From: Bimastos eiseni
Taxonomy: Eukaryota > Annelida > Clitellata > Crassiclitellata > Lumbricidae
Length of the DNA: 64,000 bases
Reading direction: 5' to 3'
NCBI GenBank assembly: GCA_959347315.1
Contig: OY365822.1
Span: 14,274,519 to 14,338,518 of the forward strand
The notes under the pieces: model-generated
Databases searched by the model: none
What the model was told of the DNA's origin: nothing
The model's input: the letters and a program-made list of their open reading frames with translations, nothing else
In this document: positions 1 to 64,000 of the stretch, in pieces
Layout of the letters: each line of letters starts with the position of its first letter
Numbering within the stretch: position 1 is the first letter of the stretch
Made by a program: the position numbers and the translations under genes

Positions 1-420
1 CCAACTCTACAACCACGTGGTTCCTAAAGTCCGTGGTTCCCTAAGTCCAGCTCTCCTCTGCAGTGTATTCATACAAACAGCCTATTCGTTCCGTATCGCT
101 CCACCCTTTCTCTGTCTTTCTCTTTGCCCATCTCCTCGTGGCACTCGCTACTTCTTTTTGTCTGTCTGTATGCCTGTCTGTCACCTTCCACCTATCTCTA
201 CTCTCTTCTACATCTCAGTTTGTCTGTTTGTCTGTCCATTAACCTGTGTGTAAGTCTCTATCTCTCTCTTGGCTACCAACTACACATACATACATGTTAT
301 GCAGGCCAGCATGCATATATGCATACATACATAGAAATGTACATACAAACAGTCATACACCGGGAATTCCCAAGCGGATGGGTTTTTACGTCGGTTTAAA
401 ATAATTCTGTGCTTGGAAAA
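1..420 (+). repeat. Pyrimidine-rich dispersed repeat, copy 1
   Basis: (CTGT/CTCT)n-type DNA, followed by CATACATA and a short ending GGAATTCC...GGATGGGTTTTT. It has a similar layout to 1785-2235. Confidence 0.45.
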
Positions 421-559
421 CAAGCACTTGTAGACAGTCGGCTGCACATGTCTATAATAATTATAACAATGATAATTAATTTTACGACTTCAGGCAGCGA
501 CATTAGTGTTTAAAATGGAAAGTACGTGTCAAATATCTGCTTAAGTGTGTGCACTCTGT

Positions 560-630
560 CAGTGCATGTCTCAAGTCTGGATAAAGGAGGAGAGCGACGT
601 AAATGATGTTTGTTATCACAGTAATTTAAA
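560..630 (+). repeat. Dispersed TIR-like repeat R1 (CCAGTCCCAAGCCTGGATAA core)
   Basis: CAGTGCATG, AAGTCTGGATAAAGGAGGAG, GCGACG and TTGTTATCACA occur in the order seen in all R1 copies. Confidence 0.6.
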
Positions 631-639
631 ACGTGTAAT

Positions 640-1784
640 TTAATTACATTTTCACCAGTAATTGGTAATTTGCAATTCAATAGAATGTCATCCGGTCATT
701 AGAGTCGCCCATCCCGGGCCCATGTTGGGACTTTAGATTTCGTGCATATCCGAGGAGTTTCTATACGGGGTCGGGGGTTAGGGTAGCATGTGTAATTTGA
801 CATATCACAATTAAGGTTCTTTGCATATAATGCAGTCAAACTATGTCACAAATCGAGATGATTTAGATTCATTTTTCGAAAATATAGTCGAAAAATTTGT
901 GGTAAACAGGAGCCCAAAATGTACTTTATTTGGCATCAAATTCTTAAAATTGCGCAGGCTTCTGGGGTTCCGTCCCAGACCCCGATAGAGAACTCGCCTA
1001 GTCGTTACGGCTTAGCACGCTCCCCCATACCCCTAGTCGTTATGGACCCTTTGCCCCCCTCCCCCACAACCTCGAAGCTCTGGCGACGCCACTACCGCCT
1101 GTTTTTTGCCCAACCCTGCAAAAAAAATATTTTAGGGCGCGAAAAGTGACGATGTGCCACTAGGTGTAGTCGACCAACAGCAGCATATAGGCCTACATAC
1201 ATACATACATAAGTTGAAAATCGAAATACGAGGGGACGAATACAGGAAACGGCGAAGGGAGAAAAAGGAATGGTAGAATTAAGGGAATTATGTGGGAAAG
1301 GGTCGAGGTTAAAAAGGACGATAGGAGAGATGAAAGAGATGGAAACGATATGATACTCAGCTACGAGAATAGAGCTAAATGAACGACGCAATGAAACCAG
1401 CATAACCAGTCATATAGATGGCGTATCTCTGTGGTCTGCACGATGTTTATACTTCACAACGCCAATAATATACAATACAATACAACCAACACTTATATTG
1501 CGCCTTATAAAACAGAGTCTTAATTAAAGGCGTGTTACATAAACAGCCAAATGTCATTTGTAGGAGAAAACTTTGTCAGCCTGACAGAACAGCCACCCAG
1601 CAGCTCTTAACGTAAGGCAGCTTCTCTTTGCATTATAGTGTCATTGGTTGTCCCTGTGACGTACATGCAAGTACCTTCAATCTGTCCGTAGGCCTATAAT
1701 TGTAACGCAACGTTCCTCTGTTTTATCATTTGACACGTTGTTGAGCTTAGCTGCCGCCACCTAGCCATCTTGCTGCAGCATATG
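640..1784. other. Gene-free interval
   Basis: No gene is supported. It holds a purine-rich tract at about 1215-1400 and an ACAATACAATAC tail-like stretch near 1470-1530 that resembles the 3' tail of the local L2/CR1-type LINEs. Confidence 0.4.
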
Positions 1785-1842
1785 GGTTTCGAAGTCCAGC
1801 TCTCCCCTACTGTCTCCTTCTCAAAATCTCAGTCGCTCTGTA

Positions 1843-1876
<34 letters not shown>

Positions 1877-2235
1877 GTCTCACTCTCTCCGCATGCCACT
1901 CACTCCGTCTTTCTCCGACTATCTGTTCATCTCTCTATCTGTCTCCCCACTCTTCCCCACTACGTCCCAATCGTCAATGTGTCTGTCCATCCATCGGCCG
2001 CATGTCAGTCTATTTGCCTCCCTGTTTGACTATATCTCTATTTCTATCTCTCTCTAGTCTATCCACTACACACACAAATGTATATGCTGACCTACATACA
2101 TATAGACATTCAAACATACGTACATCGGAAATTCTACCGGAAATTCACTATCGGGTGGTTTTATCCTTGGTTTTCATATAATTATGTGTTTATGAAACAT
2201 GTATGTCCGCTACAAATACGAGGACCGATCGCAAA
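1785..2235 (+). repeat. Pyrimidine-rich dispersed repeat, copy 2
   Basis: It has AGTCCAGCTCTCC, a (TC)n core, CATACATA and a GGAAATTC...GGGTGGTTTT end, in the same order as 1-420. The 62.37-62.73 kb (CTGT)n tract may be a further relative. Confidence 0.45.
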
Positions 2236-2847
2236 CGACTTCTCAGACGGACCAATCACATACGACTTCAGAATATTATATATTATGAGACCAATAGTTA
2301 CGCGTCATATTTTAATGTTGTTGCTTTGTCTGATGTAAGTTGCTAAACTTCTCTCATCATTGTTTGAGCAAACGTCAACTTTTGATACTTTGCGTCGCCC
2401 GAGCGATGATATTTTTTAAGAAGAAATTGAGTGATCCTACACTCTTTCCGTGATCAAGGACTGTCGCGTTTGAGTGTCAACACTCGACGGAGAGAGTAAG
2501 TCTAACTTATGTCTTGTTTTTTCACCCAATTTGCGGCAATGGCTGTCATTCAACGTATTTGCGGCAAGCAACTGTTGATAGGGTGCAGTCTGCCTTTACA
2601 TTAACAAATTAATCTTATTTTTGGAGCGCATTGGCCTATTAACTGAACTTACACACTAGTCACAAATTACAACAATTTAATCGGGATCATCGGGATGAAT
2701 AAGTAATTAGAAAACTATCTACACTTTGTACTAGCTAATTAATTAAATCCTAACGCATAGACCTAGTACCAAAAAAAATTGATGCTGTCTCCTAAGTTCA
2801 TCAATCAATACACGATCATCCAATCATCTCAAGGACCTTACATAGTA
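2236..2847. other. Gene-free interval
   Basis: Nothing recognisable is seen apart from AT-rich unique DNA. Confidence 0.4.
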
Positions 2848-2924
2848 ACCGGTAATGTGAACATTCGAACCCGTACCCTGCGCGCTAATAGACCAGTTCT
2901 CTAACTACTTGGCTACCGTGCCCC
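2848..2924 (-). repeat. tRNA-derived SINE fragment
   Basis: On the minus strand GGTAGCCAAGTAGTTAGAG resembles a Pol III A box and GGTTCGAAT a B box, with tRNA-like spacing. Mismatched stems argue against a functional tRNA. Confidence 0.55.
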
Positions 2925-3260
2925 AAGTGTGAATGCGATACGGCTTCATAACATGTCAGACAAATTTTGATAAGTTTTGTCAGTATTGAGAGTTTGACGC
3001 TGTTTAATAGGTGTCTAATATAACTTTCAATAAAAGCAAATGGTCCGCCTAATATGACTTTAATTCTAGTCTGATATTTATGTAGCGCCTACAGCGTCTT
3101 CCAAAGTAACTAATCGTGGGTGGTTGCTGCATTTTTTTCTTTTCTTTCTATCTTGGAATTTGATATCGCCCTTCTTACAAACTTTTTTGCTCAGAAGCGC
3201 AATTGCAGTTGTACTGCAGAGCAATTGCGTGAAATGGACTTGCTCAAATTCCCTACACAG

Positions 3261-3360
3261 TAACTGACGCCTCTGACGAGGGTCGAACACGCTCACTCAG
3301 TGCACACTGAGCGTTACGGACCGACCGCTCTAACCGATAAGCCACCGTGTCACACGGTGA
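3261..3360 (-). repeat. tRNA-derived SINE fragment
   Basis: On the minus strand GGTGGCTTATCGGTTAGAGC (A-box-like) and GTGTTCGACCCTCG (B-box-like) occur in order, with a CAC/GTG-rich edge. No acceptor stem forms. Confidence 0.55.
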
Positions 3361-4125
3361 CTTCATACACTAACCTAAATGACGTTGCATTATATAATAT
3401 ACGGAAATCATTTATATTCGATAGATTCTGAAGCGAATCGCAATGGTTGTTTTTCGACATTGCACCTATGAATGAATGCAACTGTGAGGGAGATCATGTC
3501 CATTAGAAACAGTCACTTACATGTAGTTAACTATCGGACTGTGTTGACAGATGACGCATCTTATGCATATGTATTATGTATAGATTATTTTATGATAATT
3601 GTTATAATCAGACATAACAGTTCTGGTGAAGTTGCTTTTCATGAGAATTTTCATGCAGTTTTTAAAGTTTTACTTAGGCCGCTGCTTTCCATATAAAAGT
3701 TTTAGTGTGCAAATCATTTCCAAAACAAAGCAAGAGCCAACGCTTGATTACAAGTGCAGACGCATACGTACTTAGTTGTCAGAGCGTTTGAGTTCAATTC
3801 CATAACTCTTCTTCTAGCTCCTTCTGCTGAGTAACTGAAAACATGTTGGGGTCAGGTCTTGACCCCTACCGCACTTCCAAGGCATCAATGGGCCGTCTTT
3901 TAATGCGAGGAGTGTAGTAAAATAGACAGCTTCAATATTAACAGCAATTCCACCATTGTGAACATTTAATTATGGCAACACTCGCGTATTTGCAACGTTT
4001 CGTCTATGGTCTCTGGGCCAATATAGGACAACATTTCACACGGTAGCCAATAACTCGAAGAAATCTGGCCTAGAAAAACATATCATATACGTTCTACAAA
4101 TGTGGGCATGTGAGGTCATTTACGG

Positions 4126-4495
4126 CAGCGGTTTCCCAACCTTCTTTTTTGTTGCACCCCGAAACTTAACCAAATATTTTTGTGCGTACCCCCAACAGAA
4201 AAACTTTGTCAGAAACGTTCTTTTTGAATTTATTTAATTGGAATAGATAATTAGAATCAGAATATTGGCTATAATATTGTTAATGAATTATGCTAAATTC
4301 ACTATATTAATATTATTATTGTTGTACAGTGCACTTTGAACAGTACAGCTGAGTACACAACAAAAGCGATTAATATCTGTTTCTGCACGAAGTGTTTTTT
4401 CTAGATTTCAAAATTTTTATTTTGCCGCCCTTACCCCTCGGCAACAGCTGGCGTGCCCCTACAGGAGTACGCGTACCACCGGTTGAAAACCGCTG
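4126..4495. mobile_element. hAT-type MITE (copy 1)
   Basis: Terminal inverted repeats CAGCGGTTTCCCAACC and GGTTGAAAACCGCTG flank 370 bp. The flanking 8-mers ATTTACGG and ATCTACGG form a near-perfect 8-bp target-site duplication, diagnostic for hAT. Confidence 0.8.
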
Positions 4496-4713
4496 ATCTA
4501 CGGTTCTCTGGCACACACTAGGTGATTGGTTTGAAAGCTCATCTTGTGACACTGAGAGCTCGGTTTCGAAACTCCTCTGTGTAGGTCCACACATCATCTG
4601 TATATGGACCTTAAGCTATATTTAGTCCTTCACTCATACATTCTCAGCGCCCTAAATTGATGCCTGTTTAATAAATTGTGGAGCTTAATAAATGCAGGAA
4701 AACAATGCTGATT

Positions 4714-5220
4714 AGGGGCCATCCCCTACGTATTACGTACGTAGCTATTGGGAGGGATTTCGAATTTCTGCGATTTTGCGTACTGGTTCGTATGGTAAGG
4801 GACGTGGGTCCCTAAAATCTGTACGTACGCAAATATGACTGTCTAATTATTACATCGACAATACGGAACATTATAATCAGAACTGTAAACTCAATCAGAG
4901 TCTATGTTCTTGTTTAATTTATATATGTAAGCCAAGCACTAAAACTTCTTAAAATGTAAGTGTTGTAAGTGTTTACTTCTTTGTAACAGTTCAAACATTT
5001 AAGCTGTTAATTATATATGCTGCTTAACAAAAATAAATAGCCTGTGGTAAAATTAAGGTCTTTCATATGACTTTGGATAGCCTTTGGAATGGGAGCGGTA
5101 GAGCCTAAATGTACGTACGCATGTGGAGGGTCTCCACGACATGTACACGGTGCAACAGAGGGGATGAAGGATTTAAGAAATTCCGATTTTTTTGCGTACG
5201 TAATTTATGGATGGGGCCCT
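4714..5220. mobile_element. MITE with AGGGGCC-type inverted termini
   Basis: The left end AGGGGCCATCCCCTACGTAT and the right end (complement) AGGGCCCCATCCATAAATTA share further TACGTACG and GCGATTT matches inward. No coding capacity is seen and no superfamily is assigned. Confidence 0.55.
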
Positions 5221-5349
5221 TATGCTGTATCATTATGATAATAGCGACAAATAATATCTGTTCAAACTTTCCTCGTGTAACGTATGCACAAATTCAAGAG
5301 ACCTATGAACTCTCAGTTCCAACCGTTATCACAGCGCGCATTGCAGGGA

Positions 5350-6010
5350 TGTGGTCTCGAGACCACGGTCTTGGTCTCGAGACGGTCTTGAGACCGGAAA
5401 ACTGAGGTCTTGGTCTCGGATCATCTGTCTTGGTCTCGGTCTTGAATGGGTCGGTCTTGGTCTTGGTCTCAGAGTAATGGTCTTGGGAATGGTCTACGTC
5501 TTAGATTATCGTTCTTGGCCGTTTGTCGTATAAGCCATATTTTGATATTTGTCGGTTATTTTCGATTATTGGAGACACCGGATCTTTAGGTCCGACGCGA
5601 TTATTATTGATTTATGGCGTGCTGCCCACGGTAACAGGACAATTACTCACCGCACAGTTACCCCCGGACAATTACCCCCGGAAAACTACTCACGATGCAA
5701 ATAACCCCCCGGACAATAATTTTTGGAATAGTACAAGGGTAAGACACGAAATACATACATACATACATACATACATACATGCATACATACATACATACAT
5801 GAATATTCTTCAGGACTAAAATTATTGTTTTAAGCGTGTTGTTCCGTTTTAGCGTCTTAATAGATTGAATTGTTTTTAAAAAGAGTATCGGTCTTGGTCT
5901 TGGTCTCGGACTATCGGTCTCGGTCTTGTTCTTGGTCTCGGACCACCGATCTTGGTCTTGGTCTTGGACCTCTCGGTCTTGGTCTCGAGGTTTTGGTCTC
6001 GTACCCAACA
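5350..6010. repeat. GGTCTTGGTCTCG minisatellite, split by an inserted block
   Basis: Two arrays of degenerate GGTCTTGGTCTCG(G/A) units lie at about 5350-5490 and 5885-6005. Between them are a (GGACAATTACCCCC)n-like block at about 5636-5720 and a CATA microsatellite. A faint relative lies at about 28865-28965. Confidence 0.7.
5750..5802 (+). repeat. (CATA)n microsatellite
   Basis: A run of CATA/CATG units with few interruptions. Confidence 0.9.
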
Positions 6011-6655
6011 CTGACGCATTGTAACCATTTCAACTGCACGTCAAATGCACCACTGGTCGCAATTTCAGCAATTATTCTTAAAAAATCTTGCATGGATTTC
6101 TCCAAATGGCTGCAGTGGTGTCATTAATAAGGTGGTGGTGGTGGTAAGGATGATGATGATTTCTTAACTATTTCTGGTCCAGGAAAGTATGGGCCCAGGC
6201 CTACCGCTTATAGATCATGTTGCCTGCGTCCTTATTTCTCTCACGAAGCATCTGGTCGACGTCCATGCATCCCATTATTGCAAAATATATTGTCCTAATA
6301 TCATCCATGAGCGTATAATAAATGAAAAATGAGATTTGCCTAGAAATTTCCATTCATTTTGCATAGGCGTTGAAATATGCTCTAATTCCAACTGTTCAAA
6401 AATATCCATTTCAAATACTAATTAGTCGGCTTACGTTATATCTGTCACAATATTATATGCACAAAGAATGCGCTGCGTTGCAGTTCATTATGTTTTAAGA
6501 ATTATCCGACGAATTATTAGGGTATTGCATGGATCTCTCCAGAAAGTGGATTTATCCGTCTAAACGTTCAATGCAACAGCGCATTCTTATATTGTAAGAA
6601 GTGGGATGATAATTGACTGGTTCATGGGATGCAGCTTACATTCTTATATAATGTA
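6011..6655. other. Gene-free interval
   Basis: It contains a (GGTGGT)(GATGAT) run at about 6131-6160. Nothing else is recognisable. Confidence 0.35.
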
Positions 6656-6720
6656 TGCTGAACATGATCATAATAAAAGAAACTTCTTTGGTGTTTTTGA
6701 CTTTCAGCGATCATCGTCAA

Positions 6721-6915
6721 TGAGTCATAGGCCCTACTCGATGTCAATCAAGATTCAAGATGTTGTCATTGGAGTAAAACTGTAGGAGATCGTTCGACTG
6801 GTTTTGAAAATGAAAGAAGATCATGTTTCATGTTCAAAAGAAGATAGACGTACACTCTGGTCTGCAAACTTAACCCACATAATATCAGCATTTTTTGCTT
6901 ACAGCGTTCGTGCAA
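6721..6915 (+). other. Short ORF-like block conserved between the duplication copies
   Basis: Copy 2 has a 66-codon frame (20095-20295, MSHRTYSMPIKIQDIVV start), preceded by an acceptor-like TTTTTGACTTTCAG. In copy 1 the same frame has TAG instead of CAG after 20 codons. No homology is recognised. It may be exonic, or simply retained duplicate DNA. Confidence 0.3.
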
Positions 6916-7398
6916 TTATTAATCAGGTCCCCTGTTTTGTTCAATCTGTCTGCAGCATATGCCCACATGTAGCCTAGTAAGCCTACGCCTGCCTTTCACG
7001 TTTCTTGGACTGCTCTGTATACATCGTTGATCTATTGATACTCGTAATTTAAGTAAAATATTATATCGCCATTTATTTAACAGAGGTCCTTTATTAGTAA
7101 TCATCTCAATTATGTCAACATGTTAGTAGGAACAGAAATAATTATGATCGTCAAGGAAACTAGAAAATTAAGATAATCACCAATGTGAATACACGACAAA
7201 CATATTCAAAGCAAAGCATATCCCAAAGACACATCACTGAGAACGAATATTTTTAAACTTTGGTTCTCTAATATTTAAATGATCCGTTGTCGTAGAAATG
7301 AAACATTCAGTTGGTGAACATTGCAAGACGGTTCTCGTATAATAGAACACGAGACATTTGCAAACATGATTCTATTGCTCTCTGTGGGTTTTTTTTTC

Positions 7399-7400
7399 TC

Positions 7401-7499
<99 letters not shown>

Positions 7500-7502
7500 C
7501 TG

Positions 7503-7574
<72 letters not shown>

Positions 7575-7605
7575 GATCTATCTATCGATCTATCTTTATC
7601 TATCT
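7399..7605 (+). repeat. (TATC)n microsatellite
   Basis: About 200 bp of TATC/TCTA units with one CTCTG interruption near 7498 and GATC variants near 7575-7590. Open frames across it are artefacts. Confidence 0.95.
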
Positions 7606-7683
7606 GTTCAGAGGTGCATTTACAGAAAATGGGGCCCAAGGCGCAAACATTTTGGGGGCCAACTGAACTTATACACCGAGTCT

Positions 7684-7760
7684 GAGGGGCCGTTTATTAA
7701 TGACGTCGCGCACCCATTGAAGGGGTCATACATCTGTGACGATTTGTGACGAAGGAAAGT
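7684..7760. mobile_element. Single end of a related GGGGCCGT-type MITE
   Basis: GAGGGGCCGTTTATTAATGA followed by CGTCGCGC and repeated TGTGACG motifs resembles a TIR. No partner end is found. Confidence 0.35.
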
Positions 7761-8154
7761 GAATCTGAGACATGTGACGTCGTGTCATCACATCAAATAT
7801 CATCACATCGAAATAAACAACTTTATTTAAAAATTTCATTCAATTAAACAGTGAACCAACTTCTAGAAGCTCATAAAACGCAGCCTTCGCTCTTACCAGT
7901 TACCAAAACAGCTATTCGAGCCAGTGGATATTTACAGTAACAAAGCAATTATGAATTACCACACTACACTTGTCATGCAAATGTCAATCGCGCGTATCCA
8001 ATTCAATCAGCTTTGTGATAGCCTTGGGATGTCTTCTGCTGTTCTTTCCTCACTTATTTGCCTTGAGGATCTCTTGCCAATGAAAGCATGCACAGAAGAT
8101 GTAAACCGTAACGAGTCGATATGAAGATACTAAGCTCTGCAAAAAAACTGGTGG

Positions 8155-8285
8155 GTCGAAATTGGTCCGGGTTTGGGACCCGATCCAAACCGACCAACCA
8201 GTGACTTGACCAGACCCGATCCGCCTAATCTATGGATATTCGTGACCCGACCCTGCCCGATTCGCTGATCGATCTGACCCGTGGA
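8155..8285 (+). repeat. Degenerate GACCCGACC minisatellite upstream of gene A
   Basis: Units such as GACCCGATCC, GACCCGACC and GATCTGACCCG recur. The same block lies upstream of gene B at 21945-22080. Confidence 0.6.
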
Positions 8286-8436
8286 CAGCTCTGAGTAAGA
8301 TATGATTTTAACTTAGTCTACGGTATGTCCAAGAATATCACCAAATGCAATGATATGGTTCATGCCGTATTCTGGCATATCGCTACCGAATTTCCCATGC
8401 GTATTGTGTAGCCTGCATATTTAATTAGCTGCAACA

Positions 8437-8610
8437 TCGTGTATCTTGTTGATGAATAGAAATTGTGTATTTTTTATCATTAGAAATTTATTTTTTATAA
8501 ATAGAAAGTGTGTATCTTGTTGATAAATGGAAATTGTGTATTTTTTTAAAATAGCAAATGTGTTTTTTCATAAATAGATAAATGTGTATTTTTTAAATAC
8601 ATTTGTTTAA
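8437..8610 (+). repeat. Imperfect tandem repeat upstream of gene A
   Basis: Variants of a roughly 25-35-nt unit with GTGTAT(CTTGTTGAT)AAATAGAAATT recur about five times. Copy B has about two. It lies in the putative leader intron. Confidence 0.55.
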
Positions 8611-8627
8611 ATTAATTTTTATTTTAT

Positions 8628-8639
8628 TTTATTTCGCAG
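8628..8639 (+). promoter_or_regulatory. Putative 3' splice acceptor in the 5' leader of gene A
   Basis: TTTTATTTCGCAG follows a long T-rich tract 58 nt before the ATG. The same acceptor and exon start (ATACTG(G/A)ACCGATAGAATAC) occur before gene B. This suggests a 5' UTR intron or trans-splice site. Confidence 0.5.
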
Positions 8640-8697
8640 ATACTGGACCGATAGAATACTCGGTAATCTGCTATATCGAATACTGAAGCACACAACG

Positions 8698-11600
8698 ATG
8701 GGTAACAAAAACTCAGTACAAAAGTCTGCGAGTTGGTCCGATGACATACGGTTCGCGCGATATGTCAGAACAATGATAGATCGCGGAGGTGATATTAATG
8801 CGGTCGACAGAAATGGTGACGCTGCCCTTCATCTTGTTGCCAGAAAAGATCATTTAGATGTTGCAAGGGTTTTACTGAGAAACAACGCAGATGTTAATAT
8901 TCGCAATGCTTCATTTAAAACGCCTCTTCATTTGGCTGCTGAAATGGATTACGCGGAATTAGTGAAAGCGCTGATAGATCACGATGGTGAAATCAATGCG
9001 ATTGACATAAATGGCAACACTGCTCTTCATCTCGCAGCAAGCAATGGCCATATCGCAGTTGTAAACGTCTTACTCAATCTGAGTACGGAAAGTGATTGGC
9101 AGATTCGTTCACTGCACAGAGCTCTTAAAGTTGAATTTAGACATTCGCGACATTCCCTCAGAAAAACGTATGACGTTGATCAGACTTCAAAGAAAGTCGC
9201 AGCACAAGGCGAAAATTAGGAAATCGCGAATGTTAGCGATTGTTCAACTGTCGATGCAGTGTTTGTCGGTCCAGCGACACCACATGTGAACAATGGAAAC
9301 AAATATATATTTAAAGGAGTAAATGTTAATGCTTGTAACGACGCCAAGATGACTCCACTTCATTTGGCCTGTCAAAATGGTCACACATCGATTGTTGAAG
9401 TTTTGCTGAACAACAATGCTATTGTGGACATTATGAAACAAACTCATCAAACACCGTTGTATCTTGCCGCCAAAAATGGTCATGCAACTGTCTCGGATCT
9501 ATTACTGCGCCGCGGCGTTTGCGGTTTCGTAGATATCATTTATGGATATAGGACACCATTGCAAGTTGCCATCGACTATGGTCACACAGAAGTTATTGAA
9601 ATAATCATGAAACACAGCAACAGAATGCTTGAGAATTTAGCCAAAGACGGAAAGAACTCATCAGAAAATACAAGACGAATGCCAGTTGAATTTCAGAATA
9701 CCCATGGTCGATGTGTTTCTGCTGAAATTATTTGGACTGAAAGAAACATATACCTACCTAAATGGACAAATAGAGACAAAAACGGCCAGAAAATGCTTCA
9801 GCTCTTGCTTAGTGTAGATCAATGTATGCATTCAGAGAACGATTTTGCTGACTGCTTTAATTCGTTTCTATTTGAAATCCATCCTGATGTTTTTGAAGAT
9901 GAAGATCTAACTGACGTAGCAAAATGCAGGATGAATTTCAGAACAGTGGCACAACTGCTAATTAACTCGAGTAACTCTGTTGTACACCATCAGACCTTAC
10001 TTAATACCTTCATTCACGATGTGATAAGAGAGAGTAATGAAAGAAGGTCTACGTATAATATTTGTCATGGTATTGAGTCGAACAGGCTACGTTTACAGAA
10101 TGATATCATGAACGACTTGATAAAATTGTTATTAGAGAAAGGAGCGGACTTCAACACGAGGAATGATGCTGGCGAAACGCCCTTGATAACTCTATCTCGG
10201 TGCGCCGATTGTGATGCCATTAACATTTTGTTTGACTGGGAGGAAACATCAGGAATGAAACTCGACATTAATGCAAGAGACCTATATGGAGCAACCGCTC
10301 TGATTAGAGCAGTTGAATTGAACCATGTCTCAGTAGTGCAGTTACTGCTAAGCCATAATACTTCCGTGAATATGTCCAATTATTGCGGATTTACTGCCTT
10401 GCACGCAGCTATCTATGAGCCAAATGCGAACTGGTTTGATTTGAATTTCTTCTACATGGGGCTTCGTCGATTGTTTGGCATTAGTAATCGCGATATTAGC
10501 CGCAAGGACGAGCCTACCTGGAGAAATGAACCGTTAAGCCCATATACAGAGATTGGTCGGATACAGAAGTTTTTCGAATGTCACAAGAAAACTGTTCGAG
10601 CTAAGGAAGAAATGATTAGATTGCTTATTGACAATGATGAAACGGATGTGAATGTCATTGACTACAGAGGAAATACGCCACTTGATTTGGCAGTAAAGTC
10701 TTCCAAACGAATCACTTTAGCGACTTTCGAAGCACTTAAGAATCGCGGAGCCATACGTAACTTACTTGAACCGGAAGAGAATGAATCAGTTGAAGCTGCA
10801 GTTGTTGATGAGAGAGGTCAAAATCCACTTCATCGACTGATCAACGCTTGTTTTTTATATTGCGATTGGCGTGATCTAAAGAAATCGCGTTTCCTGATTA
10901 ATAGAGTTCTCTCAAGGCAACAGAATTTCAGACATTTAGCCACATCAACAGATAACAAAGGAAGAACTCCACTTCACTACGCTGTCGTGCCTCCATTCGT
11001 CTTCAAAGCGATGGCTAACAACCCTATGGATTGTAACTACACACATGTAGTGAGGACGCTATTAAGATTGGGTTCAAGTGTAAATGCAACGGACATGTAC
11101 GGAAAAACCCCTTTACATTACGCAGGACTGGATGATACGTACAAGCTTCTCGTTCATTACAGAGCTAACGAAAGCCAAAAAGACAAATACGGATACACAC
11201 CTAAAGATCTCATGAAGCTGCGACAATCGGCGTGGGTCGCCGAAAACAACGCATGGGTTTTGGCAATCGAATGTAATGATTTGGACGCATTCTTAGATAT
11301 TGCTCAAATACTCAACACGAACCATGTGACAGAATTAACAAAGTATAGATTTCTTGAATCGGTTCGAATTAACTCCCAATCACATCGCCCTAAAGAATCT
11401 TCAGAAAAAGCAATTTGGAAGATTTGGACCCAAAATGAATTTTTTCGCCTCAACAGACGCCTAAATCAACTTAACCCGTCAATACAACGCTTCATGGATC
11501 GTTTGGCGGATGGTATAAAGGAAAAGGATGAACGATTTGAGTGTCAACCGATTTTAGTTGGAAGTGCTGAAGAAGGAACAAGAGTTGTCATTTCAGCTGA

Positions 11601-12714
11601 CTTTGACTTCAACTTCAAACTGATTAAATTCAGCCAACTTTGCGATGCGCTTCCACATCCATTGGGACCGAATGGATACTTTGAACTGAGACGGAAGCGA
11701 AGTGAGGATGCAGAGAGTCGGAGTGATGAGAAGTTTGATTGTTTCTTCAACACAGATCATCGTTTACTGACCGATAAAGTTAACTCTATATTCCGGAATC
11801 TTGTGGATGACGTTTTACGTGACCTGGCATTTTGGAAAAAGGAATTTCTGGTCGAATTAGACTTCAGATATGAATATAAATATGATTTGTCAGCTGGTCT
11901 GTGTAAGACTGTGCATCTACGAATGATTCATCCCATGAGGGACGGAGAGGGCAACTTTCTTTTTGGCAACATTTCAATTGACATTGTTGCCTGTGTTCAC
12001 GTGAATTGTGATCCACTAAAAGTTGGAATAAGCCCAAATGTAAAGGCCAATTGTTCCACAATGGTCTTTGATAGTCCACATTATCGTCCATTAGTTCCAG
12101 GTCTTCGCATATTTGTTTCTTCCGAAACATTTGTCAGGATTTCATTTGCACAGCTAGAAAGTAGAAACGTAAAAGAAAGTCTGCCTTTAATAAAGGCAGC
12201 ATACATTGTTTGCAAGCTGATACTTGGTGATAAATCGCGGGCTGTTTATCGATTGAAGACTTGTCTTCTGTTTTGTATGGAGGCTCTTAATACCCGAAAC
12301 ATGAGTGAAGCAAAGAGCGAAGACGAAATTATGTCAAAGGAACTCGCCTTCTGGGTCGAGAGGATTATGTTTTGCTTCATAGAATTTTCTTGACATCACT
12401 ATTTTCCTTGTTACTTTATGCCCTCATTCAAGCAAGGCAGCGATTCATATGGTGTCGAACGTGCTATAGGATTTTGGGAGTATTCAGATAAAAGCGCAAA
12501 GGCGCATTTTTCGTTAAAGGTCCCTCGGATTTATGGAATTTACCTTGACATATGCCCGGATGATACTACAATTGATATACCTCTAATTCCAGACAAGATT
12601 CTAGAAGACGAAAGTCTCAGTGCGAATTATGATCTAAACTGGGAACAATTTGATCGGAAAGAGTTCATTAGAAAACTATCCTCTCGTAATTCCAATTCAT
12701 TGATGCAATTCTAA
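8698..12714 (+). CDS. Ankyrin-repeat / cGAS-like (Mab-21 fold) fusion, copy A, with two in-frame stops
   Basis: A single reading frame runs from ATG 8698 (A at -3, G at +4) to TAA 12712-12714, 1,338 codons, broken only by TAG at codon 174 (9217-9219) and TGA at codon 1232 (12391-12393). The protein begins MGNKNS, a match to the N-myristoylation consensus. Ankyrin units lie near residues 25-130, 206-310, 472-560, 640-690 and 750-840. The C-terminal part carries the cGAS-like nucleotidyltransferase signature: G955-S956, then D968-x-D970 in ADFDF, and a third acidic residue D1095 in SIDIV. The Ser-to-first-Asp spacing of 12 is the one I recall for human cGAS. A Mab-21-type helical lobe follows (RISFAQLE; YRLKTCLLF). 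The expected role is ligand sensing with cyclic-dinucleotide-type synthesis; this is inferred from the family. Copy B has TCG (Ser) at the TAG position and CAG (Gln) at the TGA position, so the stops are derived. It may be a young pseudogene, an allele, an assembly error or a recoded gene. Confidence 0.75.
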
Positions 12715-12798
12715 ATTGCTGAATGAGTGATTGTCCTCTTCCAGCGTTTTTAGATTAATATACAATCATACGACAGAGAATAGATGGCGCTGTACCAC

Positions 12799-12824
12799 AT
12801 CGCGTGAAGTTCTTCACGCGATGT
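12799..12824. repeat. Hairpin in the 3' flank of gene A
   Basis: CATCGCGTGAAG and CTTCACGCGATG form a 12-bp perfect stem with a 2-nt loop. The right arm is then repeated at about 12825-12838. Copy B keeps only one arm. Confidence 0.6.
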
Positions 12825-12847
12825 TCTTCACGCGATGTAGGATCCTC

Positions 12848-12853
12848 AATAAA
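12848..12853 (+). terminator. Polyadenylation signal of gene A
   Basis: AATAAA lies about 135 nt after the TAA. The corresponding position in copy B reads AATCCA. Confidence 0.5.
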
Positions 12854-12876
12854 CATACACTGAGATCAGTGGTGCA

Positions 12877-13389
12877 GCCATTTAATTACCAAGCTCTAAT
12901 CCATCCATCCATCCATTCATTTCATAGTATTGTTCTTCCAATTTCATTTCTATTTCTATTTCGATAAACGTTTGTTGCTGTTATCGATTTTGTCTTAACG
13001 CATAATTTGGCTTTGTAAATTATATGGCAACTTCTTGGAAATTGTTTATCATCAGTCAGTCTTAGTAGAGCCCACACAATTGTGACTTAGTTCAAGTCAG
13101 AAATTTACAGAGCGCCGCAACAAGATAAAGTGAGGAGAGACGCTTACGGAATATTATGCTAGCCTACATGATGTTGTTATCATAATATATTGGAAACGGA
13201 AATCTTAGATATTCAATAGATCCTGAAGCGGTGTCTTTTGTTAAGTAAATTCGATGCACGGATTAACGGATAGAGCAGCGATGTCCATCAGAAGCTTAAC
13301 TTTTGCTGATGTATGGATAAGGGTCAAATATCCCTGCGCTTCCTACGGCGTATCTTTTAGTAAATCTTCTCTTTGTTACGACAATCATT
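12877..13389. other. Spacer between duplication copy 1 and the Polinton-type element
   Basis: A (CCAT)n run lies near 12901-12920. The only other recognisable content is the partial third copy at 13131-13310. No gene is seen. Confidence 0.4.
13131..13310 (+). repeat. Partial third copy of the duplication's 5' region
   Basis: The stretch resembles 3365-3510: a CCTACATGATGTTG-like start, ACGGAAATC, ATTCAATAGATCCTGAAGCG, and ATGTCCATCAGAAGC. It is diverged and short. It lies between the end of duplication copy 1 and the Polinton-type element. Confidence 0.45.
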
Positions 13390-13632
13390 TTATAATTGCA
13401 TCATTATATTTTTATAGTATAACTCATTTATCACATTTTGCCGAAGTAACTCATCACAGATACCGACTATCTCGTTTCTTAATCTAGTATTTCCCGCTCT
13501 GAAGCTAGCCATTCGTAGTGACAACATTTGCACCAGCGCATTAGGGTCTTGTGGGAGAACTACAACCCCCTCACCCGTTGAGGACCTCCCTTGTCGATTT
13601 CGATCGATCAGTGGCCGCCTTCGATCGATCAT
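13390..13632 (-). CDS. Polinton/adintovirus-type capsid-region protein, C-terminal piece
   Basis: An 80-residue frame containing VVVLPQDPNAL, SLRMASFRAGNT and RNEIVGICDELLRQ. I recognise this block as the C-terminal part of a conserved protein of Polinton/adintovirus-type elements; its molecular role is unknown to me. Its ATG overlaps the stop of the next upstream frame by 4 nt (13629-13632). The two frames are therefore either translationally coupled or one gene split by a frameshift. I favour the split because related elements carry the parts as one protein. Confidence 0.55.
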   Translation of the reverse strand: MIDRRRPLIDRNRQGRSSTGEGVVVLPQDPNALVQMLSLRMASFRAGNTRLRNEIVGICDELLRQNVINELYYKNIMMQL

Positions 13633-14318
13633 TGGCTTAATGATTTTTTATATTTTAGGCCTCTAGACGATTTGGGTCTGTTCGGATTATTAGGTTGATA
13701 CAAGGCGTCCGTCGATACAAGAATTTCCTCGTACACGTCCAGATCGGGTTGATTGTATATCGACTCGTTTGGTTCTTTCAACGTCATCAATTCCCATAGC
13801 CCTGGAGTTTCCTTGTAGGTCTTATTACCCACCGTTATATCATCTTCTTCGATCCAGATTTGGCTGTTGCCTATGAAAAACTCCTCCTCATCTTTTTTAT
13901 AGTTTATTCCGAAGGTAGTATCCGTCATCTGATCCTTCGAGGCATAGGGTTTTAGATATTCAGTCGCGAGATCGCCTCGTCCTAATATTCTAATAAAAGA
14001 AACGGGATCGTCCTCAAACGCTTCTATCGATGGATGCTGTGGGTATTGAATCGCTTTCAACGATGTTGATATCGATGCTGACAAAGCCCGAAGGGCTGTA
14101 GAAGTCGCCGTGGTGCTTTCCTTAATCGCACCTAATTCTTTAGATATTCCAGACTGCGAGTCGATTATGGGTTTGTACGCCTTTACCAATTCCCGCTGGA
14201 GAGATATGTCTCCTATTTTCTCAGATAACGAGTCTTGTCTAATATTTTGCTTCATCTTGAGAAAGTTCTCAACGATAAAATCACGTTTGGCTGGGTCTTT
14301 AATATTTAGAAACGACAT
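13629..14318 (-). CDS. Polinton/adintovirus-type conserved protein of unknown function
   Basis: A 229-residue frame beginning MSFLNIKDPAKRDFIVENFL. An N-terminal Lys/Glu-rich helical region is followed by YLKPYASKDQ, TTFGINYK, FIGNSQI, DDITVGNKTY, TPGLWELM and NNPNRPKSSRG. This protein is common in Polinton/adintovirus-type elements of invertebrates, always within the structural gene block; its function is unknown to me. It sits 23 nt from the next gene on the same strand, so the five minus-strand genes look like one late cluster. The C-terminus probably continues in the frame below 13632. Confidence 0.6.
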   Translation of the reverse strand: MSFLNIKDPAKRDFIVENFLKMKQNIRQDSLSEKIGDISLQRELVKAYKPIIDSQSGISKELGAIKESTTATSTALRALSASISTSLKAIQYPQHPSIEAFEDDPVSFIRILGRGDLATEYLKPYASKDQMTDTTFGINYKKDEEEFFIGNSQIWIEEDDITVGNKTYKETPGLWELMTLKEPNESIYNQPDLDVYEEILVSTDALYQPNNPNRPKSSRGLKYKKSLSQ

Positions 14319-14341
14319 TTTTTAATTTAGAAACATAATAT

Positions 14342-14881
14342 TTAAACGTAAAAACGTAAATATTCAATTCGTTTTGCCAAAGTGTTTCTCGCGTCATCTA
14401 TGTTGATAGTGGTTTTACTCCTAACCTCTTCCTTCATCTGATTAAATTTCTCGAACTCACTCAGAATAACAGAATATTCCGAGTCTGAGATATTATTATC
14501 ATCTAGGGCTTTTGAAACAAGGTCACTGATCGAATTGAGTTTCCCTTCGGCTATAGTCCTGATCTTTGCATGTTTTTCTTTCCAGAGCAATAATATTCGG
14601 CGGACTTGGGTAGATATCAGAGATAGTGCTCCAGCTCCAGCAGATAAAGATACCACGATGGTAGCGGCGGGTGCAGCTACGACGGAACTTAGAAAAGTTA
14701 CGCCTAATGCGGCGAGTCCAGAAGATGTGAGGGTTAACAAACCTCCCAACGCTTCGACTACTGTAACACTCTTTTGATATTTTTTACAGATTACGTCTCT
14801 CTTTTCACGTTCTCTTAAGATTTCCTGTTGAATTTCAGATATTTTCTGAAGGCGATAGGTGTCTGCTTTGTTCAATTCCAT
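14342..14881 (-). CDS. Polinton/adintovirus-type membrane-active-like protein
   Basis: A 179-residue frame with an amphipathic charged N-terminus. A long hydrophobic Gly/Ala-rich segment (about residues 45-90, GGLLTLTSS through GALSLIS) could form one or two membrane helices. The C-terminal part is charged and helical (KLNSISDLVSKALDDNNISD). Proteins with this layout occur in the structural gene block of adintovirus-type elements and are thought to be virion minor components that act on membranes; that role is inference. It overlaps the start-distal end of the upstream gene by 10 nt (14872-14881). Confidence 0.55.
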   Translation of the reverse strand: MELNKADTYRLQKISEIQQEILREREKRDVICKKYQKSVTVVEALGGLLTLTSSGLAALGVTFLSSVVAAPAATIVVSLSAGAGALSLISTQVRRILLLWKEKHAKIRTIAEGKLNSISDLVSKALDDNNISDSEYSVILSEFEKFNQMKEEVRSKTTINIDDARNTLAKRIEYLRFYV

Positions 14882-15576
14882 TTTATAATAACGATTATTT
14901 TTAAAATGGAATTCAATTTTGTTTGTAATTCACATAACAGAACGAGTCTCCTTCGTTTATAGATAATGTTATCTGTATTTCCGTTGCTATAGGATGCTCC
15001 GATGATATCGCTCGTTACCCTCAGATTAGTAACACTCACTATGTCTACTATATTCTCTGATTCTTGGTACCCTGCTGAATAACGCCGTCTATCGAAACCG
15101 AGGACGTCTCCGATAGTGTTCAACGCCCAAAAATCATTCATATAATTTTCCGCGATATGCAAAACAGTTTTCAACGTATTGCTATTTGCTTCTATCTTAA
15201 TATTATATTTTCCGTTAGCCTTATCATAATGCCCCCTTTCTTTCATGCTTCTCTGCACGTATTCGTTAATATCCGTAATTTTATAGCAGCCTTCGGGAAT
15301 GGTTATAGTTTCCCACACCCCCACACCACCTTTCGGGATAAGCGAATAAGTAAAGGGGTTATTAGTCGCGTCGATGTTTGGGAATGAATAATATGTTTCT
15401 AGATTAACAAGAGCCATCTCGTACCTTTTATCTTTTTCGAACTGTATCAACGGATTGAACCGCGTCCTTATTCGCGAACTCTTATCACTTAATAATATGT
15501 AAAACGAAGACTTTGGCTCCGTGTAATGAGCGATCCTTTCGGTATTGTCTGCAATCTTTTGTAGATTCGATTCCAT
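14872..15576 (-). CDS. Putative capsid (penton-type) protein of the Polinton/adintovirus-type element, C-terminus altered
   Basis: A 234-residue frame with FYILLSDKSSRIRTRFNP, YEMALVNLETYYSFPNI, EGCYKITDINEYV, GDVLGFD and VTNLRVTSDIIGASYSNG. This beta-rich pattern is widely repeated in Polinton/adintovirus elements, and I take it to be a jelly-roll virion protein. After DNIIY the sequence turns into an unlike basic tail, so a frameshift has probably replaced the normal C-terminus. An alternative is the major capsid protein rather than the penton; I cannot decide without a structure search. Confidence 0.5.
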   Translation of the reverse strand: MESNLQKIADNTERIAHYTEPKSSFYILLSDKSSRIRTRFNPLIQFEKDKRYEMALVNLETYYSFPNIDATNNPFTYSLIPKGGVGVWETITIPEGCYKITDINEYVQRSMKERGHYDKANGKYNIKIEANSNTLKTVLHIAENYMNDFWALNTIGDVLGFDRRRYSAGYQESENIVDIVSVTNLRVTSDIIGASYSNGNTDNIIYKRRRLVLLCELQTKLNSILKIIVIIKWN

Positions 15577-15673
15577 TTTTTAAATGAGCAAAAGATTTAT
15601 TTATAATGGAATGTAGAATTCATCGAAGCCGCATCGGTACTTACTCTATCCTTATTGCTGGTCTGGCCTAGTA

Positions 15674-16417
15674 CTACAAAGCCGTGACGTTGCTTCCAGG
15701 CTCGTTGACATAGTTTCTTAAACTCATCCTAATGTCTGTACTCGCGTGATCGTTGTAAATGTGAGTAATGTTTTTCTGGTCTTGAGGAAACAGGCAGATA
15801 AAGTTTGCATTTTCTCTAATTGTCTGTCTCGGTAGTATGAAATAATTTTGAGCGAGGTAGAAGCAGTCGGCGTTGCTGTGTCTTCCTCGGACGTAATAAG
15901 TCTCACATTTGTTTTGCTTTTCTAACTGTAAGTCATCGAAAATCATCAAGTTTTTCTTGTCACGGTTCAATTTTCCCGGGTCTGGCACGTCTTCTGCTGA
16001 TTCAAAGAACTTGGAAGAAATGTCAGATTTTTTATTCAAGTGTTTAGCCATTTCCTCAATTACAACCTCTGGTGAATAATTTTGCCTCATGATCTCGTCT
16101 TGAATATAAAATAACCCGATGATGGATTCTTTAGGTAGTTTTTCTTCAAATGCTTTTTTCAGAATTTTATACTCTGGTTGAAAGAGAGACCTTCCGAATA
16201 TTTGTAGATTGTTATAATCTAACCATCCGGGTTGAAGAAGTAGGTTCAACAAAAAAGTCGTCTTACCACAACCAGACTTTCCTACGATTAATCCTCTTAT
16301 ACTTCTAGGTAAAAGAGGATTATTGAATCTATTAGATAACGCGCCGTTCCACGATGAATTTTGGCATCCATTTTGAATATATCTAATTGCATTTAAAATG
16401 TATTGCGTAAAGTGCAA
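15674..16417 (-). CDS. Genome-packaging ATPase (FtsK/HerA-type) of the Polinton/adintovirus-type element
   Basis: A 247-residue frame with Walker A VGKSGCGKTTF (about residues 45-55), a Walker B LMIFDDL (157-163) and a downstream RGRHSN...YLAQNYFILPRQTIREN block. These are hallmarks of the packaging ATPases shared by Polintons, adintoviruses and virophages. It would hydrolyse ATP to move DNA into a capsid. The frame opens at a TTG (16415-16417) and has no early ATG, so the natural start is lost or differs. It is divergent to, and overlaps by 20 nt, the PLA2-type gene that starts at 16398. Confidence 0.8.
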   Translation of the reverse strand: MHFTQYILNAIRYIQNGCQNSSWNGALSNRFNNPLLPRSIRGLIVGKSGCGKTTFLLNLLLQPGWLDYNNLQIFGRSLFQPEYKILKKAFEEKLPKESIIGLFYIQDEIMRQNYSPEVVIEEMAKHLNKKSDISSKFFESAEDVPDPGKLNRDKKNLMIFDDLQLEKQNKCETYYVRGRHSNADCFYLAQNYFILPRQTIRENANFICLFPQDQKNITHIYNDHASTDIRMSLRNYVNEPGSNVTAL

Positions 16418-16895
16418 AAATCATACTGAAACTAAAAATGTACAGACTGTTATTACGAAGAATGGAAGGCCGATGCTTAGAGGCACGTGTGATGTTTGTG
16501 GAAAAATAAAGACGCAGTTCGTGAAAGCATCACAAGGCGGCGATCTAGTTGGATCTCTAAATTCGGTTACAAGCGGTATTAAGTTACCATGGGCTAAATT
16601 CCCAAGTAAGATCCATTTACCAGGCCATCAGTTTACTGGTCCTGGTACTAGACTAGATTTGAGATTGAATCCTGATGGTACTGCAAAAGATTGGTCTAGA
16701 CCCGTTAATAGAGTCGATAACGCTGCGTATTATCATGATTTAGCTTACAACCAGCACACTGATACGGCTTCTAGGAATGTCGCTGATAGAGCAATGATTA
16801 ATGATTTGAATAATATTCCTAATCCTAGTGCACGGGAACGTATAGAGAGGGCTATAGTCAAACCTATATTAACTACTAAAGCAAGTCTGGGGTAG
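16398..16895 (+). CDS. Zinc-ribbon plus phospholipase A2-like virion protein of the Polinton/adintovirus-type element
   Basis: An intact 165-residue frame from ATG 16398 to TAG 16893-16895. Residues 2-43 form a zinc ribbon (C3-x2-C6 ... C31-x2-C34) of the DUF5679 type. Residues about 78-120 carry a phospholipase A2-like core: a GPGT calcium loop at 81-84 and the catalytic HDLAY at 113-117. That pattern is also found in parvovirus VP1 unique regions and in other virion proteins that breach endosomal membranes. Both catalytic motifs are complete. The gene is divergent from the ATPase and is followed 100 nt later by the integrase. Confidence 0.75.
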   Translation: MYCVKCKNHTETKNVQTVITKNGRPMLRGTCDVCGKIKTQFVKASQGGDLVGSLNSVTSGIKLPWAKFPSKIHLPGHQFTGPGTRLDLRLNPDGTAKDWSRPVNRVDNAAYYHDLAYNQHTDTASRNVADRAMINDLNNIPNPSARERIERAIVKPILTTKASLG

Positions 16896-16901
16896 GTTTA
16901 A

Positions 16902-17840
16902 AACAGCTCAAAATTACAACCCGATCTTAAATGGACCGACGAGCTCGCGGATGAATTACATAAACCTGTAGTAAGGCATTTTAGAAAACGTAAGGTGTAC
17001 GTTAGTGGGATAGATGAAATTTGGGCCGCCGATCTGGTCGATATGCAGGCTTTCGCTAAAGATAACGATGGTGTGAAATATCTATTAACCGTGATAGATG
17101 TGTTTTCAAAATATGGTTGGATCGTTCCATTGAAAGATAAGAGTGGGAAATCTACAGCTAGTGGCTTCGTGAAGATACTCAAGAGCGGTCGAAAGCCTGT
17201 TAAATTATGGGTTGACAAGAGAAAAGAATTCTATAATAAAGACGTAAAGAATTTGGTTGAGTTATATTCTACTGAAAACGAAGAAAAATCCTGCGTGGTT
17301 GAGAGATGGAACCGAACAATGATGGAGAAAATGCTTAAGTATTTTACAGCTAATTCAACTAGACGATATATTAATGTGTTGGATGAAATGGTTTGTAATT
17401 ATAATGAAACAAGATATTCTTCCATTAAAATGACGCCCGCTAAAGCAAGTATGAAAGTGAACGAGAAGGTTGTTTTTATGCATTTGTACGGCGATGAGAT
17501 TTCCGAACCTATTGTGCCTAGGTTTTCAATCTGTGATAAAGTTAGAATAACTAAGAGAAAGAACATATTTGAAAAGGGGCACACACCTAGATGGACGGAA
17601 GAAGTTTTTACAGTGTCCCAGATTCAATACGCGGATCCCCCAACTTATAAGATTACTGATTATAATGGAGAAGAAATACAGGGCTCATTTTGTGAACAGG
17701 AGCTACAGAAGACAACTCAAGACATTTTTAGAATAGAAAAGATGATCAGGAAACGTGGAAACAAGTCGCTAGTGAAATGGTTGGGTTATCCTGAGTCATT
17801 TAATTCCTGGGTTGATAATGAAGACTTGGTTGGTGTGTGA
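16902..17840 (+). CDS. Retroviral-type integrase with chromodomain (Polinton/adintovirus type), N-terminally truncated
   Basis: The frame is open from 16902 (after TAA 16899-16901) to TGA 17838-17840, but has no ATG in its early part; GTG at 16995 is the first start-like codon. It contains LHKPVVRHFRKRKVYVSGIDE just before the catalytic core. The DDE triad is visible as AADLVDM, WVDKRKEF and VVERWN. A C-terminal chromodomain follows (FRIEKMIRKRG ... VKWLGYPESFNSWV). The enzyme inserts the element into host DNA and the chromodomain may guide it to marked histones. Only 28 residues separate the second Asp from the Glu, instead of the usual 35, so about seven codons seem lost. With the missing N-terminus, this copy is probably inactive. 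Confidence 0.8.
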   Translation, partial: NSSKLQPDLKWTDELADELHKPVVRHFRKRKVYVSGIDEIWAADLVDMQAFAKDNDGVKYLLTVIDVFSKYGWIVPLKDKSGKSTASGFVKILKSGRKPVKLWVDKRKEFYNKDVKNLVELYSTENEEKSCVVERWNRTMMEKMLKYFTANSTRRYINVLDEMVCNYNETRYSSIKMTPAKASMKVNEKVVFMHLYGDEISEPIVPRFSICDKVRITKRKNIFEKGHTPRWTEEVFTVSQIQYADPPTYKITDYNGEEIQGSFCEQELQKTTQDIFRIEKMIRKRGNKSLVKWLGYPESFNSWVDNEDLVGV

Positions 17841-18568
17841 TTAACCAAAGAATCTGGTTTGCACGCGTGTTACGATGGATTTGAGCGCCGCGACTATCTA
17901 TAAATAGGCCGGAAGTTGGTCGGGGCGGAGGCTGTTGGTCTGTGTTGATATTTTTCATCAACTCGAAGGCAAAGTACGAAGCGATTAAGTATGAAGCGAT
18001 AACCAAATTATTGGTTGATGTTGGTTTGTGCGCGAATTATGTCGGATTTGCAATATTGTGCGATATTGTGGTATCCTATAGGTGAAAGATTTAACGTAGA
18101 GTTTAGGTTTGTGCATGAATTGCTGCGGATTTGCAATATTGTAGCGACCTATAGGTTAGTTTTTGACCTAGATTATTGGTTTGTGTATATTTTTAGCCAT
18201 TTTTTTTAACCTAAGGTAGGTTTAAAAAATGAAAAGATAACCTAGGATTAGGTTGATTGCACCAGCTAGCAACATATTACACTACTTATGGTCCACCTAA
18301 TAAGACTTTAATTCTAGTCTGATACTTATATACACATTGTACAGCGTCTTCTGAAGAAACTAATCGTGGGTCTCTTGCTGCATGCACTTTCATAAATGAC
18401 GTTACATTAGCCTATAAAAGGCCAATAGCTCGAAGAAATGTGTGTAATAAGCTTTTTTAACGACGCATCCATGAAAAGGATGATATGCGTTGCTATAAGA
18501 AATCTGGCCTGCACAACAAAGCATATCATATACGTTCAACAAATATGGGCGTGTGAGGTCATTTTCGG

Positions 18569-19760
18569 CAGCGGTTTTCCAACCATCTTTTTTTGTTGCA
18601 CCCCGAAACTTAAAAAATATTTGTGTGCGAACCCCAACAGAAAAAAATCTTTTCAGAAACGTTCTTTGGTCATTTATTTAATTGGAATAGATTGTTAGAA
18701 CAGGAATTTTGGCTATTATATTATTAATGAACTATGCTAAATTTATTATATTACAATTATTATTGTTGTACAATGCACTTTGAACAGTACAGCTGAGTAC
18801 ACAATAAAAGCGATTAATATGCAGGTTATGCCATTAAAAAGTAACCCCCCTCAGAATTGTTGCTAATATTTCGACCAATAGTAGAGATTAGCAAATGAAA
18901 TTTTATAGGCGGAAAGCTTATTCACATTTACATATCAAAGCCAAAATTTATTCAAATGTTTAAAACAGAACAAAAGTTATATCACTTTTACTGTGTCCAA
19001 CCGCTGTTATTTGACGGTCAAAAAATATTCAGCGCCGCAAAAACTGACAATAAGGATTTTACGAAATCACTTCAACTCTCTCATCGCTTTTGGTTTTGGT
19101 AGCAGATTGTGATATTACTCGAGCATAACTCCCCACACGTGGAAATCCATGGGGCTCAGGTCCGGTGAGCTTAGGGAAATCGGTCCTTCTCAATGAAACC
19201 AGCGCAATTGACCTTGAACCAATCTTGGGCCAAGCGAGCAGTAAGCGCTGGTGCCTCGTCTGAATCCAGCTGGCGGCATATGCTTGCAATCGACTATATT
19301 AATTGTGGAAGTAGCTACCAACGTGATATACAGCATCCACTTTGGCTTTCTCATCAACAAAATAAAGGCGACTGTTTCCACCAAAACAAACACTAGCCCA
19401 TACCATAACATGTGGAGCGAACTTCTTGTGTTCTACAATAAGTCGACATCGGATTTCTTGCCGCTGGACCAAAATAGTTTTTGACCATCAAAAAACCGCG
19501 GTTGGACTCATTAAAAGTGACATAACTTTTGTTCTGTTTGACATAATTCATTCAAATTTGGCCATTGCATGCGGGTATGAATTAGATTTGCGTCTGTAAG
19601 CCTTCATTTATTAATCTCGGCTTTTGGCCGAAAATTAGCTGTATGTTTCTGCACAAGGGTTTATTTTAGATTTCAAAATTGTTCTTGCGCCGGCCTTACC
19701 CCTTGGCAATAGCTGGCGTGCCCCTATGGAGGTACGCGTACCACCGGTTGAAAACCGCTG
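18569..19760. mobile_element. hAT-type MITE (copy 2), interrupted by a mariner-like element
   Basis: It has the same ends as the element at 4126. The flanking 8-mers are ATTTTCGG and ATCTACGG. It is about 820 bp longer because of the nested insertion at about 18821-19642. Confidence 0.8.
18821..19642 (-). mobile_element. Decayed Tc1/mariner-like element nested in the hAT-type MITE
   Basis: Long diverged terminal inverted repeats face each other: AACAGAACAAAAGTTAT at about 18965 and its complement at about 19517, with further matching outward for over 100 nt. Minus-strand DNA at about 19100-19460 gives transposase-like pieces in several frames (VMVWASVCFGG; a WFKVNCAGF-like and a GPEPHGFPRV stretch resembling the mariner SPDLNP-D motif). 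Many frameshifts make it inactive. The site is uninterrupted in copy 1. Confidence 0.65.
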
Positions 19761-19879
19761 ATCTACGGTTATCTGGAACACACTAGGTGATTGGTTAGGG
19801 AGAGCTCGAAACGCCTCTGTGTAGGTCCACGCACAATCTATTTATGGACCTTTAGCTTGATTGGATCCGCTCTTTTCTT

Positions 19880-20033
19880 GTTGGCTGCAGGATGAGGGTG
19901 GACATCGGTTCCGGTAGCTCGCTATGGATGCCGGTGTTATTCGGCGTTCCGCAGGGTTCGGTGGTTGGCCCGCTGTTGTATATCCTATATATGGCGGACT
20001 TGACGAAAATCATCTGCTATCGTGAAGCCAGTG
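19880..20033 (+). mobile_element. CR1/L2-type LINE reverse transcriptase fragment
   Basis: The frame reads LFGVPQGSVVGPLLYILY, the conserved RT motif before the YADD box. The YADD box itself is missing because the fragment ends at the junction with duplicated DNA at about 20034. It is absent from duplication copy 1. Confidence 0.75.
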
Positions 20034-20736
20034 TACATGTTCATAATAAAAGAAACTTCTTTGGTGTTTTTGACTTTCAGCGAGAAAATCGTTAATGAGT
20101 CATAGGACCTACTCGATGCCAATCAAGATTCAAGATATCGTTGTTGGAGTAAAACTGCAGGAGACTGGTATTGAAGAAATGAAAGAAGATCATGTTTCAT
20201 GTTCAAAGCAAGATAGACGTACACTCTGGTCTGCAAACTTAAGCCACATAATATCAGCATTTTTTGCTTACAGCGTTCGTGCAATTATTAATTAGGTCCC
20301 CTGTTTTGCTCAATGTGTCTGCAGCATAAGCCTACATGTAGCCTAGTAAGCCTACGCCTGCCTTTCACGTTTCTTAGACTGCTCTGTATACGTCATTGAT
20401 CTATTAAGTACTCGTAATATAATTAAATTATTATAACGCCATTCAATTAACAGAGGCGCTTTATAGCTATCACCTCAATTCTGTCAACATGTCAGTAGGA
20501 ACAGAAATATGATCGGCAAGGAATAAGTATAGTACATAGAAAGCAAGGATAATCACCAATGTGAATTCTTATATCCTGATCGCTCACGACAAATATATTC
20601 TAAACATATCCTGAAGTCACATCACTGAGAACGAATATTTTAAAACTCTGGTTCTCTATTATTTAAATGATCCGTTGTCGTAGAACAGAAACGTTCAGTT
20701 GGTGAACATTGCAAGACGGTCCTCGTATTATCGTAA

Positions 20737-21090
20737 ACTGGAGTCGCTCCATATTCATAGGCTTCCTCCAGAGAATGCTCAGATATTAGCCTATAACAGC
20801 AGGATGAAAGTCAACAGCTCTTTAAGTTAAAGCTTTTATTAACTTCTGCCACACACGAGTTCTTGCATCGCATGGAACATACGATAGCGCTGAACGTAGG
20901 TCAGTACGACAATGTCAGGTCAACATTAAACTAGCAAACGTAAGGCTTATCTAGTTGCCGCATGTCAACTACACAGAACAAACTAAGCGTGCGACCTCTC
21001 TAAAAGCCCCGCGACTACGTTTGTCAATCGGCAAAGCAGGGTAAAACAGCTAATCTTCCATCTGTTCCGCATTCCTTTTAAACACAGATA
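20737..21090. other. Copy-2-specific gene-free insertion
   Basis: Copy 1 lacks this DNA. No TIR, coding frame or repeat family is recognised. Confidence 0.35.
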
Positions 21091-21145
21091 AGAATGCCTT
21101 TTTTCAAAGTGAGAATCAGAATTGTCTATGGATTCAATTTTTATG

Positions 21146-21280
21146 ACTCGACTCAATCCGATCCATCTAAAATGGACCCGACCAGACCCGGCCCCATTTG
21201 GGAAGCGATTACCTTATCCGACCCGAACCGACCCGCGATTTGCATGATCCGATCCAATTCGACCCGACCCGTCATTTGTT
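21146..21280 (+). repeat. Second GACCCGACC minisatellite array
   Basis: GACCCGACC, GATCCGATCC and CGACCCG units recur; this array is present only in copy 2. Confidence 0.6.
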
Positions 21281-21737
21281 TTAATTTTACTAATAATATT
21301 TTTCGTCAAATTCTAATGTCGTAAAAACGCTACACAATCAGATCGCCATGCAGGATAACAATATTCATTTGTGAGAATGTATCAGAAAAGATACCCTTCG
21401 TTTATTCCATTTATTTTAGCCTAAACTTGTTTTATCCATAAATATATGTGTAGCAAAGTGGCGCTACATCAACTAACGCTACTATTATGTAAGGAAGATA
21501 CTATATATATATTATTACGTTCTGGGGACCCTAAATAAACCAGGAGAGAAGTATAAATGTAAATTATCTTTATTAAACACTGACTATGTTATAATAATAC
21601 CTGTATAATGATCATGAGTGTTCACAAATAACTGTTACAAGTACTTACAGAGCGGTGGTGTATGAAATCGCCTAGTGTCCAACCGTACGATATAAGTTGA
21701 TGATTCTAACAAGTGATCTAGCGTTCTCCGTAATTCA

Positions 21738-21854
<117 letters not shown>

Positions 21855-21944
21855 TAATGAACACATGCACAGAAGATGTTAACCGCAGAGTCAATATGAA
21901 AAACACAAGGTTCAAAACTAAGCTCTGCAAAAAACTGGTGGGTC

Positions 21945-22080
21945 GAAATGGGTAAGTGTTTGGGACCCGACCCAAACCTACCCACGAGGATTTTGACCGA
22001 GCCGACCTGCAAGGCAGCCTAATTTATGGATATTCGTGACCCGACCCGGCCCGAACTACGGATCGACCCACCCGTGGACA
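21945..22080 (+). repeat. Degenerate GACCCGACC minisatellite upstream of gene B
   Basis: It is homologous to 8155-8285 and part of the segmental duplication. Confidence 0.6.
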
Positions 22081-22304
22081 ACTCTGAGTAAGATATAATT
22101 TTAAATTAGGCTAAGGATCTGTCCAAAAATATCACCGCATGCAATTATATGGTACATACCGTATTCTGGCAAATCGCTACCGAATATTCCATAAATCGGA
22201 GATGTCATTTCTTGATACAGCATCAGTGTCGATGTTTTAACCGTCACCATTATGTCTTCCGAAGGTTATAAAAGGCACCTCGATCTAAATCGTCAACGGT
22301 TCTT

Positions 22305-22392
22305 GTATTGTATTTATTGTATTGCATTTACATATTTCTATAGCGCCTCTCCCAGTACAACCTAATCAGAGGCGCTCTCTCTTACTATATAA
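22305..22392 (-). mobile_element. 3' tail of an L2/CR1-type LINE
   Basis: It contains the motif seen at the end of the LINE at 41.33 kb: GAGGCGCT...hairpin...TATAGAAATATG and a (TACAA)n-type tail, read on the minus strand. Confidence 0.6.
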
Positions 22393-22734
22393 ATTAACTA
22401 ATTAACGTAAAGTCATCATCTGAGTCAATTAAGAGAGTAATGCAAAATACTTACAAAAAACTACATATGGAAGTCCTATATGGGGCACATCTTTCATACT
22501 ATATCTGACATCGACTGATGTATTCAAAAATAATTCACTATAATTGTTAATGAAGATTCATATGGCGCGCTTCGAGGACGAGTAAGAGACGCTGTTAAGC
22601 AAAATGTGACAGCGATTAAAGCTTAATGCATCGACGTGTGTATTGTGTAGCCTGCATATTCAATTCGCTACGATATTGTACATATTGTTGATGGATGGAA
22701 ATTGTTTATTACTTGATAAATAGAAATGGTGTAT

Positions 22735-22746
22735 TTTATTTCGCAG
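22735..22746 (+). promoter_or_regulatory. Putative 3' splice acceptor in the 5' leader of gene B
   Basis: TATTTTATTTCGCAG sits 58 nt before ATG 22805 and is conserved with gene A, whereas the flanking intron-like DNA differs by large insertions. Confidence 0.5.
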
Positions 22747-22804
22747 ATACTGAACCGATAGAATACTTGTTCATTTGCTATATGGAATACTGAAACACAC
22801 AACA

Positions 22805-25800
22805 ATGGGTAATAAGAAATCAGTACAAAAGTCTGCTAGTGTGCCTGAAGAAACACGAGTTGCACGTGAAGTCACAGCAGTGATAGATCGCGGAGGTGAT
22901 GTTAATGCGGTTGACAAAAACGGCAACACTGCTCTTCACCGTGCGGTAATAATAGGAAATACTAATTATGTGCAGCAGTTTCTTCTGAGAAACAATGCAG
23001 ATACAAATATTCGAAATAGATTTCTTAGCACTCCTCTTCATATCGCTGCAGAAATGGGTCACACTGAAATGGTCAATGCAATTATAGATCACGAAGGTGA
23101 TATCAATGCTGTCGACAGAAATGGTGACGCTGCCCTTCATCTTGTTGCCAGAAAAGATCATTTAGATGTTGCAAGGGTTTTACTGAGAAACAACGCAGAT
23201 GTTAATATTCGCAATGCTTCATTTAAAACGCCTCTTCATTTGGCTGCTGAAATGGATTACGTGGAATTAGTGAAAGCACTGATAGATGACGATGATGAAA
23301 TCAATGCGGTTGACATAAATGGCAACGCTGCTCTTCATCTGGCAGCAAGCAATGGCCATATCGCAGTTGTAAACGTCTTACTCAATCTGAGTGATTGGCA
23401 GATTCGTTCACCACACAGAGCTCTTAAAGGTGAATTTGAGCATTCGCGACATTCCCTCAGAAAAACCGATGACGTTGATCAGACTTCAAAGGAAATCGCA
23501 GCACAAGGCGAAAATTCGGAAATCGCCAATGTTAGGGATTCTTCAACAGTCAATGCATTGTTCAACGGTCAAGCTACACCGCGTGCGAAAATTTGTAAAA
23601 ATTTTACATTTAACGGAGCAAATGTTAATGCTTGCAACAACGCCAAGATGACTCCACTTCATTTAGCCTGTCAAAATGGTCACACATCCATTGTTGAGGT
23701 TTTATTGGACAACCAAGTCACTGTAGACGTCACGACACAAACTCATGAAACACCGCTGTATCTTGCCGCCGAGAATGGTCATGCAGATGTCTCTGATCTA
23801 TTAATGCGGCGCGGTGTTTACGATTTCGTGATCTCTTATAAATATCAGACGCCATTGCTAGTTGCAATCGACAGACGTCACACTGAAGTTGTTGAGGTTT
23901 TATTAAAACACAGCAGCAGAATGTATGAGAATTTAGCAAAAGACGAACAAAACTACCAGAGAATATTAGACGAAGCGTCATGCCAATTGTTTTTCAAAAT
24001 TGTGATGGTCGACGTGTTTCTGCTGAAATAGTTTGGACAGAAAGATACAGACTTCTCTGGTTAAAGGGATACGCATTGGGACTCCTCCCTCTCGTACCCG
24101 CAGCATACTCAATTGACCCTAAAATGGTTGAGCTATTGCTTAGTGTAGATCAATGTATGTATTCAGAGGATGATATTGCTTTCAGCTTCTTTTCCCTTAT
24201 AAACGCAATCGGGATTGATGATTTTAAAGCCGAGGAGATAAGCGACGCTATCACATGCAGGATGAATTTCAGAAAAGTCGCACAATTTCTAATTAACGCG
24301 AGTAAATTTAATGTAAACAACCGACACTTCCTTCATGACTTGATATTGAATATTAAAATAAATAGGCCTATCTATAATATTTGTCCTAGTATTGAGTCGA
24401 GCAGGCTGCGCTTGCAGAATGAAATCACGAACGACTTGATACAGTTGCTATTAGAAAATGGAGCAGACTTCAACATGAAGAATTCTTTTAGCCAAACGCC
24501 CTTGATTATTGCCTCTGACAAAGGTTATTGCGATGCCATTCAAATTATGCATGACTGGGAGGAAAAATTCGGAATGAAACTCGATCTTGACGGAAGAGAT
24601 CACTATGGAGCAACTGCTTTGATTAAAGCAGGAGGTCATCATGTCTCAATAGTGCAACTGTTGTTAAGCCATGGAGCATTCGTAAATTGTTGCGACTATC
24701 GCGGATTTACCGCTTTGCACGTAGCTATCTATGAGCCAAATAGGAACTGGTTTGATTTGAAATTCTTCTACGATGGGCTTCGTAAAAAAAATTGGAAGGC
24801 GTAACTGATCTTGATATTGGCCTCAAGGATAATCTCTCCAGGAATAAAAGCTTATGCCCATATACAAGGATTGGCTGGATACAGAATTATTTTGAATGTA
24901 ACAAGGAAACTGTTCGATTTAAGGAAGAAGTCGTAAAATTGTTGTTAGATAAAAATGAAACTAATGTGAATGCCGTTGACTACAGAGGAAATACGCCACT
25001 TGACTTAGCAGTGAAGTCTTCCAAACGAATTACTTCAACCACTTTCGAGGCACTTCAGAATCGCGGAGCCATTTGTAACTTAATAGAACTGGAAGAGCAA
25101 GAGTCATTCGTACCGACAGTCGTTGATGAGAGAGGTCAAAATCCATTTCATCGACTGATCAGAGCTCGCTTTTCTTATTGCGAAAAACAAAATCTCGAGA
25201 ATTCAGAGTTACTGATTAATGGAATTCTTCGAAGACAAAAGAATTTCAGGCATTTAGCCACAGCAACAGATAACAAAGGAAGAACTCCACTTCACTACGT
25301 TGTTATTCAATCAGGGGAGATCCATAGGAAAGAGAGCGACTTGCATGTAGTGAGGGTGCTGTTAAAATTAGGTTCAAACGTAAATGCAACTGACATGTAC
25401 GGAAAAACTCCTTTGCATTACGCTGAACTGGATGATACGTACAAGCTTCTCGTCCAGTTCGGAGCTAATGAATGCCAAAAAGACGAACATGGACATGGAG
25501 CAAAATATCTTAAGCAGCTACGAAAATCGATAAAGGTCAACCAATTTGACGCTTGGTATTTGCCAATCGCAAATAGTAATTTGTGTGCGTCCCTAGATAT
25601 GGATATTACTCAAGTACCTAACCGATACCATGTGACCGAATTAACGAGGCACAAAGTGGTTGAATCGATTAGAATAAACTCCCAATCGCCACGACCTCAT
25701 GAATCGTCAGAAGAGGCAATTTTTAAGATATGGACCCAGAACGAGTTATTTCGCCTCAACAAACGCCTATGCCAACTTAAACCGTCAGTACAACACTTCA

Positions 25801-27030
25801 TGGATCGTTTGTCAGATGGAAAAGGAAAAGGATGAACGATTTGAGTGCCAACCGATTTCAGTTGGAAGTGCTGAAGAAGAAACAAGAGTTGTCATTTCAG
25901 CTGACTTTGACTTCAGCTTCAAACTAATTAATTTCAGCCAATTCTGCGAAGCGTTTCCACATCCATTGGGTCCGAAGGGATACTTCCAACTGAGACGTAA
26001 GCGAAGTGAGAATGTAAATTGGCAAAGCGATGAGAAATTTGACTGTTTCTTCGACTCAGATCAGTGTTTACTGACCAATGGAGCTCGTTCTCGATTCCAG
26101 AATCTTTTGGAAGATGTTTTAAAGGACCCTGAATTCTGGCAAAACGAAACATTTTTCGAATATTTCTGGAAAGTTGAAAGAGAATTCGATAGGCCATGCC
26201 CTATTTGTAAGACGGTGCATCTAAAAATGGTACATCCAATTGACGACGGAGAGGGCGACCTTCTTTTTGTTGAAATTTCAATTGATATGGTTGTCTGTGT
26301 TCACGTGGATGGTTGGTTTCCAGACGACCCACTGCCAATTGGGATAAGCCCATTTGTGAAGGCAAACGATTCTACGATGGTCCTTGATGTGCGGCCCTTC
26401 GATCTATCCAAACCGTTTGTTGATCGCATTCTCTTTTCCGATACATTTGCCAGAATTTCATTTGCGCCTTTTGAAAGTCAGATGATAAAAGAATGCTCGC
26501 CTTTAGCAAAGGCAGCATATATGGTTTGCAAGATGATACTACATGCTAGATCATTTAAAACATATCAATTGAAGAATTGTCTACTCTTTTGCGTGAAGGC
26601 TCTTAATGCCCGAAATGTAAGTGAAAAAAATAACGAAGACGAAATTACGCCAAAGGAACTCGCCTTCTGGGTCGATAGGATCATGTTTTGCCTCTTGGAA
26701 TTTTCTCAGCGTTATGTTTTTCCTTCTTATTTCATGCCCTCATTCAAGCAGCGAGCCCCATTTCATGAAAACTTTATGCGTCTGGATGACATTTCGACCA
26801 AATTTGACGAAATGGTAACGGAAAGCGTTTCTTTATCGCTTCCTGGTATTTATGTAATTTACCTTGACCTGTGTCCAGATGATACTACAATTGATATACC
26901 TGTAGTTTCAGACGGAATCCCAGTAGAAATTCTTAATGCGAATCATGATCAAAGCTGGGAACAATTTGATCAGAAAGAATTCCTGAGAAAGCTATCTTCA
27001 CGTAATTCCAATGAATTAATGCAATTCTAA
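22805..27030 (+). pseudogene. Ankyrin-repeat / cGAS-like (Mab-21 fold) fusion, copy B, with three frameshifts
   Basis: This is the paralogue of the gene at 8698, colinear along its length. The likely start is ATG 22805 (MGNKKS, myristoylation-type, good Kozak context); an in-frame ATG at 22775 lies upstream but has no counterpart in copy A. The frame breaks three times: a net 1-nt loss near 23955-23960 (plus a 6-nt insertion just after), an A8 run at 24784-24791 where 9 or 6 A would keep frame, and a 2-nt loss near 25815-25820. The open segments are 22805-24031, 23980-24804, 24792-25835 and 25699-27030. The nucleotidyltransferase motif is intact: Gly-Ser at 25864-25869, Asp-x-Asp at 25903-25911 and the third Asp at 26284-26286. 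The C-lobe keeps the Mab-21-like LKNCLLF and FPSYFMPSF motifs that the TGA in copy A interrupts. Copy B has 67 more residues (two ankyrin units) near its N-terminus than copy A. It lacks the AATAAA that follows copy A. Confidence 0.75.
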
Positions 27031-27298
27031 TGCATTGAATACATAAATTGCTTTTATGATCCTCCTCCTCCAATGTTCAGAAACTAACACACGATAACGT
27101 GACAGAGCATCGATGGCACTGCAGAGCATCGCGTGAATGATTTACGAGGATCCCACACATTAACCTCTATCAGTGAAAACTCGAATCCACATACACTGAG
27201 ATAATAATTCCAACCACTCGAAAACTCTGCTCTTGTTTTGTTTAGAATTTGTTTCAGTACACAAAAGATTTATTTGGCTGTTTACATAGGTTAACTAT

Positions 27299-27840
27299 TG
27301 TAACGGTTCAGGGGTACGCTTACCTAGTGTCGGCCTGTTGTGTACACCTGTCTACTGTGTTATTTCTACTGTGGTATCTACCTGCTTTATACGCTCATCA
27401 TCTATCAACTGTATCCTATCTACTGTAGATATATACTGTCCACTGAATCCTATCTACTGTAGTCTATCTACTATCTACTGTGTAGTCTACTGTCGCCTAT
27501 CTACTGTGTAGTCTCTACTATCTACAGCAAGTTAGTATAAAAGACAGGATAGTCAGTCGAGTAGGGAGTTCGCCTGGAAGATCGGAATCGTTGTCGTCCT
27601 CTGGAGATCGTCATCAGGGAGTCTTGTAGATTCGGCTTCGGCCTTGCAGTCTCGGCTCCTAGGAAGCACGAATAGTCGTCGTTGCTTTGCGATAGTCATC
27701 GTGGATATAGTCATCGTGGATATAGTCGTCGTGGATATAGTCGTCGTGTATATAGTCGTCGTAGATTTGCGATAGTCGCCGTCAACCATTGACGTAGCAT
27801 AATAGTCGCCGTCAGCCATTGACGTAGCGTTGCAGTTACT
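27299..27840 (+). repeat. Minisatellite-rich block with a strong TATA box
   Basis: Arrays of (CTATCTACTGTGTAGT)-like units at about 27350-27530 are followed by AGTATAAAAGAC at about 27533-27544. Then come a 15-20-nt GTGGATATAGTCGTC array (about 27695-27770) and a 33-nt unit with AGTCGCCGTCA and CATTGACGTAGC (27773-27835). The block starts TGTAACGG, so it may be an LTR-type promoter, but no second copy or coding region is seen. Confidence 0.5.
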
Positions 27841-28044
27841 CTTTAGTCATCAACGAGTATTGAGGGAGTGAAGTTACCTTATGGCATGCCATGAAAGCAT
27901 TCATCTGCCTTAACGTTCACTGTACTAACGCCATCTTACGAATGAAAAGCTGAATTCGTGCTCAATCCGTGCTGATCTTCGTGCTCGCGTGTTAGCATTA
28001 CCATAAGCCGTTCCCCATTTTAAAACTATTCTTTTCAGCCGAGG

Positions 28045-28125
28045 GTTAGGCCGGGATCGAGCGCCTCTGAGTAGATATCTTGAAGGGGCGCTGCATCTAG
28101 TAGTTTTTTTATTGAGTGATTGATT
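28045..28125 (+). mobile_element. 3' tail of an L2/CR1-type LINE
   Basis: GAGCGCCTCTGAGTAGATAT...GGGGCGCTG, ending in (GATT)n. The same tail occurs in reverse at 62235-62300. Confidence 0.6.
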
Positions 28126-28204
28126 CAGTTAAAGATAATTTATTCTGTTTGCATTTTAATGTTCAGAAATTTCACGTTAAATAACATGTGAGATGTAATT
28201 TAGC

Positions 28205-28310
28205 GAGTGTAGGACAATTGCCTCCCCGGACAATTCCCCCTGGCCAATTGTCCCTCAGGACAATTGCACCCCGATTTTGGCTATGACATTTGCCCAGGAC
28301 AGTTGCCTCT
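28205..28310 (+). repeat. (GGACAATTGCCCC)n minisatellite
   Basis: About six degenerate units with CC(C)GGACAATT and TGCC(T/C)C are followed at once by a (TGTA/CATG)n tract to 28500. The same pairing occurs at 5636-5800. Confidence 0.65.
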
Positions 28311-28505
28311 CTATATGTACATATGCATGAATGTACGTGCGCATGTATACATGCGCACATTTATGTATGTATGCATGCATGTAAGGGTTTGTATGTATGT
28401 ATGTATGTATGTACATGCACGTATGTATGTACGCATATATGGTTTGCATGCATGCATGTGTGTATGTATATTCTATGTATGTATATCTGAATGCATATGC
28501 ATATG
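28311..28505 (+). repeat. (TGTA/TGCA)n microsatellite
   Basis: ATGTATGTATGCATG-type repeats with interruptions. All open frames here are artefacts. Confidence 0.85.
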
Positions 28506-28509
28506 AGCG

Positions 28510-30520
28510 TCAAGATGGCAGCTCCTTTAACCTCGAGTTTAAAACCGTAAGCGCCATCTGTGGTTTTCCCCGCCCACAACCGAACACTAAAGACACACTT
28601 AGCCCAAGAGTAATCCATTGACCCAAGGACCAATCCTTGCCACTGACCATTACCACGGCAATGATTTTACCTCTGGGGCGCAAGGGACACGAGAGTACAA
28701 CGGTCACAGCTATAATTAGAAACAGCACGCACACACTGTACAACATATAAAAGGAAACACACAAATTGGCCAAGAACACCGAGAGATCTAAATACAATCT
28801 AGGTTAGAACGGTAGCCATTTTAAGTAAGTAAGCTGTGAGCACACGTAATTTGTGCAGTGAAACATAATTCGAGTCAAGTGCTTCGAGTCCGAGCCCAAG
28901 TCCGAGTCATGCCATTCAGAGCCCGAGACCTTCGCAAAATGGTCTCGAGTTGGACTCGAGTGCTACATCACTGTCGTCGGACTTCTTTCAACATTTAGGT
29001 AAGTTCCCGTCATTCTACAGAGCTGAAATTTTGCTCATATTTCAGGCTTACATGACAATGCAATGTATCAAATTTTTACAAACCTAACTGAAAAATTGAC
29101 AAAACAGTAAAAATAATTAAATATCGTTTTACCGCTCGAACGAGTCATCCTTCACGAGCTCCATTCCGGCAAGTTTACATCATCAGTGATATGTAATCAA
29201 AAATCACTTAATGAAATGGAACGATTGCGCCATCTACCAGATAAAAGAGGGTCCCGAAGAACTCATGTTTTTACTTTAACTTGTTATGCAACAAAACTGA
29301 AACTGCCGTTTAAGGTTTGTTTAGTATGGTTATAATCCCGCATTCGTCGCTGTTAAGCAATTTGTCTGAAGTATGGTGACACTTATAATTTTCGCTTAAT
29401 AATTATCGTTCATCACATTTAAACTTACAAACCGTGACACGAATACAAGTCATAGTATGATCGGATGATCACCAGTTGTCACAAGAGTCTGAAAAAACTG
29501 TACGGCTGCAATGCAAGGCGATCATGACGTCCGATATACAATAATTTAGGAAATTGAACAATCAATGAGATCTGTTGACGGTCACACGTTTGAATCCTGT
29601 ACACACGGGTTGAAGATATCGGTTATGGCATCGGTAACGAGAGATTCTGACGGTAACGATAGATTCTGACGTGGAGACATACATGTATATAACATGCAAT
29701 GGTTCCAGTGCATGTCAACTTATTACTTCTCGCTTTTGAATCTCTGGTTGATGTTATTCTATTGATAGCTGGTAGAAGCTAGATTTTTCAGTGGGTGTTA
29801 ATCCAACATAAATCAATGTAATAAATGGCATTTTCAAGTATGACGATAGAATATGTTAAATCGATCGTCATTTATGAGCAGCTAATTTGCGAGTAAATGT
29901 AGTGCTGAAACTATGTCCCAACTCCCAGGAGCATGTTGAAGACTCAACAAACAAAACAACTCAACAAAAAATGTGGATAGAAAAATTAAGAAGATCGTCT
30001 AAAACACTTCACATAGTTTTCGCAAACGGCTAGCGATTTATTCCAGTCAAAACACTTACGAATATTCAACATAATTGATTATTTATTAGGCCACCGTGCC
30101 ACACAATCTGCTGGAAGAAGCGCGATATCAAATTTCAGAATAAATGCAAAATAAAATGAAATAAAATAATCATTTTATAGTCTCGTGTTCCGCGTCATAG
30201 GCATCGCCACCATACCGCAAGACTGCACTGGACATCTAAGGAGGGGAACGTCTGACCCGATAGGCCCGTTACATGACAAGTTTTTCTACATTCACTCCTT
30301 TATGCATTTGATACAATCTTTACGTTTCTAGCATATTTTTATACAGGCTACACGCCTCCCTATATCCCCGTATTTAATGTCGGTTAGTGTATGTCTATGT
30401 TCGTGTGTAGCTGCCCTATTGTGTCGGCCTGAGGTTAATAAATCAGAGATAAAAGTTTGAAACGGTTGGTGTTTAACTCGCATGCCCTGCTGTTGACATT
30501 GTCATTAGTGGCCGCTGACC
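28510..30520. other. Gene-free interval
   Basis: No gene is supported. It includes a degenerate GAGTCCGAG-rich stretch at about 28865-28965. Otherwise it is AT-rich unique-looking DNA. Confidence 0.4.
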
Positions 30521-30600
30521 TCCGCTGCTGTTAATGCAAGGGGTTGTCCTCAGACTTCTTGAAGCTCGATTGTGTCCGTTTAGTTAGTTTGTTAGGTAGT

Positions 30601-30695
30601 TTTAGTTGCAGTTTTATACTACACTTTGTTAGTATATCATTTCCATCACCCTCCTTCTTTATCCAGGCTTGGGACTGGCATTGCCTGAGTGCCGG
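30601..30695 (-). repeat. R1 repeat copy
   Basis: On the minus strand CAGGCAATGCCAGTCCCAAG and CTGGATAAAGAAGGAGGGTG are followed by a diverged TATCA/GTGT end and AACTGCAACTAAA. Confidence 0.7.
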
Positions 30696-31120
30696 CAGTG
30701 GCGTAGTTATGTACATCCAAGGCAACGTTCTCTACTTTGTAATTTTTAGGAATGCTTACTTATTTAACAGGATCTGGATTGATGAAAAGAATACGGTTAA
30801 ATCGGGAGCTGGATTGGCGAAAGAATCGTGATTCAATGGAAGTTTGAATGATGAAGAGAATGCCGTTCAAACGGAAGAGGAACCGATGAAAATATTGAAT
30901 GTTTAGGGGAGTGGCGTCGCTATCATTGAGGAGCAGAGGCGCTTGCCTCCCCTGGCTTTTTAGTCATTTTTTTAAATGAATAATTTTACCACTTAAAATA
31001 ATCTGAGATGTCCTGCATTAAAGATGTTGCCGTTGTCTGCAAATATGCTACAATGCAGTAATGTGAAATCGTAATCATGTAGATTATGTTTCACAGATAA
31101 CAAGCAATATCAATATTAGG

Positions 31121-31437
31121 CCTACACTGCTCTTCATCTTGCAGCAAGCAGTGGTCACATCCATGGTGTAGGCCCCCTAACTGTTTTACTCAATCGAAAT
31201 ACGGAAAGAAATACGCAAATCTGTTCGCAACTGGCGCCAAACGAAGTTACTGCAGGTGAGTTTGAACGCTTGCAACTTCTCGTCAGAAAAACCGTTGATG
31301 CTGATTAGATTTCAAACCAAATCGCGGCACAAGGTGACAAATTTGAAATCGTGAATATTCAACTGAGTCTCTCTTCTACCGTCAATGCGGCGTGCGGAGG
31401 TCAGACGGTACCACAGAAATTGTGCAGAATTTCGTAT
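31121..31437 (+). pseudogene. Relic of a third ankyrin/cGAS-like fusion gene
   Basis: The DNA aligns with the segment around 9010-9300 of copy A and 23325-23610 of copy B. It matches through the ankyrin sequence ACTGCTCTTCATCTTGCAGC, the linker with CTCAGAAAAACC-like and GCGGCACAAGG motifs, and the start of the second ankyrin block. Insertions, a TAG and frameshifts break the frame, and neither the 5' ankyrin exon nor the catalytic domain is present nearby. It is a diverged fragment, so the family once had at least three members here. Confidence 0.7.
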
Positions 31438-32345
31438 TTAGTTCAGAGGCTCCACTGTTTCAGCACTTGGGTACGCACACAGGAAGTCCACACTGAAGAA
31501 ACATTTTGAACAGATTATCAGCTGCAGTTGCAAAACCGATTTTAACAGTCTTAGGTAAACAATAGAACAGTAATTTTGCACTAATTTAAAATATAGAAGA
31601 AGTTCACCTTTTGTTATTTGCATCGCTTTAATATAATTTAGATCATCGATCTGTCAGAATTCAAATGTTCCTCTAAAAATATACGTCTCGTTAGTCATTA
31701 CAGTGCCGCTAATTACCGCGGTTTTAGAATGCTTCTGCCACAGGAATTTCTTGGGAGATCTTATAGGCCTATGTTGTAGAAAATACTTTTATATGTAATC
31801 AACAATTGTTTAGATATTCTGTGGCAGTTTGTGTAAGGTTCACCCAAAATATTCACAAGATGCCTGTACTACTACTGATAAGGACAAAAACCTATCAACA
31901 GTAGCGATAGGTAAATAGTTGTTATGCTAATGCAGGATTGCAGGGACTTTTGCTGGACGTACGCCTACATGAGATAACACCAAATATCCTTTGTTTAAAG
32001 CTGCATATTATTATATAGCATAATTGTGCAGCGTTTAAATGGTGTCTAAGTTATTAATGGTCATCAACGAGACGGAGAGTTTTCCAGGCCGTTTGAAATC
32101 ACAAGATAGTTGCTGCGTCGTAAGAACGATAGTTTGCGTCGCCCTCCATAGATAGCCAACTTTAAAATGTTGTAATTAGTTTACGCACATTAAAAGGATG
32201 GCAGCGTCGCCTGCAATCCAAATCACAAGATGTCGTGACTCCTCGTTTATGGCATGACTCGCGAAACGCTATTTCTTCACCTTCGTAATAGTCTGGTAGA
32301 AAAGTTGGCTTCAAGCAGTCCAAATAGGCTTATATGGCGTTAAAC
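31438..32345. other. Gene-free interval
   Basis: Nothing is recognised beyond the ankyrin/cGAS-like relic that precedes it. Confidence 0.35.
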
Positions 32346-32369
32346 CGGGTATGTTAACGGATCACTACA

Positions 32370-32725
32370 ATAATGGGGGGGACAGAGGATGATGAGGAGT
32401 GGTGGAGAACGGAAGATGGGCGAGGATTAGAACGGAGGGAAGGGCAAATGAGGATGGGAGTAATACGTGAGGAGCATGGAAATGGGACGAAGTGTTGAAA
32501 TCGGAGAGTATGGGCAGGTGAGGAATGAATGATAAGGAGGTGGAGAAACATTGCAGGGCACTGAAGGGGAGGAGGGAAAGATGAGGGGATTAGCATGGGA
32601 ATTGAATGAGAATACAACGGATAGTAATAGACAGCGGAAGAAGAGGATCCATGAGAACAGAAAGAAAGAGGAGGGGACGAGGAATAGGCAGAGGATAATA
32701 GATGGCGAAAGGGAGTGGAAGTTAA
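32370..32725. repeat. Purine-rich low-complexity tract
   Basis: GGAGGA/GGGAAG-rich DNA. Open frames on both strands are composition artefacts. Confidence 0.7.
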
Positions 32726-32784
32726 GGGGCATTGGCAGAAAGTGTTGGCCTACTCTCCTTGAAGTCAGGTACGGTAGCCATCAC

Positions 32785-32875
32785 ATATTGCATTGTATTG
32801 TATTTAAATCTCTTTGCTTATATATCGCCTCTCTCAGCGCACACCAATCGCTTCGTTATAAAAGAAATTCGTCTT
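32785..32875 (-). mobile_element. Diverged 3' tail of an L2/CR1-type LINE
   Basis: TTGCATTGTATTGTATTTAA followed by ATATCGCCTCTCTCAGCGCA matches the reverse of the family tail. Confidence 0.5.
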
Positions 32876-32939
32876 GAGAAAGGACAAAACAGGCACTTTA
32901 TTAACCCATGCAATACCTCAACAGAATAAAGTTCCTCTA

Positions 32940-34625
32940 GTATTAATTTCAGCAGCGCTATCTTTGTCCATCAATGATCACTGTTGGACAGAAAAATCGA
33001 AGCTTTCTTCAACAAGAAATTGAAACGTCAAACGGACGCTTTGCAAAAGTTGGGAACCGGGGAACCGCTACACATTCCTCCCCAAATGCAAGCGCATTTA
33101 CTGGACCATAGGGCCTTTCCTCAGAATGTGTAACTATCAACCCGTCCACTCCCAACTATGCCATACACGCGTTCCACTATTTATATAGTATCATATCAAT
33201 AGCTCCTTAAATAAAGGTGTCTAAGAGTATAATTATATTAATCAACTGTCAGCTGCGCCTTATCTTTGGCAATCAATTATTGGATTTGAAGAAAGTAGTT
33301 TTATTTACTCACTAAATAGCAGTGTCAAATGGTAAATAAGCTAAAGTAGTAATAGCAATCTTATTTATTATTGTAAATTCAATAAACACATGTACTATGC
33401 GACCTAGCGATTCGTGTGCACGACAAATCTCAAAAGAGCGTAAAATTTTAGATTTAATTAAGACTAATTTCACATCATTCATCGCACAGAAAGGGATGCA
33501 GTTTCGATTAGTCAACAAATTAATTCGTTAAAAATTCATAAATAGCCCACCACAATACTCTCTGTCGCTTATATCAATACTTGTTTATTCGATTATGTAT
33601 ATCTGAGCTCGTGGGAAGCTTCAAAAATGACAAATGAAATACAGAATTAAATATTAAACAATTATGAGTCACAGCGTCTACAATCATTGTGTAGCTAGAA
33701 CAATGAGTTCTATATAGATCGATCCTGTCCTGCAATTTCCTGGATTCATTGTTTGTTGCTTATTTAATTGTAGAATTATGTCACACAGTTGATCCTATAA
33801 TTTCACACATTAGGGATTATTTTTAGGTTGTACGGTGTGACATATCTACGTATTTTGCAAAGCCAAACTTTACAACACATTGTATCAGCGTATGTGGCGT
33901 TCTGCCGCCCGAGCGCCTGCCTAGCGCTAACGGATGTCGTTGTTGTAAAGCTGCTTACAAGCGGACAGCAAACACACTGTATTAAAATAATTCTAAATAA
34001 GACTCATAAGAGTCATGAATTAGTTGTCGTTACCGAACGGACGTTCCGAAGAAGAGCTTTATTGGAACACATGCGTTCCGAGGGTTCCATTGCATTGTGA
34101 GCAGTGGGAACACAGGATTTTGAGAGCAGTGGGAACGCGTACCCAGTTTAAACTCTGCATATTGTATGATCTTTGTTAAATCAGCAAGTCACGCATCAAT
34201 GCATTGTACGACTAACCATGATAGCGATAACAAAACTATAAATAAATCATACTAAAATTACATAATGTGATTAAAAAAACAATATTAAAAAACCTTTATT
34301 GTTTGATTCACATTGAGACATAAAAACTGTTAATGAGATAAACGATCTTTAGAAAATATAGCGCATTACATTGACGGGACAATATTTTTCAGTGGAAAGA
34401 AATGCGATTTCAAAGAAAACTTGGCGACTCACTTGGGTATCCTTTGCGGGTCGCGACCCAAAGGATGAAAATTACTGCTTTAAAGCATACACAATGAAAA
34501 TCTGTGGGGTGCCACTTTGTCACCCTTGAGCACATTTAATTATTCAAGATGGTACTCAAGATGGCATAAAAATCATATATCGACCATTTATTCGCGTATA
34601 GAACAGACAGGATAATCATTTGTCT
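32940..34625. other. Gene-free interval
   Basis: AT-rich DNA with no supported gene. A short TTCCG-rich stretch at about 34035-34135 has repeated GAGCAGTGGGAAC. Confidence 0.4.
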
Positions 34626-34700
34626 ATGTGTAGCATGTGTATACGCATATATATATATATATATCACATATATATATATATATAGCCGGTATATATATAT

Positions 34701-34774
34701 ACCGGTCGAACATTACCAATGGCGGAAATATATATATATATATATATTTCCGCCATTGGTAATGTTCGGCCGGT
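34701..34774. repeat. 74-bp near-perfect palindrome
   Basis: Bases 34707-34768 form a perfect 62-bp palindrome with no spacer: CGAACATTACCAATGGCGGA, an AT centre and the complement. Beyond one mismatch it extends with ACCGG/CCGGT to 74 bp. A smaller palindrome (CCGGTATATATATATACCGG) lies at about 34686-34705. Confidence 0.95.
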
Positions 34775-34853
34775 GCCAATCCCAAGCCTGGATAAAGGAG
34801 TAGGGCGACGCTAATGGTCTTTGTTACCACACAGTGTCGTTTAGTTGCAACAA
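34772..34853 (+). repeat. R1 repeat copy next to a palindrome
   Basis: CGGTGCCAATCCCAAGCCTG, GATAAAGGAGTAGGGCGACG, CTAATGG, and CACACAGTGTCGTTTAGTTG. Confidence 0.8.
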
Positions 34854-34904
34854 CCACTTTTTAAATTCCATCGCTGAAATTTTTACTATTGAGGCATCAG
34901 CAAT

Positions 34905-35400
34905 TCAGCATCCTTGAAAATTCGTTTAACTATATTTTGTCAGGAACAGATTTTCCACCATCGCCAACAATTATTAAGGATAACTCATAATTAAATACGT
35001 ATCCAGAGTGTTTGTTAGTTCCAGTTTAGCTAAACTGTGTGAAAACAGGGGTCATTAACGGGGCCATTCTCCTTATAATTATACGACCCATTCCAGAAAT
35101 GTTCGATAATTTAAGCGTAGAGTTCAACAAATTCATATAATCTATTAATCGTCGATTGATACATCAGACGCGACCATAATCTGCGCTATATATGTCTTCA
35201 GGATTAAGTCTACATACAGAACCTTAAAGACAAGCACCTGATTCAACCGATAAGTATGCAGTAATGTTTTTCGCTTCTTTCACGATCTGATGATAATAAT
35301 AACTACGATAATTTAAAAAAATTTATTTACGTTTAAAATTGTAACCTGGTAGGCGTCAATTCCTATGACAGTCTTTATATGAACGTCCCACAGAGCGTTC
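34905..35400. repeat. Dispersed repeat R2, copy 1
   Basis: It shares ordered blocks with 49597-50500: CAGGAACAGATTTTCCACCA, GTATCCAGAG, TAATCGTC, CTGCGCTATATATGTCTTCA, ACCTTAAAGACAAGCAC and GCCTATGACAG-like ends. Confidence 0.65.
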
Positions 35401-36060
35401 TTGCGTAGTTAACGCTCCTGCACAAAAGCTTCTCCAATGGGCTTTAAATTTGTCCCATATATGGGCAATGCATCGTTTCCATGTTGGCAGCGACGAAACG
35501 GTCTCATAACTGCCAACTCCAATTCAGTCTCAAACCCAAGTCCACCACGCCGGAAATTCCCCGTGGGGGTGGGAGCCGTGTTACGGTGGAGTGTCGTGCC
35601 ATATGGGTAGAGCATGAGTTTGGCGATTGGGGTGACTAGAGAGTTTTTTTATTCTGTTGTACAGTGAGTGACGTTTGTTGCAGAACCAAACTCGTATGAC
35701 CTCGCGGTCAAAGTTCAGCTTCTCGGTTGCGCTGTTATCTCCGAACGTGTAATTAACAACAGTAAGACACGAACTGATAAAAAAGTAATTAATTAATATA
35801 ATATTGTACACTTATTGATATTTCAATTAAGGAATTAATTATTATGATAATAAGTTTCGGTTAATTTCAAACTGACAAATAGCAAGATCGTGTAGTAACG
35901 CAGGAGCATGAAAAAGGATGTTTCATTTAAACATCTGTAAAACGCTTTTTTAAGATATTATAATATTAATCATCAGTTGCATAACGATATTGTAGTAATT
36001 TGGGTTCTTAGATCTGCGCCACAGTGTGTTTTGCATTATTCGCCCCAACTCATAGATCAT
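35401..36060. other. Gene-free interval
   Basis: No supported gene; a GC-richer stretch at about 35400-35640 codes only for shadow frames. Confidence 0.35.
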
Positions 36061-36065
36061 AGACA

Positions 36066-36680
36066 ATGTTCGATTCATCTTGGGGAGGGGTTAAGCGTAG
36101 GTCACCTGCCTCAACTATAAGGGCGTTGATATACCTTTTGTCTAGAAATCGACAGACTAAGGTCAACTTTGTCCTCGCCTGCACAACGGAGCGTGTTGAC
36201 ATGAAATCCGGGCAAGTAGATACCGAGGATTTTCCGTTCGTTTCAAAAGCTGAGGTGATTTTAGACTCCGCCGACACTAGCGAAATTTATAACAACGCGA
36301 GAGATAAAATCCTAGAGTCTATGGCTGCCTTCCAGATGCGAGGTAGTAACTGGAGACTTAGAGCGGTTCAAAAGTTATAAATCAACAAGGTAGTTTATAA
36401 ACCGCTGAAGGGTAGTTCTTACATTCCACTACCGAAATGTCTAGCGAGTAAAAAGGCTATTGTTAATATGAAGAACGAAGACGAAAGATGTTTCAAGTGG
36501 TGTGTAACGAGAGCTTTAAACCCCGTTGAGGAACATCCGGAAAGAATTACGAAAGAATTAACCAAGCAGTCTGAGGAACCTGATTGGTCCAGCATTGAAT
36601 TCCAGTCGCAGCTGATGCTAACGTGATAAGTAAGTTTGAGAGAAATAATAATATTAGTATTAATGTTTTTTGTTAGGGTC
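36066..36680 (+). pseudogene. Polinton/adintovirus-type polymerase-region fragment (N-terminal part), broken
   Basis: A frame starting near 36066 reads ESMAAFQMRGSNW, meets TAA at 36378-36380 and continues in the same frame as YKPLKGSSYIPLPKCLA, KKAIVNMKNEDERCFKW and TRALNPVEEHPERI. It then shifts frame near 36600-36615 to ISKFERNNNISINVF. I recognise this block as the region before or at the start of the PolB-type DNA polymerase in Polinton/adintovirus-type elements. It is an isolated relic 18 kb from the element at 13.4-18.2 kb; no catalytic polymerase motifs remain. Confidence 0.65.
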
Positions 36681-36751
36681 AATTGTCCCAGACAGCTCGG
36701 TTTATAACTACTAATGTCAATAAACTAAAACAAGCATAGTAATATTGTTGT

Positions 36752-37140
36752 AGGATCCCTAGCCATATCGATCTATATGGAAATGAAATAGCAGACGTTC
36801 TTGCAAAAGGGACTAGAAATATTTCAGATCAATTCAATAAATTACTTAGAATTACAAGAAATTAAATCTTTAGTAAAAAATTATGTAATTAATAAATGGG
36901 AATTTTAATAAAACTGTGAAATAAAAGACAAATTCTATAAATCTATTCAGCCAGTAGTTACCACAGATATAGAATTGATGGACTCTCGAAGGAAACGTGA
37001 AGTTCGAATTACCAGACTTGGATTAGGACATATTCTAAATAATAAGTGGTTGAAAACTATAGGAAAAAGCCCAACAGACTTATGCTCCAAATGTCCGATG
37101 ACTGAAACATTTGAGCATTTATTATTTACTTGTTAAAAAT
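36752..37140 (+). mobile_element. LINE fragment: RNase H end and C-terminal zinc-knuckle-like motif
   Basis: The reading IPSHIDLYGNEIADVLAKGT is the last RNase H motif. It is followed by RLGLGHILNN-like and CSKCPMTETFEHLLFTC. Frameshifts separate the parts. Confidence 0.7.
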
Positions 37141-37149
37141 GAAATTTCA

Positions 37150-39140
37150 AACTTACTACTAAAATATGTGCAGAAAAAAGTTGATTACAATGTTATAAAT
37201 ATATTGTCAATTAGAGATATCTGTACTGAAGTATATGACATGCTCATGATAAATAAATAATGGAAAGATTATTTAAAGATCATAGGTTAATAATATTTAA
37301 AACTACATTCTGTGAGTACGGTGTCCTCATTCTTAACTTAACTGAAGGAACTAAATATGGTTAGGGCAGTTGGATAATGGATATAGGAAAAGCCATATCA
37401 TTAACTATTTTTGGACACCAGTATTTGATTAAAACATGTAAGTTGGTTTGTATTGGTTTGTTTTGCTTTGTAATAATAATAAATGTTTGGATTAATTTTC
37501 AATACCTTGCTTAGGTTGTTATACATTGTTGAGTATTGCATGTATTGTAAATGGTGGCTTATGAATATGGATTTTGTTTTGCTTGTAATTATGATATAGA
37601 TAGTTTGACGTTAATGTTATGAAATTGCTTTGGTGCACTGTAAATGAGATAGAGAAAAACCTTAATGGTTAAAAAATATGAAATAAGAAAAGAACCGATA
37701 ATGTGGTTTCTAGTGTTTCGGTTTTCTTTCAAATATTACCTCGGTATGCGGTTATCAAATGAGAGGTGATGGCGAATACCTAGCAAGCAGACCTCGATAC
37801 CAGCTTCCTCGAGGAAATTATACATTTCCAAGAGTATATAAATGAACCTGAATTTGACGTGTGGCTAATTTAAAATGGCGAAAAAAGGGGACCTTTATTG
37901 TATTGAGAATGTTTGAAGCTATTGTCAACAGTGAAATGCGGGATATTTTGCCAAACATGTATGGGCTTACATTTGTTTAAGCATTTTCTTGTAACTTCTC
38001 GTCACATACTATTCTAGAGAGAGGGTTTTTCCTGTTGAATGTATTAACAATGACCTGCGATCCAGTTTGAAATATGAAAAGCTCAATCATTTTGCATTAA
38101 GGCATGTAAAATTGTCTGTGCACCGGAAATTAATTTTTGACTATGTTCTGTATCAGTTTGTGGAGAGAGTAAAGGGGAACTGTTTAAATAGATAGATGCA
38201 TTGGTGGGCCTTCACATGTTAGACCTTACAGTACATAACCAGTATTTGGGTATTGCTTTGCTTAATGCTTGTGTGACAAAATTATATTATTTAATTTGTT
38301 ATTGTGACGAAAAGTAATTTTTGTGCACTTGAGGTTAATCGTTATTAGATTATTAGGTGATAGTTTTTTTAGATTAGATTTTCAATGTAACTAAGGAAAG
38401 GTCCGATTGCGCTATATAATTATAGTATGATGTAGGCTCTTCGTATAGTGCATCTTTCCCCTTGATGTTATCGTCGCTTCCGTTGAAGAAGTTGGGTTTC
38501 TTGTGGTTTGCAATTTACGATTTTTATCCAGTAAAATTCCGCAATAGGCCCAAGCATCCATGGAAGGGAGCATGAAGGTAGGACCTGGACACGGGCGAGG
38601 AAGGTTTTGAACCCTATCTGGCAGTGACTTCGGCTAATCGAGAAATTAGAGAAGCTCCGGCTCGATCATTGCGCTTTCGGCCGCCATTTGCATTATGGAG
38701 GTTGTGACTGAGTAATAGTTGATCGGTCACGGGCACAAGGGTTTAGCGATAGTTAATAAGTTTTAGATGTCTTTATAGCGGCCAGTAAGTAGCTACGAAG
38801 ATTAATATGGCGCCGAAGCATTGCGAAGATTAATTGACTTTTGTGTAGTTCAATGCGTACATTTCATAGTGAGTCGCCTTGAACAATTGTATGGCATTAG
38901 TTGATTTGTTGTGACGCCTTTTCTTAAGTTAAGAGATAGAAGTGTATCTTTACATATTATTTCGTTCTGACAGGAAGTTTATGATAATTGTAATAAAGCG
39001 GCCTTTGATTTAATTGAATATCTGAAGGTGTCGTCATTATGAATAGTATAGGCCTCACTAAGTCCTGCAATTTGCCCTATGTAAAATAGCTCGTTTGTAT
39101 AGCACCGTCGTCATCTTTATCTCGTCCAATTATCGCCTAG
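37150..39140. other. Gene-free interval
   Basis: No supported gene. Part may be LTR-like (AATAAAGCGGCC at about 38992), but no second LTR or polyprotein is visible. Confidence 0.35.
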
Positions 39141-39160
39141 TTTAGCATAGAGTCTGTCGA

Positions 39161-39412
39161 ATGGAAAATAACCCTGACGGTGAAGAGGGACCCATCGTCA
39201 CCCTCTGCCCGAAGACCGCGGATGGAGGCATAGAAGATTATATGGATCTTGAAGTCACTTTCAAGATGGCTTCGAGCGAAGGTTCGAAGGCGCCAGAAGG
39301 GGTGGAAGAGGCAGCCGCCTCTTTGGACTTCTCCTTTCCTGGTGGGGAACCTCGTAAGGAGGACGGGATGCCCATGTATACCGAACTGCTTGACTGGCCG
39401 ATCATTCATTGA
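39161..39412 (+). CDS. Small acidic hypothetical ORF
   Basis: An 83-codon frame from ATG 39161 gives a Glu/Gly/Pro-rich protein (MENNPDGEEGPIVTLCPKTA start; DFSFPGGEPRKEDG near the end). No homology is recognised. Codon content looks more gene-like than its AT-rich surroundings, but the opposite strand is also open, and no promoter or splice evidence exists. It could be the start of a retroelement gag. Confidence 0.25.
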   Translation: MENNPDGEEGPIVTLCPKTADGGIEDYMDLEVTFKMASSEGSKAPEGVEEAAASLDFSFPGGEPRKEDGMPMYTELLDWPIIH

Positions 39413-39499
39413 CTTCTATAGCACCTCGATTAAATCCATTACGACAGCATGGTCGTCGTCGCAAGAAGTCCGCCACATTATTCCACTCATTGCTTAATT

Positions 39500-40675
39500 T
39501 ATAATATTATATTAATAAATTGTATGAAAGGACAGCTTGTAATTTGATGGGGAACTGGGACGGGCGTCTAGGGATGTCAAGCCTCAAGGGGCAAACGAAG
39601 CTCGAAGCCGATCAATGGATCATGCCTGAGTTTAATTGCAAACCAGAGCTGTCTTGATTATGTTTTATGGAAACTGATTGCATGAACACAAATCATGGGT
39701 GCTTATAAATATTTGTTTATCTTATTGCAAATGAAATAAAAACTCGAACCGGGTTCTTGTTTTATGAAACATTTTTCAAGTGAACTCGAGTAAAGAATCG
39801 TAAGCATTTGACTGCGCCCTTTTGCACAAGATCTGGACGCCTAGTTAAGTCACCCAGACTCTATTACCAGTAGCAGTTCCTTGCGAACACGCGCCTTCGA
39901 TGCGCTGCGATATGAACACTAGCGCTGTTTACTAGACAGTGCACCATAATTAATACTAAATATTACAGTTGAACGTATTGCAAAATTTTGAACACTAACA
40001 TTGCAGCATTGTATGCAGCATTGTACTAAATCTTGAAACAATCTAGTTTTTTAATTTGTCATTTAAACGATGAACTGCATTGGTTTCAAGTCACTTTTCT
40101 TCCACGCTCGTCGTTAAATGGTTAAGAAGAAAGGAGTATGTCACGGGAATGGTAGGCCTACATTGTATGGTCTGGATTGTGGGAAAGGGTTAAATAAATA
40201 TGTGAGTGTGAATTTCTTATGAATACACCTGAAGCTCAGAATAACACAACGAAAATGTTCAGAAACACTAATAATTTATCATGTGCAAAACATACATATC
40301 ATAATATATGTATGCATAGGGCCCGTGGTTTATGGGATCAAGCAATTTCGCGATTTTTCGCATAAATTGGCGACTTTCGCCTGGAACTTTCAGAAATTTG
40401 TAGAAAACGTTTTCAGCCTTGTATCTCATATATAATATTTTAATATTTGCGCAATCGCAATAGCATTCTACTATTGTGACTTTAATTAATCATTAATTAT
40501 TTTTTGTACTATGATTCATTTAATAAAACTATTACTAACAACAAATTTAAAATTGCTTTGTTCATTAAAGATAGATCATGTTTTTATGCATGAGCTGCAT
40601 GGATTATCAAATGATAAGAAATTAAATACATGTTGGTAAAAACACGGTGAAGGATGTAACCCAATACTTATAATA
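39500..40675. other. Gene-free interval
   Basis: AT-rich DNA, nothing recognised. Confidence 0.35.
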
Positions 40676-40745
40676 GCTCGGGGTCGCCATACATTTGGAA
40701 ATATTATTAGAGGGTCGCAGGACTAAAAAGGTTGAGAACCGCTGC
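40676..40745. mobile_element. hAT-type terminal fragment
   Basis: GGGTCGCAGGACTAAAAAGG then TTGAGAACCGCTG is a hAT-type terminus. The other end is not identified. Confidence 0.5.
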
Positions 40746-40979
40746 TATAGGGGACAATAGCTTGCTGACCGGACGATGTAATTGTTAATGACTTGGACCC
40801 GTGGTTTATGGCAGCGTAGAGAATGCCAGTTTAACGACCCGCACACAGTGTTGTGCATTCTAAATAATGAGGAAAAAATCTAGGGCTGACCAAGGGGACG
40901 CTTGCTAGATACGGAAATCTGAGGAAGTAGGCCAAATGAATTTGAAAATTGCCAAATTACTTACGTCAAAAACATATTG

Positions 40980-41040
40980 TGATGGTGACGGAGATGATGA
41001 TGATGATGATTGCGGCGACGATGATGATAATGACCACGAC
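40980..41040 (+). repeat. (GATGAT)n low-complexity tract
   Basis: GATGATGATGATGATGAT with GACGAC variants. Confidence 0.8.
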
Positions 41041-41329
41041 GATGGTGGAGTTCAAAGATGAGTGAGTATATAATCTAAATATAGCGACCCAAAATGTTCC
41101 TGCTTTTCCAATCGATATATGGGTCGACGATTATAATTGGTTGGCTGGTGCTGCATAGCTTCGCCTTACTACGTAATTGCATCCGCTTTACATTCATACA
41201 TAGGCTACTGTTGTATTGGACTTTGAGTCTTCAGACCTAAGCTTAAACATAATAAAATCCGAGAAGACGATTCAACACACTCGACAGTAAGGACATATTC
41301 TATTTATTTATTAATTTGAAGAAAATCTA

Positions 41330-41950
41330 GATACTCTACTTATTTTATTCTATTCTATTTACAGATTTATAAAGCGCCTCTCACAGTGCAATCTAATCAG
41401 AGGCGCTCCCAGTGCGAAGAACCCATCGCGAAAATAAAAGTGACAACGAGCAGAAACAGTTGTGCCACCAGATAAGATTTTAGCACGAGTCACAGCAGGA
41501 AGGTTGTTCCATAGCGAAGGGCCAACGGAGGCATAGGCATGATGCTGCTGAGTTGTAGTAGGCTAGTTCTAGACCAAGGGATTCTAGAAGGTCATAACGG
41601 TCTAAAGAACGAAGAGGACGTCGAGTGGTAGCTGAGATAGGTTGCCTGATAAGATTACAAAGGTAGCGTGGAGCTTGGCCCAACAACGCTTTGTATGTAA
41701 GAAAGAGAACTTTGAACTGAAGCCTATCAGTCAGGATAAGCCAATGAAGATGCTCACTCATAAAAGTAGATATCTGAGAAACGTAGACGACGGGCGATCA
41801 AACGAGTAGCTGCATTAAGTACCGACTGGAGCGAAGCGATGCGGAGTTTTGGAAGGCCGATGAGTAACGAGTTACAGTAGTCAATGCGGGAGCAGATGAG
41901 GGCATGAACCATGGTCGAAAAAAGGGTCGAAGACACATCCTCGGCTGGCA
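41330..41950 (-). mobile_element. L2/CR1-type LINE: RT C-terminus and 3' tail
   Basis: On the minus strand frames give SRIDYCNSLLIGLPKLRI, LQSVLNAATRLIARR, LHWLILTDRLQFKVLFLTYK and RPLRSLDRYDLL, in two frames. The tail GAGCGCCTCTGATTAGATTG...GAGGCGCTTTATAAATC ends in (TAGAA)n. It shows the origin of the similar short tails elsewhere in the window. Confidence 0.85.
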
Positions 41951-42219
41951 GGTAGTCGACGCAAATGATAGAACTTATGTATAACTTACACGCAAATGAT
42001 AAAATTTATAACTTACACGTGCATCGATGCAATTCTATGTAGAGTGGATTGTTGTATTTGTCCTCCAGTTCGCAAAAAATAAATGCCTAAAGCAAAAATT
42101 AAAAAAATTGCGAAGATTTACGAAAGAATCTGAAATATACTTTCAAATTTGGTTTAGGCCTTTACAGCCCAACGAATAGATTTATAGATCCGAAGATATA
42201 TATAGTCGCAATGAGGCAA

Positions 42220-43490
42220 TACTGAAAATAATACAAGAAGGAATAAGAAAGAGGACAGAATCAGAGATTGCAGACGTACATGTGCAAGCTGGTTTTCGAC
42301 AATGAAGAGTCACAAAAGACCAGATTACCAACTTGAAGATTATAATGCAAAAAATGAAAGATCATCAACAACCTCTCTATATGTGCTTCGTGGACTATGA
42401 GAAGGCATTCGACTCAGTGTCGTATTAAGGGTTATGGTCTACCATATTAGAAATGGAATTTCAGGGACACATAATAAAATAATATAATAACAGTTATATC
42501 GTAAGGAAGAGGCCAGAGTAAGAGTGGTGGAAACATTTTCTCAAGAGTCCCTGGTGTTTTACCAGGGACTCTTGAGAAAATGTTCCCACAGGTATGGTGA
42601 GTGAGACAGGGTTGTGTACTTTAACCATATCTTTTTAACATCCTAGCAGAGATAGTAATGAGAGAAGAACTGAACGGAATCAGAATTGACGGCAAGAGAG
42701 TGTCCAACTTGCGATATGTTGACGATATCATCATGCTTGCAAGCTCTGACGCAAAGCTCCGAGATTTGATAATTATAATAGACCGAACGTAGCCAGTAAG
42801 AAATAAAATCTTTTAATGAACATGGAAAAAGAAAAATAATGATAACAGAATTAGCACCGTGCATAATACAAATCAATTACTACACCATTGAACAAGTAAA
42901 TGCTTTCTTGTATCTTGGCTCATATCGGAGGAGGGTGACAATGGGAAAGAGATCAGATCACGCCTAGCAAAAAGGATACGGCATAGCAGCAGGACTTATA
43001 CAGATTTGGCAAAATCATGGAATACAGTTAGCAACAAAACTCCGAATAATGAGGACCCTTATATGGCCAGTGGCCATGTACAGAGTGGAAAGTTGAATGT
43101 TAAGGAAAGACGAAGCAAACAGAAAAGATGCCTTCGAAATAAAGTGTTTGAAACTTATCCCAGAGATTTTTTTGTAAGACATGAAAACAAACGATTGAGT
43201 GTTGGAAGCTGCAGGTATGGAAATAAAGGTGCTGTAAAATAAGCGAAAATGAAGTATTTTATGTATATATTATGAAGAAAGAAGAGGGAGGCATAGAGAA
43301 AGAGATAATACAAGAAACAATAGAGGGTGCAAGAGGAAAGGCAAGACCAAGACAGACTGGCTGGATAATATCAGAAAATGGATGGCCCTTTCGACAACAC
43401 AAATGATGAAGTCTACAGAGAACAGACATTAATTTAGAAGGACTGTGCATGACGCGGCCTACCATTGTACCGAAGACGGCTAAAGAATAG
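42220..43490 (+). mobile_element. Decayed non-LTR retrotransposon RT region
   Basis: Pieces in several frames: MCFVDYEKAFDSVS (RT motif), VSNLRYVDDIIMLAS (the YADD box reads YVDD), RMKDEANRKDAFEI-like and GARGKARPRQTGW near the C-terminus. Multiple stops and frameshifts. It contains a perfect 23-bp hairpin at 42533-42583. Confidence 0.75.
42533..42583. repeat. Perfect 23-bp inverted repeat within the LINE remnant
   Basis: Arms 42533-42555 and 42561-42583 (ACATTTTCTCAAGAGTCCCT and on) are fully complementary, with a 5-nt loop. Confidence 0.95.
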
Positions 43491-43763
43491 AACAGAACAA
43501 AATGATGATGTATGTACATGCTCCAATAAAATAACCAGAAATATAAAAAGACTTATTCTTTACACTTAAACTTCCATCTTTCTTTGCAATTAGTTTGTCT
43601 GAATCTCAATGTATTTCGTATCCGGCCTTCCTTACGCTTCGACTGGGCGTTATTGAATAGGCTGTTTGTCATCATTTTTACGCGTATCAGGCTAGTAGGC
43701 CTATTTACGTCCTCTCAGCTGACTATTGTGCAGGAATTATTATCGTGCTCTTAACGTCAACGA

Positions 43764-43824
43764 AACACGTCAAGCTGCGATTTGGCAATACGGCATGTAT
43801 TTCCAAATCGAAGCTTGACGTGTT
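43764..43824. repeat. Hairpin, 22-bp stem with one mismatch
   Basis: AACACGTCAAGCTGCGATTT(GG) pairs with its complement at 43803-43824 across a 17-nt loop. Size and shape resemble a miRNA precursor or a short foldback. Confidence 0.7.
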
Positions 43825-44221
43825 AAAGGTCTGATACTCAGATTTTTTTTATAAAATTAGACCAGTGGTTACTTATGGATGGTTGATCCTGTGATTTTAA
43901 AGGTTTTATGGGTGTGAAGGCCAACGCAGCGAACTCGATGAAGTTTCTAAAATGATGTTGCCAATTATATGCTTGACCGCCCCTTCTTTTCCTAGGATTG
44001 TTCTTGAGATTGACCATACATTTGGATTCAGCTAACATTTTGCCAATGAATCTCTTAGAGCTAACTCCTTAAACTTGTTCGATGCAGTTTCTTCTGGTGT
44101 ACTGATTGAATGTCCTGCTCCTGCGTAGTATCGTCCGACTTGCCTCAGATGTTATCACAGTTTTAATATCTGCTGCCCCTCCGCTCATCTTCACACTCCT
44201 AAAAATCATTCGCATTTAACG

Positions 44222-44410
44222 ATGAATTTAGTTAACTGCTCTTCTTTACTGCCACTTCTCCCAATGAATATCTGCTTAACGTTCGATATCAATATCCACG
44301 TTGACTCTCCGTCTGACACTCTTGCATCTCACCTACAGAACCTTCTGTCATCATTTGACCTCGTACAGGACGTCCACTTCCCGACTCACGTCAAGAACCA
44401 CACTCTCAAC
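44222..44410 (+). mobile_element. LINE endonuclease fragment
   Basis: The frame reads FDINIHVDSPSDTLASHLQ and LLSSFDLVQDVHFPTHVKNH, the C-terminal half of an AP-endonuclease domain of an L2/CR1-type element. It is followed by a (CCTCC)n tract at about 44425-44475. Confidence 0.75.
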
Positions 44411-44850
44411 GTTTTCGTCGCCTTCTCCTCCCTCCTCCCTCCTCCCTCCTCCCTCCTCCCTTCTCCCTCCTCGCTCCCAAGCAATAACTACATTCACTAT
44501 CATTACCACATCATGGCTGAGAGCGGGAAAGGCAGCTCAAGACAAGCAAAGCAATTACGCAACAATCTCCCAGTCACACAATTCTGTTACGGCTGCAGTC
44601 GAAACCGCAGGAAGCTGGCACACAGGTCACTGAGGTTTGTTAAAACTGAAAGGCACGATCTCAGCGAGAAAGCCATCTGATTCAGCTTTTATCTATCGCT
44701 CCTGAGGTTGGAAACTTAACTTTGTAACTCTTTTGGGCATCTCAGATGGGGCCTTCGGTAGCATAGAGACTGAACGATGGGAGACCGGAAACTAAAATAC
44801 TGAACGCCTACAAGAAAAACTAATAATGTTCACTGGAATAATAATAGTGA

Positions 44851-44855
44851 TGATA

Positions 44856-44903
<48 letters not shown>

Positions 44904-45105
44904 GACAATAATAATGACAATAATAATGAAAATAACAATAATAAGAAGAAAAAATAACAATGATAACAATAATAACAATAGTAATAACAATAACAACAAC
45001 AACAATAATGATAATGATAATAGGAAGAAGAAAAATAACAATAATAGCAATAATAAGAATAGTAATAATAATAACAACAACAACAACAACAAAAAATAAT
45101 AATAG
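44851..45105 (+). repeat. (AAT/AAC)n low-complexity tract
   Basis: AATAAT and AACAAC runs. Asn- or Leu-rich open frames on both strands are artefacts. It ends about 170 bases before the TPR-type cGAS-like gene. Confidence 0.9.
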
Positions 45106-45275
45106 TAATAATCCCGAGGGATCATATGTACCTCAGAGGAAAAAATTTTTTTTTATGATACTGATAATAATGATTATTTTACTATAATATAAATTGTAGT
45201 ACATAATTATTTCAACACCACAATTGCGCATGCGATAAAGACAATGATGATGTATTATTTGATTTTGGTGCAGCA

Positions 45276-48098
45276 ATGGAAGAAATAGTGTCTGAATTCA
45301 TCGTTGGTACATGTCGACTGCTTCCAAAGTCCAACACTAGTGTTTTTCAGTTCATGAAGTTGCAAGATACCGCAGAATTTAAAATGTACCTAGTTGTATG
45401 TGGCAGCTGCGCCGAATTCTTCATTCAACCATTGAAATCATGCATCGACGACGCTGACTACTTTCTAATGAAAGCAACATCAATAGTTTTTACAGATGAA
45501 ACAGCAGTTTTGCCGCTTGATTTCCGACATATTGCTGATCCAATAGACTGCTTCTTGATGGAGCCGTATCCTGCTTATCCATCATTTGTGCAACTTCGTT
45601 CTTTGGGACAAACGAGGTATTGTATGGAACGCAAAACGTTTGAATTTATTCAGACCAGCGAACAACGAATTCTGACAACGACCGAAATTGATAGCGATCT
45701 TATTGCGGACAAGGTTGGTCCAGCGAGGAAACTTGATTTGCTGGATATGGGCTTTGAGTCAATCGATTACGTTGTATCCATATGGTGCCCCCAGTGGCCA
45801 AATGAAGCCATCAATTGGCCTCTTCGGCGAAGAAAATATGGATGGCCAACGACTGCCATCATCCACGAGGTAGTGCAGAATGGTTGTCATGTTGTGACAG
45901 CAAAACACCCTTCTTGCAGAGAAAATTTGAACCAGTGCAGGTTATCATTTTCAGTTGCGGAAGTCATTTTGCTTCAGAGTTGGACTCAAATTCAACAGAT
46001 TGTCTACCACATGCTCAGATTCTTTGCCAAAAGAGTGCTAATTAAAAAAGATTGCCCAAAGGATGATGAGGTTCTCTGCACATACCATTTTAAAACGCTG
46101 ATGTTGTGGTTTTGTGAACAGATGTCATCAGAATGGTGGAATTCCTCATCTGTTATTGAGATATGCTGCAAATTATTCAAAACGCTTTCAAAATGGCTAA
46201 AGGAGAAAAGTTGTCCAAACTATTTTATTCCTCAGGCAAATTTGTTTCATGAGTGTTTTAACAGAAAGACCACTGATGAAACTGTTGATAAGTTGAATTA
46301 TTATTGCAATTCTGGAATTCTGAGCCTTTGGTTTGTGGACCATTATATGAAGGTAACTTTTCCTGATATATTTCATACAAAACGGACTCATGACATCTTT
46401 AGTCGTGAGTATGTGATTGAGACCCGTGATGCCATGAAAGAAATGTATCTTAGATCTATAGATTTCAATGTTTCGCTGAGAATCTTATGGGAAGAAGGAT
46501 ACACATCATACCTGAATAATGGAAGGAGGAAATTCGGGATGCAAACCTATCATATGGTAAAATGCAGTTTGAGACTATGTTTGCCTTTAAAAGGTGATCC
46601 AAGTTTCATGACATCTGCAGAGTGGGAATCGTGCTTTTTGTTTTACAAATCGATGCTCCGAATTGTGTACGCCGTCAATATATTACTGTGTACAGAACTT
46701 GACTACGGCGAAATGTTTCTTGAAGTAATCAGACAGGTGACGATTAGACCAACATATGTTAGATCCAAGAGCCACATTTGCCAATTTCTCAATGAAGTTA
46801 ATGAAAGCAAATTATATTTTAAAAAAGCGCTGGATCTGATGGAAAATCTCAATGGATCAAATGATGATCGAGAATTTAAAGTTTTGTCTGAAATATCGAA
46901 GGAATTCTTCTGGATAGCCTTGGAATGTGAGAAATCAGAAACAATCACTATCGCTATCACGAATTTGTCCTACATGTACCTGGCAGCTATTAGCTATGCG
47001 ACATCAGAATATCAGGCAGCTATAGATCTTTGCTCGAGAGTGATCAACAATGGAAAGACTGAGGTGCAAGACACAGAAACATTAAATGCAGCTTGCCTGT
47101 TGTATATTGAAGACATTTCTAAGATAATAGGATTTTATTTGATTTATAGGAAGATAAAATGCGTTTCTTTGCATTATACCAGGAGGCTGTTTTACCTAGA
47201 TCTGCGTCTTACACCTGAGGTGTTTGCACATTATTTAACAATTTCATGTATTGAAAGAATGGTTGTGGCATTTTTACCTACTGAAACATTACACACAGCA
47301 GCATATTCGTTAGATGTAATTTTACTGGCAATTACAAATCGAAAATCTGCTCAAGTGTTGAGGAATAGGCCTCGAAAGAATGTTTTATGTGTTTATCAAA
47401 GAACCAATGCAATTAACAAGTTTGAAACGCACAATGAAAGATATTTGCCAAATAAAGGCGATTATTTTAAATTGCTCATGGAATATTCTCTAGATAAATT
47501 GGCATTATTTTTCAGCGCTATCTGTAATGATTTTGGTATTCACTGTAATGCAGTTGATTGTTACCGTGCTGCGTATCTGTACCAGGGACGGAAATATTCT
47601 GAAGTGTTGCATTTATGTGACAAAATTCTGAAAGAGCCTGATCTGCAAGGCGTTTTGAAAAAGCTTGCATTTGCAAATGTAATTGTTTGGCCACCTCTTG
47701 ACTCTTATTTTGACATAGATATCCAATGTCTGCTTGGACTTCGCAATCTTGTTTGCCATTGTTCGTCTTCAAACGAAGATTTTAAGACAATGGAAGTCAG
47801 TGAAATGTCGACATTCCAGGATTTTTTCGCCCGACAGATGGATTGGATCTCATTTCCAACACTTTTGCTTAAGAGTTGCATGATGAAAATTCATTATATG
47901 ATCGGAGGGCATTTTCTTGCAAGATATTTGAAACTGAGATGTATGATCGACTGCAAAAATTCATTCTCAGAAGAAATTTTGTTCGAGTTTCACAGACTCA
48001 AAGCCCATCTTCCTTTTGAGCACATCATTTGTTGCTTTCTTAAGCAGAAGCTTCGGCAAGTCTTTAAAGCTACTTATTCAAAGAATCGTGCACATTGA
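45276..48098 (+). CDS. Mab-21/cGAS-like nucleotidyltransferase with TPR-like helical C-terminal half
   Basis: An intact 940-residue single-exon frame starts at ATG 45276 (CAGCAATGG) directly after a splice-acceptor-like TTTTGGTGCAG. It ends with TGA at 48096-48098; a polyadenylation signal follows at 48174. The N-terminal lobe has G43-S44, then D59-x-D61 in DDADYF, and D164 in SIDYVVSIW. These fill the three catalytic positions of the cGAS-like family, although Ser-to-Asp spacing is 15 rather than 12. The stretches CPQWP, GWPTTAIIHE, CHVV, CRLSFSVAE (near 221-229), LCTYHFKTLMLW and CPNYFIPQANLF are typical of Mab-21-domain proteins. Residues about 400-940 are helical, with TPR-like pairs near 570-590 and 758-790. 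The likely function is a nucleic-acid or other ligand-responsive nucleotidyltransferase, or a catalytically dead Mab-21 relative; activity is not proven. It is only distantly related to the two ankyrin fusions. Confidence 0.85.
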   Translation: MEEIVSEFIVGTCRLLPKSNTSVFQFMKLQDTAEFKMYLVVCGSCAEFFIQPLKSCIDDADYFLMKATSIVFTDETAVLPLDFRHIADPIDCFLMEPYPAYPSFVQLRSLGQTRYCMERKTFEFIQTSEQRILTTTEIDSDLIADKVGPARKLDLLDMGFESIDYVVSIWCPQWPNEAINWPLRRRKYGWPTTAIIHEVVQNGCHVVTAKHPSCRENLNQCRLSFSVAEVILLQSWTQIQQIVYHMLRFFAKRVLIKKDCPKDDEVLCTYHFKTLMLWFCEQMSSEWWNSSSVIEICCKLFKTLSKWLKEKSCPNYFIPQANLFHECFNRKTTDETVDKLNYYCNSGILSLWFVDHYMKVTFPDIFHTKRTHDIFSREYVIETRDAMKEMYLRSIDFNVSLRILWEEGYTSYLNNGRRKFGMQTYHMVKCSLRLCLPLKGDPSFMTSAEWESCFLFYKSMLRIVYAVNILLCTELDYGEMFLEVIRQVTIRPTYVRSKSHICQFLNEVNESKLYFKKALDLMENLNGSNDDREFKVLSEISKEFFWIALECEKSETITIAITNLSYMYLAAISYATSEYQAAIDLCSRVINNGKTEVQDTETLNAACLLYIEDISKIIGFYLIYRKIKCVSLHYTRRLFYLDLRLTPEVFAHYLTISCIERMVVAFLPTETLHTAAYSLDVILLAITNRKSAQVLRNRPRKNVLCVYQRTNAINKFETHNERYLPNKGDYFKLLMEYSLDKLALFFSAICNDFGIHCNAVDCYRAAYLYQGRKYSEVLHLCDKILKEPDLQGVLKKLAFANVIVWPPLDSYFDIDIQCLLGLRNLVCHCSSSNEDFKTMEVSEMSTFQDFFARQMDWISFPTLLLKSCMMKIHYMIGGHFLARYLKLRCMIDCKNSFSEEILFEFHRLKAHLPFEHIICCFLKQKLRQVFKATYSKNRAH

Positions 48099-48173
48099 AG
48101 TATTTTCATTGGTGACCAAATATTACTAACATTTTCAGCGGTGATGTTATTACGCACTGTTGCTTAGCTTTGC

Positions 48174-48179
48174 AATAAA
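48174..48179 (+). terminator. Polyadenylation signal of the TPR-type cGAS-like gene
   Basis: AATAAA lies 76 nt after the TGA of the 940-residue frame. Confidence 0.55.
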
Positions 48180-49596
48180 TCCTTAACTTGCGAATTTTGA
48201 TTGCGTTGAAGCTTTGTTGTATGCCCTATTGTATTTGCAAAATGCGGTATAAGTCTGCACATCCGTTCTTTCAAGTGTTCTGAAGTGTGAAAATTTTCTT
48301 TAATATTGTCTCGATTTGAGCCTCTTTCGTAGCATTCGTTAAATCTAAGACTCGTTTTAAGACAGGTTTTAGCATACTTTAGTGTGTTATGAATAATTTC
48401 AAATACCTACGCGTTTTACAGTTTAGATAAATATGTTGCTATTTTTTCTATTACTTTTTACAGTCATTTTCGCACTGTTTTGATAGCGCATTAAATTAAA
48501 ATAAATTCATTTTGTTGATGCCATTTAATTAGGAACAGAAATAAGAAGCAAACAGGTCGATAAACGACGGAGATGATGTCAGATTTGATGATGTCAGATG
48601 GATATGGAAAGCTTTAAGCAGAGGAACATTTGAACCTACTTGAGCAGATAAAGAACCAGAGGGAGAAGAAATAACTATCTGGTTTATCTATTTGCGTTGT
48701 CGTTGTGTCTGTACGTATTTAATTCTCTTGTTAGGTGGACCGCTAGACAATTACCTAGGCTTTGAAATGACGATAAAAACGCATATTATTCTGTGATACC
48801 AAGAAAAGTCTTGCGAGCCGCGAGTGCAAGATGAACTTACTAATCCATGATCCTGTAAAACGTAGGCTATAGCCCAGTGGTTCCATCGCCCGCTGCCTAT
48901 CGAGGTAGCGGCTGTCACGACTGGAGCTTTTCCCAATGGACTTGGAGAAATCCATCGAAACCTGGAGGCTGCAGACGGGCAGCAAAAGACGGAGGAGGAT
49001 GACGGGGACGCCTGTTGAGGAGACGTCGGCAGTCGAGTGCAGAGGGGAAGCGAAGGACAGGCCATTAACGGGTCAGCGGCGGAGTAGTAATCTACAATCC
49101 TTAGGGGCCTGTGACTATTGTGACGCTAACAACCCTCGTCGTAAATGCCTTGCTGAGTGTCATTAACTGTTTGGTATAGGAATTTGAACTATAGCAGTAG
49201 AGGAGTCGTTCCACCTATCAGCGTCAAGGGGTGGGCAACTTGGAATCTCGAGGAACCAATGATGTAGCAAGATCGCCCATCGACGTCGCAGTCGCGATGG
49301 TCGATGAGGGGGTTTATGAACTGTACCCACGAGGGCTGCAGCATAGAGTGTTCTGGACTTGGAAGACGTCGGGGGCCATCGACAACAGGGCTTAGAGAGC
49401 GTGACGGTCTTCGAGAGCCAAGTCGAACGCTATCATGTTGATTTCTAAAGCTACGTATACTGTAGATATATGTATGTATAGTCGTTAATATAGTTCTTTA
49501 AACACCAAGGAAGCGTTCGTTGTTCGTGTTTGGGGATAAGGGAAACGAACAGTCACGGGTCAAGACCGTGACAGCGGCATCCTTGGAAATTCACCT
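48180..49596. other. Gene-free interval
   Basis: AT-rich to 48.7 kb, then GC-richer 48.8-49.6 kb with short open frames on both strands but no recognised motif. The region may contain a retroelement leader (GTGACAGCGG near 49570); unproven. Confidence 0.35.
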
Positions 49597-50500
49597 ATGT
49601 TTTACCAGGAACAGATTTTCCACCACGAACAACAATTGAACATAAATCATTATTAGATGTGTATCCAGAGGGTTTGTGAGTTTAAGTTTAATGACACTAT
49701 ATGATTGTAGTATTCATTATCGGGACCCTCCTTCTTAGAGGGACCCTCCTTCTTAGACCAGTCCTAGGACTGGCACTGTCTGACACTAATGCGAAGACGT
49801 GTAGTGTACCTGTTATCCAGAGCTCAGGATTAGCAGTTTTAGTTGCAATGTGATTACAAAAAACACATGCGTCGCCCTCCTCTTCCTTTGTCCAGGCTGA
49901 CGGCAAAACATCCATTTACGTTCCACCCATCAGCGTCAAGGGGTGGGCAACTTGGAATATATGACAATATTTAAATTATTTATAACCATTAATGCTCACA
50001 GTTTCTTCGCCACGCAAAATGTAGTGCACACCATAATGAAATTGCAAGTTATTTTTTGTATTTAAGAATCCCAATAGGCAAAAAAACAGGTGTGCAAGCG
50101 CAACCACAGATGGGAGCTGCAAAATGTGGCCATTGTAATCTTCATCATTATAATCAGATGACTAATTAAAGATATATTCGATAATTTATGCGTAGAGTTC
50201 ACCAAATAAATATAGTCAATTAATCGTCAATTGCTGCATTGAGGTCGACTATAAATCTACGCTATATATGTTTTCAGAATTAAGTCAACATCTTCGGCTA
50301 CAGATGTTACCTTAAAGACAAGCACTCTCATAACCTATTCAACAAAATAGTGTGACGCTGTATAGTTTCTTTTTACTTTCTGGTGGAAATAATAACTATC
50401 ATAGCCAAAACAAAATTCATTTAAGTTGGAAATTGTAGCCTGGTCGTCGTTAATGCCTATGACAGAATAAAGACGTCGTAAAGTAATGTTCTTGATCGAA
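49597..50500. repeat. Dispersed repeat R2, copy 2, interrupted
   Basis: The same blocks as 34905-35400 appear in order. The first block (49605-49680) is separated from the rest (50160-50500) by R1 pieces and other DNA. Confidence 0.6.
49729..49900 (-). repeat. R1 repeat copies, rearranged
   Basis: Two R1 pieces: CCTAGGACTGGCACTGTC at about 49762-49780, and GCGTCGCCCTCCTC...TTTGTCCAGGCT at about 49869-49897. Confidence 0.6.
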
Positions 50501-51050
50501 TTTCATTTGAACACCCTTAAACGATGTCAATCTATCTCTATAAAATTAATAAACAAATATCTAGGCACGTGTCCCTAACCTGCGTGTAAAAGTCCACAAC
50601 CTTTGTTGTCATTATCGTTAATCTATCGAATTCATTGTTCAATCCTGCACTGCTTTGTAAACTTTCGTGGTGACAGACCGAAGTCTAAGCAAACGAGGAG
50701 GGCGCCGCCATTACTCTTCCTCAATTTCAGAAGTTTCTATGCGTTAGTTACAGTAGTTCTTATCCATCTTCCTTTATCCAATGTTGGAACTGGCACCCCA
50801 AATAAGGCATTGCCACCACTGTGGCCACTCAGAAATTATAGCCAGATATCATAATTACTATGTATTTTGTACAATATCTATTTTTTTATACTTCGTGATG
50901 GAAGTTATGAAAATGACGTCGGCATTCAAAGACTAATCTGGTTTACCAGACTGATTGTTTATCAGCGTGTGTGATGTATTGTGGAGTGGCAAGTGTAAAA
51001 TGAGTCTGAGTGGACCCTTGGCGACGCGTCGCTAAATAAACTTATTACAC
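50501..51050. other. Gene-free interval
   Basis: It contains possible R1 scraps (GAGGAGGGCGCCGCC at about 50694; TGGAACTGGCACC at about 50784). No gene is seen. Confidence 0.35.
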
Positions 51051-51054
51051 AGGC

Positions 51055-51720
51055 ACACACCCTTGGCGACAACCGCAACGCCAACGGGAGCGTGTTCCAG
51101 AGCGAGGGACCAGCCACTGAGAAGATTCGCCATCTTCACCGATTCGCTCAGCGCTGCGGAGTCGGTGAAAGCCCAGCGATCAGACTCGAGACCGACGCTG
51201 ATGACGGAGGTTCTCGAAAAATATCAACAGTCTTGGCACTAGCGACGTCACGGTCGTCTGGATCCCTAGCCACGTGGGTGTCCTTGGCAACGAGGAAGCA
51301 GACGCAGCGGCGAAAGAAGGACTCCACCTGCCCGCTGTCAACTCCACTACGAACATCGAGAGACAGGAGATGATCGCGAAGATCAACCGGTGCGTATTGG
51401 AAAAGTGGCCGAAGGAATAGACCGACAACCCTAAAGGAGCCTTCTACAAGCAGATCGAACCGCTCGTGTCAGCCAGAATCAAGTACACGGATACTCCGCG
51501 TAGGCAAGAGGTCCAGATCCAGATCCAGGTCCAGTGAGGAGTGCAACGTTCCGGACACCATCGACCATCTGCTCTTTGAATGCTCACGGAAGAACATCAG
51601 CCGATCCATTCGCAACAAGTGCCAAGAACTCGGATCCACTGCACCACAAGAAACATCCTCCAGATCACAGGTCTGGAGAAAGAGGCGGTAAGAATCATTG
51701 ATGAGATCACCAATGGTAAG
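51055..51720 (+). mobile_element. LINE fragment: RNase H and C-terminal region
   Basis: Readings include VVWIPSHVGVLGNEEADAAA (last RNase H motif), a LEKWPKE segment and, after frameshifts, TIDHLLFECSRKN. It is GC-richer than the flanks and differs from the RNase H fragment at 36.75 kb. Confidence 0.75.
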
Positions 51721-52200
51721 ATTCTATAGAATACATCAATCGCCTCCTACACGACCAAAACAGTATGTTATTAAATCTACATTTAATATTATCTATGTAG
51801 CATTGCATAAATATACAAATATAAATATCCAGATATAGAAATGCTTAAAAACTTGATATTGCTTAACAATGTGTAAATATATTGCGTATATAACTATTTA
51901 CTTGTGTAGTCTAAACAAAACACCAAAACACCAAAAAACTAAAAAATTTATATTTTAAAAATACAAGCCATATTAATGTAAATATGCCTAGTAGTGTTGT
52001 AGATAACGAAGAATAAAGAAAACCGTAAGACCAAGGAGCCCTATGTCTGATAGTGAGAATGAAAACAACTCGAAAGGCTCTTGTCAGATTGATGGAACCA
52101 TAGAGACAGGTAAAATGTATCAAACACAGAGTCATCAACATGATAAGACGTCAAAGACCTTTGCTGTCAAAAGACGTCCCTAAATATTTTTATCTTCTTC
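51721..52200. other. Gene-free interval
   Basis: AT-rich DNA with AACACCAAAACACC repeats. No gene is seen. Confidence 0.35.
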
Positions 52201-52207
52201 AGTCCAG

Positions 52208-52285
52208 CAGTGCCAGTCCAAAGCCTGGGTTAAGGAGGAGGGTGATGCTGATGGTCTTTTCTATCACACAATGTCGTTAAACTGC
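52208..52285 (+). repeat. R1 repeat copy
   Basis: CAGTGCCAGTCCAAAGCCTG through ACACAATGTCGTTAAACTGC. Confidence 0.8.
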
Positions 52286-52673
52286 TACAAAACCGAACTA
52301 TGAAGAAAACCAAGTACTACAATATTCCAAGCAAATTTATGTCGACGGCAACGTCCTCTGTTGTCAGAGGCTGTCGCTAAACTCTGGATCCATCCATATG
52401 AAGCCAACTAAATTAAACTATAGTAAAACCCTTTTTTATTAAGAAAACGATCTGTATAACATCATAATATTTTATTCTTGTCCATTTTTCAACCTCGGTA
52501 ATTCATGCTTGCGTTAGTTTAGAAACAAAACCGCAGAGAGTAGATTGAATGTGAAGGTTTCATTTCAACCAACAGAGAGCATTGAATAGTTTATAATGTG
52601 CAGCAGCAGCATTCTTAAGCACATCAAAAATGTTCTTTCTTTGTTATCGCATATAACTCTGCTGTTGCACGGA

Positions 52674-52760
52674 CTCAGGCAGTGCCAGTCCCAAGCCTGG
52701 ATAAAGGAGGAGGGCGACGCAAATGATCCTTGTTATCACACAGTGTCGTTAAACTGCAAC
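52674..52760 (+). repeat. R1 repeat copy (best match to the family)
   Basis: It begins TCAGGCAGTGCCAGTCCCAA, continues GGATAAAGGAGGAGGGCGAC and ends CACACAGTGTCGTTAAACTG. It is the most complete copy in the window. Confidence 0.85.
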
Positions 52761-52838
52761 TTCCTTCCTTGTCGCATGTCTTGTCGTCCATATACCTAAT
52801 TAACCCATTTAGCACATAGGGACCTACTAGGCGTGGTC

Positions 52839-52900
52839 TGGTAGTGCCAGTCCCAAGTTTGGAGAAAGGAGAGCGACGCGATTCATATTTGTTGTATCAA
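52839..52900 (+). repeat. R1 repeat copy, partial
   Basis: GGTAGTGCCAGTCCCAAGTT then GAGAAAGGAGAGCGACGCGA; diverged after that. Confidence 0.65.
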
Positions 52901-53057
52901 ACATAGACAACCACTATTAATGAAATTTGACGTGAACGGCCCTGTAAGGGATGGAGCCACAAACGGCGCTACAAAGAATCAGTGGGAAATTTAAAGTATC
53001 TGGTCGTTACATCAATTAAGGAGCAAACGCGTTATTAAACGGACCAGAACAGACCCA

Positions 53058-53135
53058 GCAGTGTAGCGTCAGTCAAAAGCTTGGCTAAAGAAGGAAGTCT
53101 ACAGTAATCATCTTACTATAACACAGCAATGTTGA
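53058..53135 (+). repeat. R1 repeat copy, diverged
   Basis: AGCAGTGTAGCGTCAGTC...GCTTGGCTAAAGAAGG and ATAACACAGCAATGTTG keep the family order. Confidence 0.45.
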
Positions 53136-53139
53136 AAAA

Positions 53140-54310
53140 ACGTTAAAACATAGGAATTGTCTGCTTTTAATCGGCTAGGGTTTTTTCCAGTTACCCATAT
53201 GGCCTAAAATACCATGATGCCTTCTCGGTTGTTGGCCCTTCCACCTGGAACACACTTTCATTGGAGATGCGATTGCTGCCACGGAGTAATACGCCTTTGC
53301 TTTACAAGTTGTTCAAGATTTATTTTTATCACCGGGTTGGACTTGGAGTGCCCCGGGGAAGACTTAGCGAGCGGTTGCTATACAATTGTTAAAATAAACG
53401 AATGAATGTGCACGAATTCCTAGGTTCATGGTCTTGCCTGCGGCAAAAAAATCCGAGGAAGTCTAAACCACGAATAGCACAGTAAAAGCGTAACGCGCAG
53501 CCCTCATTAGACACCTTCTAATAATCTGCATTACTGTTATATAGGCCTCAGGAGTGGCGCGTATAATATTGAATTATAATCTATGTTTTCACAAAGCGGG
53601 ACGTCAAAGAAGAAAAATCATAATGAAAGTTCGATATTTTGTAGCATAGTAGCCAGGCGCTATATCAATTAAGACCACCCCGAATTGTAATGTCGTCACT
53701 GTTCAGGTTCTGCAAATTGGAACAGTATTTGCTGCATCTATTACAACTTGATCATGTTCGACCCAACTCCCAAGTACATGATACGTCGACGCAGCTCTCC
53801 AACTTTGTCTTGTAAACTTTATCTTGCATCACTTCCCAGAGTTTATGGATAAGCGTGTCATAAAAAAGTTTGAGCTGTAATGACGAAATGGCTTTAACTG
53901 GGGAAAATGACACATCATCAGTCGAGTGTTCCTGAAGTTTGTCAAAGCAGTCGAGATGGATGGATGGATCCAGGGTTTAACGATAGCTTATGACAGCAGA
54001 GACCGTTGCCGTCGACAGAAATTTGCTTGGCATATTGCAGCACTTGCACTTGAAGTAAGTAAGTACTTACTTACTTAAATCTGCCATGGGTACCTTATTA
54101 TATGAAGATCTCAATGGCCTAGTCCATCATATGGGATGGAATAACCATTTGAACCTAGTCATCAGTGATTGGATAGAAGGGACCGCTTCCAAACTTCCAA
54201 ACACTGGACGTCACTCCTTCACCATCACTCCAATGCACTGGCCGACCAAGAATTTCTTCTGCTGCTTTTATGTCAGGCCGCGTTTACACATCCGCTTTTT
54301 CTCTAATTGA
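53140..54310. other. Gene-free interval
   Basis: No supported gene. A short TTACTTACTTACTT run lies near 54056-54077. Confidence 0.35.
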
Positions 54311-54319
54311 CGAGCTTCT

Positions 54320-55315
54320 TAAATTGCAAAAGTAACTGTGAAAATCACTCAAAACCTCGGATATGAGCTACATTATATATTATATCCAAGAAACTTGCAA
54401 AGAATATGGGCATATTATCTCGGATATATACTTACTACTAAGAAATATTTTATCTAACCGATGTTATTCCCTAATTCATCCTTATTTAATATATTGCAAT
54501 ATATTTTGGGTTACTATTTACCAGACTAGATTGACGAGATTGGACATACTACAGAAAATCACAGTTCGCATTGTCGCTGGTGCTACCTACAACTCGCACA
54601 TTAGCCAAATATTTAAAGATTTTCGTATATTAAAAACTGATCAGATTAATAAATCGCAGATATGTGAATTCATGTTTCGCTTTGCTAACAGTTTGCTACT
54701 ACCCGCCTTTAAAGATTATTTCATTTGTGTGTACGACCTGCGTCCTCACAATACCAGGGCGAAACACGATTATCGAACGGAACGGAATTTGCTAGAACCA
54801 ATTCGTCTATTTTCGATTAAATGCACTGGCCCGACTGCTTGGAACATTTTATCTCCAGACATTCGCAATTTGACTACTTTATATTTATTTAAAAAGTTAT
54901 TGCGCGAAAACCTAATAGAGCTACGGCAGGCCTTATTCCTTAGTTTTCTTATATTGATAGTATCACTGTTCTACTTTTCTGTTGATTTTTCGTCTTTTTT
55001 AAAATTGTTCTTTCCTTTTCCATTTTGTCGCATTTGTGTTTACGGTTTTGTTTGCTATGATCAATATCATGAAATATATCAATTGTTTACGTGTTTCATA
55101 TTCGAAGCGACTCATTTTTCGATTAGTTTAGTTAGTTTTAGTGTTGCTTAACTTAGTTCTAGTTAAGACTTGATGTTAAAATTTACTTAGGTGGCCCTAT
55201 AAAAGAGGGACTATTGATTGTCCTTTCTGGATCCCCTGTTGTTGCTGATTGATGAAAAAATAATCTGTATTCCTATTTCGGTTTAATGGCTGCAATAAAT
55301 GAATTGAAAAAAAAA
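54320..55315 (+). mobile_element. L2/CR1-type LINE 3' end, relatively young
   Basis: A 262-codon uninterrupted frame (54363-55151) matches the RT C-terminus: NRCYSLIHPYLIYCNIFW, LDILQKITVRIVAGATY, SQICEFMFRFANSLLLP, HNTRAKHDY and KCTGPTAWNILS. The last part is hydrophobic non-RT sequence. The element ends near AATAAATGAATTG and an A-rich tail at about 55305. It is the least decayed LINE piece here. Confidence 0.8.
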
Positions 55316-55506
55316 TACTAAAGCCTCTGGACACATATTTTAATGATGATTTATTTATTGTCATGCTATGTCAATCGTTATAGAAAAGACGTGGTTGAAT
55401 GATCGATTGTTCGTAAATCTATTCCTGAGCGTAGGAGGTTAAGCGTGACTTGTTTTTTGGCAAAACATAGTAAAACTTGTTCAGAAACAGTTTTGGAAGA
55501 CTTCGT

Positions 55507-55548
55507 TTGATGCAGTTTAACTACACTGTGTGATAACAAAGATCATTA
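55507..55548 (-). repeat. R1 repeat, partial
   Basis: The plus strand shows GCAGTTTAACTACACTGTGT and AACAAAGATCATTAG, the distal half of R1 reversed. Confidence 0.55.
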
Positions 55549-56351
55549 GGTATATGATCATAGGCACAATACAGCACTTTTCGTGCTTCTTAATTTATAA
55601 ACTCCCGGGCGCCAAGTAGTTACCGGTGTTTTATGGTTTGGCTGCAAGTTCTGTATACCCGTCTGTCTAAAAACTGGGAAAGTGATGGAGTTCAATCGCA
55701 TCATGTCTAATCTCTACACACGCAGATTAAACACCACCAATTGCCGGATTGTTAACTAGGATCCTAACTCCTCTCACCATCTTTCATACATTTAGCTATC
55801 ATCAGTCATCTAGTCTTTCTAATGTGCCTCCTTTATTTTGTTATCTTTATTGCTGCTTTCTTTTATTATCATTTCTCTAAAACTATTACTCTGGACGCTG
55901 TTCTGCGTAAGTCCGTCCTGTTTCGATGTATTACATGTATTACAAGCATTATTATCTGTACGTTTGAGCCCATAGCTAGCGGGATCATTCGACCCCTTCA
56001 GGGACCACTACACACTATTTACATATATACCTAAATATTGTTTTTTATATATTCTGTGTATATTTTATTTTGCATAAGTGTTCTTTTTATTTGTATTCTA
56101 TGAATAAGGGTGGTCCATGAGCTCTGTAAACTATATATAACGATGTCTGAGATAACAACCGATAGGTTGAGGCTGCAGAATTGTTGGACGATGGTCGATC
56201 AAGCACTCAGCACACCTTGAGTAATGTTCAGATGATTGTTGTATGGCGTTTTATTGTGCCTGAGAGTGATAACATGGACACACATTTATGCATCGGTTAT
56301 AATGTTTAAAGTGTTCATTTACAATTACAAAATTATGTGTAGAACGTAATT

Positions 56352-56434
56352 TACAGTTTACAACGCTGTGTGATGAGGAGGAGGAGGGTTGATTGCGCCC
56401 TCCTCGTTTGTCTAGGCTTCGTTCTGGCGCCACC
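56352..56434 (-). repeat. R1 repeat copy, diverged
   Basis: CAGTTTACAACGCTGTGTGA...GCGCCCTCCTCGTTTGTCTA...TGGCGCCAC. Confidence 0.6.
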
Positions 56435-57336
56435 AAAGTCAAAAATGAATGAGAGACATGTACTTAAGCGATATTTTACGACACCGTTTAATTTTGCTTA
56501 TCTGCCAAAACACGCGCCTAATATCAGTTCAATTTACAGAGGTACGTATGACAACAAATACGCGCCTAAAAGTCTAGGTACATGAGTATTTATAAAAGTG
56601 AATTGACATATCTTAAGGGTGTCTAAGGAGAATTCGGCCTAATACATTACTTGACACCATCTAAAGGTTGTCATAGGCATTGACGCTGATCAGGTTGAAT
56701 TTCCAATCTCAATAAATTTTATTTCAATTATAGTAGAGTTATAATCACCATCAGGTCGCGAAAGAAGCCGAAATCAGTAATCACTGCAGGCTGAAGTTGT
56801 CGTTAAACATTGGATACCTCTAATGCTAAAAATTGTTTCTGATGCCATAACAAAAGAAATAATCTTTTCCAATATATTAGTATTCGAGGCTGGCAGTTTC
56901 TGGTCGGAAGATCTAGGACTACTGTAAATAGACAATGACAACTTAGTGAGAACATTACTATACAATAATATAATATAGTACATACCATTGCCTAAAAAAC
57001 ATTAAAAACTAGAAAAGAGACACTTAAAGACACTTATCACAAACGTAAATATGTACCTTGTATACCTGTACTTGTTTGACGCATATCATCGTCGTTATGA
57101 ATGCGTCGTTAAATAAACTTATATCAGTCAGTCAGACGTGTGATTATCGTCGCCATCATCGCAGTCGTCGTCGTTATAGAAGAGAAAGAAGAAATGCAGC
57201 CGAGACAGACTGGTTTTAGATAAGAGAAGTAGGACGTGGCGTGTGTGTTGCTTTGTTTGGACTGGTTTAAGCACAGGTGGTGGTTGCGATGATGATGCTG
57301 ATGATGATGATTAGCATCTTTGTCGTTGTCGATTTT

Positions 57337-57768
57337 CTAAGTTAAGACTTTGTGGCTCTGAAAAGAGCCGTTTTCTTTCCGATCTGGCGACGCCGGACGA
57401 GGGCCGTCCCAGACGCTTACCTGGAGCTGGTGTACTTTGTCACCGCCTTCGGACACGGCGTGTTTGGCCAGCAGGAGCCAGACGGCCGTCTGGATTTCGC
57501 GACTCGTGATCGTTGATCGGCGGTTGTAGTGGGCCAGACGGCTGGACTCGGCGGCGATGCGCTCGAAGATATCGTTGACGAAGCTGTTCATGATGGACAT
57601 GGTCTTCGACGATATGCCCGTGTCGGGATGGACCTGCTTGAGCACCTTATAGATGTAGATGGCGTACGACTCCCTACGGCGCCTCTTGCGCTTCTTCTCG
57701 CGGGCTCGGGCTGCCTTCGCTTTCGACGCGGCCTTCTTCGCTCCCTTCGACGCTGGTTTGGACGGCAT
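57337..57768 (-). pseudogene. H2B: Histone H2B with damaged C-terminus
   Basis: The frame begins [12 protein letters not shown] and follows metazoan H2B through the histone fold ([45 protein letters not shown]). H2B would pair with H2A in the nucleosome. Near the end, Arg is replaced by Trp after TAV. Four codons (normally PGEL) are missing before AKHAV, and an 8-nt loss after VSE shifts the frame. The canonical ending [13 protein letters not shown] is still encoded in the other frame, with TAA at 57417-57419. The actual frame instead runs on through the histone stem-loop to 57337. Given the equally broken H2A, this is probably a pseudogene or an assembly problem. Confidence 0.8.
57354..57369 (-). 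terminator. Histone mRNA 3' stem-loop (H2B)
   Basis: On the minus strand the sequence reads GGCTCTTTTCAGAGCC, the canonical metazoan histone stem-loop (6-bp stem, 4-nt loop), followed by ACAAAG. It lies about 48 nt after the original H2B stop position. Confidence 0.9.
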
Positions 57769-58058
57769 ATTTCTATCTTCTTAGACACGAGTAGGAGAAG
57801 AAGAAGTAGTAGCAGACCTCTGAGATGAACAGACAGACACGAGAAACGCCTGTGACGGCGGGCGTATTTATGCGCGCGCGACGCGGCGAGCCGAGATCAC
57901 GTGAGTCGATTAGTATGCGTGAACCGGGGCAAACACGTGGTGCGCTTAGTCTGGCTGCGTTCTAGATATATCAAGCGGTCGTCTGCGGCATTATTGTGAG
58001 CGGAGAGGAAGGCTGTGGATCGTTTTGTTGGACGTAGTATAAAGAGGAAGAAGAAAAG
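57769..58058. promoter_or_regulatory. Divergent H2B/H2A intergenic promoter
   Basis: The 290-bp spacer separates the two histone ATGs. For H2B a TATA-like TAAATA (minus strand) lies at 57865-57870, about 97 nt before the ATG. For H2A a TATAAAG at 58038-58044 is only 15 nt before the ATG, too close for a usual TATA box. The rest is GC-rich, with a GCGCGCGCG tract. Confidence 0.5.
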
Positions 58059-58361
58059 ATGTCCGGACGCGGAAAGGGGGGCAAGGTGAAGGGAAAGGCG
58101 AAGAGCCGTTCGTCGCGAGCGGGACTGCAGTTCCCCGTCGGGCGAATCTACCGTCTGCTGCGCAAGGGTAACTACGCCGAACGAGTTGGCGCCGGTGCTC
58201 CCGTGTACCTGGCGGCCGTGATGGAATATCTGGCCGCCGAGATGCTGGAGCTGGCAGTCGACAAGCATATATCAGTTAAATTTGTCCAAATTGAAATTGA
58301 TATGGGCAGATTGACTGTTGTCCCCAAATGGAATCATTGGACATTAATGGGTGATCGTTGA
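58059..58361 (+). pseudogene. H2A: Histone H2A, truncated after the alpha-2 region
   Basis: The frame from ATG 58059 gives [20 protein letters not shown], then a good H2A sequence ([26 protein letters not shown]) as far as LAAEMLELA at about codon 66 (58256). After this it enters AT-rich DNA and encodes about 34 unrelated residues before TGA. The second half of H2A (alpha-3, docking domain, C-terminal tail) and its stem-loop are not found downstream in the window. So this is a rearrangement breakpoint rather than a simple insertion. The surviving part would not make a functional histone. Confidence 0.85.
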
Positions 58362-59640
58362 ATGATGTCATGGGCGTAACCATATCGGCGCTATATAAGT
58401 TTTCAGATTGCTAGAAAACTATTAATGCTAGAGTGGTCCGTTTGGCGCTAAGTCTACCTAATTTTTTCATAATTTTTTTATTCTATCAAAAAAATGTTAC
58501 CTAAATATTTTCATATAATGTATGTTTATAACATTAGTTTATCATATTATACCAAGGTGTTATTCAGTTTACAGCTTTGCATAGATCTCAAATTACTCAC
58601 TTTGACTTTCTAATACAACTTCATCAACATTTGTCATATATGCATGAAATGACTCAAATGAGGTCAATATTAATTATCACATGTTTGTATAAGCACCTAA
58701 TTAACACAATCAATGCACAGTAATTGAAATAAAAGATTCTTTTAAAGTCAAAGCATTAGCCAATCTACATCAACTATAACCAATTCCAAAGACATCTTAT
58801 CATTATAACTGCAACATGACAATAGAAACTTAATGCAAGAAGACAAAACATTTTTAGCACACCAATAACTGAGTACATGTTGAATTACTTTAAAATACTT
58901 CACCCAGAATAAAGAATTCTTAATCTTGTTCAAAATGTTATACATAATCTTTACTCCAAGATCGTCTTATTCTATTCTCTTATTTGACATATAAAATTGC
59001 CAATAAAATCAATCTATAAGAAATAATACTTGACTTGCTTAACTGTCACACATTTTTATGACTTAATTTGCACACACTAAAAAAACAACTCAATTGATGT
59101 AAGACAACAGTTGCACAACTTTTCCATCATAAATAAGGTTTATAAGCATATAAACTTTACTTTGCATACAACCATCACTAAGTATATATTTTGTATTAAA
59201 ATCCATTTAGTATAAAACACATGCATCTTTTAATATGTTAGAGATATTCTCTTTTCTACGATTTAATAATTAATGGTTAATATTTTCCGGGACCTTGCAT
59301 AAACTACAAAGTCCAGTTTCATGTTTCTTCATAAGAAGAAGTCTTTCACTCAAGTTTACTTTTTCTAATCTCAATCTTGATATTTGAACCTCTTACCGTC
59401 TATTTAGGTCAATATATTTTAAGCACGTGTCCACCACAGGACAAATATGTTTATAATGCTGAGCCTTAGAATCATTGTCATATTCAATCTGCCATTCATT
59501 TACCACTAGTTATATAATTATACCTATATAACATCATATAATATAATATATATTAATATATAATGTAATATATATTATATGCTTAATATAATATAATATA
59601 ATCTAAAAAACTCTGCAAGAGTTTTTTAAATATTACGGAT
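58265..59640. other. AT-rich interval beyond the H2A breakpoint
   Basis: Base composition drops sharply from the GC-rich histone DNA. No gene, TIR or known element is seen. The right part has (TATAA)n-like runs at about 59520-59600 and an AAAAAACTCT / AGAGTTTTTT hairpin near 59606-59630. Confidence 0.5.
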
Positions 59641-59851
59641 GTAACTGAAATACGCATCTGAAAGCCTGACAGGACATAATACTGTCTAACTGCACACTGT
59701 AACCGTGACGCCATCATCGTCGATACGATTGAATTCCATCACTTTGCGTATTCTGTGAGTGCAGTCTGGGCAAAAGAGGAAGGTCTAAGTAAAAAGGCGT
59801 TTCAAGGGTGCCGCTCACATGGTATAGAATAATAGGTAGGCGGTGGTAGTG

Positions 59852-59933
59852 GCAGTTTAACGACGCCGTGCTATAACAATGACCATTAGCGTCGACCTCC
59901 TCCTTTATCCAGGATTTGTACTGACACTGTTCA
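59852..59933 (-). repeat. R1 repeat copy
   Basis: GCAGTTTAACGACGCCGTG, ACCATTAGCGTCGACCTCCT and TTTATCCAGGATTTGTACTG. Confidence 0.75.
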
Positions 59934-60298
59934 ACTGCAAGCAGTTGCGTAGTGAAATCATGATCGTAGTCTCGGATGGATAATCTCAAAGTGTGCATTA
60001 AATTCCTATTTTATTATGGTTAGGCCTACTAGCGAAAGTTTCTTGACCTGTGTTTGGCAAAGATCGTCATCCAATAATTAGCGTGAATAGGCGTTCTCCA
60101 AATAAGCTTATATAAGATCGGCTGAAACGTTCAAGAGGTGTCTAACAGAGCCTTCAGTTGCTTATTAATGATGAAGTGTATGATGCAAAAATATACTGTA
60201 TTTAATTGCGCTTAAGTATTAATAAAGTGCATCTAGTAGGGTGAACCGTTCAAAGGTGCTAGGGGGCTATTATTGCGACGGATGCACCAGCAGTATTT

Positions 60299-60380
60299 GC
60301 GGTGTAACGACACTGTATGAAAACAAAGATCGTTAGCGTCGCTCTCCCATTTTTTACCAGCTTGGGACTGGCCCTTTCAG
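60299..60380 (-). repeat. R1 repeat copy
   Basis: GCGGTGTAACGACACTGTAT, AAAGATCGTTAGCGTCGCTC and CAGCTTGGGACTGGCCC. Confidence 0.75.
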
Positions 60381-60390
60381 AAAGCGAACA

Positions 60391-60900
60391 GTGATGACGA
60401 GTGCCATCTGTTACAGAGAAATTAAAAAAGGGATAGCGCTAGAAAAGAGATGTTATGAAAAGGCGAAAACTGCTGAGAGGAAAACCTATACAGGAACTGA
60501 AGAGAAGAATGATAAAGACTGCTCAGAAGTGTGGTGCTGTGCGGAATTGAGAAAAGCGGACATAAGAAGACTGGAGGCTTTCGAAATGTTGACGGTCATG
60601 GATAATTGGAGACTAATGGAGAAAAATAGCTGGACAGAATACAAAACAAATGAAAAAGTAAGAAAAACATTGGAAAGGAAAGAACCTTGTCTTATAAAAA
60701 AAGAGAAAAAAAATGGATTTTTAACATATTGAGAGGAGACTCACTACCAAAAGGATAAGTTACATAAGAGGTTCAACAGCGAGCGCAGTGGCGATGTCGG
60801 ATATTTGGACCCGATCAAGAGCAGAAATAGAAGAAAAACGCTCGATTTAAGCAAGTTTTAACCAATAACGACCAGCGTTATTGATCAATTGCCTCCAATT
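60391..60900 (+). mobile_element. LINE C-terminal fragment
   Basis: The frame 60391-60732 contains RRLEAFEMLTVMDNWRLMEK and NSWTEYKTNEKVRKTLERK, typical of the region after the RT in one LINE group. RGDSLPK follows after a stop. Confidence 0.65.
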
Positions 60901-61199
60901 TCAGGTAGGAGGGAGTATTTTTTGCGTCTATGGGGGGGGGATATCTTGCCTTCCTGACACTTGGGATCTGGGGTTTGCCTCCATCACTCAGAGGGAGATT
61001 GACGCCGCTGTTATTGATTATTTCTTACGTTTTACTACGCGCTGGTCGTTAAAGGGTTAAAATATGACGTCCGATGTTATATAAAGTTGGGATGCGATTG
61101 GTTATAACGAAACCACAATTATCCTTCTACTCACGCAGCTGTGTATGTTTGTCCCTCTCTGTGAATGTTATCTCATTTTCGCTGTCTTTGTAGGCCTTT

Positions 61200-61360
61200 A
61201 GTGTTATGCATGTCTGTAATATGTATATATATGTATGTACATGTTTTGTGTCCATGCATCTGTGTGTATATCTGTTTGTGTGCTTATATATATATTTATA
61301 TTTAATACATAATATACATAAGCGTTTATGTGTATATGTATATGTATTTCTGACTGAATT
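61200..61360 (+). repeat. (TGTATA)n-type low-complexity tract
   Basis: ATGTATATATATGTATG and TATATATATTTATAT runs. Confidence 0.7.
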
Positions 61361-61621
61361 TTAAAACAAGAATGCGTCGCCGTCAATCGTAGTCAAAATA
61401 GTTCGCTAGGCACTTCAGACACTTTTATAAGAGTTGTAAGGGGCGATCTAATTATAGGCATGAACTATAAATAGAACTTCGCCTCAAATGAAGTCTGCAA
61501 TATGCCATGCAAATTTCTTCCTACTGCAACGGCCACTGTTGTCAAAAGCGGTCTGTAAACTATTGGATCCATCTTCACCTCTGTTTGCATTGAATAAACT
61601 CCTCAGTTGCTTGATATCTGA

Positions 61622-61895
61622 AGTGCCAGTTCCAAGTCATGATGAAGGAAGAGGGTGACGCCAATTTTTGATATAACGCATCTACTCGAACACCATTACT
61701 TGAGCTATATAGCTCGTCCCATGACTCCACAATAAAAAAATGGTTGGCATCATGTATTTTATTTCTGTACACCTCTATTTTCATGACACAGCACGATTTC
61801 TATCTTTCCTACTGTTATACGTCGCTTTGTCATAAGAAAGATGATTAGCGCCGCCCTCTTTATTTGCCCAGGCTTTTGACTGGCACCACCACAGA
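61622..61895. mobile_element. Short MITE-like element with R1 ends in inverted orientation
   Basis: R1 in plus orientation (AAGTGCCAGTTCCAAG, GAAGAGGGTGACGCCAAT) at 61622-61685 faces R1 in minus orientation (AGCGCCGCCCTCTTTATTTG, TTGACTGGCACC) at 61815-61895. This suggests R1 is the TIR of a non-autonomous DNA transposon. Confidence 0.5.
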
Positions 61896-62234
61896 AAGGC
61901 CAGAGTCGGGGTTTCAGCAAATAATACTTGATCATTGCTAACGTACCCCTCACAGATGCTTCACTTTTCCTCCTAGAAAAGTACCTATGAATAATATTCC
62001 CGCTATTTATATGCAGCGTATTGTGTGGCTTAATCGCAGAGCCAATGCAGCAGATAACAATTAACTTTATGAGTATTGGAGTAGGCGTGACATAAGTTTG
62101 ATAAGATTTCATTGTCACCGTTGAACCTGAACCAATCATCCTCACGTCAGAGGGACCAACAAAAGACCCTGAAGCGAATCCAAGGGGGTTGAGTGCGTAA
62201 TCTACCACCGTTAAATGATTAGGCAGTCTCAATC

Positions 62235-62300
62235 TCTATCAATCAATCAAAAATACTTGTTACAGCGCCCCTTCAAGATATCTAATCAGAGGCGCTAGCC
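62235..62300 (-). mobile_element. 3' tail of an L2/CR1-type LINE
   Basis: The reverse of AGCGCCTCTGATTAGATATC...GGGGCGCTGTAAC with an (ATTG)n end; it matches 28045-28125. Confidence 0.6.
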
Positions 62301-62369
62301 TCTTACCCCATAAAATCTATGGGGTAAGACTCTGCCTACAGTGCCTGTGTCCACCAAACATGACTCTGA

Positions 62370-62735
62370 CTGCCGTCCTTACTGTCTGTCTCTGTAGCTA
62401 TTTTTGTTGCACTCTTTATCTTCGTCTGTCTATCTTTCTGTAACTCTCTATATCTACATTGTCCTCTGTCTGTCTATCTCTCTAACTTCGTCTATCTATG
62501 ACTGTGTATCTGCCAGCTATCTGTCATCAGCTCTTTATCTCCGTCTGTCTCTGTCTCTCTGTTTGTCTGCCTGTCTCTCTGTCCGTCTATCTGTAGCTCT
62601 CTCTCAAAAGCTCTGTCTATTTCCATCTGTCTTTCCTTCTGTGGTTATCTCTCTATATATCTCCATCTGTCCTTGTGTCTGTCTCTCTCTCTCCATCTAC
62701 CTGTCTGACTGTCTCTCTCTATCTTTCTCTGTCAT
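62370..62735 (+). repeat. (CTGT/CTCT)n pyrimidine-rich tract
   Basis: Degenerate CTGTCTGTCTATCT-type units. The 130-codon frame across it is an artefact. Confidence 0.85.
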
Positions 62736-63069
62736 CGCTCTGAGCCTGTCACATGCCACAGTCCTTCACATTAAGCATTCCTTAACTATAGATTAGATGA
62801 TTAAAATGTTAGATCCTGGTTGCAATACTGTTAACTGCCGAGTGACGCCTGCCACACTTCGCAATATAAAACTTGTATGTAAATAACAATTTTCATTATT
62901 TTGATAAAAGTATGACACAGTCCACCTAGTAATCGTGTCAGCAACTTCTTACTTCACTCCTCTACGGTTTTCGACGGCATAATAGTGCAGATGCAAGCGT
63001 CTTACAGGTGTCGAAGGAGAACAATTTTTAATTAATGTCTTGCGTGTTAGCGAAGGCTGGCCGTGCTAT

Positions 63070-63140
63070 AGTGCCAGTCCAAAGTTTGACCAAAGAAGGA
63101 GGGCGACGCTAATCACCTTCGTTACGATACAGCGTCGTGG
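63070..63140 (+). repeat. R1 repeat copy
   Basis: TAGTGCCAGTCCAAAGTTTG, AAGGAGGGCGACGCTAATCA and ATACAGCGTCGTGG. Confidence 0.75.
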
Positions 63141-63519
63141 AAAAGGAGACAACCAAAATTATTTCGTGCTCTTATTTGTGTGACGCACGACTTTCGGAAG
63201 ACACCTTTTAGACGCTCAGTAACGATGGTATATAAGGACCTACGTCCATTATTTTGTTCATCAACATAGCGACCGCCATCTTTTCAACTCCTACTCAATA
63301 GCAATGATCAATTTCAGTGTGACACGATGATGCGTCAGGAAGTATTTGTATATTAGAACCTACTTCACAGATACTATGGATATATCGATATTTTAATCTC
63401 TCGTGGATAGGTTACATGTGTTATCGAGAAAGATTCAGCGTAAACAGATAGTCTGAAAACTGAAAAGCGAAGCCTTATTTGACTGTTTATCGGCAGTTTT
63501 AATCTGGTTTTCGTGCCAC

Positions 63520-63530
63520 TTGGCGGGAAA
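63520..63530 (+). promoter_or_regulatory. E2F-type site upstream of the terminal partial gene
   Basis: TTGGCGGGAAA closely fits the E2F consensus TTTSSCGC plus AAA and lies about 48 nt before ATG 63578. Confidence 0.45.
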
Positions 63531-63577
63531 TTTCAGTAACTGAAAATCTGTACGCAAATAAAGTAAATAAATTGAAA

Positions 63578-64000
63578 ATGGTAAAGAATAAACGAAAAAG
63601 AAAGCTTGATATATCATCAAGTTCTCCAAAACCGAGTGACGTTTCGTTGAACACAACTGGAGAAGAGACATTAGACGGGAAACAGAAACCCGACGTACAA
63701 CTGATGCATCCAAATAAAATGTTGACGCCGATTGGGTCTGATACGCCGATTGGCTTGACTAAAAACATTGACACAAGGAAGAAAAGTGAAGAAAATGTAA
63801 ACGATAAAACAAATGACTATGAATCAATTGCAACCTATAATTCCTGTCATAATCTTCTCAGGCCTGATGTTGCAGAGAATATGGCCTTTGAATCCTACTT
63901 TGAAACATTAGCACGTCGTCGTCGGTCACAATCACTGGAGGACCGATCACACCAGTTGAAAACTGGACGAATCTCTTGCAGATTTACTGGAAATTCTGGC
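63578..64000 (+). CDS. Unidentified basic, Ser-rich protein, 5' end only (runs off the window)
   Basis: An open frame of 141 codons starts at ATG 63578 (GAAAATGG) and is still open at base 64000. The product begins MVKNKRKRKLD, a strong nuclear-localisation-type cluster. It continues Ser/Thr/Lys/Asp-rich and probably disordered, with SSSSPKPS, an imperfectly repeated TPIG (LTPIGSDTPIG) and a later basic patch LARRRRSQSLEDR. No family is recognised. About 50 bases upstream is TTGGCGGGAAA, a good E2F-type site, which would fit a cell-cycle or DNA-metabolism gene; that is inference. Open frames on the opposite strand here are shadows. Confidence 0.6.
   Translation, partial: MVKNKRKRKLDISSSSPKPSDVSLNTTGEETLDGKQKPDVQLMHPNKMLTPIGSDTPIGLTKNIDTRKKSEENVNDKTNDYESIATYNSCHNLLRPDVAENMAFESYFETLARRRRSQSLEDRSHQLKTGRISCRFTGNSG

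Follow-up and report, generated by a model that had tools for sequence, protein, structure and literature searches.

Probable decay of two ankyrin-repeat cGAS-like receptor genes within a large, tandemly radiated family of Bimastos eiseni

Introduction

cGAS-like receptors (cGLRs) have been surveyed by Li et al. (2023; PMC9980059), where ankyrin repeats (ANK) are given as a cGLR architecture in the legend of Figure 1C and are mentioned for the cGLRs of S. pistillata; the portion of the survey available to us gives no ligand or product for an ANK-cGLR. According to the same portion, cGLRs that sense dsDNA and dsRNA have an isoelectric point (pI) above 8.5, acidic auto-active cGLRs are proposed to answer to other ligands, and Mab21L1/2/3 are stated, in a figure legend, to be without a predicted functional active site. 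ANK-cGLR fusions are not described in the available parts of two other papers, PMC8195603 and PMC6321704.

We analyzed 64,000 nucleotides of Bimastos eiseni DNA (G000:C17:14274519-14338518, hereafter the window), which is part of a 660-Mb genome of 118 contigs. The first-pass annotation of the window reported two tandem genes with complete catalytic domains and considered their architecture undescribed or poorly described. The idea of an undescribed architecture was rejected, because ANK-cGLR fusions appear in the part of Li et al. (2023; PMC9980059) noted above. The kind is already known, and three local facts are added here: both window copies are broken, ANK-cGLRs in a single frame have radiated in this genome, and their catalytic domains are low in pI.

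Results

Two interrupted genes in the window

Copy A (8698..12714, + strand), defined by translations, Pfam matches and alignments to copy B and paralogues, carries an ankyrin array followed by a cGAS-like nucleotidyltransferase, and it is disrupted and a probable pseudogene. Its first open part (8698..9216, +; translation and Pfam) starts with MGNKNSVQK, which we take to be a myristoylation-like N-terminus (MGxxxS motif), and encodes ankyrin repeats over 173 codons up to a TAG at codon 174 (9217..9219, +). The same frame reopens directly for 1057 codons, and this main open part (9220..12390, +; 1057 aa by translation and Pfam) contains ankyrin repeats and then the Mab-21 nucleotidyltransferase, ending at a TGA at codon 1232 (12391..12393, +); both nonsense codons were identified by paralogue alignment. 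The catalytic residues, located by translation and alignment, are the GS motif (11560..11565, +), the D-F-D metal-binding pair (11599..11607, +) and the third catalytic Asp (11980..11982, +). In Pfam, the best Ank_2 match has an E-value of 4.6e-45, and PF03281 (Mab-21) scores 29.3 bits, above the cut-off of 24.1.

Copy B (22805..27030, +; translations and alignment) has the same architecture, is also a probable pseudogene, and is spread over four ORFs in three frames. Alignment places its three frameshifts at 23954..23955 (+; 1-base loss), at 24784..24790 (+; an indel near 24787 with a net 1-base loss relative to the paralogue L061) and at 25819..25820 (+; 2-base loss just upstream of the GS motif). 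Translation and alignment place its catalytic residues (L023; 25864..26286, +) at 25864-25869 (GS), 25903-25911 (D-F-D) and 26284-26286 (third Asp), that is, at the copy A positions +14304. The best Ank_2 match has an E-value of 1.4e-66, and PF03281 scores 23.0 bits, slightly below the cut-off of 24.1.

These results confirm two related genes with an ankyrin array followed by a nucleotidyltransferase, with Gly-Ser, Asp-x-Asp and the distal Asp in place in both, as the first-pass annotation had described. Its claim that the genes are complete fails, since neither has an uninterrupted coding sequence: copy A has two nonsense codons and copy B three frameshifts. The 1338-residue copy A protein to which that annotation referred (residues 840-1338) exists only as a read-through of 8698-12714 across both stops, which amounts to 1339 codons including the final stop.

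Fold and class of the catalytic domain

The C-terminal part had been assigned to the cGAS/Mab-21 fold in the first pass, and this is borne out by profile alignment and fold searches, in which the catalytic domain matches cGAS and the receptor Cv-cGLR1. The fold model has a mean pLDDT of 48, its confident regions being confined to the spine helix and some of the N-lobe, and in a model of the ankyrin array plus enzyme the catalytic part is below 50 nearly throughout. A single-sequence PDB search with P0006 returned one match only (E 2.7). The proposed Mab-21-type C-lobe finds no Pfam Mab-21_C match in copy A or B at E<=0.1, and it is supported by the cGAS profile alignment and the fold match. 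The zinc thumb of cGAS has the form H-x5-C-C-x6-C; a pattern of this type was found in none of 14 catalytic domains, that of the window ending at its stop. The loss of the active site seen in Mab21L-type proteins was not found, the active-site residues being present.

A large family with open members

The genome contains at least 148 Mab-21 matches, and 52 matches to the catalytic part of copy A. We examined 34 distinct places, copies A and B included, with three places on C13 and one on C17 (2.84 Mb) excluded and a fragment inside L042 left uncounted. They include clusters on C17 at 5.28-5.87 Mb and at 14.05-14.83 Mb, the latter containing the window, as well as three places on C17 at 4.93-4.96 Mb, five on C13, and single ones on C4, C6, C7, C10, C12 and C15. 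The catalytic set of GS or GG, [D,E]-F-D and a distal D is present in 30 of the 34 copies, in two subfamilies, with GG replacing GS in two of the 30, some of which are broken elsewhere. The four exceptions are L045 and L046, which are degraded, L037, a fragment that lacks the third position, and L026, in which a frameshift falls at that position and the joined reading shows T there.

Intact homologues of the architecture, on which the first-pass reading depended, are present in the same genome. Six focal paralogues, selected for long frames and fetched at full length, are all open across the ankyrin and catalytic parts (1292-1606 aa stop-to-stop), and nine more long-ORF stretches, scanned from 12 after exclusion of L043, L045 and L046 as broken, all had Pfam matches to ankyrin repeats and to Mab-21 within a single frame. 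Pfam ANK was thus found in 15/15 paralogue ORFs, all selected for long frames, in the same frame as the catalytic domain; Mab-21 reached E<=0.001 in 13/15, and the other two, L059 and L063, can be aligned over the catalytic domain to the remaining ORFs. The ankyrin array and the cGLR core are therefore joined in one protein in the paralogue ORFs, and in copies A and B only across the lesions. Judging from these frames, the coding part of the open genes seems to lie in a single exon. In an ENA set, a 1349-aa ankyrin homologue (P0009) shows 57% identity over the catalytic region, without a Pfam Mab-21 call at E<=0.1; further pieces occur in ENA and JGI sets, and a phage tblastn with the catalytic domain gave no match.

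Low Pfam Mab-21 scores in the focal ORFs (20.6-23.9 bits in four of six against the cut-off of 24.1, the other two lacking a match at E<=0.001) would suit a different reading, in which the open members serve as ankyrin scaffolds and their Mab-21 domain is inactive, like Mab21L1/2/3 as described. We consider this unlikely, because the catalytic residues are kept in 30 of the 34 copies of two subfamilies, and because the catalytic part has the smaller dN/dS in all 15 pairs of the six paralogues (0.26-0.50 versus 0.45-0.61 for the ankyrin part), pairs that are not independent of one another. At the protein level, 13 of the 15 pairs are less alike in the ankyrin than in the catalytic part, and neither part of the six paralogues gave a region-wide sign of positive selection.

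Kinship of the copies and candidate gene conversion

Copy A is 77% identical to copy B at the DNA level and 94% identical to L058, which lies about 60 kb away, so the view of A and B as a recent tandem pair was rejected. Identity between A and B is uneven: it is 96% over 8803-9214 (386/403) and 76% past 9300 (2558/3369). The high-identity tract at 8803-9214 is also present in L058 (97% with copy B), and the sharing of this tract by A, B and L058 looks like gene conversion within the ankyrin array. A second patch, 91% identical between A and B, covers the GS/D-F-D region (11498-11697) and may reflect either conversion or constraint.

Decay of copies A and B

Taken together with the open relatives, which are probably working receptors, the lesions lead us to regard A and B as probably decayed copies from a large ANK-cGLR family that has radiated in tandem. 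On the alignments, the window copies most likely make no working enzyme. Both nonsense codons of copy A are absent from copy B, L058, L061 and L062: the TAG site reads TCG in copy B and L058, and the TGA site reads CGA in L058, CGG in L061 and CAG in copy B. Likewise, the three base losses of copy B are absent from copy A. Introns hiding the lesions were considered and dropped, because a single frame of copy B spans the site of the copy A TAG, the site of the TGA lies within an open frame in both L058 and L061, and at the copy B frameshifts the aligned copies are coding sequence differing by a small indel.

If the lesions were assembly or base-calling errors, A and B would be intact, active ANK-cGLR genes. 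That both keep their catalytic residues, and that the six full paralogues, open over 1292-1606 codons, show the family not to be dead, agrees with such errors, yet there are five separate lesions across two genes, and those of copy A are base substitutions, a rare error type in polished long-read assemblies. Stops or frameshifts are also found in other members of the same cluster (L018, L021, L026 and L028), and the dN/dS of copy A points, weakly, in the same direction, making this explanation quite improbable. The relatives nearest to copy A are themselves partly broken, L011 having an open frame of only 583 aa and L058 reading ATG-GGT and then TAA.

The dN/dS of copy A was 0.94 against L010 and 0.84 against L011 (346-347 catalytic codons). 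Of the 45 pairs listed as lowest in dS, 28 gave a ratio and involve none of A, B, L010 and L011; 25 of these fall within 0.33-0.49, and the other three are 0.60, 0.60 and 0.70. A value near 0.9 is pseudogene-like and weakly supports decay. Other close pairs are also high (L014-L019, 0.70 at dS 0.12; L010-L011, 1.12), and because close pairs in this family run high anyway, the ratio is weak evidence alone and the argument for decay is carried by the lesions.

Copy A could also be shortened but working, with a start inside the 1057-aa part giving a smaller ankyrin array and the catalytic core, as the frame 9220-12390 is open and holds the entire catalytic triad. However, alignments to cGAS and the paralogues show that the TGA at 12391 removes about 20 final cGAS-alignable residues together with a conserved tail, and the ratio near 0.9 again speaks weakly against function, so we regard a working short form as very unlikely. 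Decay of both copies remains the reading that we adopt, and the window itself mainly represents the decay side of the ANK-cGLR radiation.

Charge of the catalytic domain and a possible mechanism

For 14 catalytic pieces, each taken over its first 380 residues (the window sequence ends at its stop), pI ranged from 4.88 to 8.11, with none above 8.5; program and stretch differ from those of Li et al., and the pI of a whole domain is an approximate measure, distinct from groove charge. Among other Mab-21 ORFs, in which ankyrin repeats were not scored, pI over the first 380 residues was 8.99, 9.35, 8.96, 8.91 and 8.46 for L001-L005 (L003 being only 292 aa), 8.49 for L007 and 6.29 for L008; L006, of the C13 ankyrin subfamily, gave 5.75. 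The window also contains a third Mab-21 gene, which has no ankyrin repeats and gives a pI of 5.87 over 400 residues. Because other Mab-21 genes here also show it, low pI is not peculiar to the ankyrin members; it fits a non-nucleic-acid ligand of the ANK-cGLRs and does not show one.

STING_LBD has seven matches in the genome, six on C3 and one on C17. With these exons, the genome encodes a reader for the messenger, and its service to the ANK-cGLRs is something we infer. The open relatives would most likely be cytosolic receptors, in which the long N-terminal ankyrin array may bind a ligand or partner protein and thereby switch on the C-terminal cGAS-like nucleotidyltransferase; the enzyme would make a nucleotide messenger through its GS / [D,E]-x-D / D site, whose residues are observed, and STING would read this messenger. 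The first-pass interpretation is upheld as to the cGAS-like receptor architecture, which Pfam and the catalytic residues support, and given up as to intactness and novelty.

A wider reading, which we offer tentatively and hold to be rather doubtful, is that single-frame ANK-cGLRs have radiated here by birth and death; their neutral-to-acidic catalytic domains would no longer sense nucleic acid, and the ankyrin array, in part exchanged among copies by gene conversion, would be the variable recognition part. If true, the receptors of this cGAS-type family would answer to proteins or to other ligands with positive charge. The many open copies, the STING exons and the low-pI domains would make a good system for asking about protein-activated cGAS-type enzymes.

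Comparison with known systems

Among oyster proteins, the DED-TRADD-N proteins of this bivalve (PMC8195603, as far as its available part describes them) resemble the present family in fusing a cGAS/Mab-21 domain to repeats and other modules, but they carry TPRs with HEPN/Ig/DED-TRADD-N and no ankyrin array preceding the enzyme. Mab21L1/2/3 share the superfamily fold, MAB21L1 (5eom) being among the Foldseek matches, whereas the ANK-cGLRs here retain active-site residues. Vertebrate cGAS shares the fold, the GS motif and the catalytic acids, and differs in that the domains here are without the zinc-thumb pattern (14/14) and follow an ankyrin array.

In the fold alignment, identity is 16% for Cv-cGLR1 (PDB 8gjw, from Crassostrea virginica) and Sp-cGLR1 (PDB 8gjy); the alignment to 8gjw, whose solved chain comprises 346 residues, runs over numbers 292-615, and the likeness to Cv-cGLR1 was assessed over that chain. 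Compared with the nucleic-acid-sensing cGLRs, for which the available part of PMC9980059 gives values above 8.5, the values computed for the catalytic domains here are lower. The closest counterparts are the ANK-cGLRs of Li et al. (2023; PMC9980059), which, as presented in the available part of that survey, likewise join ankyrin repeats to a cGLR core, whereas in the present genome there are dozens of such genes, many of them single-frame, and the window copies are broken.

Ankyrin tract and N-termini of the family

Copies A and B are 96% identical in the ankyrin tract (8803-9214 in A, 23111-23513 in B) compared with 76% beyond 9300, and because of this difference the sequence makes gene conversion in this tract likely. 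The myristoylation-like N-terminus MGN..(S/T) is found in A (from 8698), B (from 22805) and the paralogue L063. Judged by the first Met, this start is absent from the paralogues L059-L062, and in L058 ATG-GGT is followed by a stop codon.

Other genes of the window and the genome

The third Mab-21 gene of the window is a 963-aa open frame (45207-48098, plus strand) with Pfam matches to Mab-21 and Mab-21_C, a long C-terminal part and no Pfam match to ankyrin repeats. Among the genome matches listed, many Mab-21 matches lie in long open frames on contigs C5 and C7. Six matches to the STING ligand-binding domain are clustered on another contig (G000:C3:3713319-3762939), possibly representing several tandem STING genes. 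A core histone ORF was located at 57330-57780 (minus strand), and its 3′ end is overlapped by a histone 3′ stem-loop (RF00032, 57330-57374).

Between copies A and B, Pfam identified ORFs for an A32-like ATPase (15674-16420, minus strand), DUF5679 with a PLA2-like domain (16377-16895, plus strand) and an integrase with a chromo domain (16902-17840, plus strand). Together with three more minus-strand ORFs without Pfam match, they make up a Polinton/Maverick-like set at 13629-17840.
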